A stretch of DNA of 45,768 nt from an uncultured Acidobacteriota bacterium (GCA_902826455.1 CADEEV010000036.1:1-45768); one strand, 5' to 3'. Shown: positions 1 through 45,768, counted from the stretch's first letter. The notes: generated by a model from the letters alone, not told the origin. Made by a program: numbers and translations.

Positions 1-1266
1 GGCCGCGCGCGCCGGAAGGCCCGCCGCCGCCAGCGCCATGCCGAGCCAGAGCCCGGACAGCACCACGAGCGCCACGAGCCGGAGCGCCGGCCAACCCCCG
101 CCGCGATCGACGCTGACACGCGCCACGCGCAGGGGGGTCGTGCCGCCTTCGCCCAGGGTCAGCACGGGCCCGGGACGCCAGCCGTTCGGGCGATCCAGCA
201 TCTGCGCCGACGGCGTCCATGGGGCGCCGTCCTGTGCGGACGCGGACTCGACGACGACCCGCCAGGCGGCGCCGCCGCCGAAGTCGCGCAGATCGAGGCG
301 CGCGCCTCGCGCCAGACGGAAGGTGCGCCCGTCCGCGGCATCGAAGGCGCCGAAGCCGCTCGTGACCCAGAGCGTGCGGTCCGCCCCGATGGGGAAGTCG
401 ACGCTCGGGTGCAGGCGGTGCGCGGCGATCACCCCCAGGGTTCCGCACACGATCAAGGCCGCGACCGCGGCCGGGCCGAGACCCCTGAGACCATCAAGGA
501 GCGTCTTCACGAGGCCTGCCACGAGGTCGCGCGCGCCCAGGGCCAGCCGCGGCAGGACCACTGCCGTCACCAGGAGTGCCGCGAGGCCCAGCGTCAGGGT
601 CCCGGCCCAGAGGCCGGTCTGGAGCGGAGCCGCAGCCTGCAGCACGCCGCCCGCCAACCCCAAGCCGATCCCGAGCGCGGTTCCGAGCGCACGCCGGCCG
701 CCGAGACGTCCGGCCAGCGCCATGCCCAGGAGCGCGATCGCCGCCACCCGCAGGAGCGGCCACAGCGGCGGCCGGCGCACCGTCCCGAGGGGGATCAATC
801 GCGCACCGCGGAGCTGCACGCCGAGACGCCGAGGGTCGTGGGCGCCGGGCGAGAAGGTCTCGGACTCGAGGGACACGACGAGGCTCGACCTCCAGAGGCC
901 CGAGGCCGAGACCTCGAGGCCCGCGCTCTCGCCGCGCCGATCGGGTTTGACGCTGCGTGACACGCCGTTCGAGACGACGCGCACCGTGGGCGGCGCCTGG
1001 GCGCGCGGCCGCCACCCGGCCAGATCGAGCTCGATCCGCACGGGCGCCCCCAGCGGCGCGTCGGGGAAGCGGACCTGCGCCCGCGGTCCGCTCCAGCGCA
1101 CGTCGCCCTCGGCGGCGTGGAAGCCGTCGAGGAGCGCCTCCGTCGTCAGGCCCGGCCCCGTCGGGATCGACCACGGGCGCCGCGACTGGTAGCCGAGAGC
1201 CGTCGCCAGGATCGCGACGAAGGCGACGCCGAGAGCGCGCCGGTGGGAGGGGTCGAGGGCGATCAG
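1..1266 (-). CDS. Polytopic membrane protein, partial (C-terminus off the left edge)
   Basis: The minus strand is open for about 420 codons without a stop and runs off the left edge. A first membrane helix (RALGVAFVAILATALGY) lies within about 25 residues of the start. A soluble, beta-rich segment of about 150 residues follows, then hydrophobic helices around positions 440-780, then a second soluble segment and a further helix at the edge. The mix of extracytoplasmic loops and helices is typical of large GT-C-like or O-antigen-processing membrane proteins, but I recognise no catalytic motif and assign no function. In-frame TGA at 1302-1300 limits the start, and the only start-like codon after it and before the first helix is CTG at 1266. 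A promoter (TTGATG, 18 bp, TAAGAT) ends seven bases before that CTG, suggesting a leaderless CTG start. The start is therefore uncertain by a few codons. Confidence 0.6.
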   Translation of the reverse strand, partial: MIALDPSHRRALGVAFVAILATALGYQSRRPWSIPTGPGLTTEALLDGFHAAEGDVRWSGPRAQVRFPDAPLGAPVRIELDLAGWRPRAQAPPTVRVVSNGVSRSVKPDRRGESAGLEVSASGLWRSSLVVSLESETFSPGAHDPRRLGVQLRGARLIPLGTVRRPPLWPLLRVAAIALLGMALAGRLGGRRALGTALGIGLGLAGGVLQAAAPLQTGLWAGTLTLGLAALLVTAVVLPRLALGARDLVAGLVKTLLDGLRGLGPAAVAALIVCGTLGVIAAHRLHPSVDFPIGADRTLWVTSGFGAFDAADGRTFRLARGARLDLRDFGGGAAWRVVVESASAQDGAPWTPSAQMLDRPNGWRPGPVLTLGEGGTTPLRVARVSVDRGGGWPALRLVALVVLSGLWLGMALAAAGLPARAA

Positions 1267-1273
1267 AAGCCCG

Positions 1274-1303
1274 ATCTTAGCCGCGGTTCCCCGGAGCCAT
1301 CAA
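1274..1303 (-). promoter_or_regulatory. Sigma70-type promoter for the truncated membrane protein
   Basis: On the minus strand TTGATG (1303-1298) is followed after 18 bp by TAAGAT (1279-1274). The expected transcription start is near 1267, next to the proposed CTG start at 1266. It sits in the short gap after the EamA gene. Confidence 0.5.
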
Positions 1304-1311
1304 TCGCGCGG

Positions 1312-2163
1312 CTAGTGCGCCGTCTGTGCCTGCCGGATGATCCACGCGCCCGCGACGCAGACGATGCCGCCGGCGACGGACAGCAGCGCGACGTGCTCGC
1401 CGCGGACGGCCACACCGAGCACCAGGGCCACGGGAGGAATGAGGAACGTCGTCGCCGACGCCTTCGTGGCGCCGAGCCGCCCGGCCGCGATCGTGACCAG
1501 GACCTGCGCGACGCACGTGCCCAGGGCTCCGAGCGCCAGGAGCGAGAAGAACGGCACGGGCGTCCAGTGAGCCTTCAGCAGATCGGGCAGTCCCAGGGGT
1601 GCCGTCAGCAGCAGGGCCACCGCGAGGGCGCGCCAGATCACCGGCAGCGCTCCGTTCCGCTGCTGCAAGGGGCGGGCGATGCTCAGGGCGAATCCGTAGG
1701 CCACCAGGGCCACCAGGATCAAGAGGACGCCTTCGAGGCTGCTGGCGCTCTCGTTGACGCTGGGCCAGGCCACGAGGATCGCGCCCAGCAGCCCGACGCC
1801 GAGCCCCGTCGCGACACCCCGGGAGGGGAGCTTGCGCGCCAGCGCGGAGGCGACCGCCGCCGTGAACAGCGCCGTGGCCCCGTTCAGCATCCCCGTCAGG
1901 GCCGACGAGACGCGCTGCTCGGCGAAGGGGAACATGCTGAGGGGCAGGGCGAACCACAGGATGCCCAGCCAGATCACGCCCTTCCAGTCGCTGCGCACGA
2001 TCGGCTTGCGGGCCGCCGGAACGAGGGAGAGCGCCGCGAAGCCCACCAGGATGCGGACGAACGTGACGCCCGCCGGCCCGATGGCGTTCAAGCCCTCGGC
2101 GATGAAGAGGAACGACGCGCCCCAGATCAGGCCGGGCACGACGAGCAGCAACCAGTCGATCAT
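1312..2163 (-). CDS. EamA/DMT-superfamily transporter
   Basis: A 283-residue inner-membrane protein with about ten hydrophobic helices and two related halves, the normal size and layout of EamA (drug/metabolite transporter) permeases. The N-terminus (WLLLVVPGLIWGASFLFIAEGL) and the second-half segment (GTCVAQVLVTIAAGRLGATKASATTFLIPP) have the small-residue-rich helices of the family. Substrate cannot be predicted; relatives export amino acids, metabolites or drugs. The frame stays open upstream to 2295, but that would add 44 hydrophilic residues and run antisense through the tRNA gene, so ATG at 2163 is chosen because the first helix begins right after it. It is divergent from the tRNA gene and looks unrelated to the glycan genes. 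Confidence 0.85.
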   Translation of the reverse strand: MIDWLLLVVPGLIWGASFLFIAEGLNAIGPAGVTFVRILVGFAALSLVPAARKPIVRSDWKGVIWLGILWFALPLSMFPFAEQRVSSALTGMLNGATALFTAAVASALARKLPSRGVATGLGVGLLGAILVAWPSVNESASSLEGVLLILVALVAYGFALSIARPLQQRNGALPVIWRALAVALLLTAPLGLPDLLKAHWTPVPFFSLLALGALGTCVAQVLVTIAAGRLGATKASATTFLIPPVALVLGVAVRGEHVALLSVAGGIVCVAGAWIIRQAQTAH

Positions 2164-2220
2164 CGTCGTTCTGCCAGACGTCGAGCGGCGCGGGTTTGTT
2201 CCTGGTTTTCGTGTCGTCGG

Positions 2221-2249
2221 TTGAAGAGCTCGCGACTCCCTGCTAAAGT
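2221..2249 (+). promoter_or_regulatory. Sigma70 promoter of tRNA-Leu
   Basis: TTGAAG (2221-2226), a 17-bp spacer and TAAAGT (2244-2249) form the best sigma70 promoter in the window. The predicted start near 2256 gives a short 5' leader before the mature tRNA at 2266. Confidence 0.75.
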
Positions 2250-2265
2250 CACGGTTTGTCCCGCT

Positions 2266-2352
2266 GCCGGAGTGGCGGAATTGGCAGACGCGCACGGTTC
2301 AGGGCCGTGTTGGCTTCGGCTAGTGTGGGTTCAAGTCCCACCTCCGGCACCA
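2266..2352 (+). tRNA. tRNA-Leu (anticodon CAG)
   Basis: The acceptor stem GCCGGAG (2266-2272) pairs with CTCCGGC (2342-2348), followed by discriminator A and an encoded CCA. The anticodon stem CACGG/CCGTG encloses the loop TTCAGGG, giving anticodon CAG. The long variable arm (around GTTGGCTTCGGCTAG) and the T arm GTGGG-TTCAAGT-CCCAC are those of a class II leucine tRNA. It decodes CUG, one of the commonest Leu codons in this GC-rich sequence. Confidence 0.95.
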
Positions 2353-2384
2353 CCTTCCTTCAGTCATTCGGAGTCCCCTCAACG

Positions 2385-2454
2385 TCACCACAAGACACAA
2401 GGACACCAGGATGGGTTCGGAAGTCCTCTCTGTCGTCTCGTGTCTGTGTGGTGA
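2385..2454 (+). repeat. Imperfect 70-bp palindrome between tRNA-Leu and RNase R
   Basis: The left arm TCACCACAAGACAC (2385-2398) is matched by the reverse complement of TGTCTGTGTGGTGA (2441-2454) with a single one-base bulge, and AGGAC/GTCCT further in gives weaker extra pairing. The purine/C-rich left arm and T/G-rich right arm differ in style from the surrounding coding DNA. It could act as a tRNA 3' processing or termination hairpin or be a copy of a dispersed palindromic element. No second copy was noticed in the window. Confidence 0.5.
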
Positions 2455-2468
2455 ATGGTTTTGACTGA

Positions 2469-4709
2469 TTGACTCTCCGCGAAAACATCCTCGATCTGCT
2501 CCACAAGGACGGCAAGCCCGCTCCCATCCGCGAAGTCGCCCGGCGCCTCGGCCTCGAGCCTGAGGTCCGGCGCGAGTTCAAGCTCGCCCTGCGCCAGATG
2601 ATCGGCGACGGCGAGGTCGTGAAGATCCGCGGCACCCGCATCGGGTTGCCGGACCGCATGAACCTCGTGGCCGGCCGCCTCACCTGCAACCCCGCCGGCT
2701 ACGGGTTCGTGGCGCCCGAGACCCGCAAGGCCGGCCAGAAGGACGTCTACGTCTCCGCCCTCAACCTCAAGGAAGCGTTCCACGGCGACCGCGTCGTGGT
2801 GCGCGTCGAGCGCGTCACTCCCAAGGGTCCCGAGGGCCGCATCATCCGCGTCCTCGAGCGCGCCATGCAGCGTCTCGTCGGCCGCTACGAGGACGACGGC
2901 AAGTTCGGCGGCCGCGTGGTGCCGTTCGACAAGCGCGTGCTCCACGAGCTGTTCGTGCCCGCCGGCGAGGGCGGCGGCGCCAAGGCAGGCGACATGGTCT
3001 CGGCCGAGATCACGCGGCCGCCGTCGGCCACCCGCAATCCTCTCGGACGGGTTCTCGAGGTGCTGGGCCGGCTCGACGACCCCGGCGTCGACCTCAAGGT
3101 CGTGATGGCCAAGTTCGGTCTGCCGGACGCGTTCCCCGCCGAGGTCGAGGCCGAAGCGCAGGCCGTGCCGACGACGGTCCGGCCCGAGGACACGGCCGGC
3201 CGCACCGACTTCCGTCCCTGGCCCACGTGCACGGTCGACCCCGAAACCGCCCGCGATCACGACGACGCGATCAGCCTCGACCGGATGCCGAACGGGCACT
3301 GGCTGCTCGGCGTGCACATCGCCGACGTGGCCCACTACGTGCGCGAGGGCACGCCCCTCGACCAGGAAGCCTACCTGCGCGGCACCTCGGTGTACTTCCC
3401 CGATCGCGTCGTGCCGATGCTGCCCCACGCGCTGTCGAGCCACATCTGCAGCCTGATCGACGGCGAGGACCGGCTGACCCAGACGGTCGTCCTCGAGCTG
3501 GACGCCGAGGGGCGCGTCCTGCGCACCGAGTTCCACGACGGCGTCATCCGCAGCGCCGCCCGCATGTCCTACCAGCAGGTCCAGGCCATCGTCGACGGTG
3601 ACGGCGCGCTCCGCGAGCGCTTCGCGGCCCTCGTGCCCCTCTTCGAGCGCATGGACCAGCTCGCGAAGCTGATGCGGAAGCGCCGCTACGAGCGCGGCTC
3701 CCTCGACTTCGACCTGCCCGAGCCCAAGCTCGTCCTCGACGCGAGCGGAGCCATGACGGGGATCGTGGCGTCGGCGCGCCTCGACAGCATGCGCGCCATC
3801 GAGGAGTTCATGCTCGCCGCCAACGAGGCGGTCGCCGAGAAGCTGACCGACGCCGGGGCGCCGGCGCTGTTCCGGGTCCACGAGGCCCCCGACCTCGAGC
3901 GGGTCGAGCAGTTCTGCGACCTCGCGAAGTCCTTCGGGTACCGCGTCCCGACGAACCTCGAGAGCATCCGGCCCGAGGACTTCCAGAGCGTCCTGCGCCA
4001 GATCGCGGGCAAGCCCGAGGAACGCCTGATCTCGACGCTGCTGCTGCGCACCATGAAGCTCGCGCGCTACTTCGAGGAGAACCTGGGCCACTTCGGCCTG
4101 GCCACGAAGATGTACGCCCACTTCACGAGCCCGATCCGGCGCTATCCCGACCTCGTGGTGCATCGCGCCTTGCGCGCCGCGCGCCGGAAGAAGGACGCCG
4201 TGCGCGAGGCGCAGCTCCAGGAAGCCCTGCCCCAGATGGGCCTGCATCTCTCGGAGATGGAGCGCCGCGCCGACGAGGCCGAGCGCGAGCTCACCGAGTG
4301 GAAGAAGGTCCGTTTCATGGCGGACAAGCTGGGCGAGCGCTTCTCCGGCTACATCACGGGCGTGCAGAGCTTCGGCGTGTTCGTCGAGCTCGACGCGGTC
4401 TACGTCCAGGGTCTCGTCCACGTCTCGTCCATGTCCGACGACTACTACGCCTTCGACGACCGTGCCCACCAGCTGAAGGGCGGCAACACGAACAAGGTCT
4501 ATCGACTCGGCGACAGGATCGAAGTGCAGCTCGCCCGCGTGGATCTCGAGCGGCGCCAGCTCGACTTCGCCCTGGTAGGGCTCGCCCCGCAGTCCGGCCA
4601 GGCCCCCCGCAAGGGCGCGGCCGGACCTCGTCGCGGCCCGGCGCCCGAACGGCCGCGGCGCTCCTCGGGCAAGGCCGCCCCGGCGGCGAAGCCGCGCCGG
4701 AGGCGCTAA
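2469..4709 (+). CDS. rnr: Ribonuclease R (RNB-family 3'-5' exoribonuclease)
   Basis: A cytoplasmic hydrolytic 3'-5' exoribonuclease that degrades structured RNA. The 746 residues follow the family order: an N-terminal winged-helix segment (about 1-60, IREVARRLGL), cold-shock/OB domains (about 70-230, YGFVAPE...KDVYVS), an RNB core (about 250-590) with the metal-binding acidic motif DPETARDHDDAIS, and an S1 domain (about 620-700, GYITGVQSFGVFVELD...GLVHVSSM). The last 40 residues are Arg/Lys/Pro-rich, a basic tail common in RNase R and useful for RNA binding. It is slightly shorter than E. coli RNase R (813). The start is TTG at 2469, directly after an in-frame TGA; there is no clear ribosome-binding site. 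It precedes the glycan genes but is probably a separate unit. Confidence 0.96.
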   Translation: MTLRENILDLLHKDGKPAPIREVARRLGLEPEVRREFKLALRQMIGDGEVVKIRGTRIGLPDRMNLVAGRLTCNPAGYGFVAPETRKAGQKDVYVSALNLKEAFHGDRVVVRVERVTPKGPEGRIIRVLERAMQRLVGRYEDDGKFGGRVVPFDKRVLHELFVPAGEGGGAKAGDMVSAEITRPPSATRNPLGRVLEVLGRLDDPGVDLKVVMAKFGLPDAFPAEVEAEAQAVPTTVRPEDTAGRTDFRPWPTCTVDPETARDHDDAISLDRMPNGHWLLGVHIADVAHYVREGTPLDQEAYLRGTSVYFPDRVVPMLPHALSSHICSLIDGEDRLTQTVVLELDAEGRVLRTEFHDGVIRSAARMSYQQVQAIVDGDGALRERFAALVPLFERMDQLAKLMRKRRYERGSLDFDLPEPKLVLDASGAMTGIVASARLDSMRAIEEFMLAANEAVAEKLTDAGAPALFRVHEAPDLERVEQFCDLAKSFGYRVPTNLESIRPEDFQSVLRQIAGKPEERLISTLLLRTMKLARYFEENLGHFGLATKMYAHFTSPIRRYPDLVVHRALRAARRKKDAVREAQLQEALPQMGLHLSEMERRADEAERELTEWKKVRFMADKLGERFSGYITGVQSFGVFVELDAVYVQGLVHVSSMSDDYYAFDDRAHQLKGGNTNKVYRLGDRIEVQLARVDLERRQLDFALVGLAPQSGQAPRKGAAGPRRGPAPERPRRSSGKAAPAAKPRRRR

Positions 4710-4712
4710 AAT
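4707..4712 (+). promoter_or_regulatory. -10 box for the 4725 glycosyltransferase
   Basis: TAAAAT overlaps the rnr stop codon (TAA 4707-4709). The predicted transcription start near 4719 leaves only about six bases before ATG 4725, and no Shine-Dalgarno sequence is visible. A -35 box is not evident. Confidence 0.45.
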
Positions 4713-4724
4713 CCCCGGATCGGC

Positions 4725-6071
4725 ATGCGTCAAGCGCTCTCCGTCACGGCCATCATCGCGGCCTACAACGAAGAGGACGTGATCGGCCCGGTGGTCGCGG
4801 ACCTGATGGAGCAGGGGGTCCGGGTCCACCTCCTCGATCACGCCTCGACCGACGGCACGGTCGCGGAGGTCGAACGGCTGCGCGAGCGCGGCTCCCTGAC
4901 GATCGAGCGGCTGAAGGGCGGCGAGTTCTCCCTGGCCCAGATCATCCGGCGCAAGGAGATCCTGGCGGCCGAGCTCGACAGCGACTGGTTCGTGAACGCC
5001 GACGCGGACGAGTTCCGCGAGAGCCCCTGGCCCGGCGTCAATTTCGTCGACGGGATCCGGGAAGTGGACCGCCTCGGGTTCAACGCCGTCGACTTCGCGG
5101 TCCTCAACTTCCTTCCGGTGGACGACAGCTTCAGGAAGGGCGACGACCCGCGCGACGCGTTCCGTTTCTGCGAGTCGGCCGGGGCCTTCGACCGACTGCA
5201 GATCCGCTGCTGGAAGAAGCAGCCGGGCCCCCTCGACCTCGTCTCGACCGGGGGGCACGAGGCGCGTTTCCCGGGACGGCGCGTGTTCCCCCTGCGCTTC
5301 CTGCTGCGGCACTATCCGATCCGGGGTCAGGCCCACGGCGAACGGAAGGTCCTGCAGGAGCGCCTGCCGCGCTTCGCGCCCGAGGAGCGGTCGAGGGGCT
5401 GGCACGTGCAGTACGACGCCGTGAAGGAAGGCGGCTCGTTCCTCCGCGAGTCCTCGACCCTCATGCCGTTCGACCCCTGGAGCGCCCGGGTGGCTCTCGC
5501 GCTCCACCATCGCGGCGTCGAGACCCTCGAGGAGACCGTGGCGGCGCGGGAACGCGACCTCTCGGGAGCCCGCGCGGACCTCGCGGCGAGCCGCGACGCG
5601 GCCGACTCCCTGCGCGAGCGCATCGCCTCGCTCGAACGGGAGCAGGCCGCGGCCCGCGACGCCCTCGCGCACCAGGACGCCCAGGTCGAGGCGCTGCGGC
5701 GCGAGCGCGACGTCCTGTTCGAAGGCCTGGGCGGCCTGCGTGTCGAGCGCGAGGCCCTGCTGCGCGAGCGGACCGAGCGCGTCGCCCAGCACGAAGCCCT
5801 CATGCGGCTGCACGGCGAGGCGCTGGCGTCGGCGGAGGCGTTGCGCGGCGACGTGGGCCGGCTCCAGTCGGAAGGCGACGCCCTGCGGGCCGAAGGCGTG
5901 CGCTGCCAGGCGCGACTCGCGGCCGTGAGCGAGGAGCTCGTCGACGCGATCGCCTCCCACGAGCAGCGCCAGGCGGCGTTGCAGTACCGGCTGCAGGCCC
6001 TCCTGGGCTCGCGGGCCTGGCGTTGGACCGCGCCGCTGCGCGCGGTCCTCGACCTGCTGCGCTCCCGATGA
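4725..6071 (+). CDS. GT2-family glycosyltransferase with C-terminal coiled coil
   Basis: The 448-residue protein opens with a GT-A fold: AIIAAYNEEDVIGPVV (nucleotide-sugar binding), then HASTDGT and VNADADEF, the latter serving as the DxD metal-binding site. The catalytic part covers about residues 1-260. It is a divergent GT2, of a type often found in surface-polysaccharide clusters. Residues about 265-425 form a long Arg/Glu/Ala-rich coiled coil. The C-terminus ends AWRWTAPLRAVLDLL, an amphipathic tail that recurs at the end of the GT at 25762-27918. Its stop overlaps the ATG of the ABC ATPase, so the two are probably co-translated. Donor and acceptor are unknown. Confidence 0.85.
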   Translation: MRQALSVTAIIAAYNEEDVIGPVVADLMEQGVRVHLLDHASTDGTVAEVERLRERGSLTIERLKGGEFSLAQIIRRKEILAAELDSDWFVNADADEFRESPWPGVNFVDGIREVDRLGFNAVDFAVLNFLPVDDSFRKGDDPRDAFRFCESAGAFDRLQIRCWKKQPGPLDLVSTGGHEARFPGRRVFPLRFLLRHYPIRGQAHGERKVLQERLPRFAPEERSRGWHVQYDAVKEGGSFLRESSTLMPFDPWSARVALALHHRGVETLEETVAARERDLSGARADLAASRDAADSLRERIASLEREQAAARDALAHQDAQVEALRRERDVLFEGLGGLRVEREALLRERTERVAQHEALMRLHGEALASAEALRGDVGRLQSEGDALRAEGVRCQARLAAVSEELVDAIASHEQRQAALQYRLQALLGSRAWRWTAPLRAVLDLLRSR

Positions 6072-6814
6072 GCGAGGCGCTGATCCGCGTCGAGGAGGTC
6101 GCGAAGGGCTTCCGGGTCCCGAGCGTGCGGCGCGACACGGTCCGCGAGCACCTCCTGGGCCTGCTCGAGCCCCGGCAGTTCCGGCGTCTCGAGGTGCTGC
6201 GCTCGGTCAGCTTCGAGGTGCGCCGCGGCGAATCGGTGGCGATCATGGGGCGCAACGGCTCGGGCAAGAGCACGCTGCTCAAGCTGCTCTGCGGCATCTA
6301 CGTGCCCGACCGCGGCCGCGTGGCGGTCGGCGCCCCGATCACGCCGATCCTCGAGCTGGGCGTCGGCTGGAACCCCGACCTCGACGCGATCGACAACATC
6401 CTGCTCCTCGGCACCGTGATGGGCATGACCCTGGGCGAGGCGCGGCGGGCGACCGAGGAGATCCTGGCGTTCGCCGAGCTCGAGGGCTTCGCGAACCTCG
6501 AGCTGCGCCACTACTCGAGCGGCATGGCGTCGCGGCTCGCGTACTCGGTCGCCTTCAAGGCGGTGCGCGAGATCCTGGTGCTGGACGAGGTCTACGCGGT
6601 CGGCGACGCGCGCTTCCGGGCGCGCTGCGAGGAGCGCTATCAGCAGCTGAAGGCGGCGGGGCACACGGTGCTCCTGGTGAGCCACGACCCGCGCGCGGTG
6701 TCGCTGTGCGACCGGGCGCTGCTCCTCGAGAGCGGGCGGGTCGCCGCCACGGGAACGCCGACCGAGATCTACGCGGCGTACATGCGCGACGCCGCGCATC
6801 CCGCCCAGGCCTGA
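6068..6814 (+). CDS. Wzt-like ABC transporter ATPase for polysaccharide export
   Basis: A 248-residue nucleotide-binding subunit that would power export of undecaprenyl-linked polysaccharide across the inner membrane. Visible motifs are Walker A GRNGSGKST (about 61-69), the polysaccharide-type signature HYSSGMASRLAYSVAF, Walker B EILVLDEV and the switch VSHD. The YSSGM signature is typical of the Wzt/TagH/KpsT group rather than the LSGGQ of most ABC proteins. It stops just after the nucleotide-binding domain, so it lacks the C-terminal carbohydrate-binding domain that Wzt uses to recognise capped O-antigen. The likely partner permease is the next gene, but on the opposite strand and convergent, with only ten bases between them. 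Confidence 0.9.
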   Translation: MSEALIRVEEVAKGFRVPSVRRDTVREHLLGLLEPRQFRRLEVLRSVSFEVRRGESVAIMGRNGSGKSTLLKLLCGIYVPDRGRVAVGAPITPILELGVGWNPDLDAIDNILLLGTVMGMTLGEARRATEEILAFAELEGFANLELRHYSSGMASRLAYSVAFKAVREILVLDEVYAVGDARFRARCEERYQQLKAAGHTVLLVSHDPRAVSLCDRALLLESGRVAATGTPTEIYAAYMRDAAHPAQA

Positions 6815-6824
6815 CGCCCGGCCG

Positions 6825-7601
6825 CTAGAGATACTCGACGCAGCGCGGCGAGAGCCTCCGGAACAGCCACGAGCCCACCGCGAGCGAGAGCAGCGAGGCC
6901 GCGACGAGCATGGCGTGGGCGCGCAGCGACGGGACGACCCCGAGGACCAGGACGGAGCGCGTGAACTGGATGACGGCGGTCGGCGGCCAGAGGTACAGCA
7001 GGAAGTGGACGCGCTCGGGCAGGATCGAGAGCGGGTACACCACCGGCGCCACGAAGAAGCCCGCCTGGAGCAACACCTCCCAGACCTGGTTGAGGTCGCG
7101 ATAGCGCAGGAAGAGCGCGCTCGTCGCGAGGGAGAAGCCGGTCACGATCAGGCACAGCTGCAGCACGTAGAAGAAGACCAGCGGGACGGCCCAGGGGCTC
7201 GCGAGGCGGCCGGCCACGGCCGTCGTGACGACGATCGCTCCCACGAACACGAGCAGCGTCACGAGCGGGTTGGAGATCGACGTCACGACCAGGATCCAGC
7301 GCGGGAAGCTCGTCTTCGTGAGCAGGAAGCCTTTCGCAGCCAGCGACACGAGCCCGATCTTCGTGGACTCCGCGAAGAAGTCCCAGAGGAACAGGCCGAT
7401 GATCAGGTTCAGCCTGTAGTTGGGATCGGACTGGAAGATCAGGGAGAACACCCCCAACAACACCACGAACATCATGAGGGGCTTCAGGAGGGCCCAGACG
7501 AACCCGCCGATCGTGCCGTGGTAGCGGACCTTGAAGTCGGTCCGCACCAGGGTCCACACGAGGCCGACGACGGGGGAGGACGCAGCACGGGCCGGGGGCA
7601 C
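6825..7601 (-). CDS. Wzm-like ABC-2 permease for polysaccharide export
   Basis: A 258-residue integral membrane protein with about six helices, the usual size for the Wzm/TagG/KpsM permease. The cytoplasmic N-terminus (VWTLVRTDFKVRYHGTIGGFVWALLKPLMMF) is characteristic of ABC-2 polysaccharide exporters, with the coupling R-x-G-x-x-W-x-x-L-x-P pattern. Further family features are RYRDLNQVWEVLLQAGFFVAPVVYP and a C-terminal FRRLSP. The start is placed at GTG 7601, five bases after the TAG stop of the methyltransferase gene upstream; no ATG is available before the conserved region. It should pair with the ATPase at 6068-6814 although the two are transcribed towards each other. Confidence 0.88.
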   Translation of the reverse strand: MPPARAASSPVVGLVWTLVRTDFKVRYHGTIGGFVWALLKPLMMFVVLLGVFSLIFQSDPNYRLNLIIGLFLWDFFAESTKIGLVSLAAKGFLLTKTSFPRWILVVTSISNPLVTLLVFVGAIVVTTAVAGRLASPWAVPLVFFYVLQLCLIVTGFSLATSALFLRYRDLNQVWEVLLQAGFFVAPVVYPLSILPERVHFLLYLWPPTAVIQFTRSVLVLGVVPSLRAHAMLVAASLLSLAVGSWLFRRLSPRCVEYL

Positions 7602-7606
7602 GGGCC

Positions 7607-8500
7607 CTAGGGTATCCCAACGGCGCGGGGCAGCCGGAAGGCCGTGGCGTCCCACAGCGCGAACGGGCGCTCGCCGCTCGCCACCACCGTGAAGCCGCAC
7701 GACTCCGCCAGCGCCGCGACATCGGCCGCGTCCGCCGCGTCGTCGCCCCGGTACGAGTAGTTGAGCAGCGTGAACGTTCCGCCGGGGGCGAGGACGCGCG
7801 CGACTTCCCGCGCCAGGCCCAGGCTCGCCTCGGGCCCGAGGCTCCCCACGTGAGGCCAGCTGTCCGCGGCCAGCACCGCGTCGAAGGCGGCGTCGGGAAA
7901 CCCGCGAAGATCGCCGCCTTCGCCGAGCGTGACGCTCGCGTTCGCCAGGCCCAGACAGCGAGCCGCGGCGAGCGCCACCATGCGGGGAGAGACGTCGATG
8001 CCGGACACGCTCCGGCACCTCGGCGCGCAGGCCTCGAGCAGGCGGCCCGTGCCGCAGCCGAGATCGAGCATCCGGACTTCCGGGGACACCACGGCGCGCG
8101 CGCGCAGGTACTCGACCACCTCCGCGGTGGCCTCGGACAGGATGCCCGCGTCTCCGAAGGAGTAGAGCGCGACCGCCGCGGTGGGGTCGAGAGCGGCGAG
8201 CTCGTCGTAGAGCTCGCGAAGCGCGGCGACGCCGCGCGCCGGCAGCTCGTTCTCGGATCGGACGTGCAGCGCGCCCATCCGGCGCACGAGGGCGATGCCG
8301 CTGCGGTGTCCGTCCACGAACTCCCGCAGCGCGGCGAGCCGCGCGGCTGCCGAATCGTCCAGTCCTTCCGCCGCGTCGTCCAGGTGGCGGAGCAGCGCGT
8401 CTGCTTCCGAGAAGGAGGCGACGAGATGGAGGAGCGCGATCGGCTGCGAGCTCTCGGCACGGAGCCAACGCACGAGAGCGGGATGAGGGCCGGGATCCAC
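7607..8500 (-). CDS. SAM-dependent class I methyltransferase
   Basis: A 297-residue protein with an N-terminal helical region (about 1-135) and a Rossmann-type methyltransferase domain. Motif I is MLDLGCGTGRLLEA, followed by the acidic SAM-ribose contact GIDVSPRMV, motif II FDAVLAADSWPHVG, and the post-motif strand VLAPGGTFTLLNYSY. It lies five bases upstream of the export permease, so methylation of the exported glycan (for example a terminal cap) is a reasonable inference, but a small-molecule substrate cannot be excluded. The start is GTG 8500, from a divergent promoter region shared with the methyltransferase at 8530. Confidence 0.82.
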   Translation of the reverse strand: MDPGPHPALVRWLRAESSQPIALLHLVASFSEADALLRHLDDAAEGLDDSAAARLAALREFVDGHRSGIALVRRMGALHVRSENELPARGVAALRELYDELAALDPTAAVALYSFGDAGILSEATAEVVEYLRARAVVSPEVRMLDLGCGTGRLLEACAPRCRSVSGIDVSPRMVALAAARCLGLANASVTLGEGGDLRGFPDAAFDAVLAADSWPHVGSLGPEASLGLAREVARVLAPGGTFTLLNYSYRGDDAADAADVAALAESCGFTVVASGERPFALWDATAFRLPRAVGIP

Positions 8501-8514
8501 GATGACGATGGGGC

Positions 8515-8522
8515 TTATTATC
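8515..8522. promoter_or_regulatory. Bidirectional -10 region between two methyltransferase genes
   Basis: The 29-bp gap holds TTATTATC, which reads TATTAT on plus (8516-8521) and GATAAT on minus (8522-8517). Plus-strand transcription would begin about at the GTG start 8530 (leaderless); minus-strand transcription would begin about nine bases before GTG 8500. No Shine-Dalgarno sequence is visible for either gene. Confidence 0.55.
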
Positions 8523-8529
8523 GTCGATC

Positions 8530-9297
8530 GTGTCCTGGGAATGGTTCCGCGGCGAGTTCGCGCGCTGGGAGGATGCCGCGGCCCTCGCCGGCAGCTACGG
8601 CGCGCCGGCGATCCTCGAGCGGGTCGTAGCCGCGAGCCGGGAGGTGCGCGACGGCGCGGCCGCCTACGAGCGCGACGGCTGGGCCTTCACCGAGCCCCGT
8701 CTCAACGCGCCGCTGGTCGCCGCCCTTGCCCGGACGGCGCCTTCGGCGCGCCGCCTGAGGGTCCTCGACTTCGGCGGGGCTCTCGGCAGCCTCTACTGGC
8801 AGCATCGCGGGGTGGTGCGCGACGGGAGCCTCGACTGGCGGGTCGTGGAGCAGCCCCACTACGTGAGCCTCGGCCGATCCGAGTTCCAGGGCGAGACGCT
8901 CACGTTCTGGCCCGATGTCGTTGCCGCATGCCAGGCGTGGCGCCCGGACCTGGTCGTGTTGTCGAGCGTCCTCCAGTACCTCCCCGAGCCGTGGGCCTTG
9001 CTCGACACGATCCTCGCGCTCGACGCGGAGTGGCTGTTCTTCGATCGCCTGCCGCTGCTCGAGACGGGCACGGATCGCCTCACGATCGAGCACGTGCCGC
9101 CGGACCTGGGCGGCGGAAGCTATCCGGCCTGGTTCCTCGGGGAGACACGCTTCCTGGCCACGCTCCAGCCGCGTTACGCGACGCTCGATCGCTTCCGCAG
9201 CCTCCTCGAGGGCGACACGCCCGAGACCTGGAACTTCCTCGGGGCCCGCGTCGACAATCAGGGCTTCCTGTTCCGCCGGAAGCCGACACCCGCCTGA
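8530..9297 (+). CDS. Putative methyltransferase, TIGR04325 (LIC12133-like)
   Basis: A 255-residue protein matching my memory of a methyltransferase family found in O-antigen and surface-glycan clusters. The SAM site is LRVLDFGGALGSLYWQHRG, where the usual GxGxG is replaced by FGGxLGS, followed by VVEQPHYVSLGRSEF, LVVLSSVLQYLPEPW and FFDRLPLLE...RLTIEHVPP. The conserved aromatic/Pro/Gly region GGGSYPAWFLGE and the terminal GFLFRRK also fit. It probably methylates a sugar or lipid-linked intermediate. GTG 8530 is taken as the start because the -10 box ends eight bases upstream and no other start lies between. The last 40 bases overlap the convergent gene at 9258-10148. Confidence 0.8.
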   Translation: MSWEWFRGEFARWEDAAALAGSYGAPAILERVVAASREVRDGAAAYERDGWAFTEPRLNAPLVAALARTAPSARRLRVLDFGGALGSLYWQHRGVVRDGSLDWRVVEQPHYVSLGRSEFQGETLTFWPDVVAACQAWRPDLVVLSSVLQYLPEPWALLDTILALDAEWLFFDRLPLLETGTDRLTIEHVPPDLGGGSYPAWFLGETRFLATLQPRYATLDRFRSLLEGDTPETWNFLGARVDNQGFLFRRKPTPA

Positions 9298-10148
9298 CGG
9301 TCGTGGCGCAGGAGCGCGCCGATGTACGGGCGGTAGACGTGCCGGCGCAGCACGGGCGTCATCGCCGCCGCGTACGGGGCGAGACCGGAGCGGAAGGGCC
9401 CCGGGCGCACGTAGCTCAGCCCATGGAAGTGGTAGAAGACGAGCGGTGCGCCGTCGACCCGCACGCGGCCCGCCGATTCGCCCACGTCGTAGCGGGCCAC
9501 GTTCCAGGGCGCGAGGTTGGCGCCCGCGTGCCGCAGGACGCGGAGGCCGGCGTACCGCGACGGCCATTCGTCCAGGTACTTCTGGTCGCCGAAGCGCGTG
9601 GGCTCCACCTGGTCGTAGCACCACTCGAGGCATTGCTCGCGCCACCGCTCGAGGCAGGCCCGGGCCTCGGCGCCGCGGCGGAACGACACCCAACCGACGT
9701 TGAAGCGGCCGTACTCCTCGAGGCGCTGGAGCGCCTCGGGGAACCGGTGCTCGACGATCGCGATGCTCGCGTCGCCGATCTCCGCGTAGAGGGGCTCGGG
9801 GCTCGAGAAGAAGTGGAGATCGGCGTCGAGATAGGTGAGGCGGTCCACCGTCTCGTCGCGCTCGAGCACGAACTCGATCCAGGCGGGCGTGCACGTGTAG
9901 TAGTACTCGAGCCAGGAGCGGGTGCTCTTTGCCGCCGCGAGCGCGGGGCGGGCGCCTTCGAGATCCGCGAGCCGCCAGGCGGTGACGTGGGGGAGGGCCG
10001 AGAGCGCGCCATGGACCTCGTCGTCCAGGCTGAGCACGAAGAGATGGAACGCTCCCGCGTGGGCGCACAGCGAGTCGTAGAGGGCGAGGCCCCGCGACAG
10101 GTAGCGTGCGTCGAAGTACGTGCAGAGGTGGCGCAGCGGTGCCGACAC
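9258..10148 (-). CDS. GT8-like glycosyltransferase
   Basis: A 296-residue GT-A-like enzyme. The N-terminus (HLCTYFDARYLSRGLALYDSL) resembles retaining GT8/nucleotide-diphospho-sugar transferases, and YLDADLHFF supplies the DxD metal/nucleotide site at about residue 104. FNVGWVSFRR and RFGDQKYLDEWPSRY are further features seen in this group, where GDQ helps bind the acceptor. It is expected in the cytoplasm acting on a lipid-linked glycan. It starts at GTG 10148, seven bases after the stop of the preceding gene, and is the third gene of a minus-strand operon 11834-9258. Its final 40 bases lie antisense to the methyltransferase. Confidence 0.78.
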   Translation of the reverse strand: MSAPLRHLCTYFDARYLSRGLALYDSLCAHAGAFHLFVLSLDDEVHGALSALPHVTAWRLADLEGARPALAAAKSTRSWLEYYYTCTPAWIEFVLERDETVDRLTYLDADLHFFSSPEPLYAEIGDASIAIVEHRFPEALQRLEEYGRFNVGWVSFRRGAEARACLERWREQCLEWCYDQVEPTRFGDQKYLDEWPSRYAGLRVLRHAGANLAPWNVARYDVGESAGRVRVDGAPLVFYHFHGLSYVRPGPFRSGLAPYAAAMTPVLRRHVYRPYIGALLRHDRQAGVGFRRNRKP

Positions 10149-10155
10149 GCGATCC

Positions 10156-10890
10156 CTACCTCCCGGCCCGTGCCGCGAGCCACGCCGAGAGCCGCAGGCG
10201 CCCGGCCTCGACCTCGCGCCCCAGGATCGCCTCGGCCGAGCGGTCGATCTCGTAGCGCTCGGCGCCGCCGACGTTTTCGACCAGGTGCTGCTCGCGAAAG
10301 AAGAGATGGCCGGGCCGGTAGACGTTCGTGATCCAGTCGTCGCTCCACCAGTTCCGGAAGACCGGCGGATAGAAGGTGCCGAAGATCTCCGCGTGGCGGC
10401 GCGACACGAAGGCCTGGGTGAGGATCGTCCGGGCCACCGTCTCCAGGGGGCCGGCGACGCCCAGCCCGGGCACCACCGGGTTGGCGAGCAGGACGGCGCT
10501 GAAGTCGCGCGCCCAGCCGTGGGTCGCCAGCCGGACGTCGTCCCCCATCTGATAGAAGAAGTCGGCGCCGTCCTCGAGAGCGCGCGCGAACAGGGCGTTC
10601 CACGACCAGCACGGCGCGTGAGCGGTGCCGGCGAGGACGTGGGCGACGACGCGGGCCGGCCGGTTCCCGAGGGCCCGGCGTACGGCGTCGAGCAGGCTCG
10701 CTTGCTGGACGGGATCGGCGTAGAAAGCGTCGTCGTCGTCGACGCCGACGTGCAGATCGTAGGAGAACGCGCCGTCCCAGTCGGCGGTCGCGAGGAAGGA
10801 CGGCAGGAACTGACGCACGAGGTCCGTGTCCTCGGGGCCGCGCAGCGCGCGCCGCCGGCTCGTGACCGGGATCAGGATCGCGATCCTCAT
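10156..10890 (-). CDS. GT-A-fold putative glycosyltransferase
   Basis: The 244-residue protein begins with a beta strand (MRIAILIPVTSRRR) followed by DLHVGVDDDDAFY and later FFYQMGDDVRL, two acidic motifs placed as the nucleotide-binding and DxD sites of GT-A enzymes. The aromatic stretch GTFYPPVFRNWWSDDWITNVYRP is probably the acceptor site. I do not recognise a characterised homologue, so the specific reaction is unknown. Its ATG at 10890 overlaps the TGA of the acyltransferase gene, implying translational coupling in the operon 11834-9258. A longer frame exists upstream but would lie inside the preceding gene. Confidence 0.65.
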   Translation of the reverse strand: MRIAILIPVTSRRRALRGPEDTDLVRQFLPSFLATADWDGAFSYDLHVGVDDDDAFYADPVQQASLLDAVRRALGNRPARVVAHVLAGTAHAPCWSWNALFARALEDGADFFYQMGDDVRLATHGWARDFSAVLLANPVVPGLGVAGPLETVARTILTQAFVSRRHAEIFGTFYPPVFRNWWSDDWITNVYRPGHLFFREQHLVENVGGAERYEIDRSAEAILGREVEAGRLRLSAWLAARAGR

Positions 10891-11834
10891 CGCGTCACGC
10901 GACCCTCGGCGACCTCGAACGCGCCGTTGGCCAGTCGCAGCTTGTAGGCCTCGGCGCCCTTGCCGAAATCGATCAGGCGGATCCCCGCCGCCGGTGCGGC
11001 CCGGACGATCTCCAGCAGCAGCAGGGCTCCCGGCGAGTAGCGCTTCAAGGCCGGAGCATAGACGGGGAACCACCAGTGGAGGAGGTCGGCCGAGCGCATG
11101 CCGAAGTGGGCCGCGGCCAGGGTGTCGCCCGCCCAGAGCACCGACAGGACCCCGCAGAGCTCCGGCTCACGGCAGCCGTGGATCTCGTTCACGATCGCCA
11201 CCATCTCGGGCCGTGCGAAGAGATCGCGGCCGTCGCCCAGGGTCCGGCGATACTGGTCGCTCTTCAAGGCCAGCAGGCGCTCGAGGAGCACCGGGTCCCG
11301 GGAGTCGCGCTCGAAGCGCAGCGGGCCGTGGGCGCGCACCAGGGCGCGGCCCAGCTCGCCCAGCCGGTCGAAGGCGCTGCGGCCGTTGCGGCGCCGCTCG
11401 CCCATCCAGGCGTCGAGCCCCGTGCTCAGGTCGACGTAGGGAGAGCGCGGCCGCGCCTCGACGAAGGGCTCCCAGCCGGGCTGGTCCACGACCAGGTGGT
11501 CGAAGGCGAAGCTGTCGAGCTCGCAGGCCTCGAGCCAGCGCCGGGGATCGAAGCGGAGGCCGGGGCCGGCGATCGTCCCGTGATAGTCGCTGAGAGGCGT
11601 GCCGACCGGCTCGGCGGCCCGGGGCGCGGCGCGCTGGAAGGGGAGATACCCGGCCGGTCGCGACCCCTCCTCGAACACGCTCACCTCGACCCCGCCCCGA
11701 TGCCGCGCCACGATGTCGATGAAGGACCACGCGAAGTAGGGGCTGCGCAGGGCCGGGTTGCCCTCGCGCAGGGCGCTCCAGGCGGGCCGGGCGTCGCCGC
11801 CGGCCTCGGCCCAGCTCGCGCAGCGGATCTCCAT
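10887..11834 (-). CDS. CelD/FemAB-like GNAT acyltransferase (Acetyltransf_6 type)
   Basis: The 315-residue protein has the two-lobed GNAT layout of the BioF2/CelD-like family: an early SPYFAWSFIDIVARHRG segment, a substrate lobe with GTPLSDYHGTIAGP, and a C-terminal lobe with GVLSVLWAGDTLAAAHFGMRS and YSPGALLLLEIVRAA, ending LIDFGKGAEAYKLRLANG. The D-F-G-x-G-x-E-x-Y-K signature is characteristic. Members transfer acyl or aminoacyl groups during exopolysaccharide or lipid modification, so N- or O-acylation of a glycan is plausible. It is the first gene of the minus-strand operon. A TAGCTT -10 box ends six bases before ATG 11834, consistent with a leaderless mRNA. Confidence 0.85.
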   Translation of the reverse strand: MEIRCASWAEAGGDARPAWSALREGNPALRSPYFAWSFIDIVARHRGGVEVSVFEEGSRPAGYLPFQRAAPRAAEPVGTPLSDYHGTIAGPGLRFDPRRWLEACELDSFAFDHLVVDQPGWEPFVEARPRSPYVDLSTGLDAWMGERRRNGRSAFDRLGELGRALVRAHGPLRFERDSRDPVLLERLLALKSDQYRRTLGDGRDLFARPEMVAIVNEIHGCREPELCGVLSVLWAGDTLAAAHFGMRSADLLHWWFPVYAPALKRYSPGALLLLEIVRAAPAAGIRLIDFGKGAEAYKLRLANGAFEVAEGRVTR

Positions 11835-11840
11835 CGCGAC

Positions 11841-11858
11841 AAGCTACCACGCTAGAAT
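11841..11858. promoter_or_regulatory. Divergent -10 boxes between acyltransferase and GT2-GT4 genes
   Basis: Minus strand TAGCTT (11846-11841) lies six bases from ATG 11834. Plus strand TAGAAT (11853-11858) lies 32 bases before ATG 11891. Both operons therefore appear to start from this 56-bp gap; -35 boxes are not clear. Confidence 0.45.
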
Positions 11859-11890
11859 TGCCGGGTCTTGAAGCCCCCGCGGATCCTCGG

Positions 11891-14596
11891 ATGAGCTGGC
11901 TGGGCGGGCCGCGCATCGACCTGGACCTGCCGGTGCCGGGTACCCGGGCCGAGCGCACCCTGGAGGTCGCCGGCTGGGCCTTTGCGCGTCGTGGCGCCAT
12001 CGTCACGGTGCAGGCGACGCTGGGCGGCGCGCCACCGGTCCCGCTCTCCTACGGCCTGGCGCGCCCCGACGTGGCCGCGACCCACGGTTGCCCGATCGGC
12101 TGCGGCTTCACCGGCGAGCTCTCCCTCGACGGCCAGCCGCCGGGTCCGCTCACGTTGCAGGTGGAGGTCCTGGATGGCCGCGGGGTCCGGGCCCAGCGCC
12201 GCGTCGTCGTGGAGCGGCGTCCGAGCGCCGCCGCGCCGGAGACGCCCGCGAGCGCCGCGGACGGCCCGAAGACCGCGTCCGCTCCCGGCCCACAACCCCT
12301 CGGGGCCGAAGCGGCCGCCGCGCTGCGATCCCGCCTGGCAGCCCTGCGCTCGCGCTCGGCTGGCGATCCGAGCGTGCTCGACGCGTCGGGGCTCGAGCTC
12401 GCCGCGCTCCTGCCGGGCGAGCTGATCGTGACGCCCCTGCGGGCCGATCTCTCGGCCTATGCCGAAGGCAGCTTCGACGTGGTCGTCCTCGGCGCCGCGC
12501 CCCTCGATCCCGCGCCGGTGCTCCGGCTCGCCACGACGCTCGTGGCGCGGGCCGTCGCCCAGGGAGCCCTGGAGATCCTCTGGGAGGCGCCCGCGCACGG
12601 CGCGAGCGTGAGCGTCAGCGTCGTCATTCCGGTCTTCAACGAGAGCGCCGTCACCGACGCCTGCCTTCGCAGAGTCGTCGATCACTGGCCCCCCGGGCTC
12701 GCCGGCGAGATCCTCGTGGTCGACGACGGGTCGACCGACGCGACGCCGGAGCTGGTGGCGCGCTGGGCCTCGCGAGAGCCGCGCGTGAAGGGGCTGCGGC
12801 GCGAGACGAACGGCGGGTTCATCGCCGCGTGCAATGCCGGCGCCGCCGCCGCTTCCGGCGACGTGCTGGTGTTCCTGAACAACGACACGCTCGTGCGGCC
12901 GGGATGGCTGCCGCCCCTGCTCGCCGTGCTCGAGCGGGCCGACGCGGGAGCGGTGGGCGGCAAGCTGCTCTACCCCGACGGCACCCTGCAGGAGGCCGGC
13001 GGCGTCGTGTTCGCTGACGGCCACGGCTGCAACTTCGGCAAAGGCGCCGCCGACCCCGACGCCCCGCTCTTCCACCACCTGCGCGAGGTGGACTACTGCT
13101 CGGGGGCCGTGCTCGCGACGCCGCGGGCGCTGTTCCTGGAGATGGGCGGCTTCGATGCCGCGTTCGCCCCGGCGTACTACGAGGACGCCGACTACGCGTT
13201 CCGGCTCCGGCAGCGGGGACGCAAGGTCTACTACCAGCCGGAGTCGAGCGTCGTGCATCTCGAGGGCGCCACGGCGGGCCGCGACCTGACGAGCGGCGCG
13301 AAGCGGCACCAGGTCGCGAACCGGGCCACGTTCGCCGCGCGCTGGACCGACGCCCTCGCGGATCGACCCGTCGCCCCCGCGCGCCTCGATCGCCAGGCCC
13401 TGCACGTGCTGCGAGCGCGCCGCCGCGACGCCCGGCGTGCGCTCGTGATCCTGCCCACGATGCCCGAGCCCGACCGCGAGTGCGGCTCGCGGCGGGCGTT
13501 CCACCAGATCGAGAGCCTGCTGGAGAGCGGCTGGACCGTCAGCGTGCTGGTCGAGAACGCGAGCGGCGGCGAGCGTTACGCGCGCGCCCTCCGGCAGCGC
13601 GGCGCCGCGGTGTACGCGGGCCCTGCGACGCGCGGGGCGGGCGCCGAGCGCCTTCCGGATCCGGCCGTGCTCCTGTCCCAGGAGAGCTTCGATCTCGCCC
13701 TGGTCGCGTTCTGGCACGTGGCCGAGCGCCATGCGCCGCGCCTGCGCGCGCTCTCGCCCCGCACGCGGCTCGTCGTCGACTCGGTGGACCTGCACTTCCT
13801 GCGTCAGGCGCGCGGCGTGTTCGTGGCGGGACGCGAGCGGGACGGCGCCGGGGTTCTCGACGGCCGCTACGGCGACGAGATGCGGCGCGAGCTCAACGTC
13901 TACGCCGGAGCCGACGCCGTGCTCACGGTCTCCGCCAAGGAGGCCGGCTGGATCGACGACCTCGTCGGCCGCCCGGGTCATGCCCTGTGCGTGCCGTTGA
14001 TGGAGGACGCCGCCGGACCCTCGCGCGGCTTCGAGGAGAGGCGTGGCCTCGTCTTCCTGGCGAACTTCCGGCACCCGCCGAACGTCGACGCCCTGGCCTT
14101 CCTGGCGGAGGTCGTGTCGCGACTCGATGCCGGCCTGCTCGCGCGGCACCCCCTGTCGATCGTGGGCAACGCGCTGGAGCTCGGCCTGCTCGGGGGTCTC
14201 GCCGAGCATCCCCGCGTCCACGCCGTCGGCTGGGTGCCCGCCGTCGAGCCCTACCTCGAGCGCGCCCGGCTCTCGCTGGTGCCGCTGCGCCACGGGGCCG
14301 GCACCAAGGGCAAGGTGATCCAGTCCCTGCTCGCGGGCACGCCGTGCGTCTCGACGTCGATCGGTATCGAGGGCCTCGACGTCCAGGACGGCCGCCAGGT
14401 CGTGGTCGCCGAGGAGCCGGCGGCGTTCGCCGCGGCGATCGCGAGGCTCCTGGACGACGCGACGGCGTGGAACGCGCTCTCGCCGCTCGGCCGGGCCGCA
14501 GTCGAGACCGGCCACGGTTCGGCCGTGGTGCGCGAGCGCTTCGACGCCGCCCTCGAGGCGGCCCTGGCCCGGACGGCCGGAGGGAGCACCGCCTGA
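11891..14596 (+). CDS. Bifunctional GT2-GT4 glycosyltransferase with N-terminal beta domain
   Basis: The 901-residue protein has three parts. Residues 1-115 form a beta-sandwich-like module (VAGWAFARRGAIVTVQATLGG...GPLTLQVEVLDGRG) seen at the front of some large bacterial glycosyltransferases. Residues about 240-500 are a GT2 domain with SVVIPVFNE, VVDDGSTDATPE, NNDT as the metal-binding site and a late YYEDADYAFRLRQRG catalytic region. Residues about 515-895 are a GT4/GT-B domain with GLVFLANFRHPPNVDA, LSLVPLRHGAGTKGKVIQSLLAGTPCVST and IEGLDV, the usual nucleotide-sugar-binding stretch. Two sugar additions by one chain are likely. ATG 11891 is chosen because a possible TTG at 11858 overlaps the -10 box. 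Confidence 0.88.
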   Translation: MSWLGGPRIDLDLPVPGTRAERTLEVAGWAFARRGAIVTVQATLGGAPPVPLSYGLARPDVAATHGCPIGCGFTGELSLDGQPPGPLTLQVEVLDGRGVRAQRRVVVERRPSAAAPETPASAADGPKTASAPGPQPLGAEAAAALRSRLAALRSRSAGDPSVLDASGLELAALLPGELIVTPLRADLSAYAEGSFDVVVLGAAPLDPAPVLRLATTLVARAVAQGALEILWEAPAHGASVSVSVVIPVFNESAVTDACLRRVVDHWPPGLAGEILVVDDGSTDATPELVARWASREPRVKGLRRETNGGFIAACNAGAAAASGDVLVFLNNDTLVRPGWLPPLLAVLERADAGAVGGKLLYPDGTLQEAGGVVFADGHGCNFGKGAADPDAPLFHHLREVDYCSGAVLATPRALFLEMGGFDAAFAPAYYEDADYAFRLRQRGRKVYYQPESSVVHLEGATAGRDLTSGAKRHQVANRATFAARWTDALADRPVAPARLDRQALHVLRARRRDARRALVILPTMPEPDRECGSRRAFHQIESLLESGWTVSVLVENASGGERYARALRQRGAAVYAGPATRGAGAERLPDPAVLLSQESFDLALVAFWHVAERHAPRLRALSPRTRLVVDSVDLHFLRQARGVFVAGRERDGAGVLDGRYGDEMRRELNVYAGADAVLTVSAKEAGWIDDLVGRPGHALCVPLMEDAAGPSRGFEERRGLVFLANFRHPPNVDALAFLAEVVSRLDAGLLARHPLSIVGNALELGLLGGLAEHPRVHAVGWVPAVEPYLERARLSLVPLRHGAGTKGKVIQSLLAGTPCVSTSIGIEGLDVQDGRQVVVAEEPAAFAAAIARLLDDATAWNALSPLGRAAVETGHGSAVVRERFDAALEAALARTAGGSTA
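14579..14586 (+). promoter_or_regulatory. Shine-Dalgarno supporting a CTG start at 14593
   Basis: GGAGGGAG ends six bases before CTG 14593, within the 3' end of the GT2-GT4 gene. It is one of the few strong ribosome-binding sites in the window and decides the unusual start of the next gene. Confidence 0.5.
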
Positions 14597-16827
14597 GCCG
14601 CACCGAGCGCCTGCTCCTCGTGGGGCTCCTGTCCCTCGTGGGGATCCAGAGCCTGTTCCCGTTGCTGTCGGTCGGGTTCGTCACGAACGACGACCTCAAG
14701 CTCTCGAACGCCGTCCTCGACCGCGGCATCCGGGGCGCGGCCACCGTCCTGTGGAGCTTCACGCGCCGCGACGGCCGCCTCGACATCGCGCAGATGGCGA
14801 GCTGGTACCTGCCCTTCGCGTTCGACAGCTTCGTGTACTTCAAGGCCGTGAGCCTCACGGCGATCGCGGCGGACATCCTCCTGTTCGGCTGGTTCCTGCG
14901 TCGGCTCCTGGGCAGCGGCGCAGCGTTCTACCTGGCCGTGCTGCTGGTCCTGGTGGGCCTGCAGAACAGCTGGGAGCACACGCCTCTCGTGGCGTTCCCC
15001 GGGCTCTTCACGTTCACGTTCGCGTATCTGCTCGGGTCGTTCCTCGCCTTCCAGCACTACCTCGAGCGGCGCTCGGCGTTCGCGGTCGCGGCGAGCGCGG
15101 GCCTGTTCCTGCTCACGATCGCGTCCTACGAGATGTACCTGATCTACGTCCCGGTGTTCTTCGGGCTCGCGCTCCTGGCGGGCCGGACGCCCGGCCGCGC
15201 CCTCCGGGCAATGGCGCTGCATCTCTTCGCCGTCGCGGTCCACCTCACCGCATGGTCCGTCTCCCATGCGCACCGGACCGGAAACTACGCGGGCGTCACC
15301 GTGGCCCAGGGCCTCGACCTGGACAAGGTCGCCCAGGTCGTCTGGCAGTTCAGCGTGTCCTCGCTGCCGACCTACCTGTTCTTCAGCGCGAAGTACGACT
15401 ATCTCCTCGACGCCGCCCGGCGCACCTCCGCACTGCCCGGTCTGCTCTCGTGGCTGACGGCCGGCGCGATCGTGAAGGCTCTGATCGCCGGAGGGGTGTA
15501 CGTCTTCCTGCTGGCGCGCGCGCGGAGCGAGGCTGCGCCGCTCGGGCCGAGACGCGTCCTCGCACTCCTCGCCGCGGCTCTCTTCTTCTTCTTCGCGCCC
15601 TCGGTGCTGCCGGGACTGACCGTGCGCTACCAGGAGGAGGTGAAGCAGCAGCTCGGCATGCAGTGCTCGTACTTTTCCCTGTTCGCGGCCGTGCTCGGCG
15701 CCGTCGCGCTGCTCCTGGGGCTGGCGCGGCTGCCGGTCCGGCCCGCGGTCCGCTGGCTGTGGATCGTGGCGACCGCGCTGCCGCTCATGGCGGCGAGCGT
15801 CGTGGTCGATTACACGAACGCGGCGGTGGGGGAATGGCAGGCCCGGGGCCGCGAGCGGTTCGTGGCGGTGAACCGCTTCCTGCGCAGCCCCGCCTACGAC
15901 AAGGTGGCGCCGGACTCGGTGATCTACGCGCCGTCGTTGTGGAGGTCCATCGCCACCATCAACTTCGTGGGCGCCGCGATCGACCCGGCCCCGTCCCTGG
16001 CGGCCCAGTACAGGAACTTCTGGACCTTCTACTTCACCAAGCGCGGGGGCAAGCCCGTCTCGGTCACCGACCGGCTCGAGAGCATCCCGGCGAACATGGG
16101 GCGCTTCTTCGTGCTCCGGCAGGTCCGCGCGGGCACCGGCCGGTACCTGGTGTTCGCCTCGGCGGAGCGCTCCCAGCAGTCCCCGGGGCTGCTGCTCACC
16201 GACTTCGCGCTCATCTACGATCTCTCGGCCCTGGAGGGAGGGCTGGTAGGCGGCAGCCTCGCGGAGACCGGAGGCCGCCCGGTGACCGTCGGCCTCGTGA
16301 GCGGCGAGACCGTCTCGACCTCCGAGCGCTTCCTCCTCGAGCTCGGCAACCACTTCCAGCGCCTGGGCCCCGAGCGCCGGATGGCGGTCCAGGCCGAGCG
16401 CCCGGCCATCGACGTGGACAGCGTGTTCCTGGCGCCCAGCGCGCCCGCGGACCTGACCGTCGTCAAGTCGAGCGGCTGGATGGAGGACGGCTGGATCGGG
16501 GCCGAGGCCCACGCGACGCTGCCGCTGCGCGAGCCGTCGCGCCTGGTGCTCGACGCCTACGTCCCGGACTACGTGTTCCGCCAGGTGGGCTTCGAGTCCC
16601 TCACGCTCGGCCTCGAGGTGGACGGCGTGCCGGTCCTGAAGCGGGTCGTGAGCGCGGGCGGGCGGATGCGCCTCGAGGCGAACCTCGACCCCTCGTCGCC
16701 GGGCGACCTCACCGTGCGCTGCGGACCGGTGCACCGGCCGATGACCTTCGGCATCGCTCCCGATTCCCGCGAGCTGTGCATGGTGGTGGAGCGCGTCGTG
16801 CTGCGGCGCCGGGAGCGCGGCGAATGA
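14593..16827 (+). CDS. Large polytopic membrane protein with C-terminal extracytoplasmic domain (GT-C-like)
   Basis: The 744-residue protein has about ten to twelve membrane helices in residues 1-415, then a soluble segment of about 330 residues that is rich in beta strands. The first loop contains FVTNDDLKLS, an acidic pair after the first helix as in GT-C glycosyltransferases that use polyprenyl-phosphate sugars, and the loop EEVKQQLGMQCSYFS follows later. This could be a glycan polymerase or a side-chain glycosyltransferase; I cannot decide which. The start is most likely CTG 14593, overlapping the TGA of the upstream gene and preceded by GGAGGGAG. GTG 14620 is the alternative but would cut into the first helix. 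It is co-transcribed with the GT2-GT4 gene. Confidence 0.75.
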   Translation: MSRTERLLLVGLLSLVGIQSLFPLLSVGFVTNDDLKLSNAVLDRGIRGAATVLWSFTRRDGRLDIAQMASWYLPFAFDSFVYFKAVSLTAIAADILLFGWFLRRLLGSGAAFYLAVLLVLVGLQNSWEHTPLVAFPGLFTFTFAYLLGSFLAFQHYLERRSAFAVAASAGLFLLTIASYEMYLIYVPVFFGLALLAGRTPGRALRAMALHLFAVAVHLTAWSVSHAHRTGNYAGVTVAQGLDLDKVAQVVWQFSVSSLPTYLFFSAKYDYLLDAARRTSALPGLLSWLTAGAIVKALIAGGVYVFLLARARSEAAPLGPRRVLALLAAALFFFFAPSVLPGLTVRYQEEVKQQLGMQCSYFSLFAAVLGAVALLLGLARLPVRPAVRWLWIVATALPLMAASVVVDYTNAAVGEWQARGRERFVAVNRFLRSPAYDKVAPDSVIYAPSLWRSIATINFVGAAIDPAPSLAAQYRNFWTFYFTKRGGKPVSVTDRLESIPANMGRFFVLRQVRAGTGRYLVFASAERSQQSPGLLLTDFALIYDLSALEGGLVGGSLAETGGRPVTVGLVSGETVSTSERFLLELGNHFQRLGPERRMAVQAERPAIDVDSVFLAPSAPADLTVVKSSGWMEDGWIGAEAHATLPLREPSRLVLDAYVPDYVFRQVGFESLTLGLEVDGVPVLKRVVSAGGRMRLEANLDPSSPGDLTVRCGPVHRPMTFGIAPDSRELCMVVERVVLRRRERGE

Positions 16828-16844
16828 GCGCCGAGGCGACGTGC

Positions 16845-16850
16845 TATCCT
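16845..16850 (+). promoter_or_regulatory. Possible internal -10 box before the radical SAM gene
   Basis: TATCCT lies 18 bases before ATG 16869, in the short stretch following the previous gene's stop. It supports ATG 16869 over ATG 16824 but is weak on its own. Confidence 0.3.
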
Positions 16851-16868
16851 GCCGCGCAGCACCCTCCG

Positions 16869-18590
16869 ATGCGCGTCGCCCTCGTCCATGCCGTCGACAA
16901 CCGCATCGCCGACACCCAGATGTTCGGCATCCACTTCATGCCCGTGTGGGCCTACACCCTGGCCGCGCACCTCGAGGACGTCCCGGGCCTCGAGATCGAG
17001 CTCCACGACCTGCGGCTCGATCCGATGCCGGCGAGCGGGCCCGTGGCCGACGTGTACCTCTTCACCGGGATCAACCAGGACTGCGACGCGATCCTCGAGA
17101 CCGCGCGCGCGGTCCGGGCCCGTGCCCCCCGGGCGCTCCTGGTGATCGGCGGCCCGATCTGCTGGTCCTACGAGATGGCGGGACGCCTCGGCAAGCTCGA
17201 CGCCTTCGACCACGTGTTCATCGGCGATGGCGAGGAGACGCTGCCCGCCTTCCTGCGCGGCCTCCAGCACGGGCAGGTGGCTCCCCGCATCGTGAAGGCC
17301 GCGGAGCGCTTCGATCTCGGCAAGGCCAGGCCCATGAACGACCGCCTGCTGCGCGAGACCTCGGCGCGCTACTACGGCGGCGTGCTCGAGGTGTCGCGGG
17401 GCTGTCCCTTCCTCTGCGAGTTCTGCGACATCCGCGTCCAGCCCGACAACAACCGCTCCCACGTGAAGCCGGTCGAGCTCGTGATCCAGGAGGTGGACCG
17501 CTTCTGGGAGCTCGGCATCCGCCAGACCCTCTTCGCGTGCGACCACTTCGCCGGGGATCCGCACTGGGCCGAGGCGGTCTGCGACCGGCTCATCGAGTGG
17601 AAGGCGCGCACGGGCCGCAGCATGAGCCTCTACACCTGGCTCACGATCGACCTCGCTCACCATCCGCGCCTGCTCCAGAAGCTGCGCGCCGCCGGCTTCG
17701 ACATGTTCTTCATCGGCGTCGAGAGCTTCAACCGCTCGTCGCTCCTCGAGACGGCGAAGGTGCAGAACACCACCCTCGACCTGGTGCAGGCCCTGCGCCG
17801 CATCCAGTCCTACGGCTTCATCGTGGTGGCCGGCCTGATCATGGGCTTCGACACCGACACCGAGGACATCGTCGACATCACGCTCGCCGGGATCCGCGAG
17901 GCCGGCCTCATCTCGGGCGATCCGTCGCTGCTGACGGCCTTGCCCGGCACGCCGCTCTATCAGCGCATGCGGCTCTCGGGGCGCCTGCGCGACGCGAAGC
18001 TCGGCCTGGGCGGCTTCAAGTACCAGACGAACATCCGCTACCTGCGCGCGACGCGTGGCATCCGCGAGGACTTCAAGCGCTTCGTGCGCGACTTCAACGC
18101 GCCGGACTACCAGCTCGCCCGATTGGCGGCGTTCCTCGATAACATCGGCGCCAGCGGGAGCTATGCGCCGCCGGCGAGCGCCACGGGCTACGCGAACCTG
18201 GGCCGCCTCCTCGCGATGACCGCGCGCAAGCCGCTCTACCTGGTGCTCCTCGCGCTGCGCCTGGTGCGGCTCGTCGGTCACCCGCTGCGCCTCGTGGCGA
18301 TCCTGCGCGCCGCGGCCCTCGTCGCGCGGCGCTCGACGCCGCAGCGTCCGCTGTGGTTCTACTTCAAGTTCTGGCTCTTCAACTGGAGCAACTCGATCGT
18401 CAAGTACTCGGGGCTGTCCGACGCGGACTTCGACATCGAGTCGGTGGCGGCGGACTTCGCGATGGAGTCGGTGCTGCCGGCCGGCTACGAGACGCCGACC
18501 GGCGACGAGGCCACGAGCAAGGTCGAGGCCCAGCGGCGCCTCACGTCGCGCAGCCTGAAGGCCCTCATCACCTCGCGTCGGGCCAGCTAG
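16869..18590 (+). CDS. B12-binding-domain radical SAM protein
   Basis: A 573-residue protein with an N-terminal Rossmann-like, cobalamin-binding-type domain (residues 1-150, ending VIGGPICWSYEMA and FIGDGEETLPAFLRG). It lacks the DxHxxG cobalamin-ligand motif, as many B12-type radical SAM enzymes do. The radical SAM barrel follows, with the 4Fe-4S ligands in SRGCPFLCEFCDIR (CxxxCxxC), then FFIGVESFN and LTALPGTPLYQRM. The last 150 residues are basic and hydrophobic (YLVLLALRLVRLVGHPLRLV), suggesting membrane contact and a hydrophobic substrate such as a lipid. Possible reactions are methylation or other C-H modification. ATG 16869 is preferred because similarity-like sequence begins there; ATG 16824, overlapping the previous stop, would add 15 residues. 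Confidence 0.85.
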   Translation: MRVALVHAVDNRIADTQMFGIHFMPVWAYTLAAHLEDVPGLEIELHDLRLDPMPASGPVADVYLFTGINQDCDAILETARAVRARAPRALLVIGGPICWSYEMAGRLGKLDAFDHVFIGDGEETLPAFLRGLQHGQVAPRIVKAAERFDLGKARPMNDRLLRETSARYYGGVLEVSRGCPFLCEFCDIRVQPDNNRSHVKPVELVIQEVDRFWELGIRQTLFACDHFAGDPHWAEAVCDRLIEWKARTGRSMSLYTWLTIDLAHHPRLLQKLRAAGFDMFFIGVESFNRSSLLETAKVQNTTLDLVQALRRIQSYGFIVVAGLIMGFDTDTEDIVDITLAGIREAGLISGDPSLLTALPGTPLYQRMRLSGRLRDAKLGLGGFKYQTNIRYLRATRGIREDFKRFVRDFNAPDYQLARLAAFLDNIGASGSYAPPASATGYANLGRLLAMTARKPLYLVLLALRLVRLVGHPLRLVAILRAAALVARRSTPQRPLWFYFKFWLFNWSNSIVKYSGLSDADFDIESVAADFAMESVLPAGYETPTGDEATSKVEAQRRLTSRSLKALITSRRAS

Positions 18591-20628
18591 GGAGAGCGTA
18601 GAGCTCGTTTCCCCACAGCGCCGCCAGGCGCTGGCCGTGCTCCCCGAGCCAGGCACGGAACGCCGGGAGCTCGGGCTCCGCGGCGAGGATCACGTGGGTG
18701 ATGCGCTCCTCGCGGAGCAGCGCCTCGACCTCCTCGGGCGTCTCCGCGCCGAGCCGGGCGACCACGGAAGGGTTGTGCCAGTTGCCGTACACGGGAACGC
18801 CCTCGAGGTACGCGCCATAGGGCTCGGTCAGGTACAGCACCCGCGACGCGCGGCCGCTCGTCGCGTTCACCACCTCGTTCAGGCGCCGGTACGGCGCCTC
18901 GACGGCGATGAACCAGTCGCGCTCGGTCTTCGAGAACACGGTGTCCACGGGGAAGTTGCGCATCAGGTAGAACCCGGTCGGGAGGAAGGCCAGGTTCGCC
19001 GCGAAGGCGAGGGCCAGCGCGGCCAGGGCAGGCACGCGCAGGCGGGGGATCGCCACCAGCGCCCCCAGCGCCTCGGCCTCCACCAGCGCCGCGATCCAGA
19101 GGAACGGGTAGAGATAGCGGATGTACTGGGTCCCGCACACGAACGCGACGAGCGTCGCGGTCGTCGCGACGAGACCGAGGCGGGCGGCACGCGGCCAGCG
19201 GACGAGAGCCGCCAGCAGGCCCAGCGGCAGCAGCAGCAGGTGGTGGAAGCCGAAGGCGCCGTCGTAGAGCTCGCCGTAGACGGAGGACTGGAACGTCATC
19301 CGGTACAGCAGGTCGGGGCCGGCGTGCTCGATCCAGCGCGTGTCGACGAAGCGGTCGCCGAAGTAGGGCGAGCGGAACACGTCGTTGAAGAACGGGAACA
19401 ACGGGTTGCCCGTGACCGCGTAGGCATAGGCGTACGGCCCTGCCCCGACCAGCAGGAACAGCCCGAGGGCGAGCAGCGCGAGCCGTGCGCGATGCCGCGC
19501 CGAGCCGGGCGCGCGGGCGACGTTCCAGCCCTGCGCGACCAGCAGGGGCAGCGCGCACACGGCGAGCGACTTGGTCAGGAAGGCGCCGCCGACGCACAGG
19601 GCGGCGGCGGCCACGTCGGCCGTCCGGGCGCGTCGCCAGGTCCGGAGGGTCACGAGGGTCGCCGCCAGGAGGAACGCGGTGAGGAGGTTCTCCACCCACA
19701 AAGAGAACGACTCCTGGAAGGCGATCGGCGCCGCGGCGCAGGCGGCCACGAGCAGCGTCGCCAGGCCCTCGCCGAGCCGGCGCCGCACCTGCTGCCGCAC
19801 CAGGAGCGCGACCACGACCAGCAGTCCGAAGTTGCACAGGCGGGCGGCGCCTTCGCCGCCCAGCAGGTTGGCCGTGGTGTAGAGCCAGTCGGCGCCCATC
19901 GGCACCACGGCCCACACGAAGCCCCGGAAGTCGAAGCCCCAGAGGCCGTGGGAGGCCACCTGCTGCGGAACCATCAGGTGCACCGCCAGGGCGTCGCTGC
20001 CGGCCTCGGGCACCGCCGCCATCGCGGAGTGCAGGCCCAGGACCACGAGGAGCGCGACCTGGGCGTAGGCCGCCGACCGGGGCGCCGGCTCCTCGCCGGC
20101 GAAGCGGCCCAGACGAGCCGCGGCCTCGCGAAGGCCCGCGCGCCCGGCCCAGAGACACAGGCCAAGGAGTCCGAGGTGGAGGGCCGGCGTGTTGACCGGG
20201 AAGTGGGCCAGGAGCTGGACGACGGCCACGATCACGGCGAGGCCCAGGACGAGGCGCAGCAGCGCCACCTCCAGGAACGGCCCCTCGCCGAAGGCGGCCC
20301 GTCGCGAGAGGCGGAAGCCCAGGGCGAGCGCCGCGCTCGCGACCAGGGCGGTCGCCGCCGTCGCTGCCAGGCCGTGGGCCACCACGAGCCACGCGCCGGC
20401 CAGCGCGACGAGGGGCGCACGCGTGCGCGGAAGCCGCGCGGCGACGAGGGCGCTCGCGAGGCTCGCGAGGAGAAAGGCCGCGCATTGACGGACGCCCTTC
20501 GGCGACCACGCGGCCAGAAGGCCGTCCTCGATCACGCGGCTGCCGGCGAAGCCGTAGACGAGGACCACGAGGCTCGCGAGGAAAAGCGTGGCGACGGCGG
20601 CGTCCGCCCAGGCCCGCGTCGCCCTCAC
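18568..20628 (-). CDS. GT39-like membrane glycosyltransferase (GT-C fold)
   Basis: The 686-residue protein has about twelve to fourteen membrane helices and a C-terminal soluble tail. The periplasmic motif PEAGSDALAVHLMVPQQVA matches the D-A-x-x-Y/V-H-L pattern of PMT/GT39-type enzymes, which transfer sugars from polyprenyl phosphate. FVCGTQYIRYLYPFLWIAALVEAEALG is the late helix pair typical of this group, and the tail (RVLYLTEPYGAYLEG...ITHVILAAEPE) resembles the small domain often found at the end. Its GTG start at 20628 overlaps the TGA of the GT2-GtrA gene, which would supply its lipid-linked donor. The last 23 bases overlap the convergent radical SAM gene. Confidence 0.83.
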   Translation of the reverse strand: MRATRAWADAAVATLFLASLVVLVYGFAGSRVIEDGLLAAWSPKGVRQCAAFLLASLASALVAARLPRTRAPLVALAGAWLVVAHGLAATAATALVASAALALGFRLSRRAAFGEGPFLEVALLRLVLGLAVIVAVVQLLAHFPVNTPALHLGLLGLCLWAGRAGLREAAARLGRFAGEEPAPRSAAYAQVALLVVLGLHSAMAAVPEAGSDALAVHLMVPQQVASHGLWGFDFRGFVWAVVPMGADWLYTTANLLGGEGAARLCNFGLLVVVALLVRQQVRRRLGEGLATLLVAACAAAPIAFQESFSLWVENLLTAFLLAATLVTLRTWRRARTADVAAAALCVGGAFLTKSLAVCALPLLVAQGWNVARAPGSARHRARLALLALGLFLLVGAGPYAYAYAVTGNPLFPFFNDVFRSPYFGDRFVDTRWIEHAGPDLLYRMTFQSSVYGELYDGAFGFHHLLLLPLGLLAALVRWPRAARLGLVATTATLVAFVCGTQYIRYLYPFLWIAALVEAEALGALVAIPRLRVPALAALALAFAANLAFLPTGFYLMRNFPVDTVFSKTERDWFIAVEAPYRRLNEVVNATSGRASRVLYLTEPYGAYLEGVPVYGNWHNPSVVARLGAETPEEVEALLREERITHVILAAEPELPAFRAWLGEHGQRLAALWGNELYALPSWPDAR

Positions 20629-21677
20629 CTTCGGGATACCGGCGGACGGGCCGAGCCCGCGGGCGGGAATACGAGGGTCCGCTGCAGAGCGAAGTTCCCG
20701 AAGAAGATCGCGGACTCGGCGAGGATCTTCGCGCCCAGCACGCCCATGCCCGCGGCGACGAGGGCGCGGATCAGCCCGTAGCTCAGCGCGCCCGAGGCCA
20801 GCAGCAGGGCGACGTAGCGCGCGAGCGTGCTACGCCCGGGCTCCCGGGAGAAGAAGACGCGGTTGCGGTTCAGCCAGAAGTTCACCGAGGCTCCGCCCGC
20901 GCGGCCCACGATCTGGGCCGCGAGGATGTTCGTGGTCGCGGCGTACGCGAGCACGAACGCCACGTTGTCCACGACCGCCGACACCAGGGACGACACCAGG
21001 TACCGGAGCAGGACGTAGTAGATGAGCAGCGAGTCGCGGATCGGGTCGAAGTGGGAGCTGCGGTTGCCGTCGAGGTAGATCGTCCGGATCGTCACCTCCG
21101 ACACCGGCAGGCCGCGCCGGGCGCACGTGACGAGCATGTCCATCTCGTAGTCGTAGCCGTCGTTGGGCAGCTCGAGGAACTCGCCCAGCCGGGACATGGG
21201 GATCGCGCGCAGCCCGGTCTGGGTGTCGCTGAGCCGCAGGCCCGTGACGAGGCGCAGGGCGTGACGCGTGAGGGCGTTGCCGAAGCGGCTGCGGAGCGGA
21301 GCCGAGGCGCCCACCGCACGCGCCCCGAGCTGGATCGAGCCGGTGCGGGCCATCGCCTCGCCCACGAGCACCACGTCGTCCGCGGCGTGCTGGCCGTCGG
21401 CGTCGGCCGTCACGACACCGGCCAGGTCGGGGTACGCCGTCGCGACGTGGGCGAACCCCGTCTTCAGGGCGGCCCCCTTGCCGCGATTCGAGGCGTGCCG
21501 CACCACGTGCACCTTCGGGAGCGCGGCGACCTCCGCGAAGCGTCCGGCGAAGTCGGGAGAGCTGCCGTCGTCCACGACGACGATGCGCGCCACCGGTGGC
21601 GCGTCACCCAGGGCGCGCGCGAGGGCGACGAGGGACGGTGGCGGCTGGTAGGCCGGGATCAGCACCGCCACGGGCAT
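20625..21677 (-). CDS. GT2-GtrA fusion: polyprenyl-phosphate glycosyltransferase with flippase-like domain
   Basis: The 350-residue protein joins two functions usually on separate genes. Residues 1-220 are a DPM1/GtrB-like GT2 domain (VAVLIPAYQPP, IVVVDDGSS, VVTADADGQH, SDTQTGLRAIPM), which makes polyprenyl-phosphate sugar on the cytoplasmic face. Residues about 225-350 are a GtrA-like four-helix domain (RYLVSSLVSAVVDNVAFVLAY, GGASVNFWLNRNRVF), which is thought to flip that lipid. The next gene, overlapping by GTGA, is a GT-C transferase, completing the donor-flip-transfer set. ATG 21677 is chosen: a TATGGT -10 box ends eight bases upstream and the enzyme's first strand begins directly after it. 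Confidence 0.92.
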   Translation of the reverse strand: MPVAVLIPAYQPPPSLVALARALGDAPPVARIVVVDDGSSPDFAGRFAEVAALPKVHVVRHASNRGKGAALKTGFAHVATAYPDLAGVVTADADGQHAADDVVLVGEAMARTGSIQLGARAVGASAPLRSRFGNALTRHALRLVTGLRLSDTQTGLRAIPMSRLGEFLELPNDGYDYEMDMLVTCARRGLPVSEVTIRTIYLDGNRSSHFDPIRDSLLIYYVLLRYLVSSLVSAVVDNVAFVLAYAATTNILAAQIVGRAGGASVNFWLNRNRVFFSREPGRSTLARYVALLLASGALSYGLIRALVAAGMGVLGAKILAESAIFFGNFALQRTLVFPPAGSARPPVSRR

Positions 21678-21685
21678 CGGCGAGG

Positions 21686-21691
21686 ACCATA
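21686..21691 (-). promoter_or_regulatory. -10 box for the leaderless GT2-GtrA gene
   Basis: TATGGT on the minus strand lies eight bases before ATG 21677 in the 25-bp gap after the upstream gene. It suggests an independent, leaderless transcript for the last two genes of this strand. Confidence 0.4.
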
Positions 21692-21702
21692 GCACACCGC
21701 CT

Positions 21703-23205
21703 TCACGGCTCCCGGAAGAGAGGCCGGGTTCCGTGGTCGATCGCGACCAGCCGCATGCGGTCGTCGAAGAAGGCGTAGTACGCGGCCGCCTCGCGCCCGG
21801 GCTTCGCGTCGAGCTCGCTGCGGGTCAGGTTGCGGAAGCGGGCTTCGAAGCTCGCGTCCGGGGTGAACTGCCCGTAGATGTACTGGTAGATGTCGCGGGC
21901 CTGGGGCTCGCCAAGGAACATGTAGGCGTCGTAGCGGCTGTCGGCGCTCACGAGGTAGATGGGCTCGTCTCCGGCCACCGGGATGCTGCGGGCGAAGGCC
22001 GGGAAGCCGGCCATGAACGCGACGGAGCGCTCCCGGATCGCCTGGTACTCGGAGTAGCTCCTCACCGAGTGGTGCAGCAGCAGCAGGCCGGTGGCGATGC
22101 TCGCCGCGGCCACGATGGCGCGTCGCCAGGACCGGACGGGCTGCGACTCGAAAGCGAGGGCCAGGCCCGCCGCCACCAGCAGGTGGAAGTACGCCGCTGG
22201 CACGACCATGTGGAACCCCGACGGGTACTGGAGCCGGAGCACGATCGCCGTCGACACCGCCCAGCCGAACGCGGCCCACAACACGACCCCGGCGAGCCGC
22301 GCCGTCCGGCCGGGCAACGGCCGGCTCCAGGCGGCCACGCGCGCCGCGATCGCGGCCGCGACGGCGGCGGCCGGGAGCAGCGCCCATGGCGTGAAGGCCG
22401 GCTCGTTGATCAAGAAGCCCAGGTACAACCGCAGGTTGTCGATCGGGTCGCCGGTCGTGACGTGGATCTTCCAGGGCAGGTCGTCCTGGAACGCCACGAA
22501 GTAGCGCGCGTTCTGGTAGGCCGCGTAGAGGGTCGGAAGGATCAGCAGGGGCGCCGTCTCGCGCAGCCAGCGCCTCCAGGGCCCGTCTCCCGTGGCGATG
22601 CCGGACAGCAGCAGGCAGGGCACGAGACCCCACGCCGCTTCCTTCGAGTTGTACGCGAGCATCGTGAGCGCGCCGATCGCGAGGTTCGCGGCCACGATCC
22701 TGCCCAGGCCGGGCCGCGGAGCACGGAACGCGAGCGCCGCGTGGAGGGCGAGCAGGGAGAACAGCACGGCCGCCTTGTCGTGGTGGGTGGCCTGCCACGA
22801 CGCGGCGTCGAGAACGGGCCGGCTGAACATCCAGAGCAGCGCGGCCAGGCACGCGAAGGCCGGGGAGGCGACGAGGCGCCGCACCAGCAGGTAGAGCAGC
22901 AGGTCGCTCGCCACCAGGAAGCCGATCGGGATCGCGTTCAGGCAGTGGATGTCGAGGCCGCAGGTGGCGGCGGTGAGCTGCACGGTGAAGAGGGAGACGT
23001 CGCGCGAGAACGGGATCTCGCGGAAGAACAGGTGAAAGAGCAGCTCCCGGACGCTGCGCCAGGCGAAGGGATAGGCCAGCCAGTTGCGGTACTCGATGAG
23101 CGGGAACGTCTCGAGCCAGTTCCTCGCGTAGAACCAGGCGCCCGCGAGGACCGGGAGGGCGGCGCTCCCGATCTCCGTCGCGATCGACTTGCGGGACGCC
23201 GCCAC
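21703..23205 (-). CDS. Polytopic membrane protein, GT-C-like, of unknown function
   Basis: The 500-residue protein has about eleven hydrophobic helices over residues 10-375 and a hydrophilic C-terminus of about 110 residues (IYLVSADSRYDAYMFLG...). The early extracytoplasmic loop contains RNWLAYPFAWRSVRELLFHLFFREIPF and later ASWQATHHDKAAVLFS, which resemble loops of GT-C or glycan-polymerase membrane proteins, but no family signature is certain. It starts at GTG 23205, nine bases after the MBOAT stop, with TAGGAG (overlapping that stop) as ribosome-binding site. Position after the MBOAT and AlgX-like genes suggests it acts on the same glycan. Confidence 0.68.
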   Translation of the reverse strand: MAASRKSIATEIGSAALPVLAGAWFYARNWLETFPLIEYRNWLAYPFAWRSVRELLFHLFFREIPFSRDVSLFTVQLTAATCGLDIHCLNAIPIGFLVASDLLLYLLVRRLVASPAFACLAALLWMFSRPVLDAASWQATHHDKAAVLFSLLALHAALAFRAPRPGLGRIVAANLAIGALTMLAYNSKEAAWGLVPCLLLSGIATGDGPWRRWLRETAPLLILPTLYAAYQNARYFVAFQDDLPWKIHVTTGDPIDNLRLYLGFLINEPAFTPWALLPAAAVAAAIAARVAAWSRPLPGRTARLAGVVLWAAFGWAVSTAIVLRLQYPSGFHMVVPAAYFHLLVAAGLALAFESQPVRSWRRAIVAAASIATGLLLLHHSVRSYSEYQAIRERSVAFMAGFPAFARSIPVAGDEPIYLVSADSRYDAYMFLGEPQARDIYQYIYGQFTPDASFEARFRNLTRSELDAKPGREAAAYYAFFDDRMRLVAIDHGTRPLFREP

Positions 23206-23214
23206 GGATCGCTC

Positions 23215-24609
23215 CTAGAACTGGAAGTACACGAAGGGAATCGCCTGCTCGGTCACGCCGAAGATCTCGAGACACAGGAAGAGGCCGACGAGAACCGCGG
23301 CGTAGGCCCACGACGGCCCCTCGGCCACGCGCTCGAACCAGCCCGGCCGCTCCTCGAGCAGGGCCAGAACGAGCGCCAGCCCCGCCAGGCCGAGGTGCCA
23401 CGCCTCGAGCGTCGCCTCGCCGCCGCCCCCCGCGAACATCTGCAGCAGGACCAGCCACGCGTCGGACAGCGTCACGCTGCGGAAGAACACCCAGCCCACG
23501 AGCACGAGCACGAAGGTCGCCACGGCCTGGAGCGGATAGAGGGGGCCGCGGCGCTCGTCGACGACGGCCGCGCGGCCCCGTGCCGCGCGCTCGAGGCTCA
23601 GGAGCGCGCCGTGATAGCCGCCCCACAGCACGAAGTTCCAGCTCGCGCCGTGCCACAGGCCGCCCAGCAGCATCGTCAGCAACAGGTTGCGGTAGGTCCG
23701 CAGCCGGCCCCCGCGATTGCCGCCCAGAGGCACGTAGAGGTAGTCCCGCAACCAGGACGACAACGAGATGTGCCAGCGCCGCCAGAACTCCGTGACGCTC
23801 GCCGCGAGGTACGGCCGCCGGAAGTTGACTGGGAAGTGGAAGCCGAAGAGCGCCGCCATGCCGATGGCCATGTCGGTGTACCCGGAGAAGTCGAAGTAGA
23901 TCTGCATCGAGAACGCGAAGGCGCCGCTCCACGCGGCGGCCATCCCGGGATGGCCGGCCACGTCGCCGAAGTAGCCGTCGGCCACGATCGCGAACGGATC
24001 CGCGAGCGCCATCTTCTTGGTGAGCCCCAGGAAGAGCAGCAAGAGCCCGCGCGCGACCTCGGCCGTCGTGGGGCGGCGCCAGCCCAGCAGGTCGCGGAAA
24101 AAGTCGCGGGCCCGCACGATCGGGCCGGCCACGAGCTGCGGGAAGAAGCAGATGAAGAGGGCGTAGTCGCCGAGGTTGCGGATCGCCCGTTGCTCGCCCC
24201 GGTACACGTCGGCGACGTAGGACAGGCTCTGGAACGTGTGGAAGCTGATGCCGAGGGGGAGCACGATGTCGAGGTGCAGCGACGCCGGCTCGCGCCCTCC
24301 GAGGAAAGCAAGGTTCCCGAGCAGGAAGTTCGTGTACTTGAAGAAGGCCAGGAAGCCGAGGTTCGCGGCGAGGCTCAGCAAGAGCACGGCCTTGCGGCGC
24401 TGCGGCCGCACGCTCTCGAGCCAGAGGCCGGCGCTGTAGTCCACCAGGGTGAGGATCAGCAGCAGCGGGACGAAGCGCGGGTTCCAGCTCGCGTAGAACG
24501 CGTAGCTCGCCACGAGCAGCACGTACCTCCGGTGGCGCGGCGGGCAGAGATAGAAGAGCGCCAGGACGACCGGCAGGAAGACGAAGAAGCGGGCCGTGTT
24601 GAAGAGCAT
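23215..24609 (-). CDS. MBOAT-family O-acyltransferase (AlgI-like)
   Basis: The 464-residue inner-membrane protein has about twelve helices and clear membrane-bound O-acyltransferase signatures: FFPQLVAGPIVR, IYFDFSGYTDMAIGMA, FWRRWHISLSSWLRDYLYVPLGGNR and the invariant catalytic histidine in GGLWHGASWNF (His320). AlgI and DltB relatives move acetyl or acyl groups across the inner membrane to a periplasmic acceptor protein. The gene immediately upstream encodes an AlgX/AlgJ-like SGNH protein, overlapping by TGATG, so the pair is expected to O-acetylate an extracellular polysaccharide. Length and motif order agree with the family. Confidence 0.95.
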   Translation of the reverse strand: MLFNTARFFVFLPVVLALFYLCPPRHRRYVLLVASYAFYASWNPRFVPLLLILTLVDYSAGLWLESVRPQRRKAVLLLSLAANLGFLAFFKYTNFLLGNLAFLGGREPASLHLDIVLPLGISFHTFQSLSYVADVYRGEQRAIRNLGDYALFICFFPQLVAGPIVRARDFFRDLLGWRRPTTAEVARGLLLLFLGLTKKMALADPFAIVADGYFGDVAGHPGMAAAWSGAFAFSMQIYFDFSGYTDMAIGMAALFGFHFPVNFRRPYLAASVTEFWRRWHISLSSWLRDYLYVPLGGNRGGRLRTYRNLLLTMLLGGLWHGASWNFVLWGGYHGALLSLERAARGRAAVVDERRGPLYPLQAVATFVLVLVGWVFFRSVTLSDAWLVLLQMFAGGGGEATLEAWHLGLAGLALVLALLEERPGWFERVAEGPSWAYAAVLVGLFLCLEIFGVTEQAIPFVYFQF

Positions 24610-25721
24610 CAGGGCCGCGGGGCGCCGAGGAGCGACGCCACCACCTCCACGACACGGGGCGAGAAGCGGGCGATGCCCTCGCGGTTCAGGTGCGCGCCGT
24701 CCTTGAAGAGCTCGGGATGCTCGAGGAAGTCGAAGGCGTGGGGATCGGCGAGGGCGACGCCGGGACGGGTCGCGAGGTCGCGGATCGACGAAGGGGCTGG
24801 TACCGCGGGATCCACGGATGGCCGCGGGATCGGCCCGCGCGCCAGCCTCAGGAACAGGATGCGGGTCGTGGAGCCGCGGTAGTGCTCCGCGATGCGGCCG
24901 AACCAGAGGCGCTGGAAGCGCGCCACGCGCTCGTCCACGTGCTGGGGCTCGAGGTGGGCGTTCACGGTGCCGAGCTGGTCGGAGCTCATGCCTGGCGGGA
25001 ACGTGGCGGTGTTCGTGGCCCAGTCGATCTGGAGCCCGACCATGGTCGTCTCGGTCTCCTCGAAGTCGTAGGTCCAGCCCTCGAACCCCGTGCGGCACAG
25101 GGCCACGTAGTTGAGCCGGCGCGGCGGGTTGCGCAGGAAGGCCCGCACGTCCCGCGCCAGCACGAAGCCCTTGAAGAGGCCGCCGCGGAGCGCCCGGAAG
25201 CGGAGGGTCGCGTCGGTATGGGACATCGCGAAGTCCACGACGTCCGTGAAGCGCAGGCGGCCGACCACGTAGTGCAGCGTCCGCTCGTCGTTGGCGTTGT
25301 CGAAGGAGTCGCCCAGGTCGTCGTAGTCGGAGACCCCGAACACCACGGCGCGGTAGCGATCGGCGCGGGGATCGAGGTCCCGCAGCATGTAGTACCAGGC
25401 CCGGGCGTCGGTGCCGGCGACGCCGGCGCTGCGGAACACCAGGCCCGTGCGCGGCGTGAAGGCATTGCACAGCTTCGGCGAGAGGGCGAAACGTGAGTCG
25501 CCCAGGGTGACGACGAGCCCGGCGGGCGTCCGCTCCTGGGCCTCCTGCTCGCGCCGGAGGATCATCTCGAAGAGCCCGGTGGTGGAATCGGGCTCGAGGG
25601 GATAGAGGCCGCTGCGGAAGACCGCCGCGTCGATCCCGAAGCTCGCCAGGAGCGCTGCGAGGCAGGTCGCCGCCAGCCGGGCCGGGCTCCGGGCGACGCC
25701 GAGCACCTGGGCGGGGGGCAT
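24609..25721 (-). CDS. AlgJ/AlgX-like SGNH O-acetyltransferase, membrane-anchored
   Basis: The 370-residue protein has one N-terminal membrane segment (about 12-30, ARLAATCLAALLASFGIDAAVF) and a periplasmic SGNH-hydrolase-like domain. Block I is LGDSRFAL (nucleophile Ser76 in GDS) and block V is D341-G-A-H344, completing the Ser-His-Asp set expected for acetyl transfer. VFGVSDYDDLGDSFDNAND lies between. It should receive acetyl groups from the MBOAT gene product encoded next. The start is ATG 25721, with a TACCAT -10 box (25740-25735) 13 bases upstream. A longer frame reading MSGGLFHATIRPRD from 25763 would put the coding region across both divergent promoters and is disfavoured. Confidence 0.85.
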   Translation of the reverse strand: MPPAQVLGVARSPARLAATCLAALLASFGIDAAVFRSGLYPLEPDSTTGLFEMILRREQEAQERTPAGLVVTLGDSRFALSPKLCNAFTPRTGLVFRSAGVAGTDARAWYYMLRDLDPRADRYRAVVFGVSDYDDLGDSFDNANDERTLHYVVGRLRFTDVVDFAMSHTDATLRFRALRGGLFKGFVLARDVRAFLRNPPRRLNYVALCRTGFEGWTYDFEETETTMVGLQIDWATNTATFPPGMSSDQLGTVNAHLEPQHVDERVARFQRLWFGRIAEHYRGSTTRILFLRLARGPIPRPSVDPAVPAPSSIRDLATRPGVALADPHAFDFLEHPELFKDGAHLNREGIARFSPRVVEVVASLLGAPRP

Positions 25722-25734
25722 GTCTCGCGGGCGA

Positions 25735-25752
25735 ATGGTAGCGTGAAATAAT
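25735..25752. promoter_or_regulatory. Divergent -10 boxes between the AlgX-like and GT2-GT4 operons
   Basis: Minus strand TACCAT (25740-25735) serves the AlgX/MBOAT operon. Plus strand AATAAT (25747-25752), nine bases before ATG 25762, serves the 25762-33456 operon, again with almost no leader. Confidence 0.45.
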
Positions 25753-25761
25753 CCTCCGCTC

Positions 25762-27918
25762 ATGGAAGCGCTCGGGACGACCGCCCGGGACGTCGCGACC
25801 CGCGAGGCGCTCCAGGGCCTCGAGTCGTTCCTGACGGGCCGCGAAAGGCTCGGCTTCGGGGCCGGCCCCGCGCCGCGCACGAGCGTGCTGCTGGTGCTCC
25901 ACGGCCGCGCCGAGCTCACGCTGCGCTGCCTGCTGGCCCTGCGGGCCACGCGCGTCCCGTTCGAGCTCGTGATCGTCGACAACGCCTCGACCGACGCGAC
26001 CCCACGCCTGCTCGAGCGCCTCGACGGCGTCACGGTCCTGCGCAACGCGACGAATCCCGGCTTCCTGCGGGCGGCCAACCAGGCGGCGGGCCGCGCCGGG
26101 GCGCCGCTGCTGCTGTTCCTCAACAACGACTGCGAGCTGCTGCCGGGCAGCCTGGAGTGCGCGGTGTCGCGCCTCGAGAGCGCCCGGGACGTGGGCGCCG
26201 TCGTCGGCCGCCTGCTGGCCCTGGACGGCCGGCTCCAGGAGGCCGGCGGCATCGTCTGGAGCGACGGCACGTGCAGCGGCTATGGGCGGGGCGACCAGCC
26301 AGACGCGCCGGCCTACATGTTCGAGAGGGACGTCGACTTCGGGTCCGGCGCCTTCCTGCTCACGCCGCGCGCGGTCTTCGAGCGCATGGGCGGTTTCGAC
26401 GAAGCCCTGGCGCCGGCCTACTACGAGGACGCCGACTACGGCCTGCGCCTCTGGGCCGCGGGCCTCCGCGTCGTGTACGAGCCGCGCGCGACGGCCCGCC
26501 ACTTCGAGTTCGCGAGCGCCGCTTCCGTCGAGGACGCACTCGCCCAGCAAGCGGCCCGGCGCCCGCTCTTCTTCGAGAAGCACAGGGCCGCCTTGTCCCG
26601 GCAGGCGGCGCCGGATCCCCGCGCCACCCTCGCCGCGCGCGCCCGTGTGAGCGGCTTGAAGGTGCTCTGGGTGGACGACCGCGTCCCTCACGCGAGCCTC
26701 GGCCAGGGCTACCCGCGGGCGCTCGCGATCGTCGAGGCCCTGCGGCGCCTCGGCCATCAGGTGACCCTGTATCCGCTGTTGTTCCCGACGGAGAGCTGGG
26801 ACAGCGTGTACACCGCCCTTCCGCCGGACGTCGAGGTCATGACGGGTCTCGGCCGCGACGGCTTCGAGGCGTTCCGAGAGGCGCGAGCGGGGCACTACGA
26901 CGTCGCGTTCGTCAGCCGTGCCGGCACCCTCGAGGCGCTGCGCAAGGCAGGAGGCGCAGGCCCGCTCTTCGGCACGACACCGTGGATCTACGACGGCGAG
27001 GCCCTCGAGGGACGGGCCGGCGAGCTCGAGGCGAGCCGGCAGGCGCGCGCGGTGACGAGCGTCTCGGCCGCAGAGGCCGAGGTCTTCCGCGGCGCCGGCC
27101 ACGCGAGCGTGACCGTGCTCGGCCATGCGCTCGCGGCCGCGCCGACGCCGGCCGGGTTCGCCGAGCGCTCCGGGCTGCTGTTCGCCGGCGCGATTCCCGA
27201 CGACGCGAGCCCCAATGCCGACGCGGTCGTGTGGCTCGTGAACGAAGTGATGCCGCGCCTGCGCGCGCTCGGCGTGACGAGCGGGCTGACCCTCGCCGGC
27301 ATCAACGGCTCCCGCCGCGTCACCGCGCTGCTCGGCGCCGACGTGCGCCACGCCGGTCCCGTGCGATCCCTCGCGCCGCTCTACGACCGGGCGCGCGTCT
27401 TCGTGGCCCCCGGGCGCCGCGCTGCCGGGATTCCCCTGAAGATCCTCGATGCGGCCGGCCATGGCCTGCCGGTCGTCACGACACCGGTGCTCGCCGCGCA
27501 GCTGGGTTGGCCGGCAGGAGAAGCGCTCCTGAGCGGCGCGGATCCCGACGCCTTCGCGCGGGCCTGCGCGGCCCTCGAGACCGACGCGGACCTGTGGTCA
27601 CGCCTCCGGTCGGCGGGTCTCGCGCGGATTCGGACGGAATGCGATCCCGAGGCGTTCGAGCGAAGCCTCGGCGACCTGCTACAGGCCGTCGCCCCGCACT
27701 CCGGCGCGGCTCCCTGCCAGCGCTCGGCGCCCGCGAGGGCCGCCGCCACCGGACCGCACCCGGCACACGTGCCGGACGACCGCAGCGACCGGATCGCCCA
27801 GCTCGAGCACGCCCTCGCCGCGGCGCGCCACGATCTTCGCGCCCTGCGCGCTTCGTTCAGCTGGCGGCTCACGGCGCCCCTGCGCGCCGTACACGCCCGC
27901 CTGCGCGGCCGCGGCTGA
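25762..27918 (+). CDS. Bifunctional GT2-GT4 glycosyltransferase with coiled-coil tail
   Basis: The 718-residue protein has a GT2 domain at about 37-270 (SVLLVLHGRAELTLRCL, VDNASTDATP, NNDCELLPG, YYEDADYGLRLWAAG) and a GT4-like GT-B domain at about 300-620 (LKVLWVDDRVPHASLGQGYPRAL, LLFAGAIPDDASPNADAVVWL, IPLKILDAAGHGLPVVTT). A Pro/Ala-rich linker and short coiled coil follow, ending SFSWRLTAPLRAVHARL, the same tail type as the GT at 4725-6071. The GT2-GT4 order and motif wording closely resemble the 11891-14596 protein, so the two are probably paralogues, this one lacking the N-terminal beta domain. It leads the plus-strand operon reaching 33456. Confidence 0.88.
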   Translation: MEALGTTARDVATREALQGLESFLTGRERLGFGAGPAPRTSVLLVLHGRAELTLRCLLALRATRVPFELVIVDNASTDATPRLLERLDGVTVLRNATNPGFLRAANQAAGRAGAPLLLFLNNDCELLPGSLECAVSRLESARDVGAVVGRLLALDGRLQEAGGIVWSDGTCSGYGRGDQPDAPAYMFERDVDFGSGAFLLTPRAVFERMGGFDEALAPAYYEDADYGLRLWAAGLRVVYEPRATARHFEFASAASVEDALAQQAARRPLFFEKHRAALSRQAAPDPRATLAARARVSGLKVLWVDDRVPHASLGQGYPRALAIVEALRRLGHQVTLYPLLFPTESWDSVYTALPPDVEVMTGLGRDGFEAFREARAGHYDVAFVSRAGTLEALRKAGGAGPLFGTTPWIYDGEALEGRAGELEASRQARAVTSVSAAEAEVFRGAGHASVTVLGHALAAAPTPAGFAERSGLLFAGAIPDDASPNADAVVWLVNEVMPRLRALGVTSGLTLAGINGSRRVTALLGADVRHAGPVRSLAPLYDRARVFVAPGRRAAGIPLKILDAAGHGLPVVTTPVLAAQLGWPAGEALLSGADPDAFARACAALETDADLWSRLRSAGLARIRTECDPEAFERSLGDLLQAVAPHSGAAPCQRSAPARAAATGPHPAHVPDDRSDRIAQLEHALAAARHDLRALRASFSWRLTAPLRAVHARLRGRG

Positions 27919-29279
27919 TGCGCGTCCTCCTCGCGGTCCACGGCTTTCCGCCCCACGCCACGGCCGGGGTCGAGGTGTACACGCTGCGGCTCGCGAAGGC
28001 GCTGCGCGGCCTCGGCCACGAGGTCCTGGTGTTGAGTGCCGTGCACGACCTCGCCGACCGGCCCGGCGCGCTGCGGCGCCGCGTCCACGAAGGCGTCGAC
28101 GTCGCCGAGATCGTGAACGTCCACCATCGCGGCACGCTCGAGGCGACCTACGACGATCCCGACGTCGACGCTGCGGCTGCCCCGGTGCTCGAGGCGTTCC
28201 GGCCCGACGTCGTGCATCTCCAGCACCTCCTCAACCTCTCGATCGGCGTGGCACGGCTCGCGCGCGACCGGGGAACTCCCGTGGTGTGGACCCTCCACGA
28301 CTACTGGCTCAGCTGTCCCCGCGACGGCCAGCGGCGCCGCGAGGATGGAGCGGTGTGCGACAGCGTCGCCCACGACGTCTGCGCGCGCTGCCTCGCCGAC
28401 AGCCCGTACCTCGTGCCGCCGCTCCAGCGCGGTCTCTCGGGAGCGCTGAGGAGCGTCGGCGCCGGCCGCAGCCTCCACGTGCTCCACGACCTGATGCCGC
28501 GGGCGAGCGAGGCCGCGCTGCGCCTGGTGCGGAGCGCGCAACCGCCCTCGGCCGGGCTCGAGGGCGCCCTCGACACGCGTCGCGCGCGCCTGCTCGAGGC
28601 CGTCGCAGGCATGGACGTGTTGCTCGCCCCGACGGCCTTCGTTCGCGAGCGGACCCTCGAGGCCGGCGTGCCCGCGAGTCAGCTGCGTGTCGTGACCTAC
28701 GGCGTGGTGGGCGAGACGCGGCCCCGTCCGGCCGGTGCGCGGACCCGTGTGGGCTTCGTCGGGACCGTCGCCCCCCACAAGGGCGTCCATGTGCTGATCG
28801 ACGCCGTGCGCCGCCTCGCCGAGGTTCCGCTCTCCCTGGACATCTTCGGATCCCTCACGGTCCATCCCGCCTATGCCGACGGCCTCCGCAGCCTTGCTGC
28901 CGGAGACGCGCGCATCCGTTTCCGCGGCCCGTTCGCCGAGGGAGGCCAGGACGAGGCGTTGCGCGGTCTCGACGTCCTCGTCGTGCCGTCCCTCTGGTGG
29001 GAGAACAGCCCGCTCGTGCTCCTCGAGGCCCTGGCGGCGGGCGTCCCGGTGGTAGCCTCGCGTACCGGAGGCGTGCCCGAGCTCGTGGACGACGGCTGCA
29101 GCGGGCGCCTCGTGCCGCCCGGCGACCCCGGGGCGCTCGCCGAAGCGCTGCGCGCCGTCGTGACGGGGCGCGACCTGGCCGGGCCGCTCGAGCCCCTCGC
29201 GATGAAGACCGTGGAGGCCGGAGCCCGGGAGCTGCTCGGCGTGTACGCGGGCGTGATCCGGGAGCGGGCGCCGCGATGA
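27918..29279 (+). CDS. GT4 glycosyltransferase with cysteine knuckle
   Basis: The 453-residue GT-B enzyme begins with MRVLLAVHGFPPHATAGVEVYTLRLA, typical of GT4. The C-terminal half carries VGFVGTVAPHKGVHVLIDAV, LDVLVVPSLWWENSPLVLLEALAAGVPVVAS and a late GGVPELVDDG, the nucleotide-sugar-binding EX7E-like region. Between the lobes lie four cysteines (C133, C147, C155, C158) with spacing C-x7-C-x2-C for the last three, suggesting a metal-binding knuckle. The gene overlaps its neighbour by TGATG at the start and ATGA at the end. Confidence 0.9.
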   Translation: MRVLLAVHGFPPHATAGVEVYTLRLAKALRGLGHEVLVLSAVHDLADRPGALRRRVHEGVDVAEIVNVHHRGTLEATYDDPDVDAAAAPVLEAFRPDVVHLQHLLNLSIGVARLARDRGTPVVWTLHDYWLSCPRDGQRRREDGAVCDSVAHDVCARCLADSPYLVPPLQRGLSGALRSVGAGRSLHVLHDLMPRASEAALRLVRSAQPPSAGLEGALDTRRARLLEAVAGMDVLLAPTAFVRERTLEAGVPASQLRVVTYGVVGETRPRPAGARTRVGFVGTVAPHKGVHVLIDAVRRLAEVPLSLDIFGSLTVHPAYADGLRSLAAGDARIRFRGPFAEGGQDEALRGLDVLVVPSLWWENSPLVLLEALAAGVPVVASRTGGVPELVDDGCSGRLVPPGDPGALAEALRAVVTGRDLAGPLEPLAMKTVEAGARELLGVYAGVIRERAPR

Positions 29280-30205
29280 CGAGCGGGAGCCCGCGGGCCA
29301 CGGTCGTCGTGCCCGTGCTGAACGGCGCCCGCTGGCTGCCGGCGCTCCTCGAGTCGCTGCGCTGCCAGGACGTCCCCGTGCGCGTGCTCGCGATCGACAG
29401 CGCGTCCGAGGACGACTCGGCCGCGCTGCTGAGCCATGCGGGGGCCCGGGTGGTGTCGATCGGCCGCGCCGAGTTCGATCACGGCGAGACGCGCAACCGC
29501 GGCGCGCGCGAGGCCTGGACCGAGTGCGTGGTGTTCCTCAGCCAGGACGCCGTGCCCGGCGACGCTCGCTTCGTGAGCCGCCTGGTCGAGCGCCTCGAGT
29601 CCGACACGCGTCTGGCCGGGGTCTTCGCACGCCAGGTGCCGCGTCCGGACGCCGATCCCCTCACGCGGCGCGACCTCGCGGCATGGGTGGCCGGGTCCTC
29701 GGAGCCGCGCCTCGTCGTCGAGCTCGAGCCCGCGCGGCTCGCGGCCCTGGAGCCCCTCGAGCGTCACCGCCTCACGGCCTTCGACAACGTCGCCTCGGCC
29801 GTGCGTCGCAGCGTGCTGCTCGCCCATCCGTTCGCCGCGACGCGCTTCGGTGAAGACCTCGAGTGGGGCGACCGGATGATCGCCCAGGGCTTCGGGATCG
29901 CGTACGTTCCCGAGGCGTTCGTGGTGCACTCCCATCGCCGGAGCGCCCGCGGCCTGTTCCGCCGCAACTACCTCGCCCACCGCGCCCTGCGACGCCAGTT
30001 CGGCCTCTCGACGATCCCGTCCGTGGCCCTCCTGTCGAGGGCGATCGCCGGGTCGCTGGGTCGCGACCTCGCGACCCTGGCTCGCGACGGCGCGACCCTG
30101 ACGCAGTGGCTCGCGACCCCCGCCCAGGCCGTGGCGGCCGCCTGCGGCCAGTATCGCGGCGCCGCGGACGAGGCTCGTGGCCGGCCGTATCCGGAGTGGG
30201 CATGA
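29276..30205 (+). CDS. GT2 rhamnosyltransferase-like glycosyltransferase
   Basis: The 309-residue GT-A enzyme shows ATVVVPVLNGARWLPALLESL, AIDSASEDDS, the rhamnosyltransferase-type motif FDHGETRNRGAR and FLSQDAVPGD as the metal site, followed by FDNVASAVRRSVL and FGEDLEWGDRMI, where ED is the likely catalytic base. This pattern is common in enzymes adding deoxyhexoses such as rhamnose to O-antigen or spore polysaccharide, so rhamnosyl transfer is the most likely role, though donor use cannot be proven. Start and stop both overlap neighbours by ATGA. Confidence 0.88.
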   Translation: MTSGSPRATVVVPVLNGARWLPALLESLRCQDVPVRVLAIDSASEDDSAALLSHAGARVVSIGRAEFDHGETRNRGAREAWTECVVFLSQDAVPGDARFVSRLVERLESDTRLAGVFARQVPRPDADPLTRRDLAAWVAGSSEPRLVVELEPARLAALEPLERHRLTAFDNVASAVRRSVLLAHPFAATRFGEDLEWGDRMIAQGFGIAYVPEAFVVHSHRRSARGLFRRNYLAHRALRRQFGLSTIPSVALLSRAIAGSLGRDLATLARDGATLTQWLATPAQAVAAACGQYRGAADEARGRPYPEWA

Positions 30206-32385
30206 GGCTGCTCCTCGTGCATCACACGTGGCCGACGGAAGGGACCGGCGGGTCCGAGATCTACATGGCGGCCCTGGCGCGCGGTCTCGCGCGTCGCCAT
30301 GAAGTCTCGGTGCTCCATCGCGGGTTGGATCTCGCGCGGCCGGACCACGACGTCGTGGAGCGCCGCGAGGGCGCGGTTCGCGTGTTCTCGCTGAACAACG
30401 CCCACAGGACGACGCCGGGCTTCGAGGCGTACCGGGACCCGGGCGTGACCGCGGCCGCGGCGCGCGTCCTGGAGGCAGTGAGGCCCGAGGTCGTCCACGT
30501 CGGCCACCTGTCGGGCCTCTCGACCGGCATCGTCTTCGCGGCGCGCGACCGGGGCGCGGCGGTCGTATTCGCGCTCCACGACTTCGCGACCCTGTGCGCG
30601 CTCGGGCAGTTGCTCACGCTGGACCTGCAGGTCTGCCCGGGCCCGACGCCGCAGCGCTGCCTCGGCTGCGTCGGCGGCCAGGTCCTGGCTCCTGCCCGGG
30701 GAGCGCGGGGGCTCGGACGCCTCCCGGGCGTGCCTCGCCTGGCCGGGCTGCTGGCGCGCGGCAGCCGCCGCGGCGAGCGCCGCATCGGCGAGCGCCTCGA
30801 CGCCATGAGCGCCACGTTGCAGGCGGCGGACGCGTTGTTGGCCCCCTCACGCTTCCTGCGCGAGCGCTTCGCGAGCCTCGGGGTCCCGGGCGTCGAGGTC
30901 GTCCCGAACGGACACGAGCCGATCGCCTGGCCGCCGCGCGCGCCGGCGAGCGACGGCCGGCTGCGTGTCGGCTTCGTGGGCGCCGCGATCCCGTCGAAGG
31001 GCGTCCACGTCCTGGCGGACGCTTTCCGGCGCCTGTCCGACCCGCGCCTGAGCCTCGAGATCCACGGACCGTTCGTGCCCTATCACGGCGACGTCGGCTA
31101 CGAGTCGCGCGTGCGCGCGCTCCTCGGGCCGGGCGCCGACGGCGTCCTGCGCGGGCCCTTCGAGCATGGCCGGGTCGCGGCCGTGCTCGCGGGTCTCGAC
31201 GTCCTGGTCGTGCCGTCGATCTGGGAGGAGAACGCGCCCCTGGTCGTGGACGAGGCGCGGAGCGCGGGCCTTCCGCTGGTGGTGAGCGACCACGGGGGGC
31301 TCGCCGAGCAGGTGCGCGAGGGCGTCGACGGCCTGCGCTTCCGGCCCGGCGATGCCGCCGATCTCGCGCGCGTCCTGGCACGCCTCGTGAACGAGCCGGA
31401 GCTGCTGTCCCGCCTGCGCGCGGCGCGGACCCCGTTCGTGACGATGGAGACCCACGTGGATGCCCTCGAGGGCGTCTACCGGCGCGCCGTCGAGCGCCGG
31501 CGCGCACGCTCGGGCCGGATCGGGGTCGCGGTGCTGGATCGCGCCGATCCCGAGCGCGCCCGTCGAGCGGCCCGCTCGGCAGGTTCCGAGGACCTCGCGG
31601 CGCGCCGCCTCATCGTCGAGAATGGCCCCGGTCCCGAGGCCTCCGCGGAGCCCGGCGTCGAGATCCTGCGGCTGCCGGCGAACCTCGGCTTCGCGGGAGG
31701 CATGAACGCGGGAATCCGGCGGTTGCGCGAGGCCGGCTGCGATCGCCTGCTGCTGCTCAACAACGACGCGGTCCTCGAGCCGGGCTGCCTGCGGCGGCTC
31801 GCCGAAGCCCTCGAGGATCCCGGCCTGGCGGCCGTCGGGCCGGTCATCGTGCGCGCGAGCGACGGGCGGCTCGAGTCGCGCGGCCTCGGCTTCGACGCGG
31901 CCACGGGCCGCGTGCGTCTGCTCGGCTTCGGAGAGGCGCCGGTGGCGCGCGAAGGCCTGGCCGACGTGCCGGCCCTGTCCGGCGCGGTCTTGATGCTGAG
32001 CGCCGCTGCTCTCGGGCGCATCGGGCTCCTGGACGAGTCCTACTTCCATTCCTTCGAGGACATGGATTGGTGCCACCGGGCGCGCCAGGCCGGGCTGCGC
32101 GTCGCGGTCGTGCTCCACGCGCGCGCGCGCCACGAGGGCAGCGTCAGCCTCGGTGCCGGCTCGGCCGATCGCTTCTACTACGCCTCCCGCTCGCACCTGC
32201 GAGCGCTCGCGCGGCTCGCGCCTCGAGGCGCCCTGCACTCGGGGCTGCGGGCCGCGAGCGTCCTCGCCCTGAACCTGGGACATGCGGCGACCCAGGGGAG
32301 AGCCACAGCGGCCCTGAAGGCCGTCCTCGAGGGGGCTCGCGACTTCCGACGCGGCCGCACCGGGCCGCGAGGCGCTCCGCGATGA
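30202..32385 (+). CDS. Bifunctional GT4-GT2 glycosyltransferase with cysteine knuckle
   Basis: The 727-residue protein carries the domains in reverse order to the other two fusions. Residues 1-430 are GT4 (HHTWPTEGTGGSEIYMAALA, VGFVGAAIPSKGVHVLADAF, VPSIWEENAPLVVDEARSAGLPLVVSD); residues about 435-700 are GT2 (LPANLGFAGGMNAGIRRL, LLLNNDAVLEPG, YFHSFEDMDWCHRARQAG). The GT2 part lacks the usual long first strand, but IGVAVLDRADPERARRAA and RRLIVENGPG may replace it. Cysteines C132, C145, C153 and C156 repeat the C-x7-C-x2-C spacing of the preceding GT4, so the knuckle is a shared feature. It overlaps both neighbours by ATGA. Confidence 0.87.
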   Translation: MRLLLVHHTWPTEGTGGSEIYMAALARGLARRHEVSVLHRGLDLARPDHDVVERREGAVRVFSLNNAHRTTPGFEAYRDPGVTAAAARVLEAVRPEVVHVGHLSGLSTGIVFAARDRGAAVVFALHDFATLCALGQLLTLDLQVCPGPTPQRCLGCVGGQVLAPARGARGLGRLPGVPRLAGLLARGSRRGERRIGERLDAMSATLQAADALLAPSRFLRERFASLGVPGVEVVPNGHEPIAWPPRAPASDGRLRVGFVGAAIPSKGVHVLADAFRRLSDPRLSLEIHGPFVPYHGDVGYESRVRALLGPGADGVLRGPFEHGRVAAVLAGLDVLVVPSIWEENAPLVVDEARSAGLPLVVSDHGGLAEQVREGVDGLRFRPGDAADLARVLARLVNEPELLSRLRAARTPFVTMETHVDALEGVYRRAVERRRARSGRIGVAVLDRADPERARRAARSAGSEDLAARRLIVENGPGPEASAEPGVEILRLPANLGFAGGMNAGIRRLREAGCDRLLLLNNDAVLEPGCLRRLAEALEDPGLAAVGPVIVRASDGRLESRGLGFDAATGRVRLLGFGEAPVAREGLADVPALSGAVLMLSAAALGRIGLLDESYFHSFEDMDWCHRARQAGLRVAVVLHARARHEGSVSLGAGSADRFYYASRSHLRALARLAPRGALHSGLRAASVLALNLGHAATQGRATAALKAVLEGARDFRRGRTGPRGAPR

Positions 32386-33095
32386 CCCGGCGCGTCCTGA
32401 TCGCGATCCCGGCGCTGAACGAGGTGCGCAACCTGGCCCGCGTGGTCGGCGACGTCCGGAAGGCCCGGCCCGACGCGGACGTCCTGGTGGTGGACGACGG
32501 CTCCGAGGACGGCACCGCTGCGCTCGCCCGCGAGATGGGCTGCGGCGTGCTGCGGCTGCCCATCCACCTCGGCTACGGCGCGGCGGTCCAGGCAGGGGTC
32601 AAGTACGGCCTGCGCCGCGGCTACGGCGTCGTGGTCACCTTCGACGGGGACGGCCAGCACGATGCCGCCGACATCGAAGGGCTGCTCGCGGCGGTGGGCC
32701 GGGGCGCCGACCTCGTGCTCGGCTCGCGGGTGCTGGCCCCCGACGCCTACCAGGGCGGCGTCGCGCGCCGGGTGGGGCGTCGCGCCTTCTCGTTCCTCGC
32801 CTGGACCCTCACGGGGCTCTCGCTCACGGACCCGACCTCGGGGCTCAAGGCCCTCGGCCCCGCCGCCCAGAAGCTGTTCGCCGCGACACGCTTCCCGGAC
32901 CGCTTTCCCGACGCCGACGCGCTCGTGCTGGCGAGCCGCGCGCGGCTCGCGATCGCCGAGTGCCCCGCGCGCATGCGGCCCTCGCTCAACCGCCACAGCA
33001 TGCACGACGGCCTGCGCGCCGTGAGCTACACGTTCAACATGCTCTTCTCGCTCCTCGTGGCCGCGTTCGGCCGCGAGGCCGACCTCAAGGGGTGA
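32382..33095 (+). CDS. DPM1/GtrB-like GT2 glycosyltransferase
   Basis: The 237-residue soluble enzyme has IAIPALNEVRNLARVV, VVDDGSEDGTAA, VVTFDGDGQHD (DxD) and LTDPTSGLKALGP, the standard dolichyl/polyprenyl-phosphate sugar synthase pattern, without the C-terminal membrane helices of ArnC or GtrB. The neighbouring DUF2304 protein, five bases downstream, supplies two or three helices and commonly accompanies this enzyme type, so the two probably form one membrane-associated unit making a lipid-linked sugar donor. Confidence 0.9.
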   Translation: MTRRVLIAIPALNEVRNLARVVGDVRKARPDADVLVVDDGSEDGTAALAREMGCGVLRLPIHLGYGAAVQAGVKYGLRRGYGVVVTFDGDGQHDAADIEGLLAAVGRGADLVLGSRVLAPDAYQGGVARRVGRRAFSFLAWTLTGLSLTDPTSGLKALGPAAQKLFAATRFPDRFPDADALVLASRARLAIAECPARMRPSLNRHSMHDGLRAVSYTFNMLFSLLVAAFGREADLKG

Positions 33096-33099
33096 TCCC

Positions 33100-33456
33100 A
33101 TGCCGATGCGCCAGAAGATCTTCTTCCTGACCGTGGCCCTGCTGCTCGTGGTGGTCATCTTCGAGCTGGTGCGGCGCCGGCGCCTGCGCGTCGAGTATTC
33201 CTGGCTCTGGATCGCCGCGGGGCTCACGAACGTCGTGCTGATCCTGCGCTACGACCTGCTCATCGAGCTCACCGGGTTCGTCGGGGCCGTGATCCCGACC
33301 TCGACGCTCTTCTTCCTCTGCGTGCTCTACCTGGCGCTGCTGAGCCTGAACTACTCGGTGCGCCTCACGGCGCTCTCGCGGGAAGTGAAGGAGCTGGCCC
33401 AGGAGCTGGCGCTGCTGCGGGCCGAGACCGAGAGCCCGCGCGCGCCGCGCCCGTAG
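33100..33456 (+). CDS. DUF2304 small membrane protein
   Basis: A 118-residue protein with three hydrophobic stretches (IFFLTVALLLVVVIFELV, YSWLWIAAGLTNVVLIL, FFLCVLYLALLSLNYS) and a short charged C-terminal coiled coil (LSREVKELAQELALLR), the layout of DUF2304. Such proteins occur next to DPM-like GT2 genes and may anchor or regulate them, or act in lipid-sugar flipping; the exact job is unknown. AGGGGTGAT precedes the ATG as a ribosome-binding site. It is the last gene of the 25762 operon. Confidence 0.85.
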   Translation: MPMRQKIFFLTVALLLVVVIFELVRRRRLRVEYSWLWIAAGLTNVVLILRYDLLIELTGFVGAVIPTSTLFFLCVLYLALLSLNYSVRLTALSREVKELAQELALLRAETESPRAPRP

Positions 33457-33476
33457 CCCCGCGGGAAAATGCGGCC

Positions 33477-33494
33477 GTGTGAGTCCCGTCACAC
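33477..33494. promoter_or_regulatory. Perfect CRP/FNR-family-type operator (TGTGA-N6-TCACA)
   Basis: GTGTGA-GTCCCG-TCACAC is an 18-bp perfect palindrome around a six-base spacer and contains the exact CRP consensus halves. It lies in the 274-bp gap before the exopolysaccharide operon. If TACCCT (33515-33520) is a -10 box, its centre (33485.5) would be near -41.5, a class II activator position. There is no following T-tract, so a terminator is less likely. Confidence 0.55.
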
Positions 33495-33539
33495 CAGAGC
33501 GGGGCGCCGACGCCTACCCTGAAGTGACGCTATTGGCCG

Positions 33540-33555
33540 TGGCGCACCATATGCA
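33540..33555 (+). promoter_or_regulatory. Sigma54-like promoter element upstream of the exopolysaccharide operon
   Basis: TGGCGCACCATATGCA has GG and GC at the 12-base separation of -24/-12 promoters and matches the sigma54 consensus at most conserved positions (TGGC.C and .TGCA). The predicted start near 33566 gives a leader of about 165 bases. No sigma54 activator gene is visible in the window. Confidence 0.4.
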
Positions 33556-33689
33556 GTGTTCATCGCCGGAGACATTCCCGTCATATCGCGTTCCTTGCGG
33601 AGATCCCCCATGCGCCTTCATGCTTCCTTCCGTTCACGTCTAGGCTCGTCGTCCCGCGTGCGCCCCGAGGTCCGGACGCCCTAGATCGA

Positions 33690-33705
33690 GGCGGGTTCGC
33701 CCGCC
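33690..33705 (+). other. TTCG-loop hairpin in the leader of the exopolysaccharide operon
   Basis: GGCGGG-TTCG-CCCGCC forms a perfect six-pair stem with a four-base loop 25 bases before GTG 33731. It may affect initiation or mRNA stability; no T-run follows, so it is not a simple terminator. Confidence 0.45.
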
Positions 33706-33730
33706 CGATCCACCTCGACTCCCGCTGAAC

Positions 33731-35320
33731 GTGAACGTCGAAGAACTCATTTCCCTGCCCTGGGCGCGCCCGCGCGCCCGCGTCCGCCAGGAATCCGTCG
33801 TCCGGGTGCGCTACCGGCGGCGCCGCTCCGAGACCGAGGAGCAGGCGGCGCTCCTCCGGGAGTGGAGCCCGGTGGGCGCGCGCCTCGAGACCCGCGATCC
33901 TCTCGACCCCGGAGAGTGGATCCGGGTCGACGTTCCGGACGACGCCCCGGAGGAGCTACGGGCAGGCCGCCGGATCCCGGCCCGTGTCGTGAGCGCCTGC
34001 GCCGACGTCGATGCGCCGGGCCGCTACGCCTACGGCCTCGAATTCCGCACGGGCCTCCGGTCGTTCTTCTCCCAGCTCGTGTACGGAGCGATCCCGGTCC
34101 TCGCGATCCTGTTGTTCGCCGCGGGTGTCGGCCACGTGCTGCTGCTGCGCGAGTCGAACATCCACTACTTCTGGTACCGCCCGCTCGCGAACCTCTACAG
34201 CCTGCTGATCTCGATCTACATCCTGTCGCGCTTCGCCCTGAGCGCGTTCTACAAGCCGCCGCGCGACGTGGGCTACCGGCCCTCGATCTCGGTGATCATC
34301 GCGTGCAAGAACGAGGAGGCCTCGATCGGCCGCACGATCGACTGCGTGTACGCGGGGGACTATCCGCGCGAGCTGCTCCAGGTCGTCGCGATCAACGACG
34401 GCTCGACCGACGACACGCTGGCCGAGATGAACCGCGCGGCCGAGCGCCACGCGGGCCTCGAGGTGATCGACTTCGGCCGCAACCTGGGCAAGCGCCACGG
34501 CATGGCCGCGGGAGCCCGGGCGGCGACCGGCGACATCCTCGTGTACGTGGACTCCGACAGCTTCCTGCGCCGCGACACGCTGGCGCAGATCGCCCAGGGA
34601 TTCGCGAACCCCGACGTGGGGGCCGTGTGCGGCCACGCCTACGTGCACAACGCCCGCGCGAACTTCCTGACCCGGATGCAGGAGGTCCGGTACTACGTCG
34701 CGTTCCGGGTCGTGAAGGCGGCCGAGTCGCTGTTCGGGGCGGTCGCGTGCTGCTCGGGCTGCCTCGCCGCGTACCGGCGCAGCTACGTCATGGACATCCT
34801 CGACGTGTGGCTGAACCAGCGCTTCCTGGGCACGGAGGCCACCTTCGGGGACGACCGCAGCCTGACGAACTTCATGCTGAAGCGCCACCGCGTGATCTAC
34901 AACTCCCAGGCGATCTGCTCGACGATCGTTCCGGAGACCTACCGGCAGTTCTTCAAGCAGCAGCTGCGCTGGAAGAAGTCCTGGGTGCGCGAGACGCTGA
35001 TCGCGGGCCGCTTCATGTGGCGCCGCAATCCCATGGCCGCGTTCTTCTTCTACATGGGCGCCATCTTCCCGTTCCTGTCGCCGATCGTCGTGGCGAACGC
35101 GCTGTTCCTGCCCCTGTTCGGCGGCGGCGCCCTCTCGATGCTCTACATCTACGGCGCGACGCTCATGTCGGCGCTCTACGGGCTGTACTACCTGGGGCGC
35201 ATGCGCAACGGCCTCTGGGTGTACGGCGTCGCGTTCAGCTTCTTCTACATGTTCGTGCTGGTCTGGCAGACCTACTACGCCATGTTCACCGTCCAGAAGA
35301 ACCACTGGGGAACCCGCTGA
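33731..35320 (+). CDS. PilZ-like plus processive GT2 polysaccharide synthase (PgaC/HasA-like)
   Basis: The 529-residue inner-membrane synthase has an N-terminal PilZ-like region (about 10-115) with an RxxxR motif (R13/R17) but E44-W-S46-x-x-G49 in place of the usual D/NxSxxG. Helices at about 117-140 and 150-175 follow, then a GT2 domain: SVIIACKNEEAS, INDGSTDDT, YVDSDSFLRRD, GDDRSLTNFMLK and the QxxRW product-tunnel motif QQLRWKKSW. Three or more C-terminal helices would form the translocation channel. The pattern matches hyaluronan, chitin-oligosaccharide and PNAG synthases, so an N-acetylated beta-linked polymer is the best guess, supported by two deacetylase-containing genes downstream. 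It starts at GTG 33731. If the PilZ fold binds cyclic di-GMP, synthesis would be post-translationally controlled. Confidence 0.87.
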   Translation: MNVEELISLPWARPRARVRQESVVRVRYRRRRSETEEQAALLREWSPVGARLETRDPLDPGEWIRVDVPDDAPEELRAGRRIPARVVSACADVDAPGRYAYGLEFRTGLRSFFSQLVYGAIPVLAILLFAAGVGHVLLLRESNIHYFWYRPLANLYSLLISIYILSRFALSAFYKPPRDVGYRPSISVIIACKNEEASIGRTIDCVYAGDYPRELLQVVAINDGSTDDTLAEMNRAAERHAGLEVIDFGRNLGKRHGMAAGARAATGDILVYVDSDSFLRRDTLAQIAQGFANPDVGAVCGHAYVHNARANFLTRMQEVRYYVAFRVVKAAESLFGAVACCSGCLAAYRRSYVMDILDVWLNQRFLGTEATFGDDRSLTNFMLKRHRVIYNSQAICSTIVPETYRQFFKQQLRWKKSWVRETLIAGRFMWRRNPMAAFFFYMGAIFPFLSPIVVANALFLPLFGGGALSMLYIYGATLMSALYGLYYLGRMRNGLWVYGVAFSFFYMFVLVWQTYYAMFTVQKNHWGTR

Positions 35321-35322
35321 CG

Positions 35323-37221
35323 ATGGAGCGGGCGGGCACCGCCGAGGCCCTGAAGACACGGACGTTCGCCGCGGACGTGCTGGCCTGGGCGCTGCTCGCG
35401 GCCCTGGTCGGCGCCGGCGCCCTCGCGTGGCAGCGCTGGACCCACCGCACCGTGATCGCGGCGCCGGCCGCTGCCGGCGTCGTGGACCCGCGGCTCGTGG
35501 TGCTGGCGTACGACCGGGTCGTGTCGCGGCCCGACGGCCGCCACGTGGACACGGACCAGCTGCGCGGCCAGCTCGACGCCCTCGCGCGCCACGGCTACCA
35601 GGCCGTGAAGCTCGCGGCCGTCCAGCGCTTCCTGTCCGATCCGGGCGCGACGCTTCCCGCGAAGTCGGTCCTGCTCACGTTCGACCACGGCTATCTCTCG
35701 AGCCTCGACGCCGCCGATCCCGTGCTGCGCGAGCGGCGCTGGCCCGCGTTGATGTTCGTGATGACCGAGCGCCAGGAGCGCCGCGACCCGTTCTTCCTGT
35801 ACTGGCCGGGCCTCGCGGGCATGCTCGACAGCGGCATCTGGGAGATCGGCAGCCACGGGCACCAGGGTCACAACCCGGTCGTCGTCGACGCCCAGGGGCA
35901 GGAAGGGGCGTTCTTCCTGCGCCGCGAGTACCTGACGGCGGCCCGGCGCGAGGAGACCTGGGTCGAGTTCGCCGCGCGCGTCCGCCAGGACCACCTGAAG
36001 GCCCGCGAGCTCATCCTCGAGCGCCTGGGCCGGACTGCCGTCGCCTACGCGCCGCCCCTGCGCGACGTCGCCGTGACGAGCCTCGACCCCGAGGTCCACC
36101 GCGTGTACGAGGACGTCGTGCGCGAGCTGTACCCCGTGGCGTTCATCGACGACCTGTTCGGCGCCAACGAGCGCGCCGCGGAGCCGCACCACCTGAAGCG
36201 GCTCCGCGTGGGGGCGCGCTGGCAGGGCGAGGCTCTCGCCGCCTTCCTCGACGCCGCGATCGCTCCGCCGGTGACCGGGCCCCGCGCCGACGAGGAGCGG
36301 GAGCGTCTCTGGGTGCCCGCCACGGGCACCGCCCATCCGAGCGGCCCGGACCTCGTGGCCCGGGGTACCTCGCGGGCGGACCTGTGGCGCGTCGGGAGCC
36401 AGTGGACGGAGGATTTCACCCTCGAGGCCGACGTGACGATCGGCGGCGGCCAGTTCTGGGTGGTGCAGCAGTCGGCCGATCTCTCCGAGGAGTGGCGCTG
36501 GGGAGGCGACGAGCGCGGTACCCACCTCCAGAGGCGTCGGCCGGCCGAAGGCGTCGAGACCCTCGCGAGCTTCCCGGCGCGCGTCGAGCCCGGGCGCGTT
36601 CACCGCCTCGAGCTGCGGCGCCGCGGCACGGGCCTCTGGGTGGTGTGGGATGGCCAACCCGTGGCCGAGCGGCCCACCTGGCTGCCCGACCGCTTCCGCG
36701 GCAACGTGGGCCTCGTGTGCTGGGGCCGCGAGGGAGCGGCCGAGTTCCGCGTGCGGCGCCTGCGGTTCGGGCGCGCCCCGTACCTCACGCGCGTCGTCGC
36801 GGGCGAGCCGAGCGAAGGCGAGGTGCAGGCGGCGATCGACGTCGCGCCCACGTTGAGCGCCCTGTCGCCCCTCTGGCTGGACGTCGGCGCGGGCACCCTG
36901 CGCGAGCGTCCGCTCGACCGGGACCTGCTCTCCATCCTCTCGCGGCGTTACGGCTGGGAGATCCTGCCCACCGCGCGCGTCGAGGGCCCGCCGGGCGATC
37001 GCCTGCGGGCGCGCGTCGACCGCGCCCTCGGCCGGGCGCGCGAGGCGGGGTTCGGCGGGCTGCGCCTCGAGTGGGGGGCGCCGTCCGGGTCGGACGCGAG
37101 CGTCGCGACGGTGACCGCCGAGTTCGAGCGTCTCGCGGCCCGGCGCGGGTTGCGGGTCGTGGTCGAGCGGTCGGCGCCGCCGGCCGACACGCGCGTGGCG
37201 GATGGAGGTCTCGAACCATGA
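35323..37221 (+). CDS. Membrane-anchored PgaB-type polysaccharide deacetylase with lectin-like and GH18-like segments
   Basis: The 632-residue protein has an N-terminal membrane anchor (about 17-36, VLAWALLAALVGAGALAW), so the rest is periplasmic. Residues about 55-315 form a CE4/NodB-like deacetylase: TFDHG (D121, H122) replaces TFDDG, and SHGHQGH (H178 and H183, five apart) matches the spacing of PgaB metal histidines. The Asp-to-His change at the metal position may alter metal choice or activity. Residues about 353-486 look like a concanavalin-type jelly roll (FTLEADVTIGGGQFWVVQQ, FRGNVGLVCWG). Residues about 505-630 (LSALSPLWLDVGAGTL, AREAGFGGLRLEWG) resemble half a GH18 barrel with a degraded catalytic motif. 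The layout parallels PgaB, which joins a deacetylase to a glycosidase-like domain. Two bases separate it from the synthase stop. Confidence 0.8.
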   Translation: MERAGTAEALKTRTFAADVLAWALLAALVGAGALAWQRWTHRTVIAAPAAAGVVDPRLVVLAYDRVVSRPDGRHVDTDQLRGQLDALARHGYQAVKLAAVQRFLSDPGATLPAKSVLLTFDHGYLSSLDAADPVLRERRWPALMFVMTERQERRDPFFLYWPGLAGMLDSGIWEIGSHGHQGHNPVVVDAQGQEGAFFLRREYLTAARREETWVEFAARVRQDHLKARELILERLGRTAVAYAPPLRDVAVTSLDPEVHRVYEDVVRELYPVAFIDDLFGANERAAEPHHLKRLRVGARWQGEALAAFLDAAIAPPVTGPRADEERERLWVPATGTAHPSGPDLVARGTSRADLWRVGSQWTEDFTLEADVTIGGGQFWVVQQSADLSEEWRWGGDERGTHLQRRRPAEGVETLASFPARVEPGRVHRLELRRRGTGLWVVWDGQPVAERPTWLPDRFRGNVGLVCWGREGAAEFRVRRLRFGRAPYLTRVVAGEPSEGEVQAAIDVAPTLSALSPLWLDVGAGTLRERPLDRDLLSILSRRYGWEILPTARVEGPPGDRLRARVDRALGRAREAGFGGLRLEWGAPSGSDASVATVTAEFERLAARRGLRVVVERSAPPADTRVADGGLEP

Positions 37222-40200
37222 GAAGCAAGCTGGCCGGTCTCGTGCTCCTCCAGGCGGCGTTCCTCGTGGCGCCGGCCCACGCGGGCTCTCCAGGGCAGGC
37301 CGCCCTCGATCGCGGCACGGACCTCTACAAGACCGGGCGCTACGGCGACGCGATCGTGGCCTTCCAGGAGGCGACGCGCCTCGACCCGGGCCTGTTGCGA
37401 GCCTGGGAGAACCTGGGCTGGGCGTACCACCGCAGCGGCCATCACGACGAGGCCCTCGCCACGTGGAGTCGCGTCCTCAAGGTGGAGCCGCGCCACACGC
37501 GGCTGCTGAACGAGATCGCCGCCGTGCAGCTCGGCCTCGGTCACTGGGCGGAGGCGGCCGGCTTCCTCGAGCGCAGCCTGGCCGCCGACGAGGGCCAGCC
37601 CCGCATCCGGCTGAGGCTGGCCGAGACCCTCGAGAAGGCGGGTCGTCTCGACGACGCCGGGACTGCCTATCGCGCCGTCGCCCAGCACAACCCTCGGGAG
37701 CTGGGACCGACGCTGCGGCTCGCGGAGTTCCTCGAGCGGACGGGGGATCGCAGCGGCGCCCTGAAGGCGCTGCGCGAGGCCCGGCCCCGGCTCCGCGCCT
37801 ACGACCACATCCTCGCGGTGCGGGTCGCACGGCTCGTCGCCTGGCGTGGCGACGAGGCCTATCGCGCGGGGGACTACAAGGCGGCCCTCGCCGCCTACGA
37901 CGAGGCCGTGACCGCCGCTCCCCGCGTCGGCCAGTACCGGATCAATCGCGGCTGGGCGCAACGCCAGCTCGGCGCCGTGGCCGCGGCCGCCGCCGACTGG
38001 GAGGTGGCCCTCGAGCTCGACCCCGGCCGCAGCGCGCTCTACCGCCATATTGCCGACGCGGCCCTCGAGCAGGAGGACCTCGACACCGCCGCGGCCATGT
38101 ACGGCCGCGCCTGGGCCGAGGCCGAGCGTCAGCCCAGCGTCCCCTATCGCCTCGCGGCGATCGCGATCGAGGAGGGTCACGACGACGACGCGCGGCACTG
38201 GCTGGGCGAGCTCTTCGCGCTCCCCGAAGCGGACGCGCAATGGTCGATGCGCGTCGCGGCGCTCTTCGACGAGGCCGAGCGGCCGGCGGTCGGCCTGGAG
38301 TTCTTCGAGAGCCGGCTCGGCGCGTCCGCGCGGCCCGAGCAGACCCGCCGCGCCCTGGCGCGCCTGCATGCTCACGCGGGCAGCGTCGCGTCCAAGGCGG
38401 GGGAGACGGACGCCGCGCGGCGCGAGCTCGAGGCGGCGGTCGCCCTCGACCCGCAGAGCGCGGCCGCGCTGCGCGACCTCGGCTGGATCTACTGGACCCA
38501 GCACCTGTGGGACGACTGCGCCCGGGTCTGGCGCGCGTACGCGGCCGCCCATCCCGACGACGCCCAGGCCCACAACCTGCTCTCGCGCGTGTCCCTGGAG
38601 CGCAAGGACTACGCGACCGCGATCGCGGCGGCCCGGGAGAGCCTGCGCCTCCAGCCCGACCAGCCCTCCCAGCGCCTGCGCCTCGCGAAGGCCCTCTTCT
38701 GGGGCGGCCAGTTCGTCGAGGGCCGGGACCTGGCCGAGGCCGTGGCCCGGGACAATCCCGACGACGTCGCCTCCCAGGTGCTGTGGGGCGAGCTGCTCAT
38801 GCAATATCACGACTTCGCCCGCGGCAAGACGCAGTGGCGTCGCGTGCTCGACATGGGCGTGCGCACGCCGCGCGCCGAGTTCTACTGGGTGCAGTCGCTC
38901 TACGAGCTCGGGGAGTACGACACGGCCCTCGCGGAGGCCCGTCGTCTGGTCGCCGAAGACGGCCCGAAGCAGCCGCTCCTCCAGTTCCTGGCCGACGATG
39001 CCGTGCGCCTCGGACAGGGCGCCGATGCGATCCGCTGGTACCAGGCCCTGACGGCGGGCTTTCCCGAGCGCCTGCCGGCCTGGCTCGAGCTGGCGCGGCT
39101 GCAGCAGGAAGCGGGCGATCTGGCCGCGGCCCGGGCCACCCTCGAGGCGGCGGCGAGCCATCACGCCGCTCGCGTCGACGTCGCCCTCGCCGTCGCAGAT
39201 CTCGATCGTCGTGCCGGCCGCGCCGAGGCGGCCCGCACGTCCCTCGCCGCTCTCGCGCGCGAGCATCCGCGACAGCGCGAGGTCTTCCAGGGACGCGTGC
39301 GCACGGCGCTCGAGACCGGCCGCGAGGCCGAGGCCCTGGCGGTGCTGCGGGACGGCGAAGACGCGTTCCTCAAGCCCTATGAGGCCCGCCTCCAGGAGGC
39401 CCGCATCCGCGTCGCCATGCACGACGAGGACCGGGCCCAGCAGGCGCTGGCCTTGGTCAGCACGCCGGCTCCCGATGCCGGCTACGTGCCGATCCTGCTC
39501 TACCACGGCATCGGGGACCACGAGCGCAGCGCGAGCCTTCCCCTGGCCCGCTTCGACTCCCAGATGGCGGCGCTCCACGCGCAGGGCTACACCACCCTCA
39601 CGGTGGCGGATCTCGCGCGCGTCGCGAACGGCGAGGCGTCGCTGCCCGCGCGGCCGATCCTCGTGACCTTCGACGACGCGCGCCTCGACTCCTTCGAGCG
39701 CGCCGACCCGGTCCTCGCGCGGTACGGGATGAAGGCCACGATGTTCGTTCCGACCGGCCGCATCCGGGACCGCCATCCGTTCTTCGCCGACTGGTCGCGC
39801 ATCGAGGCGTTCGCCGCGAGCGGCCGCTGGGACATCCAGAGCCACGGCCATTTCGCCCACGACCCGATCGCCCTCGACGCCGACCAGGACCAGGGGAGCT
39901 TCCTCGTGAACCGGCAGTGGCTGCCGGAGGAGGCGCGCCTCGAGACCCACGACGAGTACGTCGCGCGCCTGTCGGGAGACTACGAGCGCAGCATCCGGGA
40001 GATCGAGAGCCGCTTCCCGTCGGTGCGGGTCGTGGGCTACGCGTTCCCCTTCTCCGAGTCGGGCCAGGAGAGCGTCGGCAACGAGCCGGACTCCGCGGAT
40101 ACGAACCAGGCCCAGCTGGAGCGCCTGTTCCGCTTCGGGTTCGTGCAGGACCAGAACGGCTACAACGAGGTCCGGCCCCACGCGACGTTGCGGCTGCTGC

Positions 40201-41363
40201 GACGCTTCTCGGTGCCCCGCGACTTCGACGGCGAGGCGTTGCTGCTCCACCTCGCCGTCCACAACCCCCGCGCGGAGGCCCTGGCGGAGAGCGCCCGCGT
40301 CCACTACTGGGCGGGGGAGTACGCGCGCTCGCGCTCGATCTGGGAGGGTCTCGCGAGCGACGAGCCGCGGCTTCAGGCGGAGGCGTCCTACTACCTGGCC
40401 TCGATCCAGTACGAGCGGGGCCGCTACGACGCTGCCCGCCACCACCTCGAGCTGGCCGAGAGCCTGGGCGCCGCGCGCCTCGCGGCCGACCCCGATCTCG
40501 CGCGCCGCATCCGCTTCGAAGGCGTGCGCGTCGCGCCGCGCGCCGATCTCACCCGCGACTCCGACGGCCGCGAGACCGAGCGCGCCGGCCTCGAGCTCCG
40601 GGCCGCCGCCCTCGGCCCCGTGGAGGCCGCCTTCGGCGTCGGCCACGTGGCGCTGCGCGAGGACGGCTTCGCGTCCCTCGAGGGCCGCGAGCTCGAGGCC
40701 TCGGCGCGCGTCGGGCCCTTCGGCCCCTTCGCCCTCGACGGCCGCGCCTGGCAGCGCGCCCTCGACGGCGCCGGCGACAGCCTGAGCTTCGCCGCCGGCC
40801 TGGGCTTCGAGAGCGATCGCTTCGAGCTGCGCCTCCACGGCGGGCGCCAGGACATCGACACGCTGCAGGCCCGGGCCGCCGGCATCCAGGCCGAGACCTG
40901 GGGCGCCCACACCGGACTGCGCGTGACGCGCGGGCTCCTCGCCACCCTGGACGCCGCCTACGACCGGCGCGACGACGGCAACGAGCGGCGCGACGTGATC
41001 GGCCGGCTCACCCTGCGTCCGGCCTGGGGCAAGGCCGTGGGGCTCGGCCTCGGCGCGTCGGCCGGCTGGAGCGACACCCTCGTCCAGAGCCCGCTCTACT
41101 ACAGCCCCGAGAACGTGCGCTGGGCTCGCGGCACGCTGTCGATGGCGCGGCGCTGGGGCGGCGGCTGGTCCGCGGAAGCCGACCTCGGCTACGGCCTGGC
41201 GAGGGACGCGCTTCGCGGAGAGCGCCCGACCTTCCACGTGGCGGCCCGGACGGGCCAGCCCTGGGGGCGCAACCTCGGGTCGTTCGTCGAGGGGCGCTAC
41301 AGCAGCTCGCCCGGCTACTCGGGCTGGGGCGTCGGCGCGTCGCTCGAGATCCGGGTCTGGTAA
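37218..41363 (+). CDS. TPR - polysaccharide deacetylase - outer-membrane beta-barrel fusion (PgaA-like)
   Basis: This 1381-residue protein begins with a signal peptide (LVLLQAAFLVAPAHA, cleavage after residue 23). Residues about 28-745 are TPR-like 34-residue repeats (LRAWENLGWAYHRSGHHDEALATW and many others), as in the periplasmic domains of PgaA, PelB and BcsC. Residues about 755-1000 are a second deacetylase: YVPILLYHGIG, TFDDA (D819, D820), SHGHFAH (H876 and H881) and GYAFPFSESG, with the full catalytic set. More TPR-like helices follow at about 1010-1070. Residues about 1090-1381 are alternating amphipathic beta strands ending in RVW, a C-terminal aromatic as required for outer-membrane barrel assembly. 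PgaA and PelB contain TPR plus barrel only; I know of no characterised example with a deacetylase in between. The ATG overlaps the preceding stop (ATGA). Confidence 0.88.
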   Translation: MRSKLAGLVLLQAAFLVAPAHAGSPGQAALDRGTDLYKTGRYGDAIVAFQEATRLDPGLLRAWENLGWAYHRSGHHDEALATWSRVLKVEPRHTRLLNEIAAVQLGLGHWAEAAGFLERSLAADEGQPRIRLRLAETLEKAGRLDDAGTAYRAVAQHNPRELGPTLRLAEFLERTGDRSGALKALREARPRLRAYDHILAVRVARLVAWRGDEAYRAGDYKAALAAYDEAVTAAPRVGQYRINRGWAQRQLGAVAAAAADWEVALELDPGRSALYRHIADAALEQEDLDTAAAMYGRAWAEAERQPSVPYRLAAIAIEEGHDDDARHWLGELFALPEADAQWSMRVAALFDEAERPAVGLEFFESRLGASARPEQTRRALARLHAHAGSVASKAGETDAARRELEAAVALDPQSAAALRDLGWIYWTQHLWDDCARVWRAYAAAHPDDAQAHNLLSRVSLERKDYATAIAAARESLRLQPDQPSQRLRLAKALFWGGQFVEGRDLAEAVARDNPDDVASQVLWGELLMQYHDFARGKTQWRRVLDMGVRTPRAEFYWVQSLYELGEYDTALAEARRLVAEDGPKQPLLQFLADDAVRLGQGADAIRWYQALTAGFPERLPAWLELARLQQEAGDLAAARATLEAAASHHAARVDVALAVADLDRRAGRAEAARTSLAALAREHPRQREVFQGRVRTALETGREAEALAVLRDGEDAFLKPYEARLQEARIRVAMHDEDRAQQALALVSTPAPDAGYVPILLYHGIGDHERSASLPLARFDSQMAALHAQGYTTLTVADLARVANGEASLPARPILVTFDDARLDSFERADPVLARYGMKATMFVPTGRIRDRHPFFADWSRIEAFAASGRWDIQSHGHFAHDPIALDADQDQGSFLVNRQWLPEEARLETHDEYVARLSGDYERSIREIESRFPSVRVVGYAFPFSESGQESVGNEPDSADTNQAQLERLFRFGFVQDQNGYNEVRPHATLRLLRRFSVPRDFDGEALLLHLAVHNPRAEALAESARVHYWAGEYARSRSIWEGLASDEPRLQAEASYYLASIQYERGRYDAARHHLELAESLGAARLAADPDLARRIRFEGVRVAPRADLTRDSDGRETERAGLELRAAALGPVEAAFGVGHVALREDGFASLEGRELEASARVGPFGPFALDGRAWQRALDGAGDSLSFAAGLGFESDRFELRLHGGRQDIDTLQARAAGIQAETWGAHTGLRVTRGLLATLDAAYDRRDDGNERRDVIGRLTLRPAWGKAVGLGLGASAGWSDTLVQSPLYYSPENVRWARGTLSMARRWGGGWSAEADLGYGLARDALRGERPTFHVAARTGQPWGRNLGSFVEGRYSSSPGYSGWGVGASLEIRVW

Positions 41364-42424
41364 GCCTTGCGCGCCCGCAAGCCCGGCAGGATCTCCGGAT
41401 CCTCGCGTCCCAGGCTCCAGAGCACGACGCTGTCGTACCCCAGCTCCTGCAGCCAGGCGACCTTGTCGAGAAGGCTGGCCGCGTCCTCGTAGTAGACCGT
41501 GTGGTCTCCGTCCGGCGCGTCGTAGTGGAAGAAGGCCGAGCTTCCGTCGGGGTCTCGCGCGACGTCGCCCTTGCGCGCCGCGAGGAGGCCCGGGAGATCG
41601 GCGTGCTGCAGCTCCTTGAAGCCCCGGGGGCCCCAGTCCATGGCGCCCATCTTCAACACGGGCACGACGCGCCCGGGAGGGCACTGGCTGGCGGCGTAGG
41701 CGAGCACCGAGGCGATCCAGCTCCGGGTGGCGAGGGGGCCGGGGGGAGTCCGCGCATTGTGGAGGTTGTAGAGCATGATCTGCAGGCGATCCGCGCTGCC
41801 GCAGAGCTGGGCCCAGTCCGCCGCACCCGGGCCCACCGAACGGCTCTCCTGGCTCTTGGGCTGCACCGTGACCGACAGCCGCAGGTCGCGCGCCGACAGG
41901 TCCGCCTCGAGCTCGCGCACGAACGCGCTGAAGGCGTCGCGGTCGGCGGGCTGGAGGTTCTCGTAGTCGACGTCGAGGCCCGAGACGCCGTGACCCATGG
42001 CCAGCTCCACGAGAGCGCGGCGATGCGCGGCGCGCTTGCCGGGGTCGGCGAGGAGCTCGTGGATCACGGTCGAGTCCTTGAGGCTGGCCTTGCCGCGGGG
42101 ATCGCGCCGGTCGTTGACGGCGGTCAGCCACGTGGCGACGCCCTCGGCCCGCAGCCGGCCCGCGACCCGGCCGGCGTCGAGGTCGGCGCGCGACACGCCG
42201 GGGCGTCCGTCCGCATCGAGATCCGCCAGGAACAGGAACGCCTGGTCCACGGCGCCGGGCGTTCCGTCGACGCGCTGGAGGCCGTTCGCGAAATCCCAGT
42301 AGGTGACCCACGCGCCCAGGCTCCGCAGCGGCCGGGGCTCGGCGTCGACCTCGGGGGAGGCGCAGGACGAGAGCAGCGTCAGGGCGAGGCACACCGAGGT
42401 CGCGGAGAAGAGGGGGGAGTGCAC
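41315..42424 (-). CDS. GH18-type glycoside hydrolase lipoprotein
   Basis: The 369-residue protein has a lipoprotein signal peptide with lipobox LSSC (Cys21) and is probably held in the outer membrane. The rest is a TIM-barrel-like GH18 fold related to chitinase/spore-germination hydrolases: GAWVTYWDFANGL, VATWLTAVND, then GHGVSGLDVDYENLQ with the D151-x-D153-x-E155 catalytic motif, RLSVTVQPK, LQIMLYNLHN (the M-x-Y/D-type strand) and a final LGYDSVVLWSLGRED. The first Asp of the fuller DxxDxDxE motif is Ser here. It would cleave beta-linked N-acetylhexosamine polymers, and its position after the exopolysaccharide operon suggests trimming of that product. The 3' end overlaps the barrel gene by 49 bases, antisense. 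Start GTG 42424. Confidence 0.83.
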   Translation of the reverse strand: MHSPLFSATSVCLALTLLSSCASPEVDAEPRPLRSLGAWVTYWDFANGLQRVDGTPGAVDQAFLFLADLDADGRPGVSRADLDAGRVAGRLRAEGVATWLTAVNDRRDPRGKASLKDSTVIHELLADPGKRAAHRRALVELAMGHGVSGLDVDYENLQPADRDAFSAFVRELEADLSARDLRLSVTVQPKSQESRSVGPGAADWAQLCGSADRLQIMLYNLHNARTPPGPLATRSWIASVLAYAASQCPPGRVVPVLKMGAMDWGPRGFKELQHADLPGLLAARKGDVARDPDGSSAFFHYDAPDGDHTVYYEDAASLLDKVAWLQELGYDSVVLWSLGREDPEILPGLRARKAYQTRISSDAPTPQPE

Positions 42425-42457
42425 AGGTCGAGGCCGATCACGACAGCCGACACTTCG

Positions 42458-42487
42458 ACGCTACGCGCCGCGCGGCGTCCGGGTCAA
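42458..42487 (-). promoter_or_regulatory. Candidate sigma70 promoter of the GH18 lipoprotein gene
   Basis: On the minus strand TTGACC (42487-42482), an 18-bp spacer and TAGCGT (42463-42458) predict a start near 42451, 27 bases before GTG 42424. Confidence 0.45.
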
Positions 42488-42503
42488 GAAGAATCGAGGT
42501 GCT

Positions 42504-42519
42504 TGTGACACATCGCACA
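42504..42519. promoter_or_regulatory. Near-consensus CRP-type site (TGTGA-N6-GCACA)
   Basis: TGTGA-CACATC-GCACA differs from the CRP consensus by one base. Its centre (42511.5) is about 60.5 bases upstream of the predicted GH18 transcription start, close to the class I activator position of -61.5. It also lies about 66 bases upstream of the plus-strand promoter at 42566. Confidence 0.4.
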
Positions 42520-42565
42520 GGAACGCCGAGCCGCAGCGCCGGGCCCCCGCACCGGCAATATTCGC

Positions 42566-42587
42566 TAGAATCACGCCACAGTGGAGG
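42566..42587 (+). promoter_or_regulatory. -10 box and ribosome-binding site of the 42595 gene
   Basis: TAGAAT (42566-42571) predicts a start near 42578; GGAGG (42583-42587) lies seven bases before ATG 42595, fixing that start. No convincing -35 box is present. Confidence 0.55.
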
Positions 42588-42594
42588 CTCCCTC

Positions 42595-42927
42595 ATGCCC
42601 GACGTTCGTAGCGTCGCGCTCAACCTGACGGGCAAGGAACTGGTTTTCCTTCAGAAGGTGACGCGGCAGGATTACCACTTCATCACGGACGACGAGCAGG
42701 AAGCCCGGCTGCGCCTGCGCGACAAGCTGCTCGAGGGCTTCTTCGACAAGGCCGAGAATCGCATCGTCCTGAACCTCACCCGCGACGAGCTGCTGTTCCT
42801 GATCAAGCTCGCCCGCGAGAACTACTCCTTCATCGTGCGTGCCGAAAAGGAAGCGCGCCTGGCCCTGGCGGCGAAGCTTCACAAGACCGCCGAGTCCGTC
42901 TTCGGCGTCACGGCACGCGAGGACTGA
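42595..42927 (+). CDS. Small protein of two tandem 50-residue repeats, unknown function
   Basis: The 110-residue protein is almost entirely an internal duplication. Residues 9-45 and 59-95 align without gaps at an exact 50-residue period: LNLT..EL.FL.K..R..Y.FI....E.EARL.L..KL is shared, about 21 identities in 37 positions. Each unit looks like a short strand plus two amphipathic helices with charged faces. There is no signal peptide, membrane segment or cysteine, so a cytoplasmic role is expected. I recognise no family. GGAGG and a TAGAAT -10 box support ATG 42595; upstream in-frame codons add only Arg/Ser-rich sequence. The stop overlaps the ATG of the next gene (TGATG). Confidence 0.75.
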   Translation: MPDVRSVALNLTGKELVFLQKVTRQDYHFITDDEQEARLRLRDKLLEGFFDKAENRIVLNLTRDELLFLIKLARENYSFIVRAEKEARLALAAKLHKTAESVFGVTARED

Positions 42928-44429
42928 TGCCCAAGGGAGGCGCACGACGCCTCCTCCTCCCGATCCTGACCGCGGCCCTCACGGGGTGCACGGCGCCCGC
43001 GCCGGCCGAGCGCCCCGCTCGAGGGCCCCTCGTCGTCCTGCTCTCCGACGCGATCCTGGGTCTCGACCCGAACGGGGAGGTCGAGAGCGTCACCGAGTCG
43101 GTGCTCTTCAACGTCTACGAGCCGCTCGTGGGCTTCGACGACAAGCTCGGGATCCGCACCATGCTCGCCGAGTCCTGGGAGCACCCGAAGCCCGAGCAAT
43201 GGCGCTTCCGGCTGCGGCCGGGGGTGCGCTTCCACGACGGCACGCCCCTCACGGCCCCGCTCGTTCGCGACGCCCTGCTCGCGGTGCAGCGTGACAAGGG
43301 CTCGGAGGCTTCCGAGTTCCTGAGCCAGGTGGTGGACATCGCGGCCGTCGACGATCGCACCCTCGACCTCGTCACTGCCCAGCCGCGCGCCCTGCTCTCG
43401 AGCCTGCCCGTCGTGTACGTGACCAAGAAGAACGCGGGCGGCGCCTTCCCGCCCCTGGTCGGGACGGGGCCGTACAGGGTGGCCGCCTACCGGGGCGACA
43501 CGGGCCAGGTGGACCTCGCCCGCACGACCGACTACTGGGGTCCCAGGGCCGAGTTCGAGAAGGTCACCTTCCAGGCGGTCCGGGATCCCGCGCAGCGCTT
43601 GAGCCGGCTCGACAACGGTGACGCCGACATCGCCTACGACGTGCCACCCGGCCTCGCCGCGAGCCTCACCCGCGCGCGCCTCGTGCGGCGGCCGGGCGTG
43701 ACGCTCTACTACCTCGGCCTCGACCTGCGACCCGGCAGGAACAACCCCCTCGGCCGGAAGGAGGTTCGGGCCGCCCTGCAGGCGGCGATCGACCGGAAGC
43801 GGATCGTCCTCGAGGCGCAGAACGGCATGGCGGCCCTGGCGTTCCAGACCGCGCCTCCGTCCGTGTTCGGCTTCGACCCCGCCCTGCCGGCGCCGCGCGT
43901 CGACCGCGCCGCGGCCGTCGCCGGGCTCAAGGGGGCGGGCTATCCGGAGGGCTTCGCCCTTACGATCGACGCCGCGCGGGAGGTGGTGCCGGCGGCGCAG
44001 AGCGTCGCCTCCGACCTGCGTGGCGTGGGGATCCGCGCCGACGTGCGCGAGTGGCCGCGCCACGAGGTCTGGGACCGCGCCCAGCAGGGCAAGAGCCAGG
44101 CGTTCCTCGTGGGATGGAGCTTCACGAGCGGCGAGTCGGGCGAGTTCTACGAGTACTGCCTGCACACGCCGACCGGCGCCTTCGGGTTCTTCAACTACGG
44201 GCGCTACTCGAACCCGCGGATCGACCGGATCGCGGAGAGCAACGGCGCCGTGCTCGAGGCCTCGGAGCGCCAGAGACTCCTGCAGGAGGCGGCCGCCATC
44301 GTCCTCGAGGACATGCCGGTGCTGCCCCTCTACGTCGCCGACGACGTCTACGGCGTCCGGCCCGGCGTCGCGTTCAAGCCCCGGCCCGACGGCGAGATCT
44401 GGCTTCCCGACGTGCGTTCCGAGCCCTGA
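42927..44429 (+). CDS. ABC-type peptide/nickel substrate-binding lipoprotein (SBP family 5)
   Basis: The 500-residue protein has a lipoprotein signal ([12 protein letters not shown], Cys21) and the DppA/OppA-type fold. Family features are the early [64 protein letters not shown], the mid-domain [15 protein letters not shown] and a late [10 protein letters not shown]-like end preceded by [16 protein letters not shown]. It would bind oligopeptides or a similar ligand at the membrane surface. No permease or ATPase gene follows; instead selB starts at its stop codon, so it is an orphan binding protein here. The start overlaps the upstream gene by TGATG. Confidence 0.9.
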
Positions 44430-45768
44430 TGCGCTCGTTCATCGTCGGCACCGCCGGCCACATCGACCACGGCAAGAGCGCGCTCGTGCGGGCGCTGACC
44501 GGGACCGATCCCGACCGGCTGAAGGAGGAGAAAGAGCGCGGCATCACGACCGACCTCGGCTTCGCCCACGTCGCGCTCGGCGACGGTGTCGTCGCGTCGT
44601 TCGTGGACGTGCCGGGCCACGAGCGCTTCGTGCGCCACATGCTCGCCGGGGCCCACGGCATCGACGCGCTGCTGCTCGTCGTGGCGGCCGACGAGTCCGT
44701 GATGCCCCAGACCCGCGAGCACGTCGAGATCTGTCGCCTGCTCGGCGTGCGGCGCGGCCTCGTCGCGCTCAGCAAGACCGACGTCGCGAGCCCCGAAGCG
44801 ACGGCCGTCGCCGAAGCCGACGTGCGGGGGCTGGCTGCCGGAACGTTCCTCGAAGGCGCGCCGGTGGTGCGCCTCTCGTCGCTGACGGGCGCCGGTCTCG
44901 ACGCGCTCCGGGCCGCACTGCTCTCCCTCGCGAAGGCGACGCCACCGCGGGCCCCAAGCGGGCTCCTGCGCCTGCCGGTGGATCGCGCCTTTACGCTGCG
45001 CGGCTTCGGCACGATCGTGACGGGCACCGTGACGGGCGGCGAGCTCGCGGTGGGCGACGACGTCGAGGTCCTGCCTTCCGGCCTGCGCGCCCGCGTCCGT
45101 GGGCTCGAGGTCCACGGCGAGACCCAGGCGCGCGTCGGCTCGGGGCATCGCGCGGCCGCCAACCTGTCCGGCGTCGACGTCAACCAGATGTCGCGAGGCG
45201 ACGTCCTGACCCGGCCGGGAACGCTCCGGCCGACCTCGATGCTCGACGTGGAGCTCTCGCTCTCGCCGGGGTCGCGGCCGCTCGTGGAAGGCGTGCGCGT
45301 GCGGGTGCACCTCGCGAGCGCCGAAGCCCTGGCGCGGGTCCGGCTGCTGGGGCCGACGGAGCTGCAGCCGGGGCGCTCCGCGGCCGCCCAGCTCCGCTTC
45401 GAGACCCCCGTCGTGGCGGGCCGGGGCGATCGCCTGGTGCTGCGCTCGTACTCGCCCTCGGCGACGATCGGGGGCGCACGGGTCCTGAACCCGCTCCCTC
45501 CCAAGCGGCGCGCCCTCGACCTCCCTCGGGTCCAGGCCTTCGCGGCGCTCGCGGACGAGGACGTGGCCGCCGCGGCCGCCCTGCTCGTCGCCGAGGCGGG
45601 AACGGCCGGCGCCGAGCTCGGGACGCTGGCCGCGCGCCTGAGCGTCGTGCCGGGCCGCGTTCCGGCGCTGCTGGCCGGGCTCGGCGACGTGACCGTCGTC
45701 GACAACGCCGCGTTCTCGGGAGCCGCCCTCTACACCCTCGAGACGAAGGCGATGGGAGTGCTCGCGGG
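44429..45768 (+). CDS. selB: Selenocysteine-specific elongation factor SelB, partial (C-terminus off the right edge)
   Basis: At least 446 residues of a translational GTPase that delivers selenocysteinyl-tRNA to UGA codons. G1 is [15 protein letters not shown], followed by [17 protein letters not shown] (SelB-type switch region, where EF-Tu has a different sequence), [13 protein letters not shown] (G3) and LSKTD (G4, with Ser in place of Asn/Thr). Domains II and III follow ([45 protein letters not shown]). The winged-helix domains that bind the SECIS element begin near the edge ([17 protein letters not shown]). The ATG overlaps the upstream TGA (TGATG). Its presence implies selenoprotein synthesis, though selA, selC and selD are not in the window. 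Confidence 0.93.

Follow-up and report, generated by a model that had tools for sequence, protein, structure and literature searches.

A predicted exopolysaccharide secretion locus with a PgaB-type deacetylase domain fused to a putative outer-membrane exporter

We analysed a 45,768-nucleotide stretch of DNA from an uncultured Acidobacteriota bacterium (GCA_902826455.1, CADEEV010000036.1:1-45768), referred to below as the window. A tight gene run was found in which a GT2 synthase is followed by a second CE4-like protein, D1, and thirdly by a fusion gene, on which a GH18 gene converges tail to tail. The four genes are as follows, with the basis of each assignment in brackets.

33731..35320, + strand: GT2 polysaccharide synthase with an N-terminal PilZ-like region, NodC/HAS/PgaC-like, with QxxRW (Pfam, NCBIfam, orthologue identity)
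35323..37221, + strand: D1, with an N-terminal TM helix, a degenerate CE4 domain, a CBM66-like beta-sandwich and a C-terminal alpha/beta region (Pfam, AF2, Foldseek, motif table)
37218..41363, + strand: TPR-CE4-barrel fusion protein, 1381 aa (ORF, Pfam, AF2 model, fold comparison)
41315..42424, - strand: GH18 glycoside hydrolase with a lipobox-like LSSC near the N-terminus and DxDxE (Pfam Glyco_hydro_18, 1e-19)

An earlier note on this DNA, which had given the 37218-41363 span and the 1381 aa length of the fusion ORF exactly, made no mention of the synthase, the second CE4-like protein or the GH18 neighbour. The ATG of the fusion shares an ATGA with the stop codon of D1, the next gene upstream, and the predicted protein ends in ...EIRVW. 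The GC content of the window is 72.7% and long spurious ORFs are frequent; GC by codon position in the fusion frame was 0.78/0.52/0.94, a coding pattern. An antisense ORF of 1814 aa running through the fusion was rejected as a shadow, as its codon-position GC was inverted and homology was found only for the fusion frame. Within the fusion, the following parts were assigned.

37218..37283, + strand: probable Sec signal peptide, residues 1-22, MRSKLAGLVLLQAAFLVAPAHA before G (sequence read by eye)
37287..39485, + strand: TPR array, residues 24-756 (Pfam TPR families; AF2 helices of residues 560-750)
39486..40232, + strand: CE4/PgaB-type deacetylase domain, residues 757-1005 (hmmsearch envelope, Polysacc_deac_1, BpsB profile match, PgaB fold)
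39672..39677, + strand: catalytic base and metal ligand D819-D820 in TFDDAR (alignment to PgaB)
39843..39860, + strand: metal-ligand motif H876-xxxx-H881 (alignment to PgaB)
40266..40514, + strand: porin-proximal TPR-like helices, residues 1017-1099 (AF2 model)
40527..41360, + strand: 16-stranded outer-membrane beta-barrel, residues 1104-1381 (AF2 model; fold comparison to PgaA/BcsC/PelB)

Domain searches placed TPR families across residues 30-710 (Pfam), PF01522 Polysacc_deac_1 above its cut-off at residues 810-945 (whole-protein E 5.6e-10) and PgaB-type NCBIfam matches at 759-933. A profile built from the window protein together with an orthologue matched the solved structures of BpsB (5bu6, 4e-18) and E. 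coli PgaB. An AlphaFold (AF2) model of residues 560-1381, built from six natural sequences, had a mean pLDDT of 82.4 and a pTM of 0.61, with the placement of the CE4 domain relative to the barrel being unreliable. It revealed TPR helices, a CE4 fold, about seven helices and 16 antiparallel strands (1104-1379), in that order. The CE4 domain (model residues 194-459) resembled PgaB 4f9d (Z 21.3, rmsd 2.8, 246 aligned) and the Aggregatibacter relative of PgaB (Z 21.8), while the barrel resembled PgaA 4y25 (Z 24.3, rmsd 2.7, 273 aligned), BcsC 6tzk (Z 23.0) and PelB 9h80 (Z 21.8); the two domains therefore match types of protein that are separate in characterised systems. The whole active-site set was present by alignment to PgaB, comprising H763 of the first motif (aligned to PgaB H55), D819, D820, H876 and H881. 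Model and fold comparison thus confirmed 37218-41363 as a real fusion, at the level of predicted structure, of a TPR array, a PgaB-type CE4 domain, a short helical linker and a 16-strand barrel. These results bore out the reading in the earlier note of about 700 residues of TPR-like repeats, D819/D820 and H876/H881 in a PgaB-type deacetylase (all four align to metal or catalytic residues of PgaB) and further TPR-like helices past the deacetylase. The domain search and structure prediction that it had set as its own test returned, with good confidence, both the CE4 fold that it had placed at 755-1000 and the barrel past residue 1090 that it had described as ending in RVW. A crude count of lumen-facing residues gave 20 K/R against 15 D/E, with no net negative charge, so that lumen charge lends no support to the idea of a channel for cationic cargo.

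The proteins encoded beside the fusion were then characterised in the same way. The synthase matched Glycos_transf_2 (5e-28) and Chitin_synth_2 (3e-22) in Pfam and was 57-61% identical to the synthases of two related loci, L046 and L039. PilZ was detected in its orthologues, to which the N-terminus of the window protein aligns, itself without a Pfam PilZ match. Solved hyaluronan synthases were the top PDB chains, and the closest annotated plasmid relatives included NodC proteins as well as a GT2 adjoining a nucleotide-sugar dehydrogenase, which resembles a hyaluronan synthase locus. A GT2 tree of NodC/HAS against PgaC had long branches and favoured neither side. Rfam found no c-di-GMP riboswitch or other RNA 5' of the synthase. 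The AF2 model of D1 (mean pLDDT 65) matched PgaB/IcaB and CBM66 in Foldseek, and the window D1 carries H to D at the equivalent of H763 and D to H at that of D820. The hydrolase matched PF00704 with 71.6 bits and has its DxDxE as GLDVDYE; its lipobox-like LSSC was read by eye.

We wanted to know how widely this gene occurs. The earlier note had proposed a search for proteins of the same domain order, and this yielded 14 fused loci in 12 genomes, from the window's phylum, Gammaproteobacteria and Elusimicrobia. A first scan of one genome per species identified Gammaproteobacteria MAGs (L046, 36% identical over the whole protein, and L047), a Methylococcaceae MAG (L049/L093) and Elusimicrobia (L048/L092, with an in-frame stop close to the end, and L050). 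Whole-genome searches then extended the set: the window's phylum contributed G119, G492, G248 and G102, while the Elusimicrobia phylum contributed G994, two copies in G1114 and a second copy from G462. In-house barrel and CE4 profiles detected both domains in the fusions, including the divergent L040 and L041. Many of these relatives are MAG contigs, and their taxon names are bin names. Even samples gave 5/396 for the window's phylum (one matched via D1, with its fusion found separately), 1/369 for the class of L046 and 4/199 for the Elusimicrobia phylum, showing that the fusion is rare (about 0.3-2% of sampled genomes) and widely scattered. No relative was found among viral contigs, and in the plasmid collection the fused protein was absent, with only lone CE4 proteins and PgaB present. 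Synthase, D1 and fusion adjoin in 11 loci, and GH18 adjoins in 7 fusion loci; a GH18 gene was seen next to the cluster in L039, L046, L048/L092, L040, L090, L108 and, in Paenibacillus, L080. Judged from sequence, at least three bacterial groups share this predicted fused gene, which recurs as part of a conserved cluster. All 11 tested fused CE4 domains lay on one side of a branch in the tree, with weak support (58/86), and an AU test of the nine less divergent fusions gave p 0.47. With such branch support, a single origin of the fusion is possible.

Comparison of the CE4 residues revealed a difference between the fused domain and D1. The full set was kept in 11/14 fusions, the exceptions being one His to Gln in 1/14 and degenerate domains in 2/14 (L040 and L041). 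None of the 11 D1 proteins that accompany a fusion had a complete set, and most were worse than that of the window; for the most diverged the alignment is approximate, with the DD...H....H pattern plainly absent. Two loci binned as Patescibacteria and without the fusion, L051 and L052, have H, D, D and H in their CE4, the last His alone being missing. The degradation of D1 in 11/11 loci and the retention of the fused CE4 in 11/14 suggest that deacetylation has seemingly shifted to the exporter. The simplest reading of these residue patterns is that, in lineages with an outer membrane, catalysis would have passed to the exporter from a protein of the inner membrane. It would not be universal in the family, as L040 and L041 have lost the catalytic residues from both CE4 domains.

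Based on the above, we propose, with a probability of roughly three in four, that the locus encodes synthase-dependent exopolysaccharide secretion with the periplasmic deacetylase forming part of the same polypeptide chain as the outer-membrane exporter. From the computed features we infer activity, substrate and polymer, the direction of transport and export, and the roles of D1 and GH18, as follows. The GT2 synthase, probably regulated via its PilZ-like region, would polymerise a glycan that contains GlcNAc, moving it across the inner membrane. D1, which is anchored there and carries a degraded CE4 and a carbohydrate-binding-like sandwich, would probably receive or guide the nascent chain, which would then pass along the TPR superhelix of the fusion. 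The CE4 domain, which follows the long TPR array and precedes the short porin-proximal helices, would strip some N-acetyl groups, the deacetylated polymer would exit via the 16-strand barrel, and GH18 would trim or release chains, as PgaB, PelA or BcsZ do with their hydrolase parts. The deacetylase domain of PgaB is bound by the TPR region of PgaA nearest the porin (221-515) and becomes 2.3-fold more active (PMC9384988). For Pel, PelA is bound by TPRs 9-14 of PelB, and a model takes the polymer from the TPRs via the deacetylase to the porin (PMC12022489). The fused CE4, which lies after the long TPR array and ahead of the final helices that lead into the barrel, occupies the equivalent of this contact region. 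PgaA and PelB bind and stimulate separate deacetylases via their TPRs, a contact that would be hard-wired in the fusion. Coupling of modification to export by the fusion, as proposed in the earlier note, agrees with the published PgaA-PgaB and PelA-PelB contacts. On this reading, the polymer would be deacetylated on the exporter just before barrel entry, which would make the coupling obligatory and 1:1.

Three alternatives were weighed against this proposal. The locus could be a divergent pga (PNAG) system with pgaA and pgaB fused, which we regard as doubtful. The CE4 domain and the barrel are indeed closest by fold to PgaB and PgaA, and the synthase matches the PgaC model (TIGR03937) with 143 bits; this score, however, lies far under the curated cut-off of 422.3, and the NodC model (TIGR04242), itself below its cut-off of 550, scored higher with 190 bits. 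The PgaA equivalog TIGR03939 gave 34.6 bits on the fusion against a cut-off of 366.65, and the PgaB equivalog TIGR03938 (deacetylase plus GH) gave 70 bits on the fusion and 94 on D1 against 321.9. As the proteins score so far below these cut-offs, the locus does not appear to be a pga operon, and the term 'PgaB-like' applies, by sequence comparison, to the CE4 domain only and not to the locus. Furthermore, no spare gene that could be pgaD was seen between the contiguous ORFs at 33731-41363, the GH part of PgaB is missing, a separate GH18 gene is present, and so is an additional pseudo-CE4 protein. The NodC-like synthase and GH18 suggest a possible chitin/chitosan-like polymer, although PNAG or another GlcNAc polymer could be made instead. 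It is tempting to go further and to see a distinct and as yet undescribed class of synthase-dependent exopolysaccharide machine that would make and export a chitin/chitosan-like (beta-1,4-GlcNAc) polymer, in which the inner-membrane deacetylase would have become a pseudoenzyme, deacetylation would be fused to the channel and the monoderm form, of two or three genes, would lack that channel; we hold this only tentatively, with the odds somewhat against it.

It is less probable still, and in our judgement unlikely, that the fused CE4 serves as a binding or gating module only, so that the polymer would not be deacetylated at the exporter and the architecture would be unchanged with a structural function. 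L040 and L041 would fit, being degenerate in their CE4 residues yet keeping the architecture and the locus. Against this, catalytic and metal residues persist in most fusions across three groups and are lost from every accompanying D1, a pattern suggesting that the fused domain has been selected to stay active. Finally, the notion that separate genes were joined by an assembly or frame artefact, to which the high-GC genome with its long spurious ORFs on the opposite strand might lend colour, is refuted for practical purposes by independent orthologues with identical domain order in a single frame at all 14 loci, including the single-contig genome G492, and by the coding-type codon-position GC.

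Collectively, we file the locus, read as a deacetylase built into its exporter, as a new variant form of synthase-dependent exopolysaccharide secretion. The suggestion of the earlier note that the architecture is undescribed or rarely described has stood, in that no account of it as standard appeared in the open-access literature. A full-text search of open-access papers returned no description of the fusion, which is weak evidence of absence, and the available parts of a systematic survey of exopolysaccharide operons, which report GT-PgaB fusions, PgaB clades without pgaA and a BcsZ-BcsC fusion, hold no mention of a deacetylase-exporter fusion (PMC7112194). PgaA-PgaB and PelB-PelA contacts couple modification and export between separate proteins, whereas the fusion ties both in one polypeptide, so that whether deacetylation must occur at the channel mouth can be asked directly, and the path of the polymer by cryo-EM. 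The fusion also offers gene-fusion (Rosetta-stone) evidence that exporter and deacetylase work as one unit, and it flags an uncharacterised exopolysaccharide locus with Gram-negative and apparently Gram-positive forms.

One such Gram-positive form lies on plasmid NZ_CP045296.1 of Paenibacillus cellulositrophicus (L080), which has a PilZ-GT2 (40% identity over 91%), a degenerate CE4 and a GH18 in a row. It lacks the TPR-barrel fusion, as would be expected of a cell that has no outer membrane. The pgaABCD system for PNAG export shares with the window a TPR/16-strand-barrel exporter that contacts a CE4 deacetylase, with the same folds. PgaA and PgaB are, however, separate proteins in E. coli, whereas here the CE4 lies inside the exporter; PgaB has its own C-terminal glycoside hydrolase domain, whereas the window has a separate GH18 gene; the pga synthase is PgaC with PgaD, and the window has in addition the extra degenerate CE4 protein. 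PelA and PelB likewise share a deacetylase acting on exporter TPRs (PMC12022489), and the PelB barrel is matched, but the two are separate proteins, the PelA deacetylase is of family CE21 and fused to a GH166 hydrolase, and the PelC ring and a different synthase complex are unlike the window locus. BcsC of the cellulose system matches in its barrel and differs in its synthase complex. Among the papers searched, the nearest precedents are the BcsZ-BcsC and GT-PgaB fusions (PMC7112194): BcsZC of Zymomonas is likewise a fusion of a periplasmic enzyme to an exporter, with a hydrolase rather than a deacetylase as the enzyme, and the N-terminal GT-PgaB fusions and the PgaB clades without pgaA are likewise non-standard Gram-negative deacetylase fusions or operons, with the deacetylase of GT-PgaB joined to an inner-membrane glycosyltransferase and not, as in the window, to an outer-membrane channel.

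The CE4 domain of D1, the membrane-anchored protein encoded between the GT2 synthase gene and the fusion gene, was degenerate in all 11 loci having D1 alongside the fusion. The features concerned are as follows.

Window 35323-37221, plus strand: D1, likewise PgaB-like (the second such protein here), whose CE4 domain is degenerate and which also carries a CBM66-like sandwich
Window 41315-42424, minus strand: GH18 hydrolase, convergent with the fusion gene and overlapping its 3' end
Window 36948-42392, minus strand: antisense ORF of 1814 aa, codon-position GC inverted
L040 (locus of a divergent fusion orthologue), 13447-14415, minus strand, and 8814-13430, plus strand: CE4 degenerate in both D1 and fusion, and another CE4 gene present
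L080 (Paenibacillus plasmid, NZ_CP045296.1), 5713-10519: PilZ-GT2, degenerate CE4 and GH18, Gram-positive

The antisense frame is a shadow ORF and a hazard for annotation.

The L040 genome is AT-rich, its CE4 domain being degenerate in D1 and fusion alike, but between fusion and GH18 lies a CE4 gene of its own, in which FDDGY and HTYHH motifs are present. An Elusimicrobia synthase (L091, 2276-4753) has an N-terminus longer by ~325 residues, an extension without a Pfam match. Window 11000-33500 is dense in glycosyltransferases (GT4, GT2, GtrA-type, an MBOAT acyltransferase, and a DPM-like GT2 followed by DUF2304) and is probably a separate surface-glycan cluster.

We found that the GH18 gene adjoins the fusion in seven fusion loci, and the Paenibacillus locus includes GH18 too; upstream of the latter locus lies a further CE4 gene with a TFDD motif (2889-4367).
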